From: Fomes fomentarius | Lineage: Eukaryota > Basidiomycota > Agaricomycetes > Polyporales > Polyporaceae | Assembly (NCBI GenBank): GCA_022606135.1 | Contig: JABYQN010000016.1 | Span: 1 to 64,000, forward strand | Direction of reading: 5' to 3' | Length of the DNA: 64,000 nt | Shown here: one piece after another, positions 1 to 64,000 of the stretch | Layout: the number at the start of each line of letters is the position of its first letter | How positions within the stretch are numbered: position 1 is the first letter of the stretch | Made by a program: the position numbers and the translations under genes | The notes under the pieces: generated by a model | The model's database searches: none | The model's input: only the letters and a program-made list of their open reading frames with translations | What the model was told of the DNA's origin: nothing

Positions 1-193
1 CTTGTTTCTAGGAGTTGACAACCTCAGTCGATATCAATGGCGCCCACGGGTCACAGTGCAGCTGCTTGAGTGAACGGCGCGCAAACGTGCACTACGTCCG
101 TGATATTTGACATCAACAACGAGAGTCTCTATCCAGTCAAGAAAAAAAGGTACTGCCGGCCAACACAACCCAGATCGAGAAGAAGCAGAGTAT

Positions 194-1816
194 TCAAGCA
201 GAGGTCTGGCGGTCCCCCGTGCGCTCATGCGACTCGGTAGCCACGACAGATTTGCCCTTGCGAACGGGGAGAACGACTTCCTCCTTGCCAAACACACCCA
301 AGCCAGGGAAGTAGCCTGTATGCAGAACGTGCAAATCCGCAGTCAGCGACACACCACCGCCATCCGCCAGCAGCAAACACGTACGAGGGCTATGATAGTT
401 CCACACGATGCAGCCCTGCACGTAGTGCTCCAAGCCCTGGACATACTTCGCCACCTCCGCGTCAACTTCGTCTCCAAAGAGGGGTAGCTGCGTCTTGTAG
501 CCGAGGTATTCCTCGACCCGCGACCGCATCATGTCCGTACTGACGTCGATCGCCGTCTGGAGGTCGCAGTCACGCTCGACCATGACGCTCAAGACGAGAT
601 TTTGGTAGTCGCCGTCTGCTTGCTCTTTCTGCATAATAGTAGGCGCAAGGGACCACATTCCGATAGGATTATCAATACGGAACACGCTGAAGAAGTGATA
701 GCAAGGATACTCACGTCGAACGAACAAAGGTCCTGATGGCGCGATGCATGGTAAGATTGCGGAATGCGCCCGCCAATGAGTTACTCACATTCGCCCAGGC
801 AACCAAGTCGCCCAGCGCCTCGGTCATTTTCCGTAGCACCGGATCATCAAAGACATACTCGGGCAGCTTCGCGTCGGCCGAGTACTCCACCATAGCTGGG
901 AAACATTGTGAGGAGGTGACTAGAGAAACACGCGCTCGAGCGGAAGGTTGTTTACCTGAGAACGCCGCCCACGCATATGCGCGTCGGCGAAGTTCGATAT
1001 ACCGCCCGACCGAGGGTATCTCATCCGTCGAGCGGTTGGGAGCGTGATCGACGTGGGACGTGAGCCAATCATTCATGGCGCGCGTGAATCTCAAAACCGT
1101 TGATAGTATATTAGTGTGTATTTTATGTCTAATGATCTAGCAAGGACTTGCCTGTGATAGACCACGGCCGTCACGTTCGCCTTGATATGCTTTCTTATTC
1201 TGTGAGGATACAACAAGACGTGACTGTCAGCAACATTTTAGCATCCGGTATTCACGACTAGTACAGACATATCGAACATCACGGCGAAAGGAGCATCGCC
1301 CTCCGCCTTGACAGCAACACCGTCTGGGTTCTCCAGCAACTCCTTGTACCGCTCTGTAACGGGCAGAATCGCATCCGGGTCCGATTGCATCTCGCCCGTG
1401 CCATCATGTCGCCGAGCTAGGCGATATTACACGCAAGGAGTCAGCATTCTGCGAATCATGCAACACCATCAGCGCAGCCTAGGACTTACGCAGAAGACCC
1501 ATAAAATCCAAGCGAGGCAGATTTCAAGGCGAACAGCCTCGGCGTCGGAGAACGCCATGCCTGCGTAGAGCTCGAACTTGGCCGCCAGGTGCCGCTTTTT
1601 TGCCCCCTCTTCCACGTCCTGTCTGTCGTACGCACCGGCTGCTGTCAGCTACGTCATGGAAATATACGAGACTCACTTCTCAAATCAGGCGCGCATCTTA
1701 CTCGCGACCTCTGAAATGTGTGGGTTCTGTTTGAACTCCAGCGCAGTCCCGGTGATGACGGTGAGGTCCTTGAGACGGAAGTGCGAGGGGAAGGGGCGGA
1801 GGTGCTGGGTGCTCAT
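194..1816 (-). pseudogene. Decayed class I sesquiterpene synthase (TS1)
   Basis: Family role: ionisation and cyclisation of farnesyl diphosphate in the cytosol. Reading the minus strand from the ATG at 1816, the C-terminal half is clear: the NSE metal-binding motif NDLCSFDKE is assembled across an 18-nt microexon (715-732), followed by EQADGD, and the RY pair (SPRYF) is restored by splicing out an intron that starts GTACGTG. One intron (1090-1151) has a GC donor (CAG|GCAAGT). The N-terminal half is damaged. Codon 1685-1687 is TGA where the family has Trp before Phe-Glu. The Asp-rich motif expected after ILWVF cannot be read in any frame with ordinary splice sites; only RHDGTGEMQSDPD remains downstream, apparently frame-shifted. 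It is only a distant relative of the two intact synthases at 45 and 58 kb. A donor just upstream of the TGA could splice it out in frame, so a residual transcript is possible. I judge it a pseudogene. Confidence 0.65.
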
Positions 1817-2239
1817 CGTGAATTATGGATTGTAGATTGGGACGAGCTCTGTTCGGTTTCAGCAGGAGGGGAGTGGCGACGGAGTACCAGAGATTGAGTC
1901 TGAGAGCTCAGAAGCCTTCAACCGTGCAGCATTTATACTGCACTCCCCCCTCTAGTACCTCGTACTAAGCGCGCACAGACAGCAATTGTCGAATTTGGTA
2001 CGACGACTTCCTAGTGTGCTAACCACACCTCCCACGGCGTGCAGATGATTTTGAGAACCACCCAACCCGGTTTGTGCTTCGAAGAGAGATTGTGCCTGAA
2101 AGCACCGGGCCGATCATGCAGTTGGCTACACGATGACTCTGAAGGCACAGGTTACCAGGCACTGATACATAGCCTGTTCACTTCGCCTTGCAAATGGGAA
2201 GGGTCCAACGAGATCGAGAGACGGTGTTACCTTGAGTAG

Positions 2240-2460
2240 CACCGGCGAAATCGATAATCCCCTTCGGCTTCGCCGCACGCTCGGTAAAGTCGTCGATTGA
2301 AACGATGGAGCGACCGCGGGGAAGGACTGCGGAGATAGGGAGTCCGAGAATTGGGACGCATCTCTGCGAGCTAGTGGCTCCAATCCCTTCCGTGAGGATA
2401 CATCCATCTACTTATCGGCCGCTTGCCAACTTGATAACATCCTCGTAGACCGTGAACACA
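2240..2460 (-). other. Unassigned coding-like debris
   Basis: On the minus strand a stretch with coding character can be read (ILGLPISAVLPRG, then SIDDFTERAAKPKG), preceded by VFTVYEDVIKLASG with a stop between the two. I do not recognise the family. It lies between the HET fragment and the decayed terpene synthase, in a region full of gene remnants, and is probably also a remnant. Confidence 0.2.
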
Positions 2461-2689
2461 ATCCCGCCACTCAGCTACGGTGCATTCGAGCCAAGAGCCC
2501 ACGTCACGAGAGGACACACTGACAGCATATGCGCAAGAGACACGTACCACAATGACTAGACGAGCCGGGCGTGGTGTCGTCCCAGTCCAGAATGGCAAAA
2601 CAGCGTCCTCGGTCCGATAAGCGTAGTATGCTTGCCGTGCTTCGAGACTCTGCATCCGGGTCATTATAACACTACCCAAATAAGGTCAG

Positions 2690-2947
2690 CATCCCTCCCC
2701 GAGTCCGGATGCATTGCGGAGTTGCTGCTGTCGCCTATCGTGGTGTGGAATGTGACGAGGGCCGACCGCGGTACAGCGTCTGCATGTTGAAGTCGAAGAA
2801 TCCGAGCAGGCATGCCTCGTCTTCCTCGCGCGTGGTCTGCACGGTACCGGTCACCTGTCTGGCCTTGATAATGGCCCACGTTGCGCGATGCTGATTCATC
2901 CGTCCGCGGGGTGTCCAGAAGGGTGTTCTGCCCGTATAGTAGTACAC
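2690..2947 (-). pseudogene. HET-domain fragment
   Basis: The minus-strand reading contains TTREEDEACLLGFFDFNMQT followed by LYRG. This is the conserved end of the fungal HET (heterokaryon incompatibility) domain, seen intact at 53.5 kb in this window as TTRVEDEAYCLLGIFDINMP then TLYGEG. Immediately afterwards the frame breaks: the expected Arg-Ala-Phe-Arg-Arg-Leu-Gln continues only in another frame. The N-terminal part of the domain is not found upstream. It is a decayed fragment of an NLR-like or self/nonself recognition gene, not an active gene. Confidence 0.7.
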
Positions 2948-3174
2948 CGCCGGTTGCTTGTTTGACTAGTCCAGCATGGCATCATTTGTCGCCAAATAGC
3001 GTCCAGGACCCCGAGACGAAAGAAACAACTTGTGTGGCAATGAGCTCTCAGTGCAGCGTATAACTGTTGCGCTTTTCAAACCCCGCTGTGGCATATGGCG
3101 TAGGTTGTTAGTTAGCGCCTCATAAATTGTTATGGAACATCCTCTCAGTCTGACTGTAGTTACTATACACCATG

Positions 3175-4080
3175 TTCTATGCGATCACAACAAGGTATAT
3201 TGTTTCAAACTACTATAGATCAACGTTTCTACGTTCACTGACGAGCAGCGGGTTGAAATAAGGTCGACCGCGTACCCCGCCACATCCCAGACCTGCTCTC
3301 GCAAAATCGACATCTACGTCCTTTCCGGGTCCTCCGACCCCCGATCATGAGCTCTGGCGCGACAGCTCACAAACTAGCGACAGACCTCCGTCACCTCCGT
3401 CTTGCCAACTTGAACCTTAACAGTTCGTCTCAATTTGCCCTGGATGCTCAGACTTCTAGGACCACGGTTATCTAGGAAGATCAAGACTCAGTCAAGTTCA
3501 AATCAGCACAAATTGGGTTCTCCGGGTCTGCTTACAGCTTGAAAGCGCAATCTTAAATGCGTTCCGAGCTCATCTTCCGGCACCTGATAGTGCTGGGGCA
3601 GAACGCGTCTCCACAAATGGTTCGACTCGCGCACGCTCTACGACAGCGCTCGCCGCCGCCGTGGCATCACGCTCCGCATGGCGTTCCTCACGGCCGAATG
3701 CTCACCAAAGAATGATCATGGCGACCGTCAAGCGGGCGGGGACCGGCAGGAGGCGCGTGAGACGATCAGGGTGCGTCTTCCTCTTCTCCTTTCTTCACAG
3801 GGGGACCCACTCCGCCAGGAACTCGTGGGCCCGCTCTGAGCGCGCCCGATGAAGCGGTTGGGTTCGAGTAACGTGTCGAGCTGACTCTTGATCAGGTCGA
3901 ATGTGGAGTTCCTCATGCGCGAAATCAAGTCGGAGCCGGAGCTGCTTCGAGGCTTGACCTGGTGCGCTGCCCTTTGCGAGAGGGGCCTGTATGCCCTTCG
4001 TCGGTGCTTACGGCACGTTGTACTCGTAGAAGAGGGGCTGAACGGTAAAGTACAGGTACTGACTACATAGACGGAGAAAA
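3175..4080 (+). pseudogene. Rearranged partial copy of adenylosuccinate lyase gene
   Basis: Nucleotide similarity to the intact gene at 29.3-31.3 kb starts near 3175 (GCGATCACAACAAGGTAT, matching the exon-intron border near 30350). It covers the Thr-Ala-His-Lys-Leu-Ala stretch and the [11 protein letters not shown] region (near 3510-3560) and runs to the 3' end. Introns are still present, so this is a DNA-level copy, not a retrocopy. Many substitutions and indels destroy all frames, and a block matching about 30870-30960 is missing. The stretch from about 3800 to 3990 is inverted: it matches the reverse complement of the last exon (near 31095-31275). The 3' UTR and the start of repeat unit A follow in the same order as behind the intact gene. 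Confidence 0.85.
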
Positions 4081-5130
4081 CGCGAGAAAAGCAGAGCAGA
4101 GATGAATGAGAAAACGCATTTTGGTTTCCCCGCCCGCGCACCACCTCGGATGCGAGATAGCGTGCAGGCGGGTACTCATCCCGAGGACCACGAAAAGGTA
4201 TGCGCCAGGACCGGAGTCCCTCCCTCGGGAAAGGAAAGACCTACCTTCGCGGGCCCGCCCTATCCACCACCGCCACCACATCACCCAAGCCCGCCAACCT
4301 ACCCAAGCCTTGCTGTCTTGCTGTCTTGAAGTCTTGACACCTTGACGCACCAACCGCCGAATCTGCAAAGGTCAGCAATCACCCCATGAGAAGAGTAAAC
4401 GACCTACCTTTCCACGACCTCTGAAATCACACGTATTAGTATGCTGGTCGAGGAGATGGTCAGAGGATGACGTACCGTCGCGGAGAGGGCCGTTACCCCA
4501 CACCCGACCCAACCCAACCCAACAAACCCCCACTTCCTTGCGACCTATCAAGATGTCAATGCACCACACACGAAGCAAGGAGACGACCTACCTTCTCCGG
4601 ATCCGGAGCGGGGACAGTCCATGTGAGTACGCTGGACGTGGAGGATGGTGGGAGGGGACGTACCGTCTGATGGACACTTGAAGAGTCTTGATGGTGGAGG
4701 TGGGGAGGTGGGGAGAGCTCGGTCGGGGAGATGGTGGAAGGGGGACAAGACCGATGAGGGGGAGGTCAGCTCCCGACTCGCATTTTATACCCTCTGGATG
4801 GGTGTCAGCCTCTGGGCTCGATCTTCAGGGAGGCTGGCAAGTTCGTGTCCAAGACAATCTGGGCCCTTGCCCGCTCAGGTTTGCAGACACTGTTGGGCAT
4901 CCTGTTCGCCTGGTCAGTGACTTCTACGCGGTATGACAGGGACGGCATTCTCGACGTCTACGCTCTCAGAGGCGAAGAGAATGGGACGCGACGCGCGGAA
5001 CGTGACCGTGGTTTTCAGTATTGGTTGGCAGCCGCTCTCGCGTTCGAAATTGGACCTGAACGTCATGATGCTCGCGTTTCGTGTTCGGCGCGTCACCACT
5101 CCTCTCACTGGCGTTTGCACTTCAGCGAGA
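4080..5130 (-). repeat. Gene-like repeat unit A (type II promoter)
   Basis: Isolated member of the family that fills 31.5-44.1 kb. On the minus strand: TATA-like TATAAAA at 4783-4789, the inverted-repeat motif just upstream (about 4800-4840), first-exon region ending before a GTACGTCC donor (about 4660), the GTAGGTCGTTTACTC intron (about 4400), and the conserved 3' block shared by all units (4112-4240). The first exon has no ATG at the position where units E and I have one. It follows the lyase pseudogene exactly as unit B follows the intact lyase gene, so gene end and repeat moved together. Confidence 0.85.
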
Positions 5131-5292
5131 ACTCTCCGCTAGCTGCGTAAACACTCGAACGGGAGACGGGTACGAAGAGAGAACTTATCACGCAAGGGAT
5201 CGGCGAGGGACTGTAAGATCGTGTAGTACTCTCGCTCGGCGTGATACAAATACAATCAAAATCAACTTCTTCTTGCGCATTCCACGCTATCC

Positions 5293-5943
5293 TCATGCAA
5301 CCTCGACCTCCGCACCCTCAAAACTGACAACCAATTCAGCTGATCCTACCACCGTCTCCTTGCTCGCGGGCCTGGCCGCCATGGCACTCACTTCCAACTG
5401 CCACCCATCCTCCTCGGCGAAAAACCACGCCACCTCCCTGAGCGGACGTCTCTCTTTGACTTGCCCGTCGCTCCCCAACACTAGTTCGTACACCCACAGC
5501 TTCGTCCCGGGCTCGTCGCCAGGCTCCCTGCGCAGCTCGATCGTCACCCTCCCACCACTCGCGTCCGCGGGCTGCGTGACGCTCCAGTCGGACCATGTCT
5601 GTGTCGCGACGGTGCTGATGAAGACCTGGTTCAGGTAGAACTCGGCACCGGTCTTGAGCCAGCGATCGGATGGCTGATCGGGGTGCTTGAGATGCAGCAG
5701 GAGACCGGCATGGTCGTAGCGCGTCGTCCAGGGCGCGCTGAATGTGATCCGGGCGCGCTGGAACGACTTGAGAGGAACGGGCCGCGCGAGGAGCGGATGG
5801 GTCAGAGCGTTGAACCTGTAATCAGGTTCGATTAGAGCAGATGAGGATTCAATGAGCGAATCGATAGCGAACCTGTTTGTGCTGGGTGGCTCGCGCCAGA
5901 TGTCCGTGGAGGGAGGGGCGGCGATAGTGAACTTGTCTGACAT
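5293..5943 (-). CDS. DUF1349 (concanavalin A-like) protein
   Basis: Cytosolic protein of about 200 residues in the DUF1349 family, a lectin/glucanase-like jelly-roll fold; its biochemical role is not known and no catalytic residues can be assigned. The start is the ATG at 5943 (MSDKFTIAAPPSTDIWREPP); the frame is open further upstream but has no ATG. Family hallmarks are visible: RYDHAGLLLHL, WLKTGAEFYL, TWSDWSV and a REVAWFFAEEDGW strand near the end. A 57-nt GT-AG intron in frame (just upstream of FNALTHPLLARP) is likely: without it the protein has 216 residues and an unusual insert, with it 197 and a good family fit (STNRFNALTHP). Confidence 0.8.
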   Translation of the reverse strand: MSDKFTIAAPPSTDIWREPPSTNRFAIDSLIESSSALIEPDYRFNALTHPLLARPVPLKSFQRARITFSAPWTTRYDHAGLLLHLKHPDQPSDRWLKTGAEFYLNQVFISTVATQTWSDWSVTQPADASGGRVTIELRREPGDEPGTKLWVYELVLGSDGQVKERRPLREVAWFFAEEDGWQLEVSAMAARPASKETVVGSAELVVSFEGAEVEVA

Positions 5944-7345
5944 GGTAACGGTGTTGCGCACACGAGAGGTCGACGCGATGGCTTCTGGTCGCTGCAAAAA
6001 TTCGTACGATTTATACCTTCAGGACTGGAGAGGGCCAAGGTGTACGAACCTGAACAGCTGACAATCCGATTTGAATTGGTGGTGATGGTTCAACATGGTT
6101 TGAGTACGTGGAAGCTGCTCAGAACATACGTGACTCGCCGAGGGATGATAGTGATTGCGTGCTTAGTTCAAGATTCCGCTTCTGGCATTCCCTTGGTCAA
6201 AGGAGGCCGCTGTGTGAGTGGGACATCCGACAGGGAACGTAATGGTAGAAAATGGGAGGAACGAGGGGCACAATAAGTCTTATCCTTTGAACAGCGCTCC
6301 ATGAACGATCAGAAGAAAACAAAGTCGTGTGACAGGCTCGTTTGTTCCTTCTAGTTGGTATGTGGGATTCCACTTACGAAGATTCGCAGATGAGCTCGTG
6401 AGCGCTTGAGCCTCGAGCTTCGAGGGAGATGAGTGCAGCAGATGACGAAGTCCGAGGTTCTGCCGAGGTTCTGCCACTTTGGGTGGCGGTGCCTGGTGCC
6501 CATGATGTTGCAACAGCTTCAACAACGCTTGGCCATGAACCATAACGACATCGCTGCGTCCTTTGGTCCCTTTGCTCGAAACGTTCCACGTACTTAGGGC
6601 GGGAAACGTTAAGGTAGGTACCACTTGGTATCACGGGATGCCGATGACTCCTTGGACGGCGTCCCTCTGCACTCGCCACGTGCACAGTATAAGTAACAAG
6701 CGAATGCTGCGACTTCGAAACTTCGTACGTCGTCGAAGAGGCCTGTGTTATCCCTGTGTACACGACTCACAGCTGCAGGGATGTATGAAGGAACAGCGGA
6801 TCTCTTACACCTGAGTTCATGGCGATCATTCAACAGTGTACGATTCTCTAGGTCATCCGCAACACGAGAGCTCTCAATGGCTTGTTCCGATGCTCAGACC
6901 TCAATTGCCTTTCTCAAAGGACAAACGCCGGCGATGAACCAATGGCAGATTGCCGCGGAATTTTGCGGGTACCCCAAGCGGTACAGTCAGCGATCCAATC
7001 GAAAAGCGCCCGGCAAATACCATGTCAGCGATTGTGAGTCCTTGGTCGGCTAAAAATGGACATGTATTGAAGGACATTGACAGATTGAAGGATGCGTACG
7101 AGAACACGACATTCGCCGTGTACTCCAGACTATGTACGCGTGTTTCTGACCAACAGGTGTCGCTATGTGACGTTAATTGCACAATTTCTCCTCAAGGAGT
7201 CATACCCGAGCCTACGTTGCAGGTGCGGTATTAAACAGCCATCCACGCCATGGCAACTCTACAACCCGCTCACACCTTCGAAACCGCTTTTCCCCTTGCT
7301 TCATCATCCCCCCACGTCAACTTTTTTTTCTGCACGCACAAGACC
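5944..7345. other. Intergenic, no supported gene
   Basis: About 1.4 kb between a leftward and a rightward gene, so it should carry two promoters. Short open frames on both strands (for example around 6280-6760 minus) lack recognisable domains and splice continuity. A pyrimidine-rich stretch with TTTTTTTTC at 7321-7330 precedes the start at 7346. Confidence 0.5.
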
Positions 7346-7864
7346 ATGCGTGGCTCCGCCTTCCTTCTAATCCCTGCTCTCCTCTTCCTCTCCAACGGTG
7401 CCCTTGCAGACGAGCTTGTTGCTGCAAAGTCGCTCAAGAAAGGCACCCCACTTACCCTATCACGTCGTCAGGCAACAAACGGTGACGACAACGACGGCTG
7501 CCCCAGCGGCTGGGCGGAGTGCTCTCTTACGACGTGCTACCCGCTCGATGGCTCCCAGTGCTGCTTAGGTGTGTTCGCCTTACTGTCAACTCTCTACCTA
7601 CGATGGGCTGACATGTGCTTTGGCCCTCTAGACGGCAACTACTGTGACGCTGGGTAGGTCGCCACTGGTTTTCTGATTGAATCCGAGTATGGCGGCACTC
7701 TCGCTCACATGCTGTTCTGGGATGCTAGATATGTATGCGTATTTGACCTCACTGGCGAGATCAAATGCCGCCAAAGGCTGAGCGGTGCCGGTCTAACAGC
7801 AGGCCCCGCAGGAGGTGCCGCGCTCGCTGGACTCCTGGGTGTCGCGATGGCATACATGGGTTAG
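7346..7864 (+). CDS. Small Cys-rich secreted protein, paralog 1
   Basis: Three exons (7346-7568, 7632-7653, 7729-7864) give 126 residues. The start was chosen at 7346 because it begins a clean signal peptide (MRGSAFLLIPALLFL...GALA); an upstream in-frame ATG would bury it. The mature part contains DGCPSGWAECSLTTCYPLDG, then CC, a Tyr-Cys element in the 22-nt exon and a last pair of Cys, ending in a hydrophobic Gly/Ala-rich tail (LAGLLGVAMAYMG) that could be a GPI-attachment signal. The core is shared with the gene at 9310, which is longer. Exported and probably cell-surface bound. The function is unknown; I do not recognise a named family. Confidence 0.75.
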
Positions 7865-9309
7865 TCCTCATGGAGCCATCTCAACTGTGGTGACCATGAT
7901 AGGATACGGTTTTTCCGCTCTTGTTATTAACAAGGACAAGTCTGTGGCTGGGTGACATGATGTCCAACGGGCAGACCTCCTACCGAATTTACTGTGTGAG
8001 CTTTCTTTAGTCCCATGGGATGTCCCGTCCTCCGAGTCGAGCAGGCTCTGGCAGCCCTCTTCTTGGAAAGACTGCAACGTGCGAGACCTTGAGGTGAAAG
8101 TTGCCAGTACGACTACTCCTTCACATATCCTGTGGTCAACCGATCTGCCGTCCCTCCATGCGTTTTCCACGCATCCGTGAACCACGGAAGGTGTGCCAAT
8201 TCTCCTAGACTCGGACGATTGAAGGGCAATATGATCACATGGCAGGCGAGCGTTCAGCAACATGTACTTCATGCACTCCTCCGGGGCGCCGGCTTACGGA
8301 TCTGCCATAATAGTGATGCGCCAGTCCAGTTCGCTGATTGTGGTTTGAAAGAACTCTATCAGCGAGAGTGACGTTAGATGGTTGTGCGTCGATTCATAGC
8401 GCCCGCCTAGTACCCTTATCCGTCCTTGACTACGAACCACTACATCTCCTCTCGTGTGCAAGGTACCTAACTTGCAGCCACTCGGCGCGGTCTCTCTATG
8501 TAAGTTGAGTCAGCAGACCAGGGCACAAGGAGCTCATGCTGACGCTTGTACATACCCCGGAAAACGCGGAGGATCGCTAAAGCATTGGCTTGGCAATTAA
8601 TTTGAGGTGGATTAATGAACTCGAGCGCACCCGAATGACCAGCGCGCTTGGGTCAAGTTCTAAGTAATGCCCTCCATCCGGTCGTTGACGTGGAGGCGCA
8701 TCAGTGTTATTGAACAAACGGCTTCCATTGACTTCGATTGTCCCCAGTGTTCATCGCGCCAAGCCCCTCATAGGCTCGCGATCCAAAACCAGTGCTAGCC
8801 TCTGCCCTTTTTGTATATATGTCAGAGAACAAGACCGGCTCGTGAGTGACTGCCTACAAGTGCGATCTGCTATCGATGACAATCCAATAACGCAGATACA
8901 TTGGGGTTTGCACAGCCGTGCCTCATAATTCGAGTCATCCTCAAACTCGCGTCCGACTCCCGAGACCTGCCAGGCTGCAATGCGCGTTGCCGATCTTATT
9001 TGCAACGACGACTGGACGGCGTGCTGTCAACTGTCAGGTGTGGCGAGCCTCGTGTGGGTCTACGTGACAGCTCGTTGCAGGGCGCATCTGCAATCTATAC
9101 AGCCCATCCGCATTACAGTGAACGTTCGAAGCTTGGAATCCAAACAAAAGGTCTTGGGGAAACGTTTCGAGGCTTTCCGCGAGGTATAAAACACTCGTCT
9201 TGCTCGCTCTCATTTACCCCCTCTAGAGGTCGTACCTTCGCGCACCCGTCTGACCATTCCGCCCTTTTCCCCTTTGTATCCTCGGATCCGTTTCTGTGCC
9301 ATCTCCACG
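7865..9309. other. Intergenic, no supported gene
   Basis: Spacer of 1.4 kb between the two paralogous secreted-protein genes. The open frames found here on both strands have no domain, no signal peptide and no intron structure. The promoter of the second paralog must lie in the last few hundred bases; a GAGGTATAAAAC element at 9181-9192 is a plausible TATA box, about 120 bp upstream of the ATG. Confidence 0.5.
9181..9192 (+). promoter_or_regulatory. TATA box of secreted-protein paralog 2
   Basis: GAGGTATAAAAC lies about 120 bp upstream of the ATG at 9310, followed by a pyrimidine-rich leader typical of strongly expressed fungal genes. Confidence 0.5.
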
Positions 9310-10139
9310 ATGTTCAACCCGTCCATCTACGCCGCCTTTGTCGCCTTCTTCCTCGGCTCTGCCGCTCTCCTCTCGGCCGAGGCAGCATCACCACCCAGCG
9401 ACATCCTCGATGCGGCACAACTGTATCTCAAGCCAGGCAACTCGGGCTGGGATGACGTCCCTATCCTGAACAACACCTACGACCGTTCTCGCACCGGCAC
9501 CGAGGACGGCTGCCCTGTCGGCTGGGGAGAGTGTTCGTACTACACTTGCTACCCTCTCGACGGATCAAAGTGCTGCTCAGGTATGCCCTTGGAGCCAACC
9601 CATCGTCCTGCCGTCAGGACCATCTGACTGACTCGCAATCCGCACTGTGCACTGTCCAGATGGGAAGTTCTGCCGTCCCGGCTACTATTGCGACGCCGAA
9701 GCGTGCTGTCGGGAGGGAAGGATCTGCGGAGGTGTCGCGCCCCCGCCATCCACCATTCGCTACACCACGACGACCACGCAGAGGTTCACCACGGCGTCCA
9801 CCGCCACTGAGACGACGAGCGTCGGTTTCTCGCTCCCTACTCAGTCGACCGAGTTCGGGACGGTGACGATCCCGACTGTGGGGAACCCCACGGGCACTGC
9901 CCGGAGCCCTACTAGCACGCTCGTGGAGAACGACAGCACGGGGGTGGAACCCACCTCGGAACCGCTTGGGAGCAACACTGAAGGCGATTTGAACGGTGCT
10001 GTCCCTGCTGCTGCCCGAAATGTCGTGACGAGCGTGTTCGTGGCAGTGGCTGTTGCTTTGGCGATGTCGATGGGTGCGTGCGGCTCCAGCAGTCCAGCTT
10101 GTTGGTCTTACAGCGTACTGACTATGTTCTGTAGCGTGA
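9310..10139 (+). CDS. Cys-rich secreted protein with Ser/Thr tail, paralog 2
   Basis: Exons 9310-9580, 9660-10073 and 10135-10139 give 229 residues; without the last short intron the frame runs to 10189. The signal peptide is residues 1 to about 25 (FVAFFLGSAALLSAEA). The core DGCPVGWGECSYYTCYPLDG plus Cys-Cys matches the gene at 7346, and here it continues DGKFCRPGYYCDAEACCREG, a compact disulfide-rich module of about 45 residues. Then comes a Thr/Ser/Pro-rich linker, probably O-glycosylated, and a C-terminal hydrophobic segment (VTSVFVAVAVALAMSM), so GPI anchoring at the cell surface is likely. The third exon codes only the last residue and the stop, and is my inference from the donor at 10074 and the matching end of paralog 1. 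Function unknown. Confidence 0.75.
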
Positions 10140-10189
10140 TCTTAGTGATCTTAACGATAGGAAGGGTACCTCCTCGCGATACCCTCTAA

Positions 10190-11634
10190 CGGTATGTCGA
10201 TAATCCTTGCACGTTGGGGGGGCATCGCGCTCACCGCCCGCACCATTCTTAGAACCACTCTCTATGCCGAACGTCATCCGGGCGCATACTCCAATACCTC
10301 TATCTAATCACGATATCCTCACGAATATATTCTCTCTTGACGCGTTCTTCTGTCTATCTTACTGATTGTAATGAACTATATTTGCGCGACTTCAGTTTAA
10401 CGGCTGCCCCTGGAACAGAGGCTGCTCGTATGTACACCTTATACACATCGAGAATCGACTCGGACGCTCCAATTGAACGGCGTATACGTAGACCAGACCT
10501 TTGCCACGCCCAGCCGCCCACCCAGAACGACCCCCCAACGAATCCAACTGGCAAGTGCCTTATGCCAAGGGCGAGATGCTCAGTAGGCAGGGACCAATCT
10601 TTCGAGTACGTTCAGCGGAAACGCCGCGGACTCCGGAGGTTGAAAATGTGTCAGATTGGGTGCACGGCGACCTTACGTACCTCCCATGGTCCAGCCCCTC
10701 GCAGATGAGTGCAGATGGGTGAGACGAAGCTACAAAGTTACCTCCAGGCTCCGAGCCGGGCCCTCGTGGGTGATGCGAGCAGCGGAAGACGGGCAGGACA
10801 CCGTATCCAGGTAGAGTGCAGTCCAGCCATCATCGGAAGGGCGACGGAGTTGTAGGAACTTGAAGTCAAACCTGTAGTAGGCACCGAACTTGGCGCACCC
10901 CGCATACTCCTGCCAGTGGCCTGCACCTCGGTTGTTGTCGTGAACTGAACTGGCGGGATGTGGTCCCCGCTGCGACCTGTCCGCAACCGTGGGATGGGTG
11001 TCCTAGGGGTCACCTTTGACGTGCGCCCCATTGCAGATCTAGAGGTGTCTGACGGCCGTGAGCGTGTGACTGTCGTCTGAGACGGCCGCCGCAATCATGC
11101 GTTCCTTGTAGAAGTAATTGAGGAACTACGCCAACTGCTCTGCATAGCACCCGAGCTTAAAGTGTACGTGATGCAGGTGGAGGCTTGCGAGGCGAGAAGT
11201 CTCAGGACTCGATTGCGTCTAGACAACAGGGAGAGAGAGAGAGCAGCCGGTCCCATTACGTTGATGCAAGCGATATGTCTTCGAGGAATTCAGCAAGATG
11301 TCGCATGGTTTCTGCATTGAGTTATGTTGGTGCTGCGGTGAACGTGACGTCAATTGACAAGAACAGAAATACTCACGGAGAGGATCTGCCACCACTACTA
11401 CACCTCAAGCTTCAGCTGCAATACCGACATCGTGGCTACATTTATAACACATGGAATTGAGCGCATAATCTTACAGTTAGACATACATAGGTACGTACAA
11501 TGTGAGGAACCAGGTAGGGGTACACTGATTCCGTCCAACTAAGTACGGCAACTAGAGCTACACTAGATATTCAACATATCACCGTCCTATCCAAGTAACA
11601 ATATAGTACAGATACCAAGGAGCGGAAGCTGCTC
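10190..11634. other. Intergenic with one weak coding remnant
   Basis: Most of this stretch shows nothing. On the minus strand near 10740-10920 a short reading (EYAGCAKFGAYYRFDFKF, later TALYLDTVSCP) looks protein-like but has no start, no full frame and no family I recognise; it may be a remnant. A GA-rich run at 11229-11241 and ordinary AT-rich sequence follow, up to the convergent 3' end of the F-box-like gene. Confidence 0.3.
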
Positions 11635-12725
11635 TCAGCGAACACCATGATTAGGGTGCTCCGCGAGCCATCCTCGCAACTCCCGGATAAGCTTCTTCGC
11701 CGACACCTCCAGCGTCTCGTCTCTTGTCCGCGCGACCTCCACGATCTTCTTCTTCGACTGGCGTGTGGTCAGCACCAGCCCGACCGTCCTCGGGGAGAAC
11801 GATACAGATAGGGCAGTGAATGGGAGGGGAGGCGGCGCGTACTGACTACGGCTTCCTTCGGAAAAAGTCGTCTTGATCGGTGAACTCGGCGAGGTACCCG
11901 GTACGGTGACAGAACCGCCGCGGTGGCCGTACTCGCGAACGAGGTCTTCGAGGCGAGCCCGAGGTTGCATGAGATCGAAGAGGTCCTTGAAGCTCTCCTC
12001 GCGCTCCATGTGGAGCTCGCTGTCATCCGTCCACACGTCCTCGCGCACCTTCAACACAACATACAGATCGAGCACACGTGTCTCACGCTGGATGGTTTGA
12101 CTGGGGAAGAGGGAGGTGGATGAGTAGGATGCCGCGGAGGACGTTCCGGACAGCGCGTGCGGGAACGGGTCCGAGGTGTATGGGGGGCGGAGAAGTGCGT
12201 TATAGACAGGTAGGTACGTGGACCGCAGGACGTGCATGCATGCTGCGGGGATGATGTCAGTACAGATGCTGCATACACCGGCAGTATGCCAGTATCACGA
12301 TCGTCTGTCTCGAAGCATATGAAGCAAAGGGGAGGCCTTATCCGAGATGATTGTACTTCTGATACGACGATCTATGCACACCCCAGGACTTGCACATGGT
12401 GCATAAAACACCCGCACCTTCGACAGACGTACGCATCGGACAACGAAGTGCATAGCACCAGAAGAGAGCAATGCTCACCAAGGTATACCGACCGGTTGAC
12501 GAGCCGCAAGCTCATCGTCAGCCAGTAGAGGACCTTTCTCTGCCTCTCCACCCGGCCCTGCGAGAAGGTTTCGTACACAATCCGCAGCAAGAGGTGAGGC
12601 GGCAAAGTACTGAGCGTTGGCGGTGCACGACTTTGCGTTGGGAATGGCGGCGGGCTGACCGGTTCATTTTGGACGTACGGAGGAGGGCGGGGCAGCATCA
12701 AGGTTTTCTCGTCGAGGATGACCAT
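11635..12725 (-). CDS. F-box-like conserved protein
   Basis: Two exons on the minus strand (12725-12479, 12242-11635) give 284 residues. The first exon starts MVILDEKTLMLPRPPPY and holds an F-box-like helix (STLPPHLLLRIVYETF, residues about 40-55) followed by VLYWLTMSLRLVNRSVYL, the usual spacing of an F-box. The splice joins Tyr-Leu-Ala-Cys-Met-His in frame. The second exon has DLYVVLKVREDVW, an acidic segment, and a C-terminal KKLIRELRGWLAEHPNHG. Such proteins usually link Skp1-cullin ligases to substrates; no repeat-type substrate domain is visible, so the target is unknown. The 5' limit is the first ATG in the frame; an upstream exon cannot be excluded. Confidence 0.65.
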
Positions 12726-13601
12726 ATCGAAGTTGCGAACGAGGCAGTCTTTATGGCAGTGGTGGGGAATCTGCGGGCTATCTGATTTAAGCCTGTGGTA
12801 GCGCTGCGCAGCGCGAGGAACCAATAGGCTAACAGCGCAGTCTGGGTCCTGGCAGCAGGTTCCGAGGCGACTGCGCAAGAGGTCAGGTCGCGGAAGATGA
12901 GACAGTTGAGTGTCTGAGGCAGATGGTCGTTCAGGAAAGCAATGGCCTGAGAGCGCGACTTGGATATGGAGATCCTGAGAATTGGAGCGAACCCTGTGTT
13001 CGACAGCCCGGACGACGGCGACGATGAGAGGCGTGCGCACAACAGCGGCGACGGAGGACTCAGGGAGTTGCTTCCGTGTTCACTGTGTCCGACTGGTCGG
13101 ACGCTGCCGATGACGTCCTCGACGACGTTCTCGACAACGCTGCCCCATGGCCCAGCCAGTGAGTGCCGGGTGGCCGTGTCGGCATTTGTCGGTGATTGAA
13201 CCTCTCTGTCAGCGAATCATAACGGAGCTGATCGGAGTCAAACCGCTTCTAAGCGCTAAGCTCCCCGGATTCTGGCAGATCAGTGATTCTGTACACCTTT
13301 CAAGTACATCCCTCGAACAGCTTTCTCTACCTTCTCCATCTCCTCACCAACATCTCAAAGCACCTCAGTGCTGCTGCTGCTGCTGCTGCTGCTTGCACGC
13401 GCGTTGCATTCCGCCTGCTAATCCCTCGCCTTTGCCATAGATTCTGAACGAGGCCCGACAACGCGGGAGACAACGTTTCCGTCCTCATCGGTGTCCGAAG
13501 TCCGTCGGAACTAAGACCCCGGAACACCCCTTCACCGGTTGGTTCCCAACCAGCACGAACCCCCCGACAACAACGACGCCCATCCCATTCCACCCTGATT
13601 T
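12726..13601. other. Intergenic between divergent genes
   Basis: Promoter region for the leftward F-box-like gene and the rightward OTU gene. Open frames on the minus strand (12790-13050) show no domain. It holds a (CTG)n tract, listed separately. Confidence 0.4.
13371..13393 (+). repeat. (CTG)n microsatellite
   Basis: About 7.5 uninterrupted CTG units in non-coding DNA upstream of the OTU gene; likely length-polymorphic. Confidence 0.9.
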
Positions 13602-15289
13602 ATGGGACACACCAAGCGAAGGAATGCTAGGCCAGCACCTCAGTGTATGTCCTTGATGTGTGGATGGGCTGTAGTTTGCTGATCTCGTCGCAGTGCGGTC
13701 CCGCACAACGAGGAGCAAAGGCAAGGTGAGCCGCCAGATCGTTATCGTATGGCAGCCACATGCTAACGCTGATGCTCACAAGCCTATTGTGACCAATCCT
13801 GAGGAGAACAGCCAGCTGCTCAACGCTCAGCTGCGTGAACTCGGCCTATATCCTGCTCATACCCTCGGTGACGGCAATTGCCTCTTCCGGGCATTGTCTG
13901 ATCAACTGTACGGCACGCCATCCAACCATCTCAAGCTGAGAGCAGACATATGCAACTGGATTGAGCAGCACAAGGAGCGCTACGCCCCTTTCGTGGAAGA
14001 TGAGCGCGGCCTTGAGCACCACTTATCGTGCATGCGACAACAAGGTGAATATATGCACCATATCCCTTTGCCCTTGCTTACCGTTACGTATCTAGCTACG
14101 TATGGTGGACACCTTGAGCTGTCCGCATTTGCGCATATGTCAAAGAGGAACGTCAAGGTCATCCAGCCTGGTCTCGTATACGTCATTGAATGGGATGCCG
14201 GTGGAGACTTCGGTGACTCCTCGGCTACCCCAGACATCGACTCTACCCTCGATGATCGCGAGCAGCGTCGCCAGCGACGGGAGCGTCGTCGTAGTGAGGC
14301 GGAGAAGAGCGCGGCGGAGGACGAGCCTTCAATGACTACGGGGACTGTCTACGTCGCGTACGTTTGTCCGTTCGACTCACTCATGAGTTACTGTTTGACA
14401 ATGGTGCAGCTACCATGATTGGGAGCACTTCTCTTCAATCAGGAACATCAGCGGACCTCATTCTGGCTTGCCTAACATTGTTGAGGCCCCCGCACCGGAT
14501 ATGTCGTTGCCCGCCTCTCCCGTGTCCAAGAAACCCACGTCGAAGGCGAAACCCAGATCTGTAAGGACACAGAAACGGGAGGCGCAAAAGACGGCCGTGT
14601 CGGTGCTGAAGGAGGCGGAAGACTCAACTCCTCGTACACCCTCCCAAATCCCTTTGCCAGACTCTGCTTCTCCCTCACCGCCACCCTCTACTGCTCCCTC
14701 ATCTCAGGCCTCAGTCTTCCCTTCAGTTGCCTCCCTTGAACCGCATGCCTACCGCTCGCCGAAGAGGACATTCGATGAGTCCTCTGCGTCGTCCCACTCA
14801 GAAAGCTCTCAGAGCGCTGCAAAACGTGCAAAGAGCGCTTCCCGAGCAGCCTCTACATCGCGGGACTCGACCCTTGGTCATACTATCCGATCTCCATCAG
14901 TCGTCAAGGACCCGACTGCAGATGCGGATGATCTTGACACGCCTGATCTATCTGCCATCGGTTCATCAGCAGACTCGTTGAGCTCGCTGTCTTCGATGTC
15001 GTCCCCAGAACCAACGCCTCCGCCTCCTGAACCCTCTGCGGAGAAGCGCCTTACGCGGCGCCAGCGCAAAGCCCTTGGCCTACCCAAACCTCGGGCAGCT
15101 CTGGTTGGTAGCACTGTGGCCCGTACTCGGAGCGCAGGGAAGATTGTCGTTCCTGGAGGGAAGTACAAGACCTCGAGCAAAGCAGCCGTCGCTGATGGGT
15201 CCGAGGACGATCCCGAAGTGAATGCGGAGTGGAGGAAGAACGGGACAGGACGCTTGGATGTCCGAGGGTTCAGAGAGCTGAAGATCTAA
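13602..15289 (+). CDS. OTU-domain deubiquitinase (OTUD3-like)
   Basis: Five exons (13602-13644, 13694-13725, 13783-14044, 14096-14357, 14410-15289) give 492 residues. The OTU cysteine protease domain occupies roughly residues 35-200: TLGDGNCLFRALSDQLYG carries the catalytic Asp and Cys, then ATYGGHLELSAFAHMSKRNV, PGLVYVIEW, and AYHDWEHFSSIRN, where the catalytic His is expected. The start MGHTKRRNARP gives a basic N-terminus usual for this subfamily. The C-terminal 280 residues are Ser/Pro-rich and disordered, with basic clusters (KRLTRRQRKALGLPKPR) that could be nuclear signals, and end in the short conserved-looking GRLDVRGFRELKI. It would cleave ubiquitin chains; linkage preference cannot be read. 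The 57-nt third intron is itself open, so its splicing is inferred from family alignment. Confidence 0.9.
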
Positions 15290-16039
15290 GAACGCGTTGA
15301 TCGCGTGCCTGCATTGCATCCACGACGCACGTCCATCTCACTTCCATCTCAATCGTCATTTTTGGACTTCATATGTCCGTTGGGCTTTCGTGTCTCTTGC
15401 ATCTCCCCCATTCATCATAGCTCGATACCCTGCATACAAGCCCAAGCAAGCAACCCACTTCCTGTCGTCGCACTTTGTTCATCGCTTTTCGCTCGGATCC
15501 AATTGTATCAACAGCATCTCCCTCCTATTGTGTCACTCCTGGACTTCATCCCATCCCATTTGCGCATCAGTTCTGCTCGCTGCATCCATCACGACCGTCA
15601 CGACCACTGCATCCGCGATCATCATTCATCACGCACCGCATCCCAATTACCTTTATTCGCTCAATCGTATTACGTGTTTGTGCTCGCATCCTCGTCAATG
15701 TGATACATACGGCTCATGGCTACTTACGATTTGCCCATGCACGATGCATCCAAGAGTTCCTCATCCGAGTCGCTTGCCGTTATCCAATCGTCTGATCAGC
15801 TGGACTTAGCCTCCGCATACCTCGCTCCGCCATACATCTACATTTATTGCCAAGGTCTTGTCCTGTAGCTATGTACTAAGTATCGTTCTCAGGTCTATAT
15901 ATTCGTAGACGGTCTCCACCTGGGCTCGCTCGCGTGGCCGGACCGGTGACTCATATCTGGTGAGTGCGGCTTGTCACTTCTACTCATCGATCTCCAATCT
16001 GGACCACGAAGTTGCGCGTACAAGGAAACGTTATTCGAG
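15290..16039. other. Intergenic, 3' UTR of OTU gene and SDR promoter
   Basis: Pyrimidine-rich DNA with overlapping meaningless frames (15297-15809). No gene seen. Confidence 0.5.
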
Positions 16040-17164
16040 ATGGACTTCGGACTGGAGAACGTGCATGTCCTGATCACTGGTACGGCGCCGTAGTTTTTGA
16101 AGGCGAAACGTCACTGATATGGATGATAGGCGCAAGTGGAGGTATCGGTCTCTCCACTGCTCGTCTCTTTTTGAGTGGGTTCCAACCTCGTTTACTGTAC
16201 AGAGCTGTCCTGATTCGGAACCCACAGAGGTTGGAGCGCGAGTGACCGCGCATTATAACACCAAGTCGACACCGCTCGACCCGCTAGTGCAAGAATTCGG
16301 ACCGGAGCGCGTGCGGGCACTGCAGGCGGACTTGACGCAGGAGGCGGACGTCCAACGGCTCTTCGCGTCTGCGTCTGCGTCTGCGTCTGCGGATCCGTTC
16401 GGGTCTGTGCAGGTCGCGGTGGTGAACCATGCGTACTACGAGTCGCGCGAGGTGCCCGTGGCGCAGATGAGCGTCGAGCAGTGGGAGGCGACGTTCAAGG
16501 TGAACGTGACGTCGAGCTTCTTGGTCGTCCGGGAATACCTGAGGGCGCTGGAGAAGGCGGGGGAGGAGACGAAGGCGAAGGCGGCGATTGTGCTGATCGG
16601 GAGCACTGCGGGGAAGTTCGGCGAGGCGGGGCACGCGGACTATGCTGCGACCAAGAGCGGTGGGTTTTGTTGTTGTCGTACACGTCATGAGTGTGGCTGT
16701 CCGAAAGAGGGGGGTGCTGATGATGCGCTGCAGCGATGATGTACGGCATGTGTTCGAGCTTGAAGAACGAGATCGTCAAGATTGCCCCGAAAGGGAGGGT
16801 GAACGTCGTTGCGCCCGGTAAGCACGCGTCTGTTCTATAATGCTGCCGCTGTTGTGGAGTACTGGAACGTGATCGCAGGTTGGACGAGGACGCCCATGGC
16901 AGAACAATCCCTGAAGGACCCAAATGTTGTCTATCAGGCGTTGGCAACGTCAGTGACCTCTATGCTCTCAGAGACAGCCTCAGGACTGACATCATGCTGT
17001 ATAGCACACCGCTTAGGAAGGTTGCGACGCCGGAAGACGTTGCGAACCAGATCGTCGTTCTTTCCTCATCGACCGTGTCAGGACATGTCTCCGGACATGT
17101 GCTCATGGTTGAGGGTGGTATGGAGGGTCGCCTCCTTAACAGGAGAGAGGATCTGGGCTTGTAA
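16040..17164 (+). CDS. Short-chain dehydrogenase/reductase (SDR)
   Basis: Six exons (16040-16079, 16130-16174, 16228-16659, 16734-16817, 16879-16948, 17005-17164) give 276 residues. A classical SDR: the nucleotide-binding TGASGGIG is assembled across the first intron (residues 13-20), then the NHAY stretch at the NAG position, the catalytic Ser in IGSTAG and YAATK with the catalytic Tyr and Lys. RVNVVAPGWTRTPM follows the usual PG motif, and the C-terminus has VSGHVSGHVLMVEGGM. NADPH is likely because a basic residue follows the second strand (ARVTAHYNTK). Substrate unknown; it resembles 3-oxoacyl-ACP-reductase-like enzymes. A hexanucleotide run near 16363-16390 encodes an Ala-Ser repeat in a surface loop. 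No metabolic partner gene is adjacent. Confidence 0.88.
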
Positions 17165-17810
17165 ACGTACGTCAGAGGTTGGGTGTGTCGATATAGGGCC
17201 TTCGCGTATTCAATATGTCACCCCGACGAGACCGAGTGCCTCAACACTTAGGAGCTCCTGAAATGCCAAAATCCTCTCCCACAGACTCGGAGCGTAAAGG
17301 TTTTCCAATATGTTCCACGTGCTGTAGTCGAGTATAGGACCCATATAGGGAAATGATCCGTAACTAAGCCGGCCACGTGGATCTGAGCGCGAGCTCGCTG
17401 TCTCTGGCAGTGGCACTGGCATCGCACTCACTCCCCCTCAACTGCGAGCACGTCGAGCACGCCGTTCTTCACGACCAAATCTTGCCATCTCTTGAGTCCC
17501 CCTCGTTAAGCTAACCGGAATTGGACCTAGCCTCTTGCTTAGTAAGGACACGTTCCACCCTTTGTGCTTCGCCCGCTTCCACCTGGCCATCGTCGCTCAC
17601 GTCTCGCTACGCGCATTCCCCATCACAGCCGTACTGCACATCGTGGACATTCCGGAGCTGGACGAAGAGGAAATATAAGGTTGCTTAGCTCGTACGTCTT
17701 CTTCAGCGTCTTCCTTCCCCGAACCCCCCATCTTTTCTCACATCGCTCGCTGACCTTGTTCAGTTTGGTTCATCTTCCAACGGCTTTTCTCTCTCGACGA
17801 CGTTCTAGCC
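17165..17810. other. Intergenic, promoter of the kinase gene
   Basis: No gene seen. Pyrimidine-rich leader just before the kinase start. Confidence 0.5.
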
Positions 17811-20800
17811 ATGGACCCGTTTTCGACAAGCTTGCAAGTCCCTGACGGCTCACAACCGGGTCCGTCGCGTCAGCACGGTGCCCGTCCCGTATCTGTCCAA
17901 CCCACCTCATCATCGGTCAACTCCCAGTCTGCGAGCAGAAAACGGGCCTCGCACAATGTTGTGACGTCGCAGCCCCAGCAGGAGGAGCAGCCGGGCTACC
18001 GCGACATCTACTCACACCCTGCAGCGCTGGAGTACGCCGCGGCGCACCCACGGCGGACCATTCCCAAGTTTGGGCCCTACCTGCTGTTGCAAACGCTCGG
18101 TGAGGGCGAGTTCGGCAAGGTCAAGCTGGGTCTGCATATGCAGTGGGGAGAGGAAGTCGCAGTGAAGCTCATCCGGCGCGGCAACATCGACTCGAGTGTG
18201 CGCATGTCGAAAGTTGAGCGGGAGATCGAGGTGCTACGGGTGCGTGTTCATCTATGGTGATGCTTCCCTGTGCACGCATGACTGTGGATGACAGACTCTC
18301 AAACATCCAAACATTTGCCGCCTCTACGACGTGATCGAGACGGACAAGTACATCGGTATAATCCTCGAATATGCGTCAGGGGGTGAGCTGTTTGATCACA
18401 TCCTCGCCCACCGATATCTGCGGGAGAGGGACGCGTGCAAGTTGTTCACGCAGCTCATCTCCGGCGTCTGGTACATCCACCAAAAGAAAATCGTCCACCG
18501 GGATCTCAAGCTTGAGAATTTGCTCCTGGACCGTCAACGGAACGTTATCATCACGGACTTCGGCTTCGCGAACCGGTTCGAGCATCGTTCGGATGACCTG
18601 ATGCAGACCAGCTGCGGGTCCCCTTGCTACGCTGCTCCAGAACTGGTCATCTCCGACGGGCTTTACGTGGGCTCGGCTGTGGACATCTGGTCATGCGGAG
18701 TCATCCTGTATGCTATGCTTGCTGGCTACCTGCCGTTTGACGATGACCCTGCCAACCCGGACGGTGACAACATCAACCTGCTGTATAAGTATATCGTCAA
18801 CACCCCCCTCTCCTTCCCCGACTACATCTCTGATGATGCTCGCGACCTCCTGTCCATCATGCTCGTGCCGGATCCCGTCCGGCGGGCAGACTTGCCGACG
18901 ATCATGACGCACAGATGGCTCGCACCGTATGCTCACATGTTCCAAAAGAGCGTAGCTGAGCTGGAACGCACGGCTATTGAGCAGCATCACCAGAAGAGGC
19001 TGGCTTACCAGAAGCAGATGAAAGCAGCGGCCGCTACTTCGGACCCTTCGGCGACCAAGATGGCTCGCACCCAGAGCGCACGTATCGAAGGATACTCGTC
19101 CCCAACCTCACCATCCGGCTCGCGCAGCCATCGCGACCAGCGGTATGCCCAGCAGGCCCAGCCAGAGTTCTTGTACGAGACGTCGTCGCCAGCCAGCTCT
19201 GGACGTCGTGGTGTCAATTCCGCGATCGTGCTCCCGACCTCGGCCCCGCTTGGTTTGGAGGATGACCCGTTCGCGCCTTCGCCGTCTCAGGAGGTGCCTT
19301 CTATCTCCCTTCCGGCTCCGTCGGTCCCACCCGTTGTCACAAACGGCGTCCGCGAGGACAACAGAATGGAGGTCGATGGGGGTCTGTCAGGGAAACCTAC
19401 GCTGCCCGCACCAAGTGCGCATGCACCTGTCAAGACTACCTCTCCTGAGTCGAAACGAGGCAAGGTCCCCAACCGGCACACTATCCAGGTCGAGTATGGC
19501 GAGTCGGAGTCGAAGCCGGAACCTCTCAGGGAGCGTTCTCACACCAATGGATCCGCAAAGGAACGCCCCTCAAAGAAACAATCTCTCGACGTCGATCCCA
19601 GAACGGCGCAGAAACCTCTCCCCACCACCCCCTCTTCTGTTTCGCGGCAGCGTTCGGAGGCAGCAACTAGGCCCTTGGTCTCGCCCACGGCGCCGGAGCC
19701 CGCCCCTGTCGTTTCTATCGAAGTTACAGGGCCACCGGTTACGCCAGTCACTTCGATGGAGAAGCCGGTATACGCTCAGAATGGCAGCACTGGATCAACT
19801 GGATCAGGGTCGTCGAAGAGTCGCCACAGGAAGGGATTGTCCATCGACAAGATTGGCATATCGAAGATGTTCAGCTCCGGGAATGGTGCAGACCAGACCA
19901 ACGGCGCTGTCTCACGTACCCCTTCGCAGAGCCAGAAGTCTGTCAAGGACAGCATGTCTTCAGTTAAGGACGTTGCGCGCCGCCCGTCCAGCGTGCAGGT
20001 CTCGACGTCCTCTGTGGTGGATACCAGCGCGGACACTACGTTGCTCAGCCCCGGCGGCTCCATCAACGGCAAGAAGTCTTCAAGGCGGAACACGCTCACT
20101 GTTATGGTCGCTCCGCTCCGCGGGAGCATCAAACCACGGTCGAAGACCAAGGGCACGGAGACGCCTTCGAAGGAGAAGGCAGACACCAAGTCTCAGATCA
20201 CTGCCCCTGCTGTTCCGCCCAAGGGCGATCTGGTACCTCCTTCTACGCCGCAGATTCTGCGTTCCCAAGACGAAGTCCCGTCCGGCTACAATACAAGCAC
20301 TTGGAAGAGCCAACGTGTCCCGATTCCTGCGTCGACCGTGAAGGCCAGTAAGGTCATGCAGTGGTTCCGCTCCAAGAGCAAGGGTCGCGGCCCTGCGGAT
20401 ATCTCCGATGGCGAGAGCGAGAAGCCCGTCCCCACCCGCCAGGCTGCGCCCCCGCCTCCTGCGATCAACACTTCGCAGCTGCACGCGACCCCTGCCGCGG
20501 AGAAGATCCACTCGCCGCTCCCGCTCACGGCGACCCCGTCGGACTCGTCGTTCGCACCGCATTCCTTCGCCGGCCGACTCAAGCAGAGTGTCACTCTGCG
20601 CGTGCACCACGGTGCGGTGGACCAGACGACGATCACGACGGGCTCGCCGCCGGAGGTCATGAAGCATGTCAAGGCCGTGCTCGAGAGCATGGGCATCGAA
20701 ATCGCCATCGAGCACGAGTACAAGTACAGGTGCATCCGCCCGAAGAGGAAGCGTGCGGGTTTGGGCTTGCGCGATGGCTCTGGCAGCCTCGCTGCGTTCA

Positions 20801-21349
20801 CGATAGTCGGCTCGGCCGCATCGAATGGCGTAAGCTTTTGATCCTTCTAGTAAAATTCTTTGTTTGACTGACATGCGTCCGTAGGTCGACAAACGTGGTT
20901 TGCCTGTCCCATCACAATCGACCTCTTCGTTCGGCTCTTCCACCGGCGGCATGCTCAGGGGATTGCTTATGCGGCGCCAGTCGTCGCAGGTGTCCACTGG
21001 TACTCTACACCAGGTATCGCCTTCTGTCGAGTCGGAGGCGGGCTCGGATGCTGTTCTCGCTGCCGCCGTACCTGGCTCCAGTGGCGAAGCCGCGTCGCCC
21101 ATCGGGCTGGACACCATATACGGTGACACACAGCAAGACGCTGGTGACGAAGTCCGGTTCTCGGTCGAGTTGACGCGACTCGACCGTCTGGACGACACCT
21201 ACAGCTTGGATATCCGCAGGTTGAAGGGCAACCTGCGGAGCTACAAGTTCTTGTACGATAATCTTAGACAGTAAGTCCTTCTCTGTCTCTGCTGATGGGA
21301 CTAGATGCTGATTGCGACGGTGTGCAGGCGTGCCGACCTCCAACGGTGA
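17811..21349 (+). CDS. Kin4-type CAMK Ser/Thr protein kinase
   Basis: Four exons (17811-18239, 18295-20829, 20885-21270, 21328-21349) give 1123 residues. The kinase domain spans about residues 83-350: GEGEFGKVKLG glycine loop, VAVKLI with the ATP-binding Lys, HRDLKLENLLLD catalytic loop, TDFGFAN, and the activation segment TSCGSPCYAAPELV, which is characteristic of the Kin4/Frk1 branch of the CAMKL group. A disordered Ser/Pro/Lys-rich region of over 500 residues follows. The C-terminus shows a KA1-like region: HVKAVLESMGIEIAIEHEYK, then after a low-complexity insert VRFSVELTRLDRLDDTYSLD and RRLKGNLRSYKFLYDNLRQ. In yeasts Kin4 enforces the spindle position checkpoint and also has stress roles; whether this holds here is inference. 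The last exon is only 22 nt and codes the final seven residues (one shared across the intron) and the stop. Confidence 0.92.
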
Positions 21350-22488
21350 GCGCACTGGGCATATAACTGGCCTCGGTTGTATATGACATCCGCCTGTCTC
21401 TCGTCTCTCGTCACTGCATCTGCATCGGAAACGACTTTGGGCACGGCACGACTCTCACGTCCGCAGCATCATACGTATATATGTCAATACTTCCGTCTCT
21501 ACTTATATCGCCAACCCCTAATGTCGCCGTCCCAACGGTTGCTCGTTTCGTTCTGATCTCTCTTCCGTTCCACTCCTCGTCATCCCCCAGTCCATCACTC
21601 CTTCTGTCTCTCATTTCCCATGCATACTTCCATCAGATAATTCTATTGGGATCGATGTCTCTGCGTCTGCTACGACCGGTCCTCCCCATACGGGCACCGT
21701 TGGTCCCCACGTGTTTCTAGTTTGTTTCAACCTCTCCGTTATATATGATTCCCCGTTCTTTGCCTCGAGGATCCAGATTCCAGATCGATATCCGCACTCT
21801 CTCATGTCAACATCCTGCATTAGCCCGTAACCAGCGCACGGAATATGCCACGCTCTTGTCCCTAACAAAGCCAGCGCTGTTCCGGCTTCAGTTGTGTGAG
21901 AGGGCATTGTATGAGTACTTATACTGTGGGGCCCGCGCTTCGCGCGTCCCAGACGACCATCTCCGGCTTGATGACTGCATGTTGTCGGGGCTGTGAACCG
22001 CGCCCACTCTCAGGACCTACCACATATGGTGACGGCGCAGCTGGGCTTCTCGTAACATGATCTGTGCATTATAACTGCCTTCTGAGAAGAGAAGGAAGGG
22101 CTTTGTGCTACGCTAGAGCCCACCACCAAACAGACTCAATTCAACTCCACTCCAGTGTCCACTCGACTTAACTGAGAACCACTGCCAACTCAGAACCGCT
22201 GCCAGAGACTTGGACTGGGACATATCACAGGCTTGGCACTCGGGTGCGATGACGGAACAGCGTAATGGACACGGACTGCTAGGTGAGCTTGCATCTCTGT
22301 ACACTCGTGTAGTCATTACCTACCTTCCTCGACTATCGCTCCGGCTGTCGGGACCCGCAGAGTCTGCAGATCAACGCGCGAGGGTGCTTTGGTATAGTGA
22401 GAGGTTGGTGTTTGAGGGTAATCAGGCTGCGGTGAGCACATTGTCTCGTTGGGTCGGGAGACGGAGGGACTGACAGGGTGGTTTGTGA
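21350..22488. other. Intergenic, no DH domain found
   Basis: 1.1 kb between the kinase and the PH-CNH gene. I searched it for the Rho-GEF (DH) domain that normally precedes such a PH-CNH module and see nothing like it on the plus strand. Pyrimidine-rich leader-like sequence lies at 21480-21720. Confidence 0.5.
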
Positions 22489-24750
22489 ATGGTTGTATGC
22501 CATGCGGCGTGCGCGGAAACCTGCGAACAGGACTTGGATTTTGCGAACCCGACACGGGAGGTCGTCCATGAGGGCGTCCTTCTTCGACAGAACGAGCCAT
22601 TGAAGAGGGGGTGGAAGGAGCTATGGGTCGTGTTGTTTGACAATTATCGTGCGTGCGGCAGTTCTTTACTCTACCACCTTCCCAAATCCAACCATTTAAC
22701 ATGCCCTATCGTTCGTTCAGTGGTTATGGCGAAGCCGAAGGGCAGAGGCGACGACATGAAGTACGTCGTATGGAAGGCTGTGAGCATCCACTCCTTGGTG
22801 TACAGACGACGTCCGACGCCCGCCTGACTCCCACTCGTCTTGACTTGAAGCCAGTACGCCTCGAGTTCCTCTCGCTCGCAAGCCTCACAGTGCGTCCCGT
22901 ACAACGAAGTAACACCCTATCCCGTATGATACGCACAGGCCGAGATTCTCCGGATCCGCTCTCCTCGCTCGAACACATCCTCGACACGATTAACCCCAAC
23001 CGCGACAGCAGCAGCCACGCGACCACCGGGACCTACTACCCGTTCTCGTTCAGCGCGCACGGGAAGCACGGCGGGGCGTACACGCTGTATGCATCGACGC
23101 TGACAGAGCGGAACGAATGGCGGCGGAAGATCAGGGAGGCGGTCGCGGCGCGGATGAAGGCGCAGGCAGACCGCAGTGTGTTTCAGGTCGAGACGATCAC
23201 GTCGGACACGGCCATGAGCCAAGACGCGCCGGCGCACCAGCCCGGGCTCGTCACTGGGCGGATATCGTGTTCTCTCCCGTTCAGTGAGTTTTCTGCCGAT
23301 GAGTCTGAGGTTGCTGGTACCGGGGCTGAGACGGGTGGTCAGCAAGTAACGACGGTCGCAACTTGATTGCAATCGGAAGTGAGGATGGCGTTTGGATAGG
23401 CATTCCCCACCAGCCCGAATGTGAGTTTGTACCGCATACAGTCAGTGTCGAACCGCGGTGGCTGATGCTCCCATCGTCCAGCGCTACAGCGGGTGATTTC
23501 ACTCAAACAAGTCACACAACTCGCGTTCCTCGCAGAATACGGCTTCATCCTAGTCTTGGCAGACAAGGTGCGAGAAAAAGGCGTGCAGCTGTAGCTGCAG
23601 CAAGCTGACGCAAGCGATTAGTCGCTGCACGCTATCGACATCGAAAGCGTGGTGCCTACCATGTCCCGAGATCATGGACAGCCTGCGTTCGGGATGCAGA
23701 AGCTGAATGGGGACGACAAACCGGTTCAGTTCTTCAGCGTTGGTCGCCAGGCGGGGCGCACTCTCATTATTTACGCTCGGAAGAAGGGCGTGAGTGATTC
23801 GTGCTTCACCTCCCACCTCCGGCTCATGTGGACTCTAGCTCGACAGTGTGTTCCGCGTCTTAGAGGCCCTGCCTTTCTCAGGTCCCTCGAGTGGACATCG
23901 CCGGTTTAGGACTTATCGGGTCAGTCCAGGACTCCATCGTGCTTTTGTGAATGCTAACCTATTCTCAGGATTTCTTCGTGCCGTCAGATGCACACGATCT
24001 CCTGTTCCTGAATACCAAAGTCTGCGTACTGTGTTCGCGAGGCTTCGAGATAATGGATTTGACAGAGTGAGTGTAACGTGCAACAAGTACGCAGTGCGTT
24101 CAACTGACTATCGTATGGTCAGCTTCTCGAGCGCGACCATACCTCAGGACGAGGACCTGCGAAGGTTAGGCAAGCGTTCGATGGCTTCAAGACCTCTCGC
24201 GATGTTCCGAATACGGGAAGATGAGTTCCTTCTTTGCTACGATGGTAGGCATTTTCACGATGGTGTTGAGCACCGGCACCCTCGCTCATAGAACCGCAAT
24301 GTAGAGTATGGTCTATACGTCGACAAACGCGGAGCACCGTCGCGTACACCTGCTGTCATCGAATGGGAAGGTGTAGCGACACACGCGGCATGGCACGCGC
24401 CTTACGTGCTGCTCTTCGGGAACTCGTTCGTCGAGATCCGACATGTCGAATCCGGACGACTCGCACAGGTCGTCACCGGACAGGACATTAGGTGCCTCTG
24501 GGACGGCCGCGGGGTTGTACAATCCCCAAATGGGCAGGACGAGTTCGATGACCCGCGGACACCTCGCATACACGCGGCCCTCGACGACTCTGAGATGGCG
24601 ACGTTCTCGCTTCATTCGCGTTCTCACAGCCGGCCAAGGCAGCAGCACGTAGTCGTGCTGACACCGACGGAACGGCTTATTGTTCCTGGGACACGTTACT
24701 CACCTTCTCTGCTCAGTGTTGCGGACACCTTACCGCCTTATGTGCCTTGA
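22489..24750 (+). CDS. PH and citron-homology (CNH) protein, lacking DH domain
   Basis: The C-terminal part of a Rom1/Rom2-type Rho1 guanine nucleotide exchange factor. PH domain: LDFANPTREVVHEGVLLRQ, GWKELWVVLFDNYLVMAKPK, MKYVVWKAPVRLEFLSL, and TERNEWRRKIREA near its end. CNH domain: DGRNLIAIGSEDGVWIGI, ISLKQVTQLAFLAEYGFILV, LADKSLHAID, FFSVGRQAGRTLIIYARKKG, FVPSDAHDLLFL, EDEFLLCYDEYGLYVDKRG and a final AAWHAPYVLLFGNSFVEI. I traced about nine introns, all GT-AG, keeping one frame to the stop at 24750, so the retained part is intact. The catalytic DH domain is missing upstream. The start at 22489 is just the first ATG of the frame. Either a 5'-truncated gene or a functional short adaptor that binds Rho-type GTPases through CNH. 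Confidence 0.75.
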
Positions 24751-25267
24751 CCGTCTTGAAGTGATTGGACTTTGTCGTTGTCTTGCTCTTGCTTGCTTGC
24801 ACTTTTGTATCACCATGTCATGTTCAAGTACTATAACTTATGCGTTCTTGTTGCTCACGAATTATTTTAGTCCATTTCCCCCTTCAAATCACAGCCTTAG
24901 CGGTCAGGTTTGCTCTGTTACAAGGATGTTCATCGGCCGATCATGTGATGTTTTCTTCTGTTCGTCACATCGATTCGTTTTGTGTCCGCGTCTGCTCTTG
25001 ACTTCCACCAGCCGCACAAGTCAGCCGCATCCACAGCCTACTCCCCACGTTGTCCATATACCCACATAGCCTAGAGGTGAGCACCTCATATCGCCATATA
25101 TGCCTTGAATTGACGTTGTTGCAGAATCCTGCGATACCCGAACACACGGTGCGTACTGCCTACAGAATGACCTCATACAATGCTCTCGTTAATTTCTCCT
25201 AGCCTCCAGCTCCCACAGACTATCTACCCTACAGTCTCTTCTATCTCTGAATCTCTGACTTTGCAAG
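24751..25267. other. Intergenic, no supported gene
   Basis: About 500 bp of AT-richer spacer; nothing recognised. Confidence 0.5.
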
Positions 25268-26971
25268 ATGCGTGTGCGGACGAATGGAACGGCGGACTCA
25301 CAGTACTGTGCATCGGAGAAGGTGACGACGGCCGCGATGGGGCCAGCACCGTACCCTACCACCCGACCCGTCCAGAAGGCCGCCCGTCGATACAAGCAGG
25401 CTAGTTCGGACGTCTCGACGCTTCCGGATTCTGTACTCCTGGCTCCCGAACATCCCTGTCCCCCGCTCATGCGCCACACATCCTCTTCACGATCGTCCCA
25501 ACGCTCTAACTTCACCGACCATGGGTTGCCCACCCGCGAAGAGTTTGCGAAGCTGGAAGAACAGTACCTCGCCTCGCTCGACAAGTCGAAGAAGGCGAAG
25601 GCGCTCGTCTCGCAGGAGATGTTCGACAAGATCTGGCTCGTGCTGCACTTCCCGGACGATTGCACGATCGGGACGCCCCAGTTCCGGTGGTGGGTGCGCA
25701 AGATGTTCGCCTTGGCCCACCCAGACCAACTAGAGGACGCCACCCTGCGCACTCTGCAGTCCAGTCCGTCAGACGGACACGTACAGGTCGTGATGCGCGA
25801 GTGCGGGACGCAGAACGCTGCCCAACAGCCACGCTTCTTTCTGTCGGTGGTCGTGCACGACGGGAAACGCTTGGCCATCCGGGAACACATCTACGACATC
25901 ATCTGTGTCTGCCACGAGCGTATCGGACACGGCGGGCGCGATAGGACTTCTGCGGAAATCAGGAAGATTTACACCTGGGTTCCGAAGGATCTCATCTTGC
26001 TCTTCATCAAACACTGTCCAACGTGCGTGGCGAAGAAGAACGGAAAGTCTGACGACTCGCGCGTGGAGGGAACCGGGACCACCCCTCTACTCGATGCGAA
26101 TCCTCCAGACAGCTGCTCTGGCGCTCTGAGTATGGATCTGAAGCGACCTTGTCCTCCTCTTGGCGCAGGCTCTGTCAACCAGTCTACGGGTAATCTGATG
26201 GCCGACTCTCACTCTGGCATGGCCCCTCCTAGCACTTCACAGCTGTTGTACACGATCAACAACGATGGTGCTGCTCTACCTCCGCCCATGGTCTATGACC
26301 CAGGTGTATCTGAGGACCGTCTTCGCACTGTCGCCCACAATACCTGGACTACGTCGACACCCGAGCCTGGTCTTGTCCCATCGGGCTCGGGGGCACCCAC
26401 CTGGCGCTTTTCTCCCGACGCTGAGGGCCATTCCTTTACGTCGTCTGAGGGCGTGCCATCGGTGCCGCACCCCAGCTACCTCCTGCTTCCGGATATCCAT
26501 TTTGACAGTGAAGGGGTCGTGTCCAACCGTCCTGCCCAGCCGCATGCCAAGGTCACTCTCCCTCCTCTGTCCTCGATCTTCCCTGATCACGAGACGCTGA
26601 TGACTGGCCGCCCCCCCTCGCTCCCGGCGCGCGCACCTCCTCCTCCTCCTCCACGACAGCCGCTGCAAATGATACAAAACAATCCCGCGCCTGGCGTCGG
26701 TGCGGGGCACATGCATGGCCATGACCATGGACCGTCCACCCCGAACCTCCACGCACCGCAGCCACGGACGCTGCTGCCTCCGCCGATGTCGGCCGCGTTG
26801 GGCCAAGGGATGGGAGGCCCGCATGCCAGCTCGGACGAGTCGATGGGCAAGATCGACCCAGCTCTGCTCCCGGACGGCGTGCATATGCTTGCGCTGGCGG
26901 CGGAGATGTCTCAGGCGAGGGAGACGGGGCGGTCGTCTGCAGTCGATCATGAGGGTGTCAGGAGGACGTAG
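25268..26971 (+). CDS. Conserved protein with integrase-type HHCC zinc finger
   Basis: Single-exon frame of 567 residues. Residues about 79-195 form a helical region (TREEFAKLEEQYLASLDKSK, DKIWLVLHFPDD, FRWWVRKMFAL). Residues about 203-258 contain HERIGH, then HCPTC 28 residues later: an H-x4-H-x28-C-x2-C zinc-binding finger with TSAEIRKIYTWVPKDLILLF between, the pattern of the N-terminal integrase domain of Ty3/gypsy elements. No DDE catalytic core, reverse transcriptase or LTR lies nearby, and the C-terminal 300 residues are a Pro/Ser/His-rich disordered region. This looks like a host gene that has kept or captured the zinc finger, perhaps as a DNA- or protein-binding module; a transcriptional role is conjecture. 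Flanked by ordinary host genes. Confidence 0.75.
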   Translation: MRVRTNGTADSQYCASEKVTTAAMGPAPYPTTRPVQKAARRYKQASSDVSTLPDSVLLAPEHPCPPLMRHTSSSRSSQRSNFTDHGLPTREEFAKLEEQYLASLDKSKKAKALVSQEMFDKIWLVLHFPDDCTIGTPQFRWWVRKMFALAHPDQLEDATLRTLQSSPSDGHVQVVMRECGTQNAAQQPRFFLSVVVHDGKRLAIREHIYDIICVCHERIGHGGRDRTSAEIRKIYTWVPKDLILLFIKHCPTCVAKKNGKSDDSRVEGTGTTPLLDANPPDSCSGALSMDLKRPCPPLGAGSVNQSTGNLMADSHSGMAPPSTSQLLYTINNDGAALPPPMVYDPGVSEDRLRTVAHNTWTTSTPEPGLVPSGSGAPTWRFSPDAEGHSFTSSEGVPSVPHPSYLLLPDIHFDSEGVVSNRPAQPHAKVTLPPLSSIFPDHETLMTGRPPSLPARAPPPPPPRQPLQMIQNNPAPGVGAGHMHGHDHGPSTPNLHAPQPRTLLPPPMSAALGQGMGGPHASSDESMGKIDPALLPDGVHMLALAAEMSQARETGRSSAVDHEGVRRT

Positions 26972-27718
26972 GATTTGGAGGCTTGCGCGGACTGGGACTA
27001 GTCGTGGTGGGCTTTGCCTACCGTGACAAGTAGTACGTCCTGTCGTGTCCGTCTGAGTTCTTGTTCAGCTCGTGTCAGGGTACCATCTTCAACACAAAGT
27101 CATTGACTTTCAACTGCTCATCTCATGCTGGTGTTGGTGCTGCGAGTCCGAGATAAGTAGTATGCGCTTCTTTCTCAATTATAGGCACAGCATCTTCGTG
27201 CCTCCGAACCTCCGGAACTGGCAAAAAATCAGAAAGATTGACAAATTGTCTGCCGCCACAGCTCCGGGTCCCGATCTCGGAGCGCGCGCACGGACAATTC
27301 ATGGCAGTGAATGGCCTTGATTGACAGCCACTGCAGATCGGCAGGCGACGGCATGGATGATGAAACCCGTTCTCGGACAGCATGTATTCATAACAACAAC
27401 GACACATACACATAGGGGCGCAGGCTGATAGAACCTGATGTAGCTACTTGGAAAATGAAAATTTATATAGACAGTGGGACACGGACACAGCGCAGCGTCC
27501 GTTCAATTCCGGCCAGGTACACTCGCGCGTACGACCATACCAGCTTCCGTATGTCATGGGTAGCAAGCAAGCCACGACCACCATCAACGGTGATCCCGCC
27601 GCCTCACAGCGCTGTTCACTCAAACAGACACGCGCCAGGCTGCACCGCTCGCACTGGATAACCGCCGTCAAGATGACGCAGACGCGTGACACTCGGATCG
27701 AGGAGAGCACAAGGATCG
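26972..27718. other. Convergent intergenic region
   Basis: 3' ends of two convergent genes face each other. Short frames on both strands, no domain seen. Confidence 0.5.
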
Positions 27719-28890
27719 TCACAGCCGCTTGAGCGCCTTCTTGCGCTTCTCCCCACCAGCCCCGGCGGCTACTGCAGCGCGCTTCACGGCCTTTGTACCG
27801 CCCGAGGCTTGCACACCGACGGCGACGTTGGAGTCGGCTGTCCCGAGCGGCGACGGAGAGACGTGGCGTTCCTTTGGGGAGGAGGTGCCCTTCTCTGATG
27901 TCAGGGAGGAAGCTGATGTTGATGTCGAGTAGGTGTTGGGTGTCGATGGGTGGAGAGGCTGGGAAGGGACTGAGGGGGAGGACAACAATTTCATCGATGG
28001 TGGGGACGCTGTAGAGCATTTGGCAGTCGCAGGAGCGGTCGCGGTGGTTGCAGGGGTCGCAGGGGGTGGGGGAGGGAGGTGGAAGATGTTGCGGGAGTAG
28101 GAGCGGGGGAAGTAGAGGTAGACGCCGAAGTGGACGTGGACGGATCGGATGGGGTTTCCGTCCTCGACGGCGTGTTGAATTCCACTGGGCGCACCTAGAT
28201 GAAGGCACCTTAAAGAAAAGTTTTATATCAATGTCACTCAACTACGCACCTTAGGAGTGGCATGCACGCTAGTTATGAGCTTCGCGCGCTCGCAATAGCT
28301 GTTGTAGTCCTCCAACAACAGCTTGCCGGCCTCCTCGTCAAGCGCAGACTCGGGGTTCGGATAGATGAGGAGGCACTTGACCGTCACAAGGATATGCCCG
28401 ATACCGTACGAAGACTTCCAGTCCTTCTTGAGCGTGTTCACACAGATCTCGCCCACTGTCGACACATTCGGATGGAATATCTTCGTGGCGAACCAGCCTG
28501 AGGAAAAACGGCGCACGTTAAAGAGCAATAAAGGAGTGATGACAGGGTTCTTGCATACATTTAGGTGGGGCGGCAGGGAACTCCTCGGTGAAGTTGAACC
28601 TAACCCTAAAGTAGCCACCCGCATAGGGCGTGCCCTCTACAGCACGACGCGTCAGCCGCGTGTCAGACGGTGCCCAGTAGCTCACAACCACGCACCAGGG
28701 CCCTGGACAATCCCCGTCACGTCCAACATGTTGTCTTCGTTGACCACGACGCGTATCCCGTCAGGTGGGTTCGTTCGGAGCTCGTTCAGCTCGCGCATCA
28801 AGCGACGGAGGACAGCAGGGGCAGGAGTCTATGTACATGGCGCCATCAGTCGGGCAGAACAGTCAAATACGCCTGTACAACACATACCAT
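27719..28890 (-). CDS. Ubiquitin-conjugating enzyme E2, UBE2S type
   Basis: UBC fold assembled from four minus-strand exons (28890-28888, 28828-28696, 28636-28559, 28497-28250; 154 codons in frame): [71 protein letters not shown] with the catalytic Cys, and [23 protein letters not shown]2S extends Lys11 chains for the anaphase-promoting complex; its hallmark is a C-terminal tail ending Leu-Arg-Arg-Leu or similar, and this protein ends KRKKALKRL. Two oddities: the first exon appears to contribute only the ATG before a GTATGT donor, and the last exon (28194-27719) is 476 nt, so the Ser/Thr/Pro linker needs a frame change near its C-rich stretch (about 28060-28085). That may be an assembly indel or a missed small intron. 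Confidence 0.85.
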
Positions 28891-29139
28891 GGATGCAGAC
28901 GAGGGAGGAGGCGTGGTTAAGGACAAGTTGAAGTTGCCGGTCAGAAGTCAACCAGTGTGGCGCCCGATCCATCTCCGACCCGCCCTGTCTCAGTGACACT
29001 ATCATGTCACACTATCAGTCACAGTCACAGTATCCCCGGCTAAGTACGACGTACTGAGCTTCATCGGTTCAAAAGAAGAATGTGATTTGATAAAAACGGA
29101 ATAGTATTACCTTCAAAGCGAAAAGGTTTGCAACGTTAT

Positions 29140-29211
29140 GCCAGGAGCGTGGATTGAACACGCGACCTCCAGAACTTCAGTCTGTTGCTCTCCCAGCTGA
29201 GCTATCCCGGC
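29140..29211 (-). tRNA. tRNA-Phe (GAA)
   Basis: 72 nt cloverleaf on the minus strand. The acceptor stem GCCGGGA pairs with TCCTGGC (one G-U). D arm GCTC/GAGC, anticodon loop CTGAAGT with anticodon GAA, variable loop AGGTC, and T arm GCGTG-TTCAATC-CACGC. No intron. The anticodon stem has one apparent A-G mismatch at its base. It sits between the divergent UBE2S and lyase genes. Confidence 0.95.
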
Positions 29212-29340
29212 GCACAATATGTAGTTTAATATAATAATATAACCCAAAGTGCTACCCAGAATGGGCGGTGAGATGTCTCTGGGCTTCAAATTCTCCTCCT
29301 CATTGACCCCACACTTACAATCAGCTTACGATTGGACGGG

Positions 29341-31346
29341 ATGGAGGCCTTCGACACGTACCAGACGCCGCTCTCAAGGTTCATATCCAGCGTTCATGTT
29401 TGTGTAATGTGGAATGGGCATCCTGATCTCGACCTAGCCGATATGCGAGCAAGGAAATGGCACATCTGTTCTCTCCGGCTGTATGTTTCCTTTCTCCTCT
29501 GTACTACCCCGCCCGTAGGCCATCGCCGACGGCTCCATTCACTGCATAGAATCGCTTCCATACCTGGCGGAAGCTCTGGTTGAACCTCGCGATCGCGGAA
29601 AAGGAGCTCGGGCTCTCAATCTCAGATGAGGCTATCGAACAGATGAAGGCGAATCTGGTGAGTTTTTCTGTCTTCGCGGCGTGTCCGATGCGTCCGCCGT
29701 CGCGTAGGCCCATCCAACCTGTCGACTTGTAGCATCTCGACGCGCAGCAATTTGACATCGCCGCGGCAGAGGAAAAGAAGAGACGCCATGATGTCATGGC
29801 CCATGTCCATACATTCGGTCAAGTCGCCCCTGCGGCTGCCGGGATCATCCAGTGCGTAGTGCTCCCCTACTACCATACTCACCCTCACGATCGCATACAC
29901 AGCTTGGGAGCAACATCATGTTACGTTACAGAGTACGCACGCGAACTCTCTAGGCCTGTGTCTCTTCCCAGGTTGCTAATCGAGCCACGGCAGTAACGCG
30001 GACCTGATCTTCATCCGGGAGGCACTCACTCTTCTCCTCCAAAAGCTTGCTGTTGTCATCGACCGCTTCGCCAACTTTGCGAATCAGTACCGTGATCTCC
30101 CGACGCTCGGCTTCACCCACTTCCAGCCTGCACAGTTGACCACCGTCGGCAAGCGTACGACGCTCTGGTTGCAGGTAGGTCCAATGCCGAAGTGCCCCTA
30201 CTGTGTGCTAATTCGACGGCCCGACATGCGTAGGAGCTGTTATGGGATCTGCGCAACATCAAGCGTGCGCGAGATGACCTTGGCTTCCGCGGTGTGAAGG
30301 GTACGACTGGCACCCAGGCCAGTTTCCTCACACTGTTCGATGGCGATCACGACAAGGTATGTTATTCCACACTATGAATGGCAGTTCACAAACGGACCGC
30401 GCACAGGTTGAAGAACTCGACCGCCGAGTCACCTCCCTGTCAGGCTTTGGCTACGCGTACCCCGTTACATCCCAGACCTACTCCCGCAAAATTGACATCG
30501 ACGTCCTCGCCCCGCTTGCGAGTTTCGGTGCGACGGCTCACAAGCTCGCAACCGACCTCCGTCTTCTTGCCAACCTCAAGGTGTGTTCTGCTGCATAGAG
30601 TCCTACGTTGTGGACGCTCACCGAAAGGGCTTATATCTACAGGAAGTCGAAGAGCCCTTCGAGTCGACACAAATCGGGTCCTCCGCGATGGCGTACAAGC
30701 GCAATCCCATGCGTTCCGAGCGCATCTGCAGTCTCGCGCGGCACCTGATGGTGCTGCAGCAGAACGCGCTCAACACAGCGAGCGTGCAGTGGTTCGAGCG
30801 CACGCTCGATGACAGCGCCAACCGCCGCATCACGCTCCCCGAGGCGTTCCTCACGGCCGACATCGTGCTCACGACGCTCCAGAACGTGTCCGAGGGCCTC
30901 GTCGTGTACCCAAAGGTCATCGCGCGCCGGATCGCGCAGGAGCTCCCGTTCATGGCGACGGAGAACATCATCATGGCGATCGTCAAGGCGGGCGGAGACC
31001 GGCAGGAGGCGCATGAGAAGATCCGGGTGCGCGTCACTCTCTTGTCCTTTCTTCACTTTCATTTTATTGATTCCATTACGTGGATATACAGGTCCTCTCG
31101 CAAGAAGCGGCGCACCAGGTCAAGCAGCTCGGGCTCGAGAACGACTTGATCGAGCGCGTGAAGAATGACCCGTACTTCGACCCGATCAAGGGCCAGCTCG
31201 ACGCGTTGCTCGAACCAAAGAGCTTTATCGGGCGCGCGCCGGAGCAGGTCGACAGGTTCCTCGCGGAGTGGGTCCGCCCTGCGCTTGCGGACGAGGAGCT
31301 GCAGGCTGCACTCGGGAAGGCGGGGAAGGCGGAGCTGAATGTCTGA
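29341..31346 (+). CDS. ADE13: Adenylosuccinate lyase
   Basis: Cytosolic purine biosynthesis enzyme of the fumarase/aspartase superfamily, acting twice: SAICAR to AICAR plus fumarate, and adenylosuccinate to AMP plus fumarate. About ten exons. The first ATG is at 29341 ([20 protein letters not shown]); an earlier in-frame TTG is not a start. Visible: [70 protein letters not shown] and the family signature [20 protein letters not shown] (catalytic Ser loop). The C-terminal domain runs to KAGKAELNV. All exons are intact and in frame. Two broken copies of this gene lie in the window (3.2-4.1 and 48.05-48.4 kb), and repeat unit B begins about 130 bp after its stop. Confidence 0.95.
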
Positions 31347-31479
31347 GTCGCTGTCGCAGCATTCCGCTCGAGGACGTTGGAGTGGTTCAAAGATATAGAA
31401 GAGAGTATCGACGGCAAGTTGAGTTCATAGAAGGAGAAGCTGAAGGTAATGTACATGTACTACATAGACGAACAAAACA

Positions 31480-32560
31480 GAGAAGAGCGGAGAAGAGAAG
31501 GGAAGAATAAGAAAACGCATTTTGGTTTCCCCGCCCGCGCACCACCTCGGATGTGAGATGGCGTGCAGACGGGTACTCGTCCCGAGGACCACGGAGAGGT
31601 ATGCGCCAGGACCGAAGTCCCTTCCTCGGGAAAGGAAAGACCTACCTTTCAGGCCCTACCTTGTGTCGCAATCTTGAAGCCTTGACGCCTTGAAGCCTTG
31701 AATCTTGAACGCCTTGACGCACCAACCGCCGAATCTGCAACAGTCAGCAATCACCCCATGAGAAGAGTAAACGACCTACCTTTCCACGACCTCTGAAATC
31801 ATGTGTGTTAGTATGCTAATCCCGAGGGACGGTAGAAGGAAGACGTACCGCCACGGAGGGGGCCCTTACCCCATACCCAACCCAACCCACTACAATCCCC
31901 ACCCGGATCTGCAAATGTCAGCAATCACCCCACGAGAAGAGTAAACGACCTACCTTTCCTCGACCTCGGGGAACCGCAGTGTTAGTATGCTACTTGAGGA
32001 TGAGGAGTGGGGAAGACGTACCGCCACGGAGAGAGGCCTCACCCCATACCCATGCTAACAAACCCTGACTCCCTCGCGTCCTGTCGAGATGTCAGTGCAC
32101 CACGCTCGAAGCAAGATGGTGGGGAGAGGACACACCGTCGGATGGAAACTTGCAGAGTCTTGAGGGTCGGGGGCAGGAGGCGGGGAGAGCTTGAGGGCGG
32201 GGAGATGGTGGAAGGGGAACAAGAGCGATGAGAGGGGGGTCAGCTCCCGACACGCATTATATACCCCTCTGGATGTGTGCCAGCCTCTTCTTGGGCTCGA
32301 TCTTCATGGAGGCTGACGAGTCCATGCCCGAGAAATACTAGAACTCAGGCCCCCACCCGAGGCTCGTGCTTCAAGCTTCAAGTGCGACCGGCCGTGGGGC
32401 GTCTTGTTCGCCCGGTCAGTGGCTTGGCTTCTGTGCACACATGACGGCGTGCTCGACATCTGCACTTCAAGAGGCAGACAGACTCCAGACTCGAGCGACG
32501 CGTACTTCAAGTTGGACGCGTGACACATGACCGCGACTCCGAGTTCTATATACTGACGGT
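31480..32560 (-). repeat. Gene-like repeat unit B (type II promoter)
   Basis: First unit of the main array, minus orientation, so its 3' block faces the 3' end of adenylosuccinate lyase. TATA element (TATATAAT) at 32256-32263 with the inverted-repeat motif upstream (about 32280-32320). Three copies of the internal module with the short GTCGAGGAAAG piece followed by the GTAGGTCGTTTACTC intron are seen (near 31780, 31960 and their spacers). The start codon seen in units E and I is absent, and the first donor is GTGTGTCC. It is head-to-head with unit C. Confidence 0.85.
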
Positions 32561-32569
32561 ATGATATTT

Positions 32570-34235
32570 GGAATGATAATGGAATTGTCAGTGGTCACCA
32601 CCATCTGCCATGACGCTTTCTAGGTGCACTGCAGCTGGTCGTCGCAGTCGACGTCCAGGCAGTGCAAGTCGCAAAGTTGTGACTGTTCCGAGTCGCGGCC
32701 GGGGCGCTGGCAAATCGCGGTCACGTTTCACGCGTCCTTCCGCAAGCGCTCTCCTTACTGCGGCTTCCGGAAAGCCGCGCCGACGTTCAGCACAACCTCG
32801 CTAGGCTGGCGAAAAAATGAAGGGAGCACTTATCGCTCACTTTGAAACAAAAGCGAGCGGATGAGGGCCCGGACTCGGAACGGCATCGGCGACCATTACG
32901 CGTTCAACCCTTTCAGAAACTCGGTCGCCGACTAGGGAGTCCTGCGACTATGACGCGCAAAGTTCTCAGTGCCAGCCTTCATGGAGATCGAGACCGGGAG
33001 GCTGACCTGCACACAAGGGGTATATAGCAGCGAGAGAGTTGTTGAATCCCAATCCCATCACTTCTTCTCTCCCTCCGACCATCTCCCCAACTTCGACTTT
33101 CCTCGCCCACTTCAAGTCTCACCTCGACCTTGTTCTTCAACACGTTCCCATAGCGGGTGTCTCTCTACCAATGGTACGTCCCTCACCTATCAGCTCTGAG
33201 TATAGCATGCTTATACGGCACTGTCCGAGGTAGGGGAGGGTTGGGGTGCGGGCTGTGGCTGCAGGTTTATCGTCGCCGGCATCTGCAAGGGCAGCGGCGG
33301 GGTTTCGACGGTACGTCTTCTCCTCTTCGCAGCATCCTCAAGCTGGATACTAACGCATGCGATTTCCGAGGTCGAGGAAAGGTAGGTCATTTACTCTTCT
33401 CATGGGGTGATTGCTGACGTTTACAGATCCGGGAGTTGGAGTTGGAGGTTGGAGTGTGGTTGGGTTGAGCAGGGTATGGATATGGGCTCTCTCCGTGACG
33501 GTATGTATTTCTCCTACCATCTCTCAGGATTAGTATACTAACACGCATGATTTCAGAGGTCGAGGAAAGGTAGGTCGTTTACTCTTCTCATGGGGTGATG
33601 GCTGACCGTTGCAGATTCGGCCGTCGGTGCGTCAAGGCTTCAAGACTTCAAGGCGACAAGGTTTCAAGACTGCGAGACAAGGTAGGGCCCCAAAGGTAGG
33701 TCTTTCCTTTCCCGAGGAAGGGACTTCGGTCCTGGCGCATACCTCTTCGTGGTCCTCGGGACGAGTACCCGCCTGCGCGCCATCTCGCATCCGAGGTGGT
33801 GCGCGGGCGGGGAAACCAAAATGCGCTTTCTCTTTTATCTTTGCTATGCGACGTTTCATGAATGTGAATTTGTCTTGTCAGTGCTGCATGGATGTAGTGT
33901 ACTGAATACATACGCGGTCGAAGAGAATTTGATAGTCAACCTTGAGTGAAGAGAAAGTGGACACAGGCTTCCTGTGATGGTTCCTCCCTCGATCACAGTC
34001 CCAGGGGTAATGTGCGGAGGTGCGTGCGTAATCGGGCTCAAGGTCAGCATACACATGAATTCCATCCCGTCTCCGTTGTGTTGGACATCATCGTGCGTTG
34101 GCCAGCAAGTTAGTGTTGCCTGAAAATGTGCTCTAGAGGTATATTCGTGCATGGAGCGAAGCATACAGCCAGCCTGAATTACAGAGCTCCGAGTCTGCAA
34201 GACCAAACAGCCAGAGAGCGGCGTCGCCGTCGGAA
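32570..34235 (+). repeat. Gene-like repeat unit C (type I promoter) plus spacer
   Basis: Plus orientation. Upstream region with CTCGGTCGCCGACTAGG-like conserved block (32920-32940), inverted-repeat motif (about 32972-33005), TATA at 33021-33027, pyrimidine-rich leader, then ATG directly followed by a GTACGTCC donor (about 33171). Exon-like pieces with GTACGTCTTC donors, GGATACTAACGCATG branch site and a GTCGAGGAAAG microexon follow. The 3' block with GGTCCTCGGGACGAGTACCC is at 33690-33830. The spacer to 34235 is shared with other units. Confidence 0.85.
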
Positions 34236-35290
34236 TGCAAACTTTGGGTGACTGTGGCCGCGCGGCGGCTGTCCCGGGCAATCGCGGTCACGTTTCACGC
34301 GTCCTACCGCAAGCGCTCTCCTTACCGAAAAGCCGCGCGGATATTCAGCACGACCTCGCTAGGCTGGCACCAACGCGATTCACTGGGTTTACAAATAGAG
34401 GGAGTACTCAAAGCGCAATGTGAAAGAAAAGCGAGCGGGCGAGGCACCCGGATTCGGAACACTCTCGGACCGTATGGGATGATCGACCCTGCCATTACCG
34501 TAACGCGCACCTTGCAAGAACTCGGTCGCCGACTAGGCAGTCCTGCGACTATGACGCGCAAAGTTCTCAGTGCCAGCCTCCTTAGAGATTGAGACCGGGA
34601 GGCTGACGTCCATCAGAGGGGTATATAGCAGGGCGATGAAATTGAATCCCATCCCATCGTTCTTCTCTCCCCTCCACCATCTCCCCAACCTCGACGTTGA
34701 CTTCGACCCCTCGCCCACTTCAAGTCTCAACCCGACCTTGATTCTTCAAGACACTCCCACAGCGGGTGCCTCTCCACGGATAGTGCGTCCCTCACCAACC
34801 GGCTCTAAGTCTAGCATGCTCATAGTCCGAGGTAGGGGACGGGTCAGGTTATCATCGCCGGCATTCGTAAGGGCAGCGGCGGGGTTTGGACGGTACGTCT
34901 TCCCCTATTTTCAGCATTTCAAGCAGGATACTAACGCATACGATTTTTGAGGTCGAGGAAAGGTAGGTCGTTTACTCTTCTCATGGGGTGATGGCTGACC
35001 GTTGCAGATCCGGCCGTCGGTGCATCAAGGAGTCAAGGTTTCAAGGCGTCAAGACTTCAAGGAAAGGTAGGGCCCAAAAGGTAGGTCTTTCCTTCCCGAG
35101 GAAGGGACTTCGGTCCTGGCGCATACCTCTCCGTGGTCCTCGGGACGAGTACCCGCCTGCACGCCATCCTCGCATCCGAGGTGGTGCGCGGGCGGGGAAA
35201 CCAAAATGCGTTTTTTGTTTTTCACATTCTATTGTGATGCACTGGCATCAAATGTGTAGCACATTTACGTTACCCTCATATACTTCAACT
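34236..35290 (+). repeat. Gene-like repeat unit D (type I promoter)
   Basis: Head-to-tail with C. TATA at 34622-34628 preceded by the inverted-repeat motif. The codon before the first donor is ATA, not ATG, and the donor reads GTGCGT. Only one GTCGAGGAAAG module remains (about 34953), so it is shortened internally. 3' block at 35085-35215. Confidence 0.85.
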
Positions 35291-36485
35291 TAAGCCTTAT
35301 GCTCCAGTCGTCCTCAACGGTCACACCGTCTCAGAATCTCCGAGTCGCCGAAATTTTGCGTGACAGCATCCTCTCTTCGTACCGGAGTGTTCACACAGCG
35401 AATAGACCATCCAAAGTGCAAAAAACCAGTGAGAAGAGTTATTGGCAAGCGAGCGCGAGCATCATGACGTAGCGGTTCAAGCTCAAGACCAAGTCCGATT
35501 CCGGACGACAGTATCACCACGCGACGTGTGTATTCGTATCCTCACGTCCGACAGCGCGAATGCCCAGCACACGCTTACGCACAAGTCATCTACTCCCGGT
35601 CCAACAAGACGGCCCAGTCGCAAGCGGGCGGGAGCCTAACACATCTCGTATGCGGACTGCAAGTCGAAGTTGCCAGCCTCCATAACGATCGAGTCCACTG
35701 GAGGCTGACACCCATTCGGAGGGTATATAACACGCACCAGGAGCTGACCTCCCTCCTCACTGATCTTGTCCCCCTTCCACCATCTCCCCGACCTCGAGCT
35801 CTCCCCACCTCCGACCATCGACCCTCGACGTCAAGATGTTCCGACAAGCTGCCTCTTCTCCTCGACAGCTCGACGGTACGTCCCTCTCCCGACAGATCCT
35901 GGACCAGCATACTAACACACGTGCTTCCCGAGGCCAAGGAAAGGTAAGTCGTTTACTCTTCTCGTGGGGTGATTGCTGACCTTCGCAGATCCGGGAGTCG
36001 GAGTCGGAGTTGGGTTGGGTTGGGTATGGGGCATGGGCTCTCTCCGTGACGGTATGTATTCGTCCTATGATCTCTCGGGATTAGCATACTGATACGCATG
36101 ATTTCAGAGGTCGAGGAAAGGTAGGTCGGTTACTCTTCTCATGGGGTGATGGCTGACCGTTACAGATTCGTCAAGGTGTCAAGGTTTCAAGGCGTCAAGA
36201 CTTCGAGAAAAGGTAGGGCCCCAAAGGTAGGCGTTTCCTTTCCCGAGGGAAGGACTTCGGTCCTGGCGCATACCTCTCCGTGGTCCTCGGGACGAGTACC
36301 CGCTTGCGCACCATCTCGCATCCGAGGTGTTGCGCGAGCGGCGAAACTAAAATGCGTTTTCTTTCTTATCTTTGCTAAAGTTCCTGGGCTGAGATGTGTC
36401 GTAAATTTCAAGTTTTGTTCGTCCTGCATAAATGTAGCCGACTAGTAGTACTGAATACATACGCGGTCGAAGAGAATTCAACGGT
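35290..36485 (+). repeat. Gene-like repeat unit E (type II promoter)
   Basis: Promoter differs from C/D/F but keeps the inverted repeat (arms 35674-35681 and 35700-35707) and TATATAA at 35724-35730. The first exon here begins ATG TTC CGA CAA (about 35835) and ends before a GTACGTCCC donor; the frame can be carried through a GCCAAGGAAAG microexon. Two intron modules with CATACTAACACACG and CATACTGATACGCATG branch regions. 3' block at 36220-36365. Confidence 0.85.
35674..35730 (+). promoter_or_regulatory. Inverted repeat plus TATA box, unit E
   Basis: CAGCCTCC at 35674 and GGAGGCTG at 35700 form an 8-bp perfect inverted repeat with an 18-bp gap, 16 bp upstream of TATATAA at 35724. The same arrangement, with small changes, stands before the TATA box in most of the other units examined, including those with a diverged promoter, so it is probably the binding site of a dimeric regulator. 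Confidence 0.6.
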
Positions 36486-37170
36486 CCGCTTTCAGTGAGG
36501 AGAGTGCGCACAGGCTGTAATAGTCCCTCCCTCGCTCAAGTCCCAGGTAGAGTATGCCCGGTAATGCGTGGAAGCGCTCGCGTCCGCCGGGCTAAAGGTC
36601 AGTATTCACAACTTCCCGTGTCCGTACAAGGAGACGTGACACCATCGTGCGTTGGCTGGCAAGTCAGTGTTGCCTATGAATTGCGCTCTAGGGTCCTGAG
36701 ATTAGTTCGTGCATAGAGCGAAGCTTACAGCCTATTACAGAGCTCCGCAGGACCAAAAAGGCAGACAGGGCTCGTGGGTCGAGCATCAGGGTACAATCTG
36801 TGATGAGCACTTGTTACTCGGGTAGGCGGTCGTCGCAGTCGTCGCAGTCGACGTGCAAGTCTCACTTCTGTGGGCGGCTATTGCGGTCACGTCCTTCCGC
36901 AAGCGCGCGCTCTCCTGACCAAGTCTTGCCCTCCAAAGCCGCGCGGACGTTCAGCACGGCCTCGCTAGGGTAGCAGCAAAAAAGCAATTCAATGGTGAAT
37001 GCATAGAAGGACCACTCAGAGCGCTGCTCGACGAGGATACGAGGGGCCCGGACTCGGCACTCTCGACTGGGCCGTATGGACATCGGCGAGCTGTGCCATT
37101 ACGCACCATTCAAAACACTCGGTCGCCGACTAGGCAGTCCTGCGACTATGACGCGCGAAGTTCTCAGTGC

Positions 37171-37225
37171 CAGCCTCCATGGAAATCGAGCCCGGGAGGC
37201 TGACCTCCACCAGAGGGGTATATAG
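37171..37225 (+). promoter_or_regulatory. Inverted repeat plus TATA box, unit F
   Basis: Perfect arms CAGCCTCC (37171-37178) and GGAGGCTG (37195-37202), then TATATAG at 37219, the same geometry as unit E although the rest of the two promoters has diverged. Confidence 0.6.
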
Positions 37226-37610
37226 CAGGGCGATGAAATCGATTCCCATCCCATCGTTCTTCTCCCCTCCACCATCTCTACGACCTCGACCCTTCCTCCT
37301 CGACCTTGGTCCTTCAAGACGTTCCCACAGTGGGTGCATCTCCACGGGTGCCAGTACGTCCCTTACCTACCAGCTCCAAGTCTAGCATGCTCATACGGCG
37401 CTGTCGGAGGGGTGCGGGTTACCGCTGCAGATTGACGTCGCCGGCATCAGCAAGGGCAGCGGCGGGGTCTCAACGGTACGTCTTCTCCTCTCCGTAGCAT
37501 CCTCAAGCAGGATACTAACGCATACGATTTCCGAGGTTGACAAAGGTAGGTCCTTTACTTTTCTCGTGGGGTGATTGCTGACCTTTGCAGATTCGGGAGG
37601 GAGTTGGAGT

Positions 37611-37639
37611 GGGTTGGGTTGGGTTGGGTTGGGTTGGGT
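37611..37639 (+). repeat. (GGGTT)n short tandem repeat
   Basis: Five to six GGGTT units inside the middle exon of unit F; the other units have one to three. A source of length differences between units. Confidence 0.85.
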
Positions 37640-38682
37640 ATGGGGTATGGGCTCTCTGCGAGACGGTATATATTTCTCCAACCATCTCTCGGGGTTAGCA
37701 TACTGATACGCATGCTTTCAGAGGTCGAGGAAAGGTAGGTCGTTTACTCTTCTCATGGGGTGATGGCTGACAGTTGCAGACTCGGATTCGGCGGTCGGTG
37801 CGTCAAGGAGTCAAGGCTTCAAGACGTCAAGGTTGCAAGACTGCGAGACAAGGTAGGGTCCCAAAGGTAGGCGTTTCCTTTCCCGAGGGAGGGACTTCGG
37901 TCCTGGCGCATACCTCTCCGTGGTCCTCGGGACGAGTACCCGCCTGCGCGCTCTCTCGTATACGAGTTGGTGCGGAGGCGGGGAAACCAAAATGCGCTTT
38001 CTCTGTTATGACTGCTATGCTTCCGCGACGGAGACAATTCATGGATTTGAAACCTTGTCAGTACTGCATGGATGTGACCTAGTGAATACTGAATACATAC
38101 GCGGTCGAAGAGAATCTTCCCCTGATCGTCGCATCTCGTGCCGGAGACGACTGTTATCTGAGAGGTGGGTTTCCGAGTAAACGCCATCAGGTGCTGTGAT
38201 GAGCCATTTGAGATTGAAGTCAAGTTCCAGTCCGATCTCTTCGGGCAGCGTCGATCGACACTAACTAATCTGAGGGGAAAAGACAAAGCGCCGGCGTGCG
38301 ATTGGCTGCCCCACATTTCCCCGCAGAATTCAAGAGGGAAAGGCGATTGCCGAGAAAGGGCTGGCGGAGAGAGGCGGGCTGAAGTTGGAGCACAGGACCT
38401 CACAGGACCTCCCGGGATGCTCCTGTCCAGCTGCGCCCCCTGGGCCCACCTGATATAAACCAGCTCGTCGCTCCATCCACGCCCCTCTTCCTCGTTCTCA
38501 CTCGTCTCTCAGCCTCGTCGTCCCCCTCAACGATCTCGACCTTTCCGTCTCCCTCGGCCTGCGCACTTCGCGGCTGCTCTATCTATTCTTCAAGACAAAC
38601 ACTAGATTCACTTCTGCCTTGCAAGGCGTAGTCTATCTATAACATCTCTAACAACTAGACGGAGACAAGACTGACGACGATC

Positions 38683-39355
38683 ATGGTACGTCTCGATCTG
38701 TCGTTTTTCATCCATTGCTCACTCGTCTTCGCACTTCACCTTGCATGTGTAGCCGGCTCATGAAGATCACCATCGCACCCACGACGAGGCCCATGTTCTG
38801 AGCTTGCGCCTAGCCCTGGGTTCCATCCTCTCACCCGTAAGTCCGCCCCTCTACACCCGCTCCTCCGATCCGCCGCTCCTCCGCGCCCCCGGTGCGTGCC
38901 ATGACGAAGGACGCGCTTGACCATCCACGCAGAAACGCCCCCAGATGACGCGCTCGTCCACAAACTCTGGAACTGCCAGTCCCGCAGTGCATTCCCCGCA
39001 CTCCTCCATCCCGCTCTCCCCGGCCCACTCCAACTCGTCCTCGCACCCCGCCCCACACGCCCACGTCCCGACCTCGCATTCTGCGCCGCCGCATGGCCAC
39101 CATCCGCACCACCTGCACTACCCGCATGGGCATGGCCATTCTCACCTGCACGCCAGCCACCAGCCAATGATGCCCGGCGGGGAGGGCACACATGGATTCG
39201 ACGATTCGCATCCGCACATACCCGACGCTGTCGCAGCTCCGGGCCCTACTACACCTGTGTCGGGCGCTGTGACTCCAAATGGACGCGCACACTTTGTCGA
39301 GACGCTGCAGTCGAAGAAGTGGGGAGATGCACTGGTACACGGCTCGTGGGTGTGA
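38683..39355 (+). CDS. Small His-rich protein at the centre of the repeat array
   Basis: Exons 38683-38685 (ATG only), 38753-38836 and 38933-39355 give 169 residues. The N-terminal AHEDHHRTHDEAHVLSLRLA helix-like part is followed by a Ser/Pro/His-rich middle with runs such as HHPHHLHYPHGHGHSHLH, and an ordered-looking C-terminus HFVETLQSKKWGDALVHGSW. His clusters suggest metal binding, but this is inference; I do not recognise the family. TATA-like TGATATAAAC lies at 38450-38459, about 225 bp upstream of the ATG, with a long pyrimidine-rich leader. The ATG directly before a GTACGTCTC donor mirrors repeat units C and H. Units C-F point at it from the left and G-I from the right. Confidence 0.7.
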
Positions 39356-40040
39356 GCATGTGCGGGGTAGGTTCCCATGGACTTGGGGCTCCGGGCGCGC
39401 TTCCGTTCCCCGCTCTCACCTCATGCCTCTTTATTTCTGTATCTTGTTTTACTAGATCGTCTGGGTTTTGTGATAGAGTCCGAGCTGGAGACGCACGGTC
39501 TCGGGTTATGCTATCGCGTTCAAGATCTCTCCTCATACGTATGTATTACTTATCACTGATCAGTAATCTCCTCGGCCTAGGCTGTAGGACCGCTACAATC
39601 CAGACCGTAACACGTTATCTCCTTACGTTTTGACGACTCGTGGCGCTGTTCGATTTCCGCGTTCAGAGTTCTACTAGACGGGCGCCCGCGCGCCTTTCTC
39701 ATGTGCTGCGTGCTCCATCCAGTACTCCGCATCCGAGACGTTCGGAACCGGGCTTCAACCATCGTCATAACGCTCGCGCTCGCTTGACAATCTATCTCAC
39801 TGGGTCTTTGCACTTGCCGTCATGCTGTTGCAAAACTCGGGTATGAAGAGAGACATGTCACGCAGTAGATCGGTGACTCGGAGTGATGGTGAGTAGTGAA
39901 CAAGGGACGATCGGATCATGCATGTAAGGATCTGAAGGTAACGTACACGTTCTACATGTTCTATGCCACTACGTCATCACATCCAACACCCACAGACAGT
40001 CATCGGCTCTCAACGTGGCCCAACAAGCAGGTAACTAGAT
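39356..40040. other. 3' flank of the His-rich gene
   Basis: No gene seen. Frames here are short and without domains. It ends where unit G begins. Confidence 0.4.
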
Positions 40041-41545
40041 ACAAGACTCAGAGTCAAGAGAATGTGAAACATAAAGCAGAAAGCGCATTTCGGTTTCCCC
40101 GCCTCTGCATCACCTCGTATACGAGATGGCGCGCAGGCGGGTACTCGTCCCGAGGACCACGGAGAGGTATGCGCCAGGACCGAAGTCCCTCCCTCGGGAA
40201 AGGAAAGACCTACCTTTGGGCCCTACCTTTCCTTGAAGTCTTGACGCCTTGAAACCTTGACGCCTTGACGGCCGAATCTGCAAACGTCAGCCATCATCAC
40301 CCCATGAGAAGAGTAAACGACCTACCTTTCCTCGACCTCTGAAATCATGCGTGTTAGCATGCTAATCCGGAGAGATCGTAGGAGGGATACATACCGTCTC
40401 GGAGAGAGCCCATACCCCATACCCAACCCAACCCAACTAACCTCCAACTCCCCTCCCGAATCTGCGAACGTCAGCCATCACCCCACGAGAAGAGTAAACG
40501 ACTTACCTTTCCTCGACCTCGGAAATCGTATGCGTTAGTATGCTGCTCGATGATGCTGAGGAGAGAGGAAGACGTACCGTTGAGACCCCGCCGCTGCCCT
40601 TGCTGATGCCGGCGATGATAACCTACAGCCATATCCCCTACCTCGGAGGCCTATGAGCATGCTAGACTTGGAGCTGGTAGGTGAGGGACGTACTGGCACT
40701 CGTGGAGAGGCACCCGCTGTGGGAACATCAAGGTCGAGGAGGAAGGGTCGAGGTCGGGGAGGTGGAGGGGAGAGGGGAGAGAAGAGCTCGGATGGGATGG
40801 GATTCAATTTCATCGCTCTGCTATATACCCCGCAGCTCTGGTGGACGTCAGCCTCCCGGGCTCGATCTACATGGAGGCTGGCACTGACTACCTTGCACGT
40901 CATAGTCGCAGGACTGCCTAGTCAGTGAAAAGGTGCGTACTAATGGCACTGGTCCGAGATGTCCAAATGGTCGAGTGTTCCGAGTCTGGGGCCCCCCTTC
41001 GCTCGCTATCCTTTCAAAGTGCGCTATAAGTGCTCCCTTTATGTGTCCTAACCAGTAAACTGCTTTGTTGCCAGCTTATCGAGGTCGTGCTGAACGTCCG
41101 CACGGCTTTGGAGGATAGGACTCGGTAAGGAGAGCGAGCGCTTGCGGAAGGACGTGACCGCGATAGCCGCCCAGAGAAGTGAGACACGAAGTTGCACGTC
41201 GACTGCGACGACCGCCTCCCCGAGTAACAGGTACTCATCACAGATTTTACTTTGATGCTTAACACACGAGCTCCCTCTCTGCCTCTTTGGTCTTGCGGAG
41301 CTCTGTAATTGCCTGTATGCTTCGCTCTATGCACGAACTCACCTCAGGCCCCTAGAGCACATTCATAAGCAATACTGACTTGCCAGCCAACGCACTCCTT
41401 TTCAACACAACGGAAACGGGAGGAAGGTGTGAATACTGCCCTTGAGCCCGGCGGACGCGAGCGCTTCCGCGCATTACCCGGGACTTGAGCGAGGGAGGGA
41501 CCATGACAGCCTGTGCCCACTCTCCTCACTAAAAGCTTACCATTG
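40040..41545 (-). repeat. Gene-like repeat unit G (type I promoter)
   Basis: Minus orientation. 3' block at 40070-40220, two intron modules (near 40320 and 40505), TATATAG (minus) at 40821-40827 with inverted-repeat motif at about 40845-40885, and no ATG before the first donor (GCCA|GTACGTCC). The upstream region to 41545 matches that of units F and H. Confidence 0.85.
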
Positions 41546-43140
41546 AAATATCTTCGACCGCGTACGTATTCAGTATTACTAGGTTACATTTGTATTTATT
41601 GAGTACTGACACGGCTTCACATTCACGAAACGTCGCATAGCAAAGATAAAAGAGAAAGCGCATTTTGGTTTCGCCGCCCGCGCACCACGTCGGATGCGAG
41701 ATGGCGCGCAGGCGGGTACTCGTCCCGAGGACCACGGAGAGGTATGCGCCAGGACCGAAGTCCCTTCCTCGGGAAAGGAAAGACCTACCTTTGGGGCCCT
41801 ACCTTGTCTCGCAGTCTTGAAACCTTGACGCACCGACGGCCGGATCTGCAACGGTCAGCCATCACCCCATGAGAAGAGTAAACGACCTACCTTTCCTCGA
41901 CCTCGGAAATCATGCGTGTTAGTATGCTGATCCCGAGAGACGGTAGGAGGAATACATACCGTCACGGAGAGAGCCCATACCCCATACCCAACCCAATCCA
42001 ACGAACTCCAACTCCGGGATCTGCAAAGGTCAGCAATCACCCCATGAGAAGAGTAAACGACCTACCTTTCCTCGACCTCGGAAATCGTATGTGTTAGTAT
42101 GCTGCTCGATGATGCTGAGGAGAGAGGAAGACGTACCGTCGAGACTCCGCCGCTGCCCTTGCTGATCCCGGAGACGATAACCTGCAGCCATAACCCGCAC
42201 CAGTACCTTGGACAGTGCCGTATGAGCATGCTAGACCTAGAGCTGGTAGGTGAGGGACGTACCATCCATGGATAGGCACACGCCGTGGGACGTCTTGAAG
42301 GAACAAGGTCGGGTTGAGGCTTGAAGTGGGCGAGGGGTCGAAGTCAAGGTCGAGGTTGGGGAGATGGTGGAGGGGAGAGAAGAGTGATGGGATGGGATTC
42401 GATTTCATGGCGCTGCTATATCCCCTCTGGTGGACGTCAGCCTCCCGGGATCGGTTTACATGGAGGCTGGCACTGACCACTTTGCGCGTCATAGTCGCAG
42501 GACTGCCTAGTCGGCGACTGAGTCTTCGCAAGGGCAGGGCGATGCCCATACGGTCCGAGAGTGTTCCGAGTCCGGGCCCCTCGCCCACTCGATTTTCTTT
42601 CTCATTGTGCTTGGGGTGCACCCTTTTTCATTGAACCAGTGAGTTGCTTTGGTGCCAGCCTAGCGAGGTCGTGCTGAATATTCGCGTGGCTTTGGAGGGC
42701 AGGATTCGTTACCGGGTAAGGAGAGCGCTTGCGGAAGGACTCGTGAAACGTGACCGCGATTGCCCGGGACAGCGGCCCGGACAGTCACAACTCGACGGCG
42801 ACAACTAACAAGTACTCTCTGCGGATTGTGCCCTGACATTCACCCTACAAATTCCTCTCTGGCTGTTTGGTCTGTCAGAGCTCTGTCACTCAGGCTGGCT
42901 GTATGCGCCTTCGCTCTATGCACGAACTTACCTCTAGAGCACATTCTTAGGCAACATTGACTTGCTGGCCAACGCACCATGTCACGTCTCTTCTCAACAC
43001 AACGGAGACTGGAGGGAATTGTGAATGTTGACCTTCAGCCCGGACGCGAGCACCTCCGCGCATTACCGTCGGACGGGCATACTTTACCTGGGACCGGGAG
43101 GGACCATCACAGGAAGCCTGTGTTGACTCTCTCCTAACTA
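41545..43140 (-). repeat. Gene-like repeat unit H (type I promoter)
   Basis: Best preserved minus unit: 3' block 41645-41800, two copies of the GTCGAGGAAAG microexon (41891-41901 and 42066-42076), promoter with a GATATAG element at 42416-42422, inverted repeat at about 42440-42475, and upstream spacer to 43140. It keeps ATG before the first donor and an open spliced frame (listed as a separate CDS). Confidence 0.88.
41785..42265 (-). CDS. Putative 63-residue spliced reading frame in unit H
   Basis: Minus-strand exons 42265-42263 (ATG), 42181-42137, 42076-42066, 42020-41960, 41901-41891 and 41845-41785 sum to 192 nt and read without a stop to TAG at 41787-41785. The product begins MVIVSGISKGSGGVST, and each of the two 11-nt microexons yields Val-Glu-Glu-Arg, so the protein carries a small internal repeat. 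Every junction is GT-AG and two introns have CATACTAACAC branch sites. No domain or signal peptide is seen. Unit C keeps the ATG but shifts frame; D, F and G lost the ATG. It may be a real small protein, or an accident of a spliced non-coding RNA. Confidence 0.35.
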
Positions 43141-44110
43141 AAAGGTGGCTATTGGAATCTCTTTGACCGCGTATGTATTCAGTACCACTAGTAGGCTACA
43201 TCCATGCATCACTGTCAAAACGTCAAATTCACGAATTGTCTCGGACCAGACATAGAAGAGATACAAAGAGAAAACGCATTTTGGTTTCCCCGCCCGCGCA
43301 CCACGTCGGATGCGAGATGGTGCGCAAGCGGGTACTCGTCCCGAGGACCACGGAGAGGTATGCGTCAGGACCGGAGTCCCTCCCTCGGGAAAGGAAAGAC
43401 CTACCTTTCGGGCCCTACCTTGTCTCGCAGTCTCGAAGCCTTGACGCACCGACGGCCTGATCTGCAACGGTCAGCCATCACCCCACGAGAAGAGTAAACG
43501 ACCTACCTTTCCTCGGCCTCGGGGAGCACGTGTGTTAGTATGCTGCTCCAAGATCTGTCGGGAGAGGGACGTACCGTCGAGCTGTCGAAGAGAAGAGGCA
43601 GCTGTCGCAACATCTTGACTCTTGAGGGTTGAGGGTCGAGGGTGGGAGGTGGGGAGAGCTCGAGGTCGGGGAGAGCTCGAGGTCGGGGAGATGGTTGAAG
43701 GAGGACAAGAGCAGTGAGGAGGGAGGTCAGCTCCTGGTGCGTTTTATATACCCTCAGAATGGGTGTCCGCCTCTGGACTCGATCTTCATGAGGGCTGGCA
43801 AGTCCCTGTCCGAGATGCTCTGGGCCCCTAGTGCCCTCTTGCAGCCGAGCGTGACCGTTCCTTTGGCCGGTCGATGAGTTCTGTGCGAGCATAACGGGGA
43901 CGCGTTCGACATCTGCGCTCTCAGGCGAAGAGAGCGCATGCGGAGGACCGTGACCGCGATTCTGACACTTGCAGTCGCTCCGAGATATTGAGAATGACTC
44001 GGACGTGGACCGCGACTCGACTCGTAACGCTCTCAAGTTTTCTAGACGCAACACCTCTTGGCACCGGATCTCTATGTCATCTTGAATCGCTTAGTTGCAT
44101 GAACCCTCTA
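43140..44110 (-). repeat. Gene-like repeat unit I (type II promoter)
   Basis: Right end of the array. 3' block at 43278-43420, one intron module (about 43500), first exon with ATG TTG CGA CAG (minus, about 43610) very like unit E, a duplicated GAGCTCGAGGTCGGG leader segment (43655-43685), TATATAAAA (minus) at 43742-43750, and the upstream region shared with unit A. Confidence 0.85.
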
Positions 44111-44799
44111 TTGCGTCATCATCATCGGTGCATGGGTCAAGGAACAAGGCACGCAAGAACACCGAGGAGAGACGGTAGGACACATGTGGCATTGACCCAA
44201 GTGAAACTGAAAGCTTTCGCATTTGGCCCAGATTTCCGGAGGGGCGTGATAGGGGAGGCGGATACACCACTCAGACTCGTGAGCGATGAGTGAGCGTTCA
44301 GTGAAAGACCGAGACTTTCTGGAACGCCACGACGCTTCCGTGACGAACCATACAGGGAGTGCAGCTTACATGAAGGCAACGGCGGCCGTTACGCGTGTGG
44401 ATGTTCCCGAAACCAAGTTAAGACATGCAAAGGTCAGATAAATCCAGCTCGGCGATAGAAGCTGCCATGCTTCGCTTTCCATGCTACTTTCTGCAGATAC
44501 GCACCACGAGGTTCAAGACCCCCTTGACTGAGAAGATTGACCGGAGGAAGAGGGAAGCCGCTCGGCAGACGCGAACGATGTTATCGACATTCAAATCAAG
44601 AGCCGGCATACTCCACGGTGGAGGGCCCTTTGGTAGGCCAGGCATGACGTAGACACTGAGACAGCATACCCTTCCCCTCTCCTCGACCAATTGACTTTGA
44701 TTCTGATTTGGCCGAACCGCAAAGCTACGTTCATTTGCGAGTGCTGAGCGCTGAGCACCGAGTACTAGTACTACCACATCTGACCACCGGACCAAGGAG
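44110..44799. other. Intergenic, 3' flank of TS2
   Basis: No gene seen. The last 150 bp are similar to the flank of TS3 (58100-58160: CCAATTGACT), showing that the synthase duplication includes 3' DNA. Confidence 0.4.
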
Positions 44800-46053
44800 C
44801 TACAATTTGGAACGCCTGACATCTCCCTTCTTCGGCGACAATTGTACCGTTCTTTCCTTCTGCACTCGCAATCCATCTGTGCCAAAATACCGACCACTTT
44901 CGAAGTTCCAACTGTCGTTCGCCCGAGGCCAGTTCATGAGATGGTCGACGTAGAATGCGAGGTCCACGTCAATCTGGGGTGAGAACGATAACGCAAGTAC
45001 TTGCGGCCAAATTGAAATGGCGTGCTCGAGTCGCACCTTGTGTTGTTTGGCTACCCATTCGAGGGCACCGTCGATATCGAGTTTGTACTCGTGCATTGCG
45101 ACGATGAGGACATTGTGGGGGTCGTCTCCGGCCGCCTGTTCTTTCTTGTATGATGCGATATCCTTCATCCAGCCATGTCAGTACGCTTGATTTTCTCTAC
45201 CGCGACTCTCTCTCGCCCTTACGTTGTCAAAGATGATGATGTCGGTGACGTCCGCACGCAGAGCATGCAGCAAAGGGTGCTCAAACACCTCCGCAGGAAG
45301 TTCAAGCCCCATCTCTGCCGCCGCATAGCAAGGATCTGCGCCGGAGGTGAATCTCCGGACGACCATATACTCCTCGACAGTGCGTAGCCTCCCCTCATCT
45401 CTGTCTCTCGCTTGCTCTACGACGGCCGTCGTGAAGAGGTCCCAGGCGCCTATGAACCGTTGACAGGAAATAAGTGTGGCATTCTGAATGAAGTGCGTCC
45501 AAAACCTGAATGACGTATGAGTGACCAAACATCATGTCCCAGTAATCGCACTCACTGTCTCGTGATCTCTCCAAGGATAGCCTCCTCCTTCGGCCATTCC
45601 TTGGAAGGATTCCGGAGGACATCCATGCATATATCGGCCATGGCGCGAGCTTGAGCCGCGTTCAAGTCGTCCGTATAATCATCGAAGAAAGATATCAGAT
45701 TCATGAGGTTGCATGCTGCACGAAAATGCTCTGTGACGGTATCAGAAATTTGCCGCTGCAACTTGCCTACGACCAAGTTCTTACCCTTGTCGGCGGTTGG
45801 GTAGGCGCGACCTACGAGTAAGCCTATGCCGGAAAGCAACCTCAGCACGACTCTCCCGAAACGACGTGACTGTGCACTTACCGAAGTTGCAGCGGTCGAA
45901 CACCTTTTGTGCACTCGGACTGAGCGCATGGAAGGATCTGAACCACTCTGCCGACTCCTCAGCAACTTCTTCATACAATGGAGATATACGAGGGGGAATA
46001 GGCCAATTGTCCATGGTCCGGGGCAGACGGATGACTCGAACGTGCCACCCCAT
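44800..46053 (-). CDS. Sesquiterpene synthase (TS2)
   Basis: Five exons on the minus strand (46053-45882, 45823-45785, 45730-45556, 45505-45223, 45162-44800) give 343 residues. Class I terpene synthase: Asp-rich motif FFDDYTDDL, NSE motif formed at the fourth splice (NDIASYKKE then QAAGD), and the RY pair in SGRYFG near the C-terminus. N-terminus LPRTMDNWPIPPRISPLYEE matches basidiomycete synthases of the DDYTD type. It should convert farnesyl diphosphate to a cyclic sesquiterpene in the cytosol; product not predictable. The second exon is only 39 nt (LLVGRAYPTADK). No P450, oxidase or transporter is adjacent. Nearly identical in structure to TS3 at 58 kb. Confidence 0.93.
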
Positions 46054-46110
46054 GCTGCGAGGTCTTCCTAGGGCCTGAGATAACAGAGCAATGGTCCGGA
46101 TTCTACTGGC

Positions 46111-46140
46111 CCTTCTTATACGGGGTTTGCATGCTTAGTA
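46111..46140 (-). promoter_or_regulatory. TS2 core promoter element shared with TS3
   Basis: On the minus strand ACTAAGCATGCAAACCCC is followed by a TATAAG box, about 65 bp upstream of the TS2 ATG. The same 18 bp and a TATAAC box stand at 59471-59494 upstream of TS3, while surrounding sequence has diverged more, which suggests constraint. Confidence 0.5.
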
Positions 46141-47380
46141 CCATGCCGCTGTTCGGGGGTATTGCCACCGGCCAGGGGTTTGGAGCCGTCTACTCAACGC
46201 GGACACGCCCAAATGAGCGCGGTCTTGTGGACTTCCTGTAGGTTCGACGCAAACCCCTCACACGGTAAACTTGCGCTTTCTCGGTGCTATCGCCTCCCCA
46301 TACTCGGCATAGTATCTTCTGACGATTACTTAATCTGTAGCAAGTTTCTGTAGTATATCAACATCTATATATCAATCCATGGCCACTGGAACCATGACGA
46401 CATTGCTTCTCCATCGAACTTGTGCGGGGTGGAAAACATAGAGTCTTTCCCCAGTCCACTACCAGTGCAGAGACACGGATATCATATTTAAGTACACGCC
46501 GGTCTTTCCAAACTTTGTAAAGCATGCAGGTTTAACCAAAACTGGTGCTCCTTCTCCTCCTCCTAGCGCTCAAGTTGTAGACGGTCTTCGAGTTTGAATC
46601 CCAAGCATGTGGTATTTTCTCAATCTTCCCTTGTGCCGAAGCTCGCTTTTTTGGGAAATGAAACGCTCACGCTGATACCTCTCCAGGCGCAGCCCATATC
46701 TGGATTTCAGTTACGACAGTGTGATTGCTCCAGTCGACCAGTAATCTGGGGGATCATAACCCAGATACGTCCTCAACGCCCTCGACTCAAGATGTGGCCA
46801 GGCTGGTCATAGCACTTGTTGGGCTGTGCTCTCCCCAATCAAGGACCGCCTGCCAGAATTGGTTTTCGGCCTTAAATGCATGCATATCACCTGTTTATGG
46901 CCAGGTTGATAGAAATATGCCGCTACTCTCAGATCTCAGCCCAGCTCACAGTATTACCAGGCCCTGCAGCGTCAGCGGTCCTCCTTCCCATGCCCATTTT
47001 AAACACGAAGCCACCCTAATGCACTTTCGCACTCCTAAATGTCGCGACATGATTACTTCCAGTGAGAACTAGAACTTCGCACTCGACTCGGCGCTCCTCG
47101 AATCCGACTCCTCGAATCATATTGCCATCGGATACTTGATTGACTGATGTTCCCAACATTCTCTTAGGTTCGGAGCAGTCTACATATATAAGTAATCAGT
47201 ACATCAGCTCGGAACATACCTTGAAAGCTCGCGCTGATGGTGTCTGCGCCTGTCTTCTTGAACTTCCACAACCGCACTGGCGGCCGCGTCCGTGTGTCGC
47301 TTCCTTCACGGCCGCCGTCACATAGAGTGACATACTAGTGACTTCCCTCAACGTTCGCGCCCCGGCCACTGACTAAGGAT
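46141..47380. other. Intergenic, no supported gene
   Basis: 1.2 kb of AT-rich DNA upstream of TS2; nothing recognised on either strand. Confidence 0.45.
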
Positions 47381-47530
47381 CGCCCCCGTTTTCACGAGCA
47401 GGTCCACGACATCTTCGTATCCTTGTCATGCAGCGCAATACAGCGGCATATGTCGCCGTTTACGCACATGGACGAGCACCCCGGCCTCAAGGAGCATGTT
47501 CGCAACTCGTGCCAGCTGCCAGCCAGCTCG
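47380..47530 (-). pseudogene. Ankyrin-repeat fragment
   Basis: Minus strand reads VANMLLEAGVLVHVRK, then MPLYCAA, stop, QGYEDVVDLLVKTGAI: about one and a half ankyrin repeats with a TGA where an Arg (CGA) is expected, and no rest of the protein. A remnant. Confidence 0.6.
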
Positions 47531-48054
47531 TTTTAGTACATACCGGTTATGATTGCGCCTTCGACTTCCCCGTCTCGTATCGCGTTCCTCGCCTCTATCG
47601 CTGACCCGTTCGCCGTGTACATTCAAGTTATCTATAAGGTGCGTCGCTTATCGGTCAATCAGTCCGGCGATGCCTTACACTCCATGCATACATGGGAACC
47701 ACCGGTTCTTCACGGTCACAGGAACTATGAACTTAGGCGCACTTCCCGAGCTGGTATGCCAGGCGTGTTCGGACCACTACACCGATATGCCTCTCGGGGT
47801 CTGGCTCGGGCTCGGTGTAGCCACGCGTGCTCACTTCAACCTCGAGGTGGACGCAGGTGCAGACGGAGATATGCTGGCCAGGGCTCCGACCGACTAGGCT
47901 ATCCCGTTGGGCGGAGAGTCGATGACTTCAAGTGCGCAAGCGTGTGCTAGACATTCGCGCTTTTGGACGTGAGCCTGAGGCGAGTACATATATCGCGCGT
48001 GCTTACAACAACTCCTCCGATATGATTAGGAGTTGTTGTGGGTGAGATCATGTT
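47531..48054. other. Unassigned; short open frames only
   Basis: Plus-strand frames of 114 and 133 residues overlap here. The former contains TGTMNLGALPELVCQACSDH but has no recognisable domain, so I do not call a gene. Confidence 0.25.
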
Positions 48055-48390
48055 CTTTGGCCTCTGCGGCGGCGTCAAGGCACGACTGGTACCCAGGCCA
48101 TTTTCCTCGCACTACTTGATGACATCCGGATCACGTCAAGGTAGTATAGTGTTCCACACTATGCACCATAGAGTTCACACGTTCAACGAGGAGTAGCGGA
48201 CAGGTTGAAGAGCTCGACCGCCGCGTTACTAGTATTGTCCTATGAAGCTGAGACTACTACCCCGTCACATCTCAGACCTACTAACTCACAGTCGACATGG
48301 AACGTCCTGTTCCCCGGCCTCGCGAGCTTCGGCACGACTGCTCAACAACCGAGCGTCTGCCCATTGTTTCGCATTGACTGAGTGAGGTGA
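48055..48390 (+). pseudogene. Second adenylosuccinate lyase fragment
   Basis: Matches the intact gene from about 30290 to 30560: GGCGTCAAGGCACGACTGG, then ACCCAGGCCATTTTCCTC, a retained intron with TTCCACACTATG, and GAAGAGCTCGACCGCCG. Several frameshifts and stops. Intron retention shows DNA-level duplication. It lacks the 3' end and is not followed by a repeat unit. Confidence 0.85.
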
Positions 48391-49017
48391 AGGGAAATAC
48401 AGTGCTGGGCGAGGTAGAGTCGGGAGTATAGGCGATGACTAGCTTTCTGCAGTTACACTCACTGTGGACACGTATCGATGCTTTGATGTTTCAGTCAGCC
48501 TGCGGACCAGCGAGCGATACGGTTGCGCCAGTCTCGCAGGAAAGGCTCCATGCGATATGGGTTCTCATCCCAGAAGATGCGCCCCCAAATCCAGATGCGC
48601 GGAGAGTAACTGGCGAGTGCGGTCAGCTGGCTCGTCGCATGGCACTTGGGGCTTTGTTTTTGCAGTGGTACAACGCACCAAGTGCATGTTGAAGTCAGAC
48701 CGACCCTGGAGCGGCAAGTAGAGCAGCAACTCACGGACATTAACGTCAATCATATCCATCTAATAATCTACAACACGACAGAAATGTAGACCCCGACAAC
48801 GAGAACGACGAAGTGGTCATCCAGCCCACCCCGAAGCTCTCCTCCCCTTTACGCGTGAGAGAGTGTGTGGGTCTACATTTAACTAACGCGTGAGCTGCAA
48901 GCGTCCAAGCGTCCTCAGCACGCACGCTGTCCTGAATCCTGAGTCCTTAATCCTGACACCCCGCCCGAGTCCGTCATATCACCTTTCGCGAGTATAATAT
49001 CTGGCTCGCTGAGGCGC
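48391..49017. other. Intergenic with weak minus-strand open frame
   Basis: A minus frame at 48495-48749 contains YSPRIWIWGRIFWDENPY; no family recognised, possibly another remnant. The rest is the 3' flank of the carrier gene. Confidence 0.25.
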
Positions 49018-50671
49018 CTAGATGTACGGCGGGCCGAGGGCTACAACGAATACCGTCAGTGCACGGGACGTACAACGATACCCTCCCATGACGAGATAGA
49101 GAGAAGACAAGGGGAGAAGACGCACTTTGGCGGAAGACGTTCAGCGTGAACTCAACGACGAGCAGGAGCACACCGCCGCCGGGCGCAAGTCGGAGCACCT
49201 TCGGCACGAATCCCTTGTACAATGCCGCGGGGCCCTCCTCCCGGGCGATCGTGACCAGTCTGCATGGACGCAAACGCAGACATGAGTCCACTAACCAGAG
49301 CAAGCGTCGGATGCAGCCACGACTTACGCAGGGTATGTCCAGTTGTACTTGGGTACGACACCAGGAACCTTGCTCCCTCCCTGTATACGTGACTTGACAA
49401 CATCGAAGCTGGATGAACATGCATATGTTAGCGCTCACGCCTGACAACATTCTCTCGCAAAGTGAATCACGGTGTGTTGATGGCGGTACCGACGAGGCCT
49501 CCGACCGTTCCTGCGATGAGGTCATTCACCAGCCGCGCCTTGTTCGTCTTTAAGAGAAGGTGGTGGTGGTGATGTGAGTTTTTGTGTTCTGCACAAGAAT
49601 GATCTGACTATGACGTACCTCGGCCTTCGGGAGCAATGACCGCACTTGGAAAATGCAGCCAAAGTATCCTCCGTTCCACCAGAAATGCCTATGACAGTGT
49701 AAGTGTGTATGGCAGCAAAATAAGGCGGAATGCATACCTCCACATGGTTGCTTCCATGCCGGCGTAGAGACCTGAACCGCGCCTGTGAATTCAAATGCAC
49801 GCATTTGAGTAGAGCCATGATACTGACCCAGTAGACCCTCCTTCTGCACGACCTTCCGCACGACGTCCATCGGTCCCGCGAATGTGCTAGACTTGTCTTG
49901 CAGCCTGCATTCGTGCTTAGGCACGACCTTCCAAGGATCAAGGAAAGGGTTGAGTACGTACTTGATTTTGACCAGCTCAAACGGCACCACCACAAAACTC
50001 TCCGTAGCTCCGGCGGCGCACCCGGTCGCGGTCGCGAGGTTCTGAGTCATCTTCTTCTCTCCTGTGAGAGTAAGAAAGCGCTTGCCCCAGAAGTCGTTCG
50101 CCGCACTGCGTGTCGACTGAGCGGAAGAACACGGATGATGTCACCGGCAGCGAAGAAGGTACGTACAACTTGGTAGCACGCTTCGGTGCTTCCATGAGCA
50201 GTGGCGGAAGAAGGCCGCGGTACAGCCGACCGAAGCTGCGCGTGTCAGAGGGAAATGAATGGTAGGGGGGATGGCACAAGCACAAGACAGACGTACCCCT
50301 CCTCCTTGATGATAGTCTGGAAGCTCCCTAGCACGCCCTGCTTGCTCCTCCCAGTCTCCAACTGCATACGCGTCTTGACCTGGTGCGCTCAACCGCCGAG
50401 ACGCGTGAAGATCCGTCCGGCCGACGCGACAAGCAGAGTACTCACGACATCTGCACGTCAGTCGTTCAATGCACTGTCTATGCGCCTTATGTGCATACGC
50501 TACTCACCGAGAGGATAAAATGTCAAGATTTCTGAGATTCCAGCGATTGCCCCGGCCGCAAAGTTCGCGACGAACGGGAGGGCTGCGAGCGTGCCCGAGT
50601 CAGTCCGACCACGCATACGATGAGCTGTATAGCGGTCATGACTCACGCTTTCGTTGAATTGCTTCAGACAT
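49018..50671 (-). CDS. Mitochondrial 2-oxodicarboxylate carrier
   Basis: SLC25-family inner-membrane carrier of the ODC (2-oxoadipate/2-oxoglutarate exchange) type, used in lysine metabolism. Roughly ten exons on the minus strand, all junctions GT-AG. Start MSEAIQRKPLPFVANF; the three repeats each show the carrier signature: FYPLDVVKTRMQLETGRSKQ (repeat 1), PFELVKIKLQDKSSTFAGP (repeat 2), and TPFDVVKSRIQGGSKVPG (repeat 3). Other support: GFGRLYRGLLPPLLMEAPKR, EGLLGLYAGMEATMWRHFWW, YKGFVPKVLRLAPGGGVLLL, and the end LGPPYI, typical of ODC carriers. Stop TAG at 49020-49018. The frame is intact throughout. Divergent from SRP9 with 230 bp between the start codons. Confidence 0.92.
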
Positions 50672-50901
50672 GTTGCCAGCGGAGGAATACGAGGAAGACG
50701 GAGAGGTCGTGTGCGGAGGTTCGATGACGGTAGTCCGAATGGAGCAAAAAATACGTGCTCATAATGATCTCAGCACGGCCTCGGCCTTCGCACCGGTGTC
50801 CGACCCCCGCGTTATCTACGCGGCGTCACACCCCTGTCACACATGGTCACGAGAGGCTTGTAGCGCAAAAGGCGCCCAGAAGTTGCTTCCGCCTCGCCGC
50901 G
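50672..50901. promoter_or_regulatory. Bidirectional promoter, carrier and SRP9
   Basis: Only 230 bp separate two divergent ATGs, so both housekeeping genes must share this region. No clear TATA box was seen on either strand. Confidence 0.6.
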
Positions 50902-51404
50902 ATGGTCTACATCTCGTCGTGGCAGGAGTACCAGGAGGCGGCGGAGGCTCTGTATGAAAAGTCGCCAAACACTGTGAGTGTGGTTCTTGTGTCTGCACTA
51001 CGCTGGCGATGACTGGGATCGCGCGCATCAGACAAGATACTGCGTGAAGTGGAAGCAGTCGGCGGATGGAGCGGGGAAGCTTGTGCTGAAAATCACGGAC
51101 AACACCACGGTGCGTCGCAGAGTCATCCTACAAGTGGCTTATACTGAGAAGATAATTGTGCGATGTGCAGTGTCTGAAGTTCAAGACCCACTCATCGGTG
51201 TTCTTGAACCGGTTCGACGCCCTGAACCTCTCCCTGATGCAAAAGATGCAGAACAGACGACCGACGCAGGCGTCGACCGCCCCCACCACTTCCCAAACAT
51301 CCCAACCGGCTGCGCCAGATGCCGGCGCGTCCGCCTCAGTACCAACGCCATCAGGTCCATCGGGAGGTGGGGTGAAGAAGAAGAAACCGAAGAAGAAAAA
51401 GTAG
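50902..51404 (+). CDS. Signal recognition particle subunit SRP9
   Basis: Three exons (50902-50973, 51032-51109, 51171-51404) give 127 residues. The first 70 match SRP9: MVYISSWQEYQEAAEALYEK, RYCVKWKQSADGAGKLVLKI, TDNTTCLKFKTHSSVFLNRF. SRP9 binds with SRP14 to the Alu part of SRP RNA in the cytosol and slows elongation. The tail is low-complexity (Thr/Ser/Pro) and ends in a Lys-rich cluster (KKKKPKKKK), as in fungal SRP9/SRP21 proteins, probably for RNA contact. Confidence 0.9.
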
Positions 51405-52245
51405 TCGAGGGTAGTGTGGGGAGGAGAAGGGGTCTCGGAACGCAGAATGCCCAGGTCAGGACTATCTGCATGCTCGATATCGTCACATCGTCGTGTTGTA
51501 CCATTCATATCATCCAAGGACCGGCTTTGACCACCGGTTTTGCGTCGGATCGTTGATCCAAGTGTTGGTGAGGTCCTGCCTTATGCCTCCCTTTCGATAT
51601 CCTCGAGGATCCCGTTTCCTGAGTATCTCGAGCTTCAAACTACATCGCTATGATATCACCACCCCCATCGTCGCAGATGGTGACCCTCCATGTTCGCTCT
51701 GTTTGTTTACAACATACGACACTACTAACAGATAATCTTCGGTACGTCTACTCTCTGTCATGAGTCTTGTGACGCGTTGACAATGGCGAACGCGCTTCTC
51801 AGTCCGCCCTAGTGCACACACACTCCGTTGATCTGCTCTTGTGTTTCGTCAGATAATGACGCCGCCATAGTACCATTCGAAGTTTGACGCCTGAGGACGT
51901 AAGGATGCAAGGGTCCTGCGGTGCTGATCAGCCAGAGAGTGGTCATGACCCGGGGCGAGGGTACTGAGACGTGTATATAGGGGTGCGCGGTCTCGGTCGT
52001 CGATGTACTGTCATCTACGACTCATTTTGAGGAGGCAACGTGATCCTACTACACTGGAATACTATATGCTATTTGTGTACTGCTGCGCCAGAACCAGAAC
52101 CATAATTCGACTTGTGATGTACAAAGGAATGATTGCAGCTCGTTGGGACCGGTCGAGGCCGACGAACGGACACAGGGTGGCAGTCTGAAGTCTGAAGATG
52201 CTACAGTTATATAACGTTGAGAGCGTGGCAGCACAGTCATACCCA
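51405..52245. other. Convergent intergenic region
   Basis: 3' ends of SRP9 and the HET gene face each other; short frames only, nothing recognised. Confidence 0.5.
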
Positions 52246-54225
52246 TCACACCAAAGCCAGATCAGTAGTGACCTGGAGAGCAAGCGTGTGGACTGGATTC
52301 ACCACATGCGGGGTAAAGGACAAGGTGAGCTCGAATCGCATCGAGCGCATGCCCTCTACATCTGGCAGTGCGAAACCGAACGTCTGGGCTAGGTCTGGCC
52401 ATTGGAGGATATGGTCCGCGGGGCACTCGTGCTCATGCTCATGATTGGAATTGGGAGGCGCAACGGCATGAAAGCCTGAGGGACTCTCATTGTCCCGGCC
52501 CTGCTCGGACGTGGTCTTTCGAATGTTCGCCCAGTGGACTATGGACATCCCAGAGCCCAACTCCGGTGGAGAGCTCTCGACTCGTGTGCAAGTGCCAAGG
52601 CTGAGGACGAAGGTATGATCGTCTGCAGAGTGGAGGGTCCTCAGCTTTAGTGTCAGAGTCGCCGGGGGCGTGCCTGACCAGGGAAGGGGCGGGAAACTCG
52701 TGGACGCGATGGAGAGCCTGTATCCTCCGACGCGCAACATCTCCTTGACGCTTGCGCGCGAGAAATGGAAGGGAGAATGGAAGCTCAGGTTAAAGGGGAT
52801 GGAGAGAGCTGGTACGCTGCTGGTCATCGCGTGTGGCGTAGAATTGTGGGCTAGGTAGATCTCTCTCCACACGGCCTTGGGCTGTCGTATAATACCGTCG
52901 CCGATGCCGCTATCACTGCGCAAGTCAGTCTTCGTGAGCGCCAACGGGCCCAGCACCGAGCGCGCGAAGCTTGTCATGTAGGTGTTTTGTGCGGCGACCA
53001 TGCACATGCTCCCGATGTAATAATCGAGGAGTCGCACGGAATCCGCGTCGGGTGGGAAAGGAGTCAGGACGAGGAAGAGACGCCGCCCGTTCTTTGACCA
53101 AAAAAGATCGCAGAACGTGCGCCCATTCATTTCAATGATGGGGACCCTCGCTAGGACGCCATGCGGCGTGACAGAAAATGTTGTCCTGCCTTCAGCCGTT
53201 GCCGTGGATCGCGCCTGTACGATAACTTAGCAGAGGAGGCCGCGGTTTGGTTTACTACGACTTACTTCGGTACGTTCACCTTGCCGCTGGGGCATGAACT
53301 CGATGTCCGAACATACCGCGAAGGCCGCGGGTGAAGGAGCAAAGAGGCACGAGTTCCCCTTCCCAGGCACGATGGTCGACTCCCCAACGACATCCGGGTC
53401 GTCGGACAACTCCGAGCACTCGCAACAAGAACCCCAGGCAAAGAGCGTGGTATCTGGGGTTTGTGTCAGAATCTCCTCCTGGAGACGCTGGAACGCCCTC
53501 CTGCCCTCGCCGTACAATGTGGGCATGTTGATGTCGAAGATCCCCAGCAAGCAATACGCCTCGTCCTCCACACGCGTCGTGCGGCGCCGCGCAGCCCACG
53601 ACATGCGCTTCGCAACGCTGATGTCCGAGAGAGGCGCTTCGAGGCGTAGAACGGACGCCGGGATCTGTGTGACCGTCTCGAGTAGCTCTGCGCAGTCGGC
53701 CTTGGAGAATAAGATGCGCCAGTCCTGCGAGACGAAGAGGACGACTTCGGGCGCGACAAGTTCTTGCAGAGTCCACCCTCGGGTATGCCACGTACTCCAT
53801 CTGAATGCTGTGAACATGTCTGCGTCTGTAGTAGAGCTAGACTGGGAGTCCGCTGAGTGAATGGGACTCGGAACATCGCGGAGGTATGCGTAGCATATGC
53901 CGGCGGCGGAGTAGTAGTGGAACATCGAGTTGATCGCTTCGGAGAGCTCGGCGCTGCTAGTCTTGTCGATGCAGCAGGTGTCGACCCAGAGCCATGCGTA
54001 GCCGTGCTTCTCTGCGAGTTGGCAGGACTCGCGGATCTTCTCCGATGCAAGGTCGCGAGGGTTCTCGCCGGTGATAGCGCACCTGGCGCGGAGATCCTGG
54101 ATATCCTGTAAGGTCTGCTCGTTGTTGCCCCACACGTGCGAGAGAATAGCGTATCCGGGTGCAGGGACGACTTCCGGAGAGACGAAGTATTTGAGTTCGG
54201 CACGGTGGGCACTCAGGAGCCACAT
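52246..54225 (-). CDS. HET-domain (heterokaryon incompatibility) protein
   Basis: Two exons on the minus strand (54225-53266, 53214-52246) give 642 residues. The HET domain is complete at residues about 20-250: YAILSHVWG, KIRESCQLAEKHGYAWLWVD, TCCIDKTSSAELSEAINSMF, YYSAAGICYAYLRDV, RGWTLQELVAP, and TRVEDEAYCLLGIFDINMPT LYGEGRRAFQRLQEEIL. HET proteins of this type (WVDTCCIDK) trigger cell death on nonself recognition or act in innate responses, related by fold to TIR domains. The C-terminal 390 residues carry no WD or ankyrin repeats that I recognise; they read as a mixed beta-rich region (RVPIIEMNGRTFCDLFW, RRLFLVLTPFPPDADSV). It may be an independent HET gene or half of a two-component locus. 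Confidence 0.92.
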
Positions 54226-55100
54226 GTTAAGGCTACCCCTTCAATCGTGGTATATCTAAGTGCCAGTGAGAGGTGAAATTCTGTGATCCATGAAAGCATT
54301 CTGGACGTACCCTTGTACCTAGCTGGCACTGAATGTTGGGGGGGGGGGGGGGGGGGGGGAAACAGGTAGTGACCTGATGGTCCTGAGTACTTGAGGCGGC
54401 TCTGAGTCAGAAGTGTAGGAGTCGCCGAATCAATCAGATATGTGTCGTGATGGACACGCCTGTCAGCGTGTTATTACAGACCATCTCGTGGTCAACGCGC
54501 TATGCATCGCATCTGAATAACTGTGGTTAGGTATCAGAGAGAAGGGAAAGATTCAACCGATGAGATGGTGCCGCGTCGGCTGCGTGCATCTGGAATTTGA
54601 AATTTTAAAGTGTACGCTGATCGGCGCTAACAAGCCACTGTACTCAACATTGATGATCCATGACCATCGCATGACCTGATGTACCTCTCGCTTTCCATTA
54701 CTTCATCAGACTTCCACTCACACGTGCATAATTACAGGTCAAAGACTCAGAGCACCGGCAAATCATCATGAATGTTGAACGTTGCACAACCGAGGGTAGC
54801 AGGTGACCGCGTGCGCTGGGACCGCGGCCCCGAAGTCTCTAGCAACCATCTCTTCTGAACTCCGTCTGCGAGGCTGGCCGAGCGCCCCTAAGGTCTAAAA
54901 ATTGGGCCCGATGCTCCCGACATACGGAGTTGCTAGTCGCGCCGGAAGGTCACGTCGTCATCCGAATTGAAGCACGGCCCGTTCGCCCACCTCGTGATGC
55001 CGACATGCGACTTCGACGAAGGCAATGAGGGACAACGGCGCGGAGTGATGACCGCAACATATAAGCCAGTGAGTGCGAGCTTCAGGACGGACCGAGAGAC
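54226..55100. other. Intergenic between divergent HET and GH78 genes
   Basis: Holds the poly(G) tract. No gene seen. TATA-like ACATATAAGCC at 55057-55067 lies about 40 bp before the GH78 start. Confidence 0.45.
54338..54359 (+). repeat. Poly(G) tract of 22
   Basis: 22 consecutive G in the upstream region of the HET gene, about 115 bp before its ATG. Could form a G-quadruplex or be a sequencing artefact. Confidence 0.9.
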
Positions 55101-57421
55101 ATGGCCGCCCTCTGGCTTCTCTCACTCCTATGTGCGCTCACCTGTGTGGGTGCATCTGCCCCCGCCGGTCCCTGGGATACATTCAACTACGCGCCGAACA
55201 GTCGAACAGTGCGTCCGACTGCAATCAAGGAAGTCTCAGGAAGCATTAAAAACCCTCAACATCTCACCTCGAACGGGAGGGCGACGCTAGTTGGGAATGG
55301 CGCCTGGGTTGCACTGGACTTCGGGATCGAAGTGGGTACTCGCATCATCTCACGTATCTCTCATGGTCTCACCTGCCTAGGTCGGAGGCCTCATCTCGTT
55401 GAACTTCGACAAAGTTTCGAACGCGTCCTCAATTGCTCTGTCGTTCACTGAATCCCCCATCTTCATAAGCCCTATCACGTCTGACGACTCTTCGTATCCG
55501 TCAGCAAATCAGTCTTACGACGGAGTTCTGAAAGTCCCTCCTCCTCTATCCACTGGTTTTTGGACCCAGCCGGCTGCGACTCTGCGAGGCGGTTTCCGCT
55601 ACTTGACGATTGTGTCGACTTCCAACGATCCGGTCACGATCTCCAACGTCACTTGCGCCATCTCTTTCGCTCCCCACATCTCCGATCTTCGCGACTACAG
55701 TGGCTATTTCTACGCGTCTGACCCTGTCTTCCACGATAGAAATTTCTTGACAAAGGTGGATATAGCCATGCCATGCCACCGCTGTGTTATTTTGACGAAT
55801 ATATAGCTGTGGTATGCTGGTGCATATACAGTGCAAACCAACGTTGTGCCGCTGGACACCGGGAGAGCAGTCCCGTTCGTGAAGTCCCCAGGGTGGGCAA
55901 ATAACGCGACTTTGGGCGTTGCCGGTCCTATCATTGTAGACGGTGCCAAACGCGACCGGTTGGTTTTGTGTTACAGCATCTCTTGCATTGTCCTGACCTT
56001 TTGTCTCAGAGCTGTCTGGCCGGGCGACATGGGCATAGCCGTCCCGACTCAATTCGTATCCACCAACGACCTACTCCCCACGCGTAACGCCCTCTCTACT
56101 ATGTTCGCAGCGATCAATCCGAGGACGGGTGCCCTGCCAGAGTCTGGCCCACCTCTCAGCCAGCTGGATAGCGATACGTACCATGCGTGGACACTGATCG
56201 GCACCCACAATTACTATCTTTACTCGGGCGATATTGACTGGTTGCAGACGGTGTGGGCGAACTACACAAAGGCCGTCGGGTTCCTCGAGGGCAAAGTCGG
56301 TCCTTCGGGGCTGATGAACGTGACAGGGTTGAGGGATTGGGCGCGACTGGGTGGAGGAGGGATTAACGCCGAAGGCAACGTACTCCTTTACCGGGTAAGC
56401 TTCCCGTCGGTTTCCTCATCGTTGTCCGAGGTTGACCTGCTACCTGCAGGTACTAGTAACTGCTGCAGACCTCGCTTCTCACGTGAAGGATCCCATGCTC
56501 GCCTCGGCGTGGGCAGCAAACGGGACAGCGCTAAAAGCGAAGTATAACGAAGTGTTCTGGCTCCCGAGCGCCGGGATGTACAGAGACAACGATACGACGA
56601 CGCTCTGCCCGCAGGATGCCAACTCGATGGCAGTTCTCTACAACCTTACAACGTCACATGAACAGGCTGCGTCCATCAGCAAGGGTCTGACGAAGAACTG
56701 GAACGACCTCGGGCCGGTCGCGCCTGAGTTGCCGGACACAATCTCACCGTTCATCAGTGGTCTCGAGGTGCGTCATGCCGCGCGCACCCTGTTCATGGGC
56801 ATCTTTGCTGAACAGGTGGATTGAAACAGCTTCAAGCGCACTTCGAGGCGGGCAACGATGATGTCGCGATGGATCTCCTCCGGCGCGAGTGGGGCTACAT
56901 GCTCTACACCAACCTCAGCGTGCAGTCTACCCTCCTCGAAGGGTTCACCGCGAACGGTTCACTATCGCACGTCGCTCTCCCTACGCCCGTATATGCACCT
57001 TCTCTTGCTGACGCCAGACGTGCTCAACAGGTACCGCAGCTACCGAGGATACAACTATGACCCGGCCTACACAAGTCACGCACACGGCTGGAGCTCCGGA
57101 CCCACGTCCGCGCTCACGTACTATGTCCTCGGGCTCACCGTCACGTCGCCCCAGGGCCAGACCTGGCAGGTCGCCCCACACTTGTCTGGGCTCTCTGCTG
57201 CCGAGGGAGGCTTCACGACCCCGCTCGGGTGGTTCGGCGTCAAGTGGGAGAAGACCAGAAAACAGTTCAAGTTGGAGATCGATGTGCCCAAGGGTACGGT
57301 CGGAGAGGTGAAGATGCCGGTTGAGGGCTGGGTGAGTGTGGATGGGCGAGTGACGAGGGCTGTGAAGGGACAGTCCGTGCGACTTGTGGGAGGGAAGCAT
57401 ATCGTGTTTGCAGCGCTGTGA
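55101..57421 (+). CDS. Secreted alpha-L-rhamnosidase-like glycosidase (GH78)
   Basis: Seven exons (55101-55331, 55381-55755, 55807-55958, 56010-56394, 56450-56767, 56830-56966, 57031-57421) give 662 residues. Signal peptide MAALWLLSLLCALTCVGASA. An N-terminal beta domain is followed by the (alpha/alpha)6 barrel with RDRAVWPGDMGIAVPTQ, the family acidic motif, then RTGALPESGPP, SDTYHAWTLIGTHNYYLYSG, LRDWARLGGGG, NEVFWLPSAGMYRDND, TSHAHGWSSGPTSALTYYVL. It ends in a small beta domain (VGGKHIVFAAL). Several Asn-x-Ser/Thr sites fit secretion. It would release rhamnose or a similar sugar from plant or fungal glycans. The sixth junction fits best as a GC-AG intron (CTATC|GCACGT), which restores SLSYRSYRGYNYDPAY. 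Catalytic residues were not individually assigned. Confidence 0.85.
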
Positions 57422-58161
57422 ATGAGATGAGATACAAAGGCGGTGTCGTTGTTGCTTCTCATTTCCATCCTTCGGAGCTCATGTGGCAGGTTCTGCGGTG
57501 ACAGTCCATCGTGTTATCGAAGTGTGGAGCCTGCAAGAAGGATACGAGTGTTGCAATTCGGAATTCAATGTTCGGGTGTCCAATCCTGCTCCATTCTCGA
57601 GTGTTTCCCTAGGTTCGACGCATGCGCAACCCTTTCACACGTTATCGTGAAGGTCTTGTTTGGTATGGACTGATTATGTTCCATGCTTCCCCCACCCGAG
57701 TCCATATGGAGATCAACCCGTCGGAGGGCATGGTGGGAGGACCCTGAAGGTGGCGATGGAGGAGCGAATATGAGGGCAAGGCGAGTGTCGACAGGAGCGT
57801 TGTGAGGGTTCTGAAAGGGGAGACTCTGACTCTTCGATTCAAGGTACAAATATTACCAGGATGCACACTTGACATTGGCTTTCGTCGCTGATGAGCATAC
57901 TCTCCAGCACCAGTTCATCTTCTTCTGAGGCTGAGGTTTTTCAGTCCCGGAACGTTCGTTTTCGATGAATGGAGGATTTGTGGGGCTATTATGAGCTCCC
58001 GTTCTTGGGTGAGATCACAGGGGAGCATACAAAGGGCACCGTAAGTCAGTGGCGTGAGCGCTCATACGCGTAGTCGGCATACCCCGTGGCGGAGTTCAGA
58101 CCGGGCTGGGAGACTTCTCGTGGAGTGTAACAATCTCTCTCTTTGTCCAATTGACTCTGAA
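57422..58161. other. Intergenic, 3' flanks of GH78 and TS3
   Basis: Nothing recognised; similarity to the TS2 3' flank starts near 58130. Confidence 0.4.
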
Positions 58162-59410
58162 TCACAGGACTATCGAAGACTTGACATCCCCTATCTTTGG
58201 CGACAGTTGTACCGTTCTTTCCTTCTGCACTCGCAATCCATCCCTACCGAAATACCGACCACTTTCGAAGTTCCAACTGTCCTGCCCCCGAGGCCAGTTC
58301 ATGAGATGGTCGACGTAGAATGCGAGGTCCAAGTCAATCTGGGGTGAGAACGATAACGCAAGTACTTGTGGCCAAATTGAGATGGCGTGGTCGACTCGGT
58401 CCCTGTGCTGTTGTGCAAGCCATTCGAGTGCACCGTCTATGTCGAGGTCGTACTCGTGCATTGCAATGTTGAGAACGTTGTGGAGGTCGTCTCCCGTCGC
58501 CCGTTCTTTGTTGTATGACACCATATCCTGCGTCCAGGCCTGTCAGTGCGCTGGATGTTTTACTATGAGTCTCTCCCACACTTACGTTGTCAAGGATGAC
58601 AATGTCGACGACGTCCGCACGCAGAGCATGCAGTAAAGGGTGCTCATACACCTCTTCAGGAAGTTCCAGCCCCATTGCTGCCGCTGCACAAAAAGGTTCA
58701 TGGCCGATAGTCAACCTCCGCAAGACCATATACTGCTCGACGGTGCGTAGTCTCCCTCCATCTCTGTCTCTTGCTTGTTCTGCAACAGCGGTCGTGTAGT
58801 GATCCCATGTGCTTATGAACCGTGTACGGGAAATAGACGTGGCATTCTGAGCGAAGTGGGTCCAAAACCTGAACAACGTATGATCGACCAAGGTTCATGT
58901 CCTCAGTAATTGCTCGCACTCACCGTCTCATGATCTCTCCGAGGATAGCCTCTTCCCTTGGTCGTTCCTTGGAAGGATTCTGGAGGACATCCATGCATAT
59001 ATCGGCGATAGCCCGAGCTTGAGCCTCGTTCAACTCGTCCGTATAATCATCGAAGGCAAAGAACAGGATCATGAGGTTGCATGCTGCACGAAAATGCTCT
59101 GTGACAGTATGAGAGAGTGCCGCTGCAAGTTGCCCACGACCTTCTGACCTTTGTTGTCGGTCGCGCAGATGAGACATACGAGTAAGCCTATGCCGGAACG
59201 CAACTCAGCATCACTCTCTCCCGAAATGACGACTGTGCACTTACCGAATTTGCCATGGTCGAACGCCTTTTGTGCGCTCGGACTCAGCGCATTAAAGGAT
59301 CTGAACCACTCCGCCGACTCCTCAGCAACCTCCTCATAGAATGGAGATACAGTGCGACGGGGGATAGGCCATCTCGCCATGGTCCTGGGGAGATGAATGA
59401 TATGTCCCAT
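58162..59410 (-). CDS. Sesquiterpene synthase (TS3), close paralog of TS2
   Basis: Five exons on the minus strand (59410-59245, 59187-59149, 59098-58924, 58868-58586, 58527-58162) give 342 residues. Start MGHIIHLPRTMARWPIP is the first ATG; an upstream GTG is not used. Asp-rich motif AFDDYTDE, NSE motif NDMVSYNKE then RATGD, and RY pair SGRYFG are all present, so the active site looks intact. Exon sizes 2, 3 and 4 are identical to TS2 (39, 175, 283 nt). Differences cluster in the 39-nt exon (LLVCLICATDNK against LLVGRAYPTADK), whose donor here is the weak GTCAGA. Same predicted reaction as TS2; the product may differ. Alpha-rhamnosidase and HET genes lie between the two copies. Confidence 0.92.
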
Positions 59411-59470
59411 GCTGGCGAGGTCTTCCGAATGCACAGATAGCGGTCATGGTCCAAACCCTCATAGCTCTTG

Positions 59471-59494
59471 TTATAAGGGGTTTGCATGCTTAGT
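59471..59494 (-). promoter_or_regulatory. TS3 core promoter element shared with TS2
   Basis: Minus strand ACTAAGCATGCAAACCCC followed by TATAAC, about 65 bp upstream of the TS3 ATG, identical 18-mer to that before TS2. Confidence 0.5.
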
Positions 59495-59805
59495 CCCATG
59501 CCGCTGTGTGGGGCCCATGTCCACTGTGTAAGCCGTCTCAATGATGTCAGTGCGCCAGGCCTACCCTCCGTGGTACATCTAATCGGTTGCTTGCTTGACA
59601 TCGCCGAGAATCATTCAAACACTTACCCACCAACTGCCTCCATGCGGTGGAAGATTTCACGAAGACGAAACGCTACAATTCCGCGTGAGCCAGCCTGTGG
59701 CTTCGCATTTCGAAAGGTGTCATGATGCAATCGATTACCGGAAACAATCGTTGGAGTCGGGCGGTGAGCCTTCCTTCCTTTCGTCATCGATGAACCATGC
59801 CCACG

Positions 59806-60132
59806 TCAGAATAAGCTCCCACCTACGGAGAGCCCCCACGCGTGGACGCACACTCGTGCATAGTTACTATGTATGACACCATGCATCACGGAAGTTAGAA
59901 CAAGTCCTACCTCCACAGCCAATTTGCGTGTAGGTTTGCGGTGCGGCGGTACCATCTTGAAGACCACTGTAATCTCCATGCCGCCAATATGATACACCTC
60001 TGGCGCCGCTACTAGAAGATGGTCGATGACTGTCCCTGGGGTTGTATGCGAAGTGCTGCACTGGTCGATAACCTGAAGAACAATACGGAGATCGACGATT
60101 CCAGGCGGCCCCAGGGTGATGTGTGGAGCCAT
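59806..60132 (-). CDS. Hypothetical short protein
   Basis: Minus-strand ATG at 60132 opens a frame with even, beta-strand-like composition (MAPHITLGPPGIVDLRIVLQ, PEVYHIGGMEITVVFKMVPP). A GTAGGACTT donor after KLAVE suggests it could be spliced on, but I cannot find the continuation. No family recognised. It lies just upstream of TS3 in the same orientation. Confidence 0.25.
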   Translation of the reverse strand: MAPHITLGPPGIVDLRIVLQVIDQCSTSHTTPGTVIDHLLVAAPEVYHIGGMEITVVFKMVPPHRKPTRKLAVEVGLVLTSVMHGVIHSNYARVCVHAWGLSVGGSLF

Positions 60133-61894
60133 ATGTTCGGTCCACTCATGTCAAATGGGTGCAGCAAATGAGGGCGTGGGGTCACACCGGCTTCATTTAT
60201 AGTCAGGTGTATCTAGTAAAGCATGATCAACTCATACTGAACGTCACAAGACCATGGTTAATGATGTTTTCGCTGACAGCGCTTTGAGGCTTCATACGCT
60301 GACAAATTCCTGTCGTTCACTGCCGTCACGTAGAGCCGGATAGAGTGCACGCTACTGATTCAAGGTCGGTAAGCGCTTACTGGATATCGCATTGGATGGG
60401 ACCTGGGACGTGAGCGCAACACCTGAACACCACGATGGACAGTTGACAGGTCTACGCGAACCGCTGCCACCAGTACTTATGCGCTGAGTCAGCGATAGTT
60501 AGCACTGGCCAATCACATCCTTGCCATTCCGGTGGGAAAGTGGGCTACTCGGCACTCGGAGCACCGGTCCGACAATGTGTCACCAGACCCGACTAACTTC
60601 TCAGTTCTCCGATTGGCTCCTTTGACGACGAATGAGCCCGTTTTCACAAAGCCACCTTCTCAACTCTTTGCTGATCCGTTAATGGCACCCTTATATAGTG
60701 TATAACTACCCATCAGTTCACGACAGCACACAAGGTCTAGTGGCAGAGGTCCCATACAAGCGTGTGCATGACTCCTAACTGGGTCGATTCTCCTAGATCA
60801 TCCTCACGGCACCTCTAGTATGCTCAATGCTAGAGAAGGACCTATCGTACGTAAACAGCTTCATATATGTACATGTACTGAAATCCGGTAAAGTAGAATC
60901 TTCAACCTGCCTCCGTATTTCGTAGATTTCGACACATGGCACGTGCAACAGCAGGGCTGCCTAAAGTTCTCCGATGGAGAGTACATTGGCATCGACCTGG
61001 CTCTACTAGTCAACGGAACGAGCATACTACTCGCTGGATAAACGCGATGCTCGATGCCAACGCGATCCTCCAAGAGCTGCCGGACGCGTGACGAATTCTA
61101 GGGCTGGGAGAGGCTTTCTCATGGCGGCCTCACCAGGCTTGCTCATCTCGCTCACGGCGATCTCGGCCAAGAGTCTATCTGTACATCCTAGAAGTTGCTC
61201 GAAACCCCGACGAGAGACACGTCGGTCGCGTTCGAGGTCATAGGACGAACCAGGGCATTGAGGTCGCACAATCGACTGTGATCATGAAGTACACAGGCCC
61301 TTCTCCGCAAGGACAGGATGCTTTAGATCCGTCTGTGGAGAGATTCATTGTCCACGTACATTGACTCTGACATTGACCGTTCTTATCGGAGAGCGGCACG
61401 TTCATTACTGATTTCCGATAACTGACATAGGGACTTGTTGTTACAACAGACATGAAGAATGGAGGTAAATGAAATGAGATTCGCTTGCCATGGACCTCGC
61501 GAAACTCCGATGCCTGTGACAAATTGTATGACACTGCGCTCGATTCTTGATCAAGATTCCCAGTGATGATTAGAGTGTGCTTGGAATGGAAGATCTGGGT
61601 TCGCCGGCGCAGGTTGTAGTCGTTCATCAGTTTGCGGGGATTAACCCGCAATAGGCTGCAAACTCACGCAAGAATGGACGCTCAGGACTAGGAAGAAGGG
61701 AAGTTTGGAGAATCGGAACGCACACTTATCACTTCTTTCCTTAGTCTTGTATGTTTTTGTTGTACTCTCGCTTCGGTGCAGAGCCTTTCGGATCTGTTCA
61801 AGGCGGGGCCTCTGACGCACACCTTGTAGCGGCGTACAATATAAGCTGAGTACCTTTTTGCGTTGTTTCCGTCACCCAAACCTCTCTGCTGAGA
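60133..61894. other. Intergenic, 1.7 kb without a supported gene
   Basis: Open frames near 60860-61270 and 61240-61650 (minus) show no domain and no start context. TATA-like CTTATATAGTGTATA at 60691-60705 stands alone. Confidence 0.4.
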
Positions 61895-63587
61895 ATGCCG
61901 CCTAGCTACACCCCAGAAAGCATCGTAGCGTTCTATCAAGCATCGTGGTAGGCTCCCTCACAGCGCAGCCCGTGTCTTGTCCAGTTCATTGATCCAGAAA
62001 ACCCAGGCTCCCTCAGTATCACTACTTCGCCATAGGCTCTGCTGGTTGAGTGGCTTCCTCCCGTGCCTCATTTACTCTACCGACTGCGTTGCGTACACCC
62101 ATGATCCAACAGCACTCATTGCATACGAGCATATGATCTCGGCGCAGCAAGAGTATCAGGTTATATGGAAACGCAAATTCTCCGTGCCTATGGCGTTATT
62201 CGTGGTCAATCGGTGTTCACTGGTGCTTCACGGAATTTTGTATCTTTTCTGGTACCTGATGTGGTGGGAAAGCGATCTTGTGAGTGATTTGACTATACCC
62301 CATGTTATCGTACAGGAACAATTCTGACGCTCCTTCTGCACCGGTCTAATGAGAGGTACGCCGCCTGAGAGCCCACCGCGCTTCGCACTGCATTCTCACA
62401 AACTTGATAGCTGCGAAGTCATCGGAAGAGCGTCGTGTATTGTAGCAATCCTGCTTGATGCTGTCAACGGCAGTAAGTGTGCCCATGAGTATCCCAATTT
62501 GTGCACTGAATATCTATCAGTTTTCACGGCTGTTCGTATACATGCTATCAACCATCGCAACTGGTACTGGACAACCGTTGTCTTAGTGCTTGGAATATGC
62601 GCAATCCCAAAGAATATTGTGAGTGCCACTCAATTTGGATATCATGTGTATGGCTTACGATATGCTTATCCCTTTCCTGTGACAGGCATTTGTTACGACA
62701 GCACATTTCCAGACGAACTACCCTCTATTCCCGGGCTGTAACCGTGATGAGGGTATCCTAAAACCCGATCAGGATACTTGGTTGAAGTTCGTACTGGGAC
62801 CCTTGACGTTATGATTTCGGACTGACCGCTGCATGCAGATGTGAGCGATCCGTCGTCCTTCTTGCTACCGGAGGGAGAGTGACCTCCTCGGTGCAGTAAC
62901 ATTGTCGACCCGCATACTCCATCGTATAGTTCAGAACGTCCTGGTTTTAGGGATCACTTGGTACCGCACTTACGAAATAGTCATCGATGCATGGAAGGCG
63001 AGCTGCAGGACGTCTGTAGTATCTGTCATGCTCAGAGACGGTGCGCAATCATCTCGTATGGCATTTGCATTTGCATTGACGCTGAATATTGTATCATACA
63101 GGGACGATGTACTTCTTGTCGGAGCCCTTCATCTCGTGTCACACTGTGATCACTACTGACATGGATTTACAGAATCACGTTGATACCCCACATAGCAGGA
63201 GTCGTGACCTTGGGAATGGCAGTGAGTATTAACGATGTCACTATGCGATTGAAAGTCATTCTCATCGATATGCCCAAACAACAGGGATCCCACAATCTCA
63301 ACGTGCCAATCTATGCGTGAGTATCAAAGGGCAGTCTGATTGAATCACCACAACCTGATTTCATGGCTATACCCAGTGTGGACGGAGTCGTCATGGCGCG
63401 GTTCATCCTCAACCTCCGTGTGGCGACGTCACGCAATTGTGTAGGCACAGAATCTACCTCGGTGCTGCCATCCCATTCCACATACATCCGCTTTCGTTCA
63501 GGTGTCAAGGGAGCACTTGAAGACATGGGCGCACCTGTACGCTTTGCTGGAGATGATGAATGTGACGACGAAGAAGACGAGTTGTGA
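61895..63587 (+). CDS. Multi-spanning membrane protein, DUF6533 type
   Basis: Resembles the large basidiomycete family of seven-helix membrane proteins with an N-terminal DUF6533 domain, function unknown. Start MPPSYTPESIVAFYQAS. Spliced pieces: YHYFAIGSAALIAYEHMISA (using a GTTGAG donor near 62045), QEYQVIWKRKFSVPMALFVV NRCS, FTAVRIHAINHRNWYW followed by TTVVLVLGICAIPKNI, NVLVLGITWYRTYEIVIDAW, and a last exon with VMARFILNLRVATSRN and an acidic tail ending DDECDDEEDEL. The first junction and the parts around 62290-62400 and 62640-62900 do not splice cleanly in my hands, so exon limits are approximate and a damaged gene is possible. Confidence 0.6.
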
Positions 63588-64000
63588 ATATGAGGATCTA
63601 GGTTAGATGTACATCCCATTGTTTTGTGCCGCATTTACGAAAGTGTCTGAATAGTGGTAGACTGTATCTTCAACCAGTCGGCATTGCGAGAAGTCGTTGT
63701 AGTCGTTCAGTGCACACTCCCGCGTCCCCGGGGAGACCAAAGTCTGGCAGTAGTACATCACACTCACCAAGTACATCTACCTCATCGACTGCCCAGGCAT
63801 CGTCCCCACCTCGGCCGCCAAGAATTTGCAAACGGATACTGCTGGAGTAGTCGTAGCTGGGGAGATGTCTGAGTAAAGCTATCGTGATGACCCTCATCGC
63901 CATCCACCGTACATGCTGTACGCCTCTCGCTGACTAAGCGAACCCTAACCTCAGATCTCATCTCCTCGCATCTCTCCTCGCCTCCTCTGCTAGTGCCCTC
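63588..64000. other. Right edge, no supported gene
   Basis: Short overlapping frames only. A pyrimidine-rich stretch with TCGCATCTCTCCTCGCC at the very end could be the leader of a plus-strand gene outside the window. Confidence 0.35.

What the first reader, a model, noticed from the sequence alone, without database searches (positions are those of the whole stretch)
31480..44110. Array of eight gene-like repeat units arranged around one small gene, with a ninth copy 27 kb away
Units of 1.0-1.6 kb share promoter, leader, intron and 3' blocks. B(-), C-F(+), the His-rich gene, then G-I(-): all but B point toward 38.7 kb. Unit A at 4.1-5.1 kb is the ninth copy. Spacers are shared too, so growth was by head-to-tail duplication followed by inversion. 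I know of no described family with this structure. It could be a tandem gene family, a spliced non-coding RNA array or a non-autonomous mobile element.
Basis: partly seen in the sequence, partly recalled or inferred. Interest (0 to 1): 0.85.

Follow-up and report, generated by a model that had tools for sequence, protein, structure and literature searches.

The report
RNA gene array ending in ribozymes
A tree-rotting fungus carries a cluster of repeated, apparently non-coding genes, each of which appears to end in a self-cutting RNA (an HDV-type ribozyme) that would trim its own transcript just after a splice signal; this points to an unusual way of finishing RNAs that can be tested directly.

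Summary
The array is real: nine diverged units (A-I) where stated. The genome is Fomes fomentarius. The shared 3' block is a conserved structured RNA with HDV-ribozyme topology and the three features reported for fungal HDV variants: C-G pair at the cleavage site, loop-E base of P4, extra nucleotide between P2 and P3. A generic HDV descriptor hits nine places in the window, one per unit, and 56 in the fetched DNA against 4 in six shuffles of it. At least 63 copies in two types exist genome-wide. Array units have a TATA site (12 of 13) and intron signals; 11 of 18 other loci have internally repeated sequence upstream. A splice-donor-like sequence lies 6-15 nt before the predicted cut in 22 of 22 copies of the array's type (one doubtful) and 0 of 41 of the other. 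Best reading: spliced non-coding RNA genes whose 3' end is made by ribozyme self-cleavage. The ribozyme class is known; gene architecture, array and donor coupling look new. No RNA data or cleavage assay were available.

The parts
33711..33827 (+). HDV-like ribozyme of unit C; predicted cut just before 33711
35095..35212 (+). HDV-like ribozyme of unit D; predicted cut just before 35095
36242..36358 (+). HDV-like ribozyme of unit E; predicted cut just before 36242 (outermost P4 pair broken)
37882..37998 (+). HDV-like ribozyme of unit F; predicted cut just before 37882
40082..40198 (-). HDV-like ribozyme of unit G; predicted cut just 5' of 40198
41657..41773 (-). HDV-like ribozyme of unit H; predicted cut just 5' of 41773 (outermost P4 pair broken)
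43273..43389 (-). HDV-like ribozyme of unit I; predicted cut just 5' of 43389
31514..31630 (-). HDV-like ribozyme of unit B; predicted cut just 5' of 31630
4113..4229 (-). HDV-like ribozyme of unit A; predicted cut just 5' of 4229
32970..33827 (+). unit C: promoter element, TATA near 33021, leader, introns, ribozyme (upstream limit by eye)
34572..35212 (+). unit D, promoter to ribozyme
35672..36358 (+). unit E, promoter to ribozyme
37169..37998 (+). unit F, promoter to ribozyme
40082..40882 (-). unit G, promoter to ribozyme
41657..42471 (-). unit H, promoter to ribozyme (exact TATA pattern lost)
43273..43800 (-). unit I, promoter to ribozyme (upstream limit by eye; no GGCTGAC element)
31514..32317 (-). 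unit B, promoter to ribozyme; points away from the small gene
4113..4838 (-). unit A, promoter to ribozyme, next to a duplicated adenylosuccinate lyase fragment
33345..33432 (+). first intron module of unit C (branch point, micro-exon, 45-nt intron, all read from signals)
33531..33620 (+). second intron module of unit C; 24 module copies aligned, 84% mean column identity
33696..33701 (+). splice-donor-like site (GTAGGT) starting 15 nt before the predicted cut of unit C; 14-15 nt in the other window units
38683..39355 (+). small His-rich, apparently protein-coding gene at the centre of the array (limits by eye; its long ORF has no Pfam match)
3269..4010 (+). duplicated pieces of the adenylosuccinate lyase 3' end beside unit A (3798-3992 inverted)

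Best explanation
Each unit is a small TATA-driven, multi-intron, probably non-coding RNA gene that ends in an HDV-like self-cleaving ribozyme of the fungal variant type. During transcription the introns are spliced, the ribozyme folds and cuts its own backbone at the first nucleotide of helix P1. That cut lies about 15 nt downstream of a last splice-donor-like sequence and would release the spliced upstream RNA with a fixed, non-polyadenylated 3' end that still carries a splice-donor stub. Shown by sequence: unit structure, ribozyme fold with covariation, donor spacing, copy number. Inferred: transcription, splicing, cleavage, and that the upstream fragment is the product. The array grew by tandem and inverted duplication; ribozymes of the same family occur elsewhere in the genome behind sequences with other repeated modules and behind one duplicated, apparently protein-coding gene.
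For: Covariation on 61 copies (57 distinct): 98.2% of cells paired against 91.9% in shuffles and at most 49.1% in slid controls; 11 pairs changed on both sides against 5.3 in shuffles. P2 and P3, which were not in the search model's structure, are 99.2% and 100% paired, with both-side changes. Of 63 parsed copies: J4/2 cytosine 63, P3 three pairs 63, P2 six pairs 58, P1 seven pairs 59, C-G at the cleavage end 62, AGTA 62 and GAA 60 of the putative loop E. The three published features of fungal HDV variants are present. A generic HDV descriptor finds exactly the nine units in the window, and 56 hits in 562,430 strand-bases of fetched DNA against 4 in 3,374,580 block-shuffled. One copy without the J1/2 hairpin aligns full-length to Rfam RF02682, HDV-F-prausnitzii, 20.5 bits, E 0.076 for that piece alone. 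In six long units mean pairwise identity is 0.92-0.93 in ribozyme and intron modules (second module in five units), 0.88 in the promoter, 0.70 in the leader and 0.43 in the stretch of up to 200 nt downstream. Donor-like sequence 6-15 nt before the cut in 22 of 22 ACC-type copies, 0 of 41 GCC-type.
Against: No RNA-seq or cleavage assay. The only HDV hit in Rfam is below the gathering score (20.5 of 44 bits); another hairpin-less copy gave no HDV hit, and a whole-genome scan with RF02682 found none at E 10 or less. All copies come from one genome and most are paralogues, so they are not independent. The tail pattern used to parse copies contains the J4/2 cytosine (two mismatches allowed), and 2 of the 65 core matches lacked the tail and were dropped (L026:3099, L074). 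The parser takes the best 7-mer upstream as P1, which is permissive and visibly wrong in some copies (L017, L034:3799, L049, L060, L073). The alignment behind one search was fitted to a model holding P1, P1.2 and P4, so those helices lean towards it. P1.1 does not directly follow P1 here and was not shown. The descriptor was written after seeing the sequences; 7 of the 63 copies fail it. Two other loci have long open frames that could mean coding: 228 codons without a stop upstream at C6 and 215 aa running through the ribozyme at C5:338 kb.
Confidence: 0.72

Rival explanations
1. Non-autonomous mobile element: the unit is a retrozyme-like or SINE-like element whose RNA is released by the ribozyme and copied by a reverse transcriptase supplied elsewhere.
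For: At least 63 ribozyme copies on many contigs; HDV-like ribozymes are common in retroelements (PMC7761336 passages); in one GCC subgroup (26 copies) ungapped identity falls off about 60 nt upstream of the cut and to about 0.6 within 5-25 nt after the ribozyme, beyond which most pieces end; the C2:349 kb copy matches a window unit roughly from promoter to ribozyme end, another match reaching about 80 nt further upstream.
Against: HDV-bearing retroelements in the papers seen carry the ribozyme at the 5' end (R2 and L1Tc: listing, passages); here it is at the 3' end of a promoter-bearing unit. No listed RVT_1 match within 10 kb of any of 69 places (the RT list is a lower bound). Traceable copying is segmental (unit A with the lyase fragment; C5:338-363 kb with a neighbouring gene) or tandem. 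Target-site duplications were not tested, and long flanks of 38 copies could not be fetched.
Confidence: 0.2
2. Tandem protein-coding gene family (for example small secreted proteins) with a ribozyme in the 3' UTR, as at the C5:2.89-2.90 Mb gene.
For: Two C5 copies lie about 90 nt after the stop codon of an apparent coiled-coil protein gene, read by eye; 3 of 6 long units keep an ATG at the first donor.
Against: ATG lost in the other 3 of 6; indels in the leader and one in a micro-exon that are not multiples of three; longest unspliced ATG frames 33, 50, 92, 104, 119 and 55 aa. Spliced models were not translated.
Confidence: 0.06
3. Silencing locus: convergent units C-F and G-I make complementary RNAs that pair and feed small-RNA silencing; the ribozyme only serves to keep the RNA in the nucleus.
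For: Mirror-image layout around 38.7 kb with inverted matches of about 77-93% identity.
Against: No RNA data; the C6 copy has the same kind of ribozyme with no second one in its 9-kb locus.
Confidence: 0.07
4. The 3' block is a conserved structured RNA of HDV-like shape that no longer cleaves (a protein-binding or stability element).
For: A few copies are decayed (L026:3099, L074, L060) and C2:3.2 Mb has a poor P1.
Against: The J4/2 cytosine, whose change to U inactivates HDV-like ribozymes (PMC10879173 passages), is kept in 63 of 63 parsed copies, and all nine window copies keep full P1, P2 and P3.
Confidence: 0.1

Closest known systems
Fungal HDV ribozyme variants (Li and Breaker 2017, PMC5640933; section 7 read in full, other passages seen)
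   Same: HDV-type nested pseudoknot, C-G pair at the cleavage site, loop E in P4, extra nucleotide between P2 and P3; 230 examples in 26 species with varied gene associations; two cleave in vitro.
   Different: Here the extra nucleotide is G or T (most commonly C in the paper) and covaries with a J4/2 position, and the ribozyme ends tandem multi-intron units next to a donor-like site. The section mentions no array or splice-donor link; figures and supplement were not available, so whether theirs carry a J1/2 hairpin is not known to me.
HDV-F-prausnitzii, Rfam RF02682
   Same: Full-length sub-threshold alignment of copy L061, similar L3 loop.
   Different: Bacterial, minimal model without a J1/2 hairpin; score under the gathering cut-off.
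Agam-2 HDV-like ribozymes with a P1.2 domain (PMC4908430, passages)
   Same: Paired domain in J1/2, reported to speed cleavage.
   Different: From a mosquito (recalled); no relation of gene context tested.
Spliceosome-made 3' ends of fungal telomerase RNA (PMC4299874, start of abstract in a search listing)
   Same: Functional RNA 3' end set by a splice site.
   Different: There the spliceosome makes the cut; here a ribozyme is predicted to cut 6-15 nt after the donor.
Retrozymes and ribozyme-bearing retroelements (PMC7761336 passages; PMC4918200 listing)
   Same: Multi-copy genomic units with a self-cleaving ribozyme.
   Different: Hammerhead motifs in retrozymes, 5' position in LINE-type elements; no RT within 10 kb here.

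Membership tests
HDV-like ribozyme, fungal variant | Nested double pseudoknot: P1, P2, P3 with P3 directly followed by the 3' strand of P1, then P4, J4/2, P2 | tested here: met
   Covariation and controls; all nine window copies. The second pseudoknot helix, P1.1, is listed apart
HDV-like ribozyme, fungal variant | Catalytic C at the start of J4/2 | tested here: met
   63 of 63 parsed copies, with the caveat that the parsing pattern includes it; 2 of 65 core matches lacked the tail
HDV-like ribozyme, fungal variant | C-G pair at the cleavage end of P1 | tested here: met
   62 of 63; published feature
HDV-like ribozyme, fungal variant | P4 partly replaced by a loop E motif | tested here: met
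   AGTA in 62 of 63 and GAA in 60 of 63 flanking P4; that AGTA/GAA is a loop E is recalled, the paper's figure was not available
HDV-like ribozyme, fungal variant | Extra nucleotide between P2 and P3 | tested here: met
   G 46, T 17 of 63; the paper says most commonly C, so the letter differs
HDV-like ribozyme, fungal variant | P1.1 helix between L3 and J1.1/4 | tested here: inconclusive
   Possible YU/AG pairs by eye, 3 nt from P1; no covariation test
HDV-like ribozyme, fungal variant | Self-cleavage in vitro | not testable with these tools
   needs an assay
HDV-like ribozyme, fungal variant | Match to an Rfam HDV model over its cut-off (not required by the paper) | tested here: not met
   No hit at gathering in the window; best 20.5 of 44 bits; genome scan with RF02682 none. 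The paper says such variants violate the criteria used earlier to find HDV ribozymes
Ribozyme-bearing retroelement or retrozyme | Reverse transcriptase in or near the element (autonomous form) | tested here: not met
   0 of 69 places within 10 kb of a listed RVT_1 match
Ribozyme-bearing retroelement or retrozyme | Target-site duplications or sharp insertion ends | not tested
Protein-coding tandem gene family | Conserved start codon and reading frame | tested here: not met
   ATG in 3 of 6 long units, frame-breaking indels; short unspliced frames; spliced models not translated
Rfam families other than HDV | Score over gathering cut-off | tested here: not met
   Only tRNA-Phe in the window; nothing over cut-off in the stretches searched of the intron modules and the C6 repeats

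The most novel reading that the evidence does not exclude
A class of spliced non-coding RNA genes that use an HDV-like ribozyme instead of poly(A) processing: the ribozyme cuts 6-15 nt past an unspliced donor, so the RNA ends with a donor able to hold U1 snRNP, while the 5' part carries tandem conserved RNA modules that differ between subfamilies. Cleavage and final-intron splicing would compete, giving a switch, and tandem and inverted duplication expands the gene as an array.
Probability: 0.35. Interest if true: 0.88.

Novelty: new variant of a known kind. Interest (0 to 1): 0.74.

Why it matters
HDV-like ribozymes are found in many genomes, but outside viruses and retroelements their jobs are mostly unknown (general knowledge). 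Here one genome offers more than 60 of them, many in a repeated and readable gene context: promoter, introns, splice donor, ribozyme. That makes a concrete question testable: does a nuclear genome use a self-cleaving ribozyme to make the 3' ends of its own non-coding RNAs, and does the cut compete with splicing? It would also supply a missing RNA-family model: no Rfam model reached its cut-off on any copy that I searched, so annotation pipelines built on Rfam would be expected to overlook them.

Tried and rejected
Tried without result: pattern scans of prokaryote genomes and of viral contigs (0 matches each); Rfam on the intron modules and on the C6 repeats (hits far under cut-off only); consensus fold without pseudoknots, which gives P2 and P1.2 but not P1 and P3; RF02682 over the genome (none). 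Considered and dropped: snoRNA host (no box pattern by eye, no Rfam hit over cut-off), telomerase RNA (many copies), Helitron or LTR ends (not tested formally), riboswitch at a splice donor (topology is HDV), assembly artefact (matching pieces differ by 4-25%). The pairing of AAGGU with ACCUU that I first entertained is weaker (80.6% of cells) than the P3 hairpin (100%). An early reading of the 42-nt C6 repeats as coding was dropped because the third letter of one codon gives stops in several copies (by eye), although one frame there is open for 228 codons; the script meant to count the repeats found only 2 because its best-match search skipped others, so 'about 14 copies' is a count by eye. 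The identity of the stretch between the two intron modules was not measured (its pattern matched nothing).
Full report
OBSERVATION. Self-comparison of the window confirms nine units. B lies at 31.5-32.3 kb (minus), C-F at 33.0-38.0 kb (plus), G-I at 40.1-43.8 kb (minus) and A at 4.1-4.8 kb (minus). Matching pieces are about 75-96% identical and spacers are shared, so this is diverged tandem and inverted duplication, not a mis-assembly of identical copies. Unit A lies beside copied pieces of the adenylosuccinate lyase 3' end (3269-4010 against 30454-31411, one piece inverted; Pfam ADSL_C). In the whole genome, three more units lie at C16:88.9-92.7 kb, one with its ribozyme plus a cut-off unit at the start of contig C15, and one at C2:349 kb. 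A window ORF is 94% identical to a Fomes fomentarius protein whose contig has the very length of C16, 669,782 bases, which names the organism.

ANATOMY OF A UNIT. The script marks, in 13 units (A-L without M, plus N), a GCCAGCCTC element in 9, a GGCTGAC promoter element in 12 (not I; in B in the other orientation), 23 nt before TATA in 9 and 28 nt in G, TATA in 12 (not H), and branch-point-like TACTRAY in 13. Twenty-four copies of the intron module align at 84% mean column identity, with the 45-nt intron the most constant part. In six long units mean pairwise identity is 0.88 for the promoter, 0.70 for the leader, 0.92 for the first and 0.93 for the second intron module (five units), 0.93 for the ribozyme and 0.43 for the stretch of up to 200 nt downstream. 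Intron and exon limits are read from signals, not from RNA.

THE 3' BLOCK IS AN HDV-TYPE RIBOZYME. Rfam finds nothing over its cut-off in the window except a tRNA. A DNA search found diverged solo copies, and a core pattern then found 65 places in the genome against 0 for the reversed pattern. A covariance model built on 18 copies recognises 12 new places at E 1e-8 to 1e-15, plus one chance-level match. Parsing gave 63 copies with core and tail; 2 of 65 lacked the tail and were dropped. Laid out, they show P1, J1/2 mostly with a variable hairpin, P2, an extra base, P3, a 7-nt L3, P3', P1', a linker, P4 and J4/2 with C-Y-R-A, then P2'. Pair counts on 61 aligned copies: 98.2% paired and 11 pairs changed on both sides; shuffles 91.9% and 5.3; slid controls 31-49%. 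P2 and P3 were not in the structure of the model used for alignment and are still 99.2% and 100% paired. The extra base and the J4/2 base M covary (G-C 45, T-A 17, G-T 1), and P3 changes from ACC/GGT to GCC/GGC in step with a J4/2 purine (22 and 41 of 63). A generic descriptor finds exactly nine places in the 64 kb, the nine units; over the fetched DNA 56 hits against 4 in six block-shuffled versions (12 overlapping loci left out; 7 of the 63 copies fail the descriptor). Copy L061, which lacks the J1/2 hairpin, aligns full-length to RF02682 at 20.5 bits, cut-off 44; copy L026 gave no HDV hit, and RF02682 over the genome gave none.

MEMBERSHIP. Li and Breaker (PMC5640933, section 7 read in full) describe 230 fungal HDV variants in 26 species with a C-G pair at the cleavage site, a loop E in P4 and an extra nucleotide between P2 and P3, and show cleavage for two. 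All three features are met here, with G or T rather than the usual C as the extra nucleotide, and with the loop E recognised from recall. The J1/2 hairpin resembles the P1.2 domain of the Agam-2 ribozymes, which speeds cleavage (PMC4908430, passages). That the catalytic C is the first place of J4/2 and that its change to U inactivates is stated in PMC10879173 (passages). Self-cleavage itself was not testable. So I file the 3' block as a fungal-variant HDV-like ribozyme, and the whole unit as a gene of unknown family ending in one.

GENOME-WIDE CONTEXT. Type ACC (22 copies): 14 array-type copies, two at the 3' end of a duplicated, apparently protein-coding gene (C5:2.89-2.90 Mb), a solo at C2:3.2 Mb, one at C6:1.38 Mb and four at C5:313-363 kb. 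Type GCC (41 copies): clusters on C4, C12 and C16, and scattered copies. Four further DNA matches (C4:172909, C12:1108796, C20:271455, C1:134036) have no recognisable core. At C6 a TATA-like site is followed by about 14 copies (by eye) of a 42-nt motif with variable spacers, then an intron-end-like sequence, a short exon, a donor and the ribozyme; one frame is open for 228 codons in this stretch, so coding is not strictly excluded there. At C4:167 kb a gene-like stretch with TATA (by eye) has 5.4 copies of a 216-nt module before the ribozyme. Internally repeated sequence covers 2% or more of up to 3 kb upstream of 11 of 18 loci with longer flanks, 2% of the downstream stretch in 1 of 18, and none of 12 control stretches of the window (window and L009 copies not counted; some of the 18 are paralogues, and one had only 334 bases upstream).

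SPLICE DONOR COUPLING. A GTRNGY donor-like sequence lies within 24 nt upstream of P1 in 22 of 22 ACC-type and 0 of 41 GCC-type copies, starting 6-15 nt before the predicted cut. For L017 the P1 chosen by the script is doubtful, so 21 are secure; 14 of them are array paralogues, leaving about five or six independent cases. In one GCC subgroup (26 copies) the last 60 nt before the cut are strongly conserved instead, which again suggests that the upstream fragment is the product.

MECHANISM. Shown: architecture, fold, conservation, donor spacing. Inferred: transcription from the TATA sites, splicing, co-transcriptional self-cleavage, release of an upstream RNA with a cyclic-phosphate 3' end and no poly(A). 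The nearest functional parallel is the telomerase RNA of fission yeast and other fungi, whose 3' end is made by spliceosomal cleavage (PMC4299874, start of abstract in the listing). What the upstream RNAs do is not known; tandem conserved modules suggest repeated binding sites.

MOBILITY. 91 reverse-transcriptase matches were listed (lower bound); the nearest to any of 69 ribozyme places is 10.9 kb away and 4 of 69 lie within 25 kb. Copying that can be traced is segmental or tandem. Target-site duplications were not tested, so a non-autonomous element stays possible.

NOVELTY IN PRINT. Searches of the open PMC library listed no paper that by title or abstract describes ribozyme-terminated non-coding gene arrays in fungi; each listing showed at most 25 papers, subscription papers are mostly missing, and the supplement of PMC5640933 was not available, so the ribozyme copies themselves may be in its list.

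Noticed in passing
L022 4650-6200 (C6:1.385 Mb), minus strand: About 14 copies (by eye) of a 42-nt motif with variable spacers between a TATA-like site and the ribozyme; no Rfam match over cut-off; one frame open for 228 codons.
   Followed up: partly
L031 3020-5230 (C4:167 kb), minus strand: Gene-like stretch with TATA and 5.4 tandem 216-nt modules before a GCC-type ribozyme; related modules in L032, L033, L036.
   Followed up: partly
L015 3480-5030 and L016 3900-5215 (C5:2.89-2.90 Mb): Two paralogous, apparently protein-coding genes with a ribozyme about 90 nt after the stop codon (by eye); whether the ribozyme removes the poly(A) tail of an mRNA is open.
   Followed up: partly
L017 4290-4800 (C2:3.2 Mb): Solo ribozyme with about five degenerate copies (by eye) of the array's donor motif upstream; perhaps an old relative of the array units.
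   Followed up: no
window 44817-46152 and 58182-59507: Two 1.3-kb stretches, 83% identical, same strand: a further duplication.
   Followed up: no
window 25259-26971: Frame with an integrase zinc-binding domain (PF17921), 94% identical to a Fomes fomentarius protein and with relatives in other Polyporales.
   Followed up: no
63 parsed ribozyme copies: The extra nucleotide between P2 and P3 covaries with a J4/2 position (G-C 45, T-A 17, G-T 1), suggesting that it is paired, with a bulged purine beside it; not mentioned in the section of PMC5640933 that I read.
   Followed up: yes
L028-L030 (C5:338-363 kb): Subfamily with about four CATGCGCTCAYGGACGCT-like repeats (by eye) upstream of the ribozyme, duplicated together with a neighbouring long-ORF gene (5'-nucleotidase-like by eye).
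   Followed up: no
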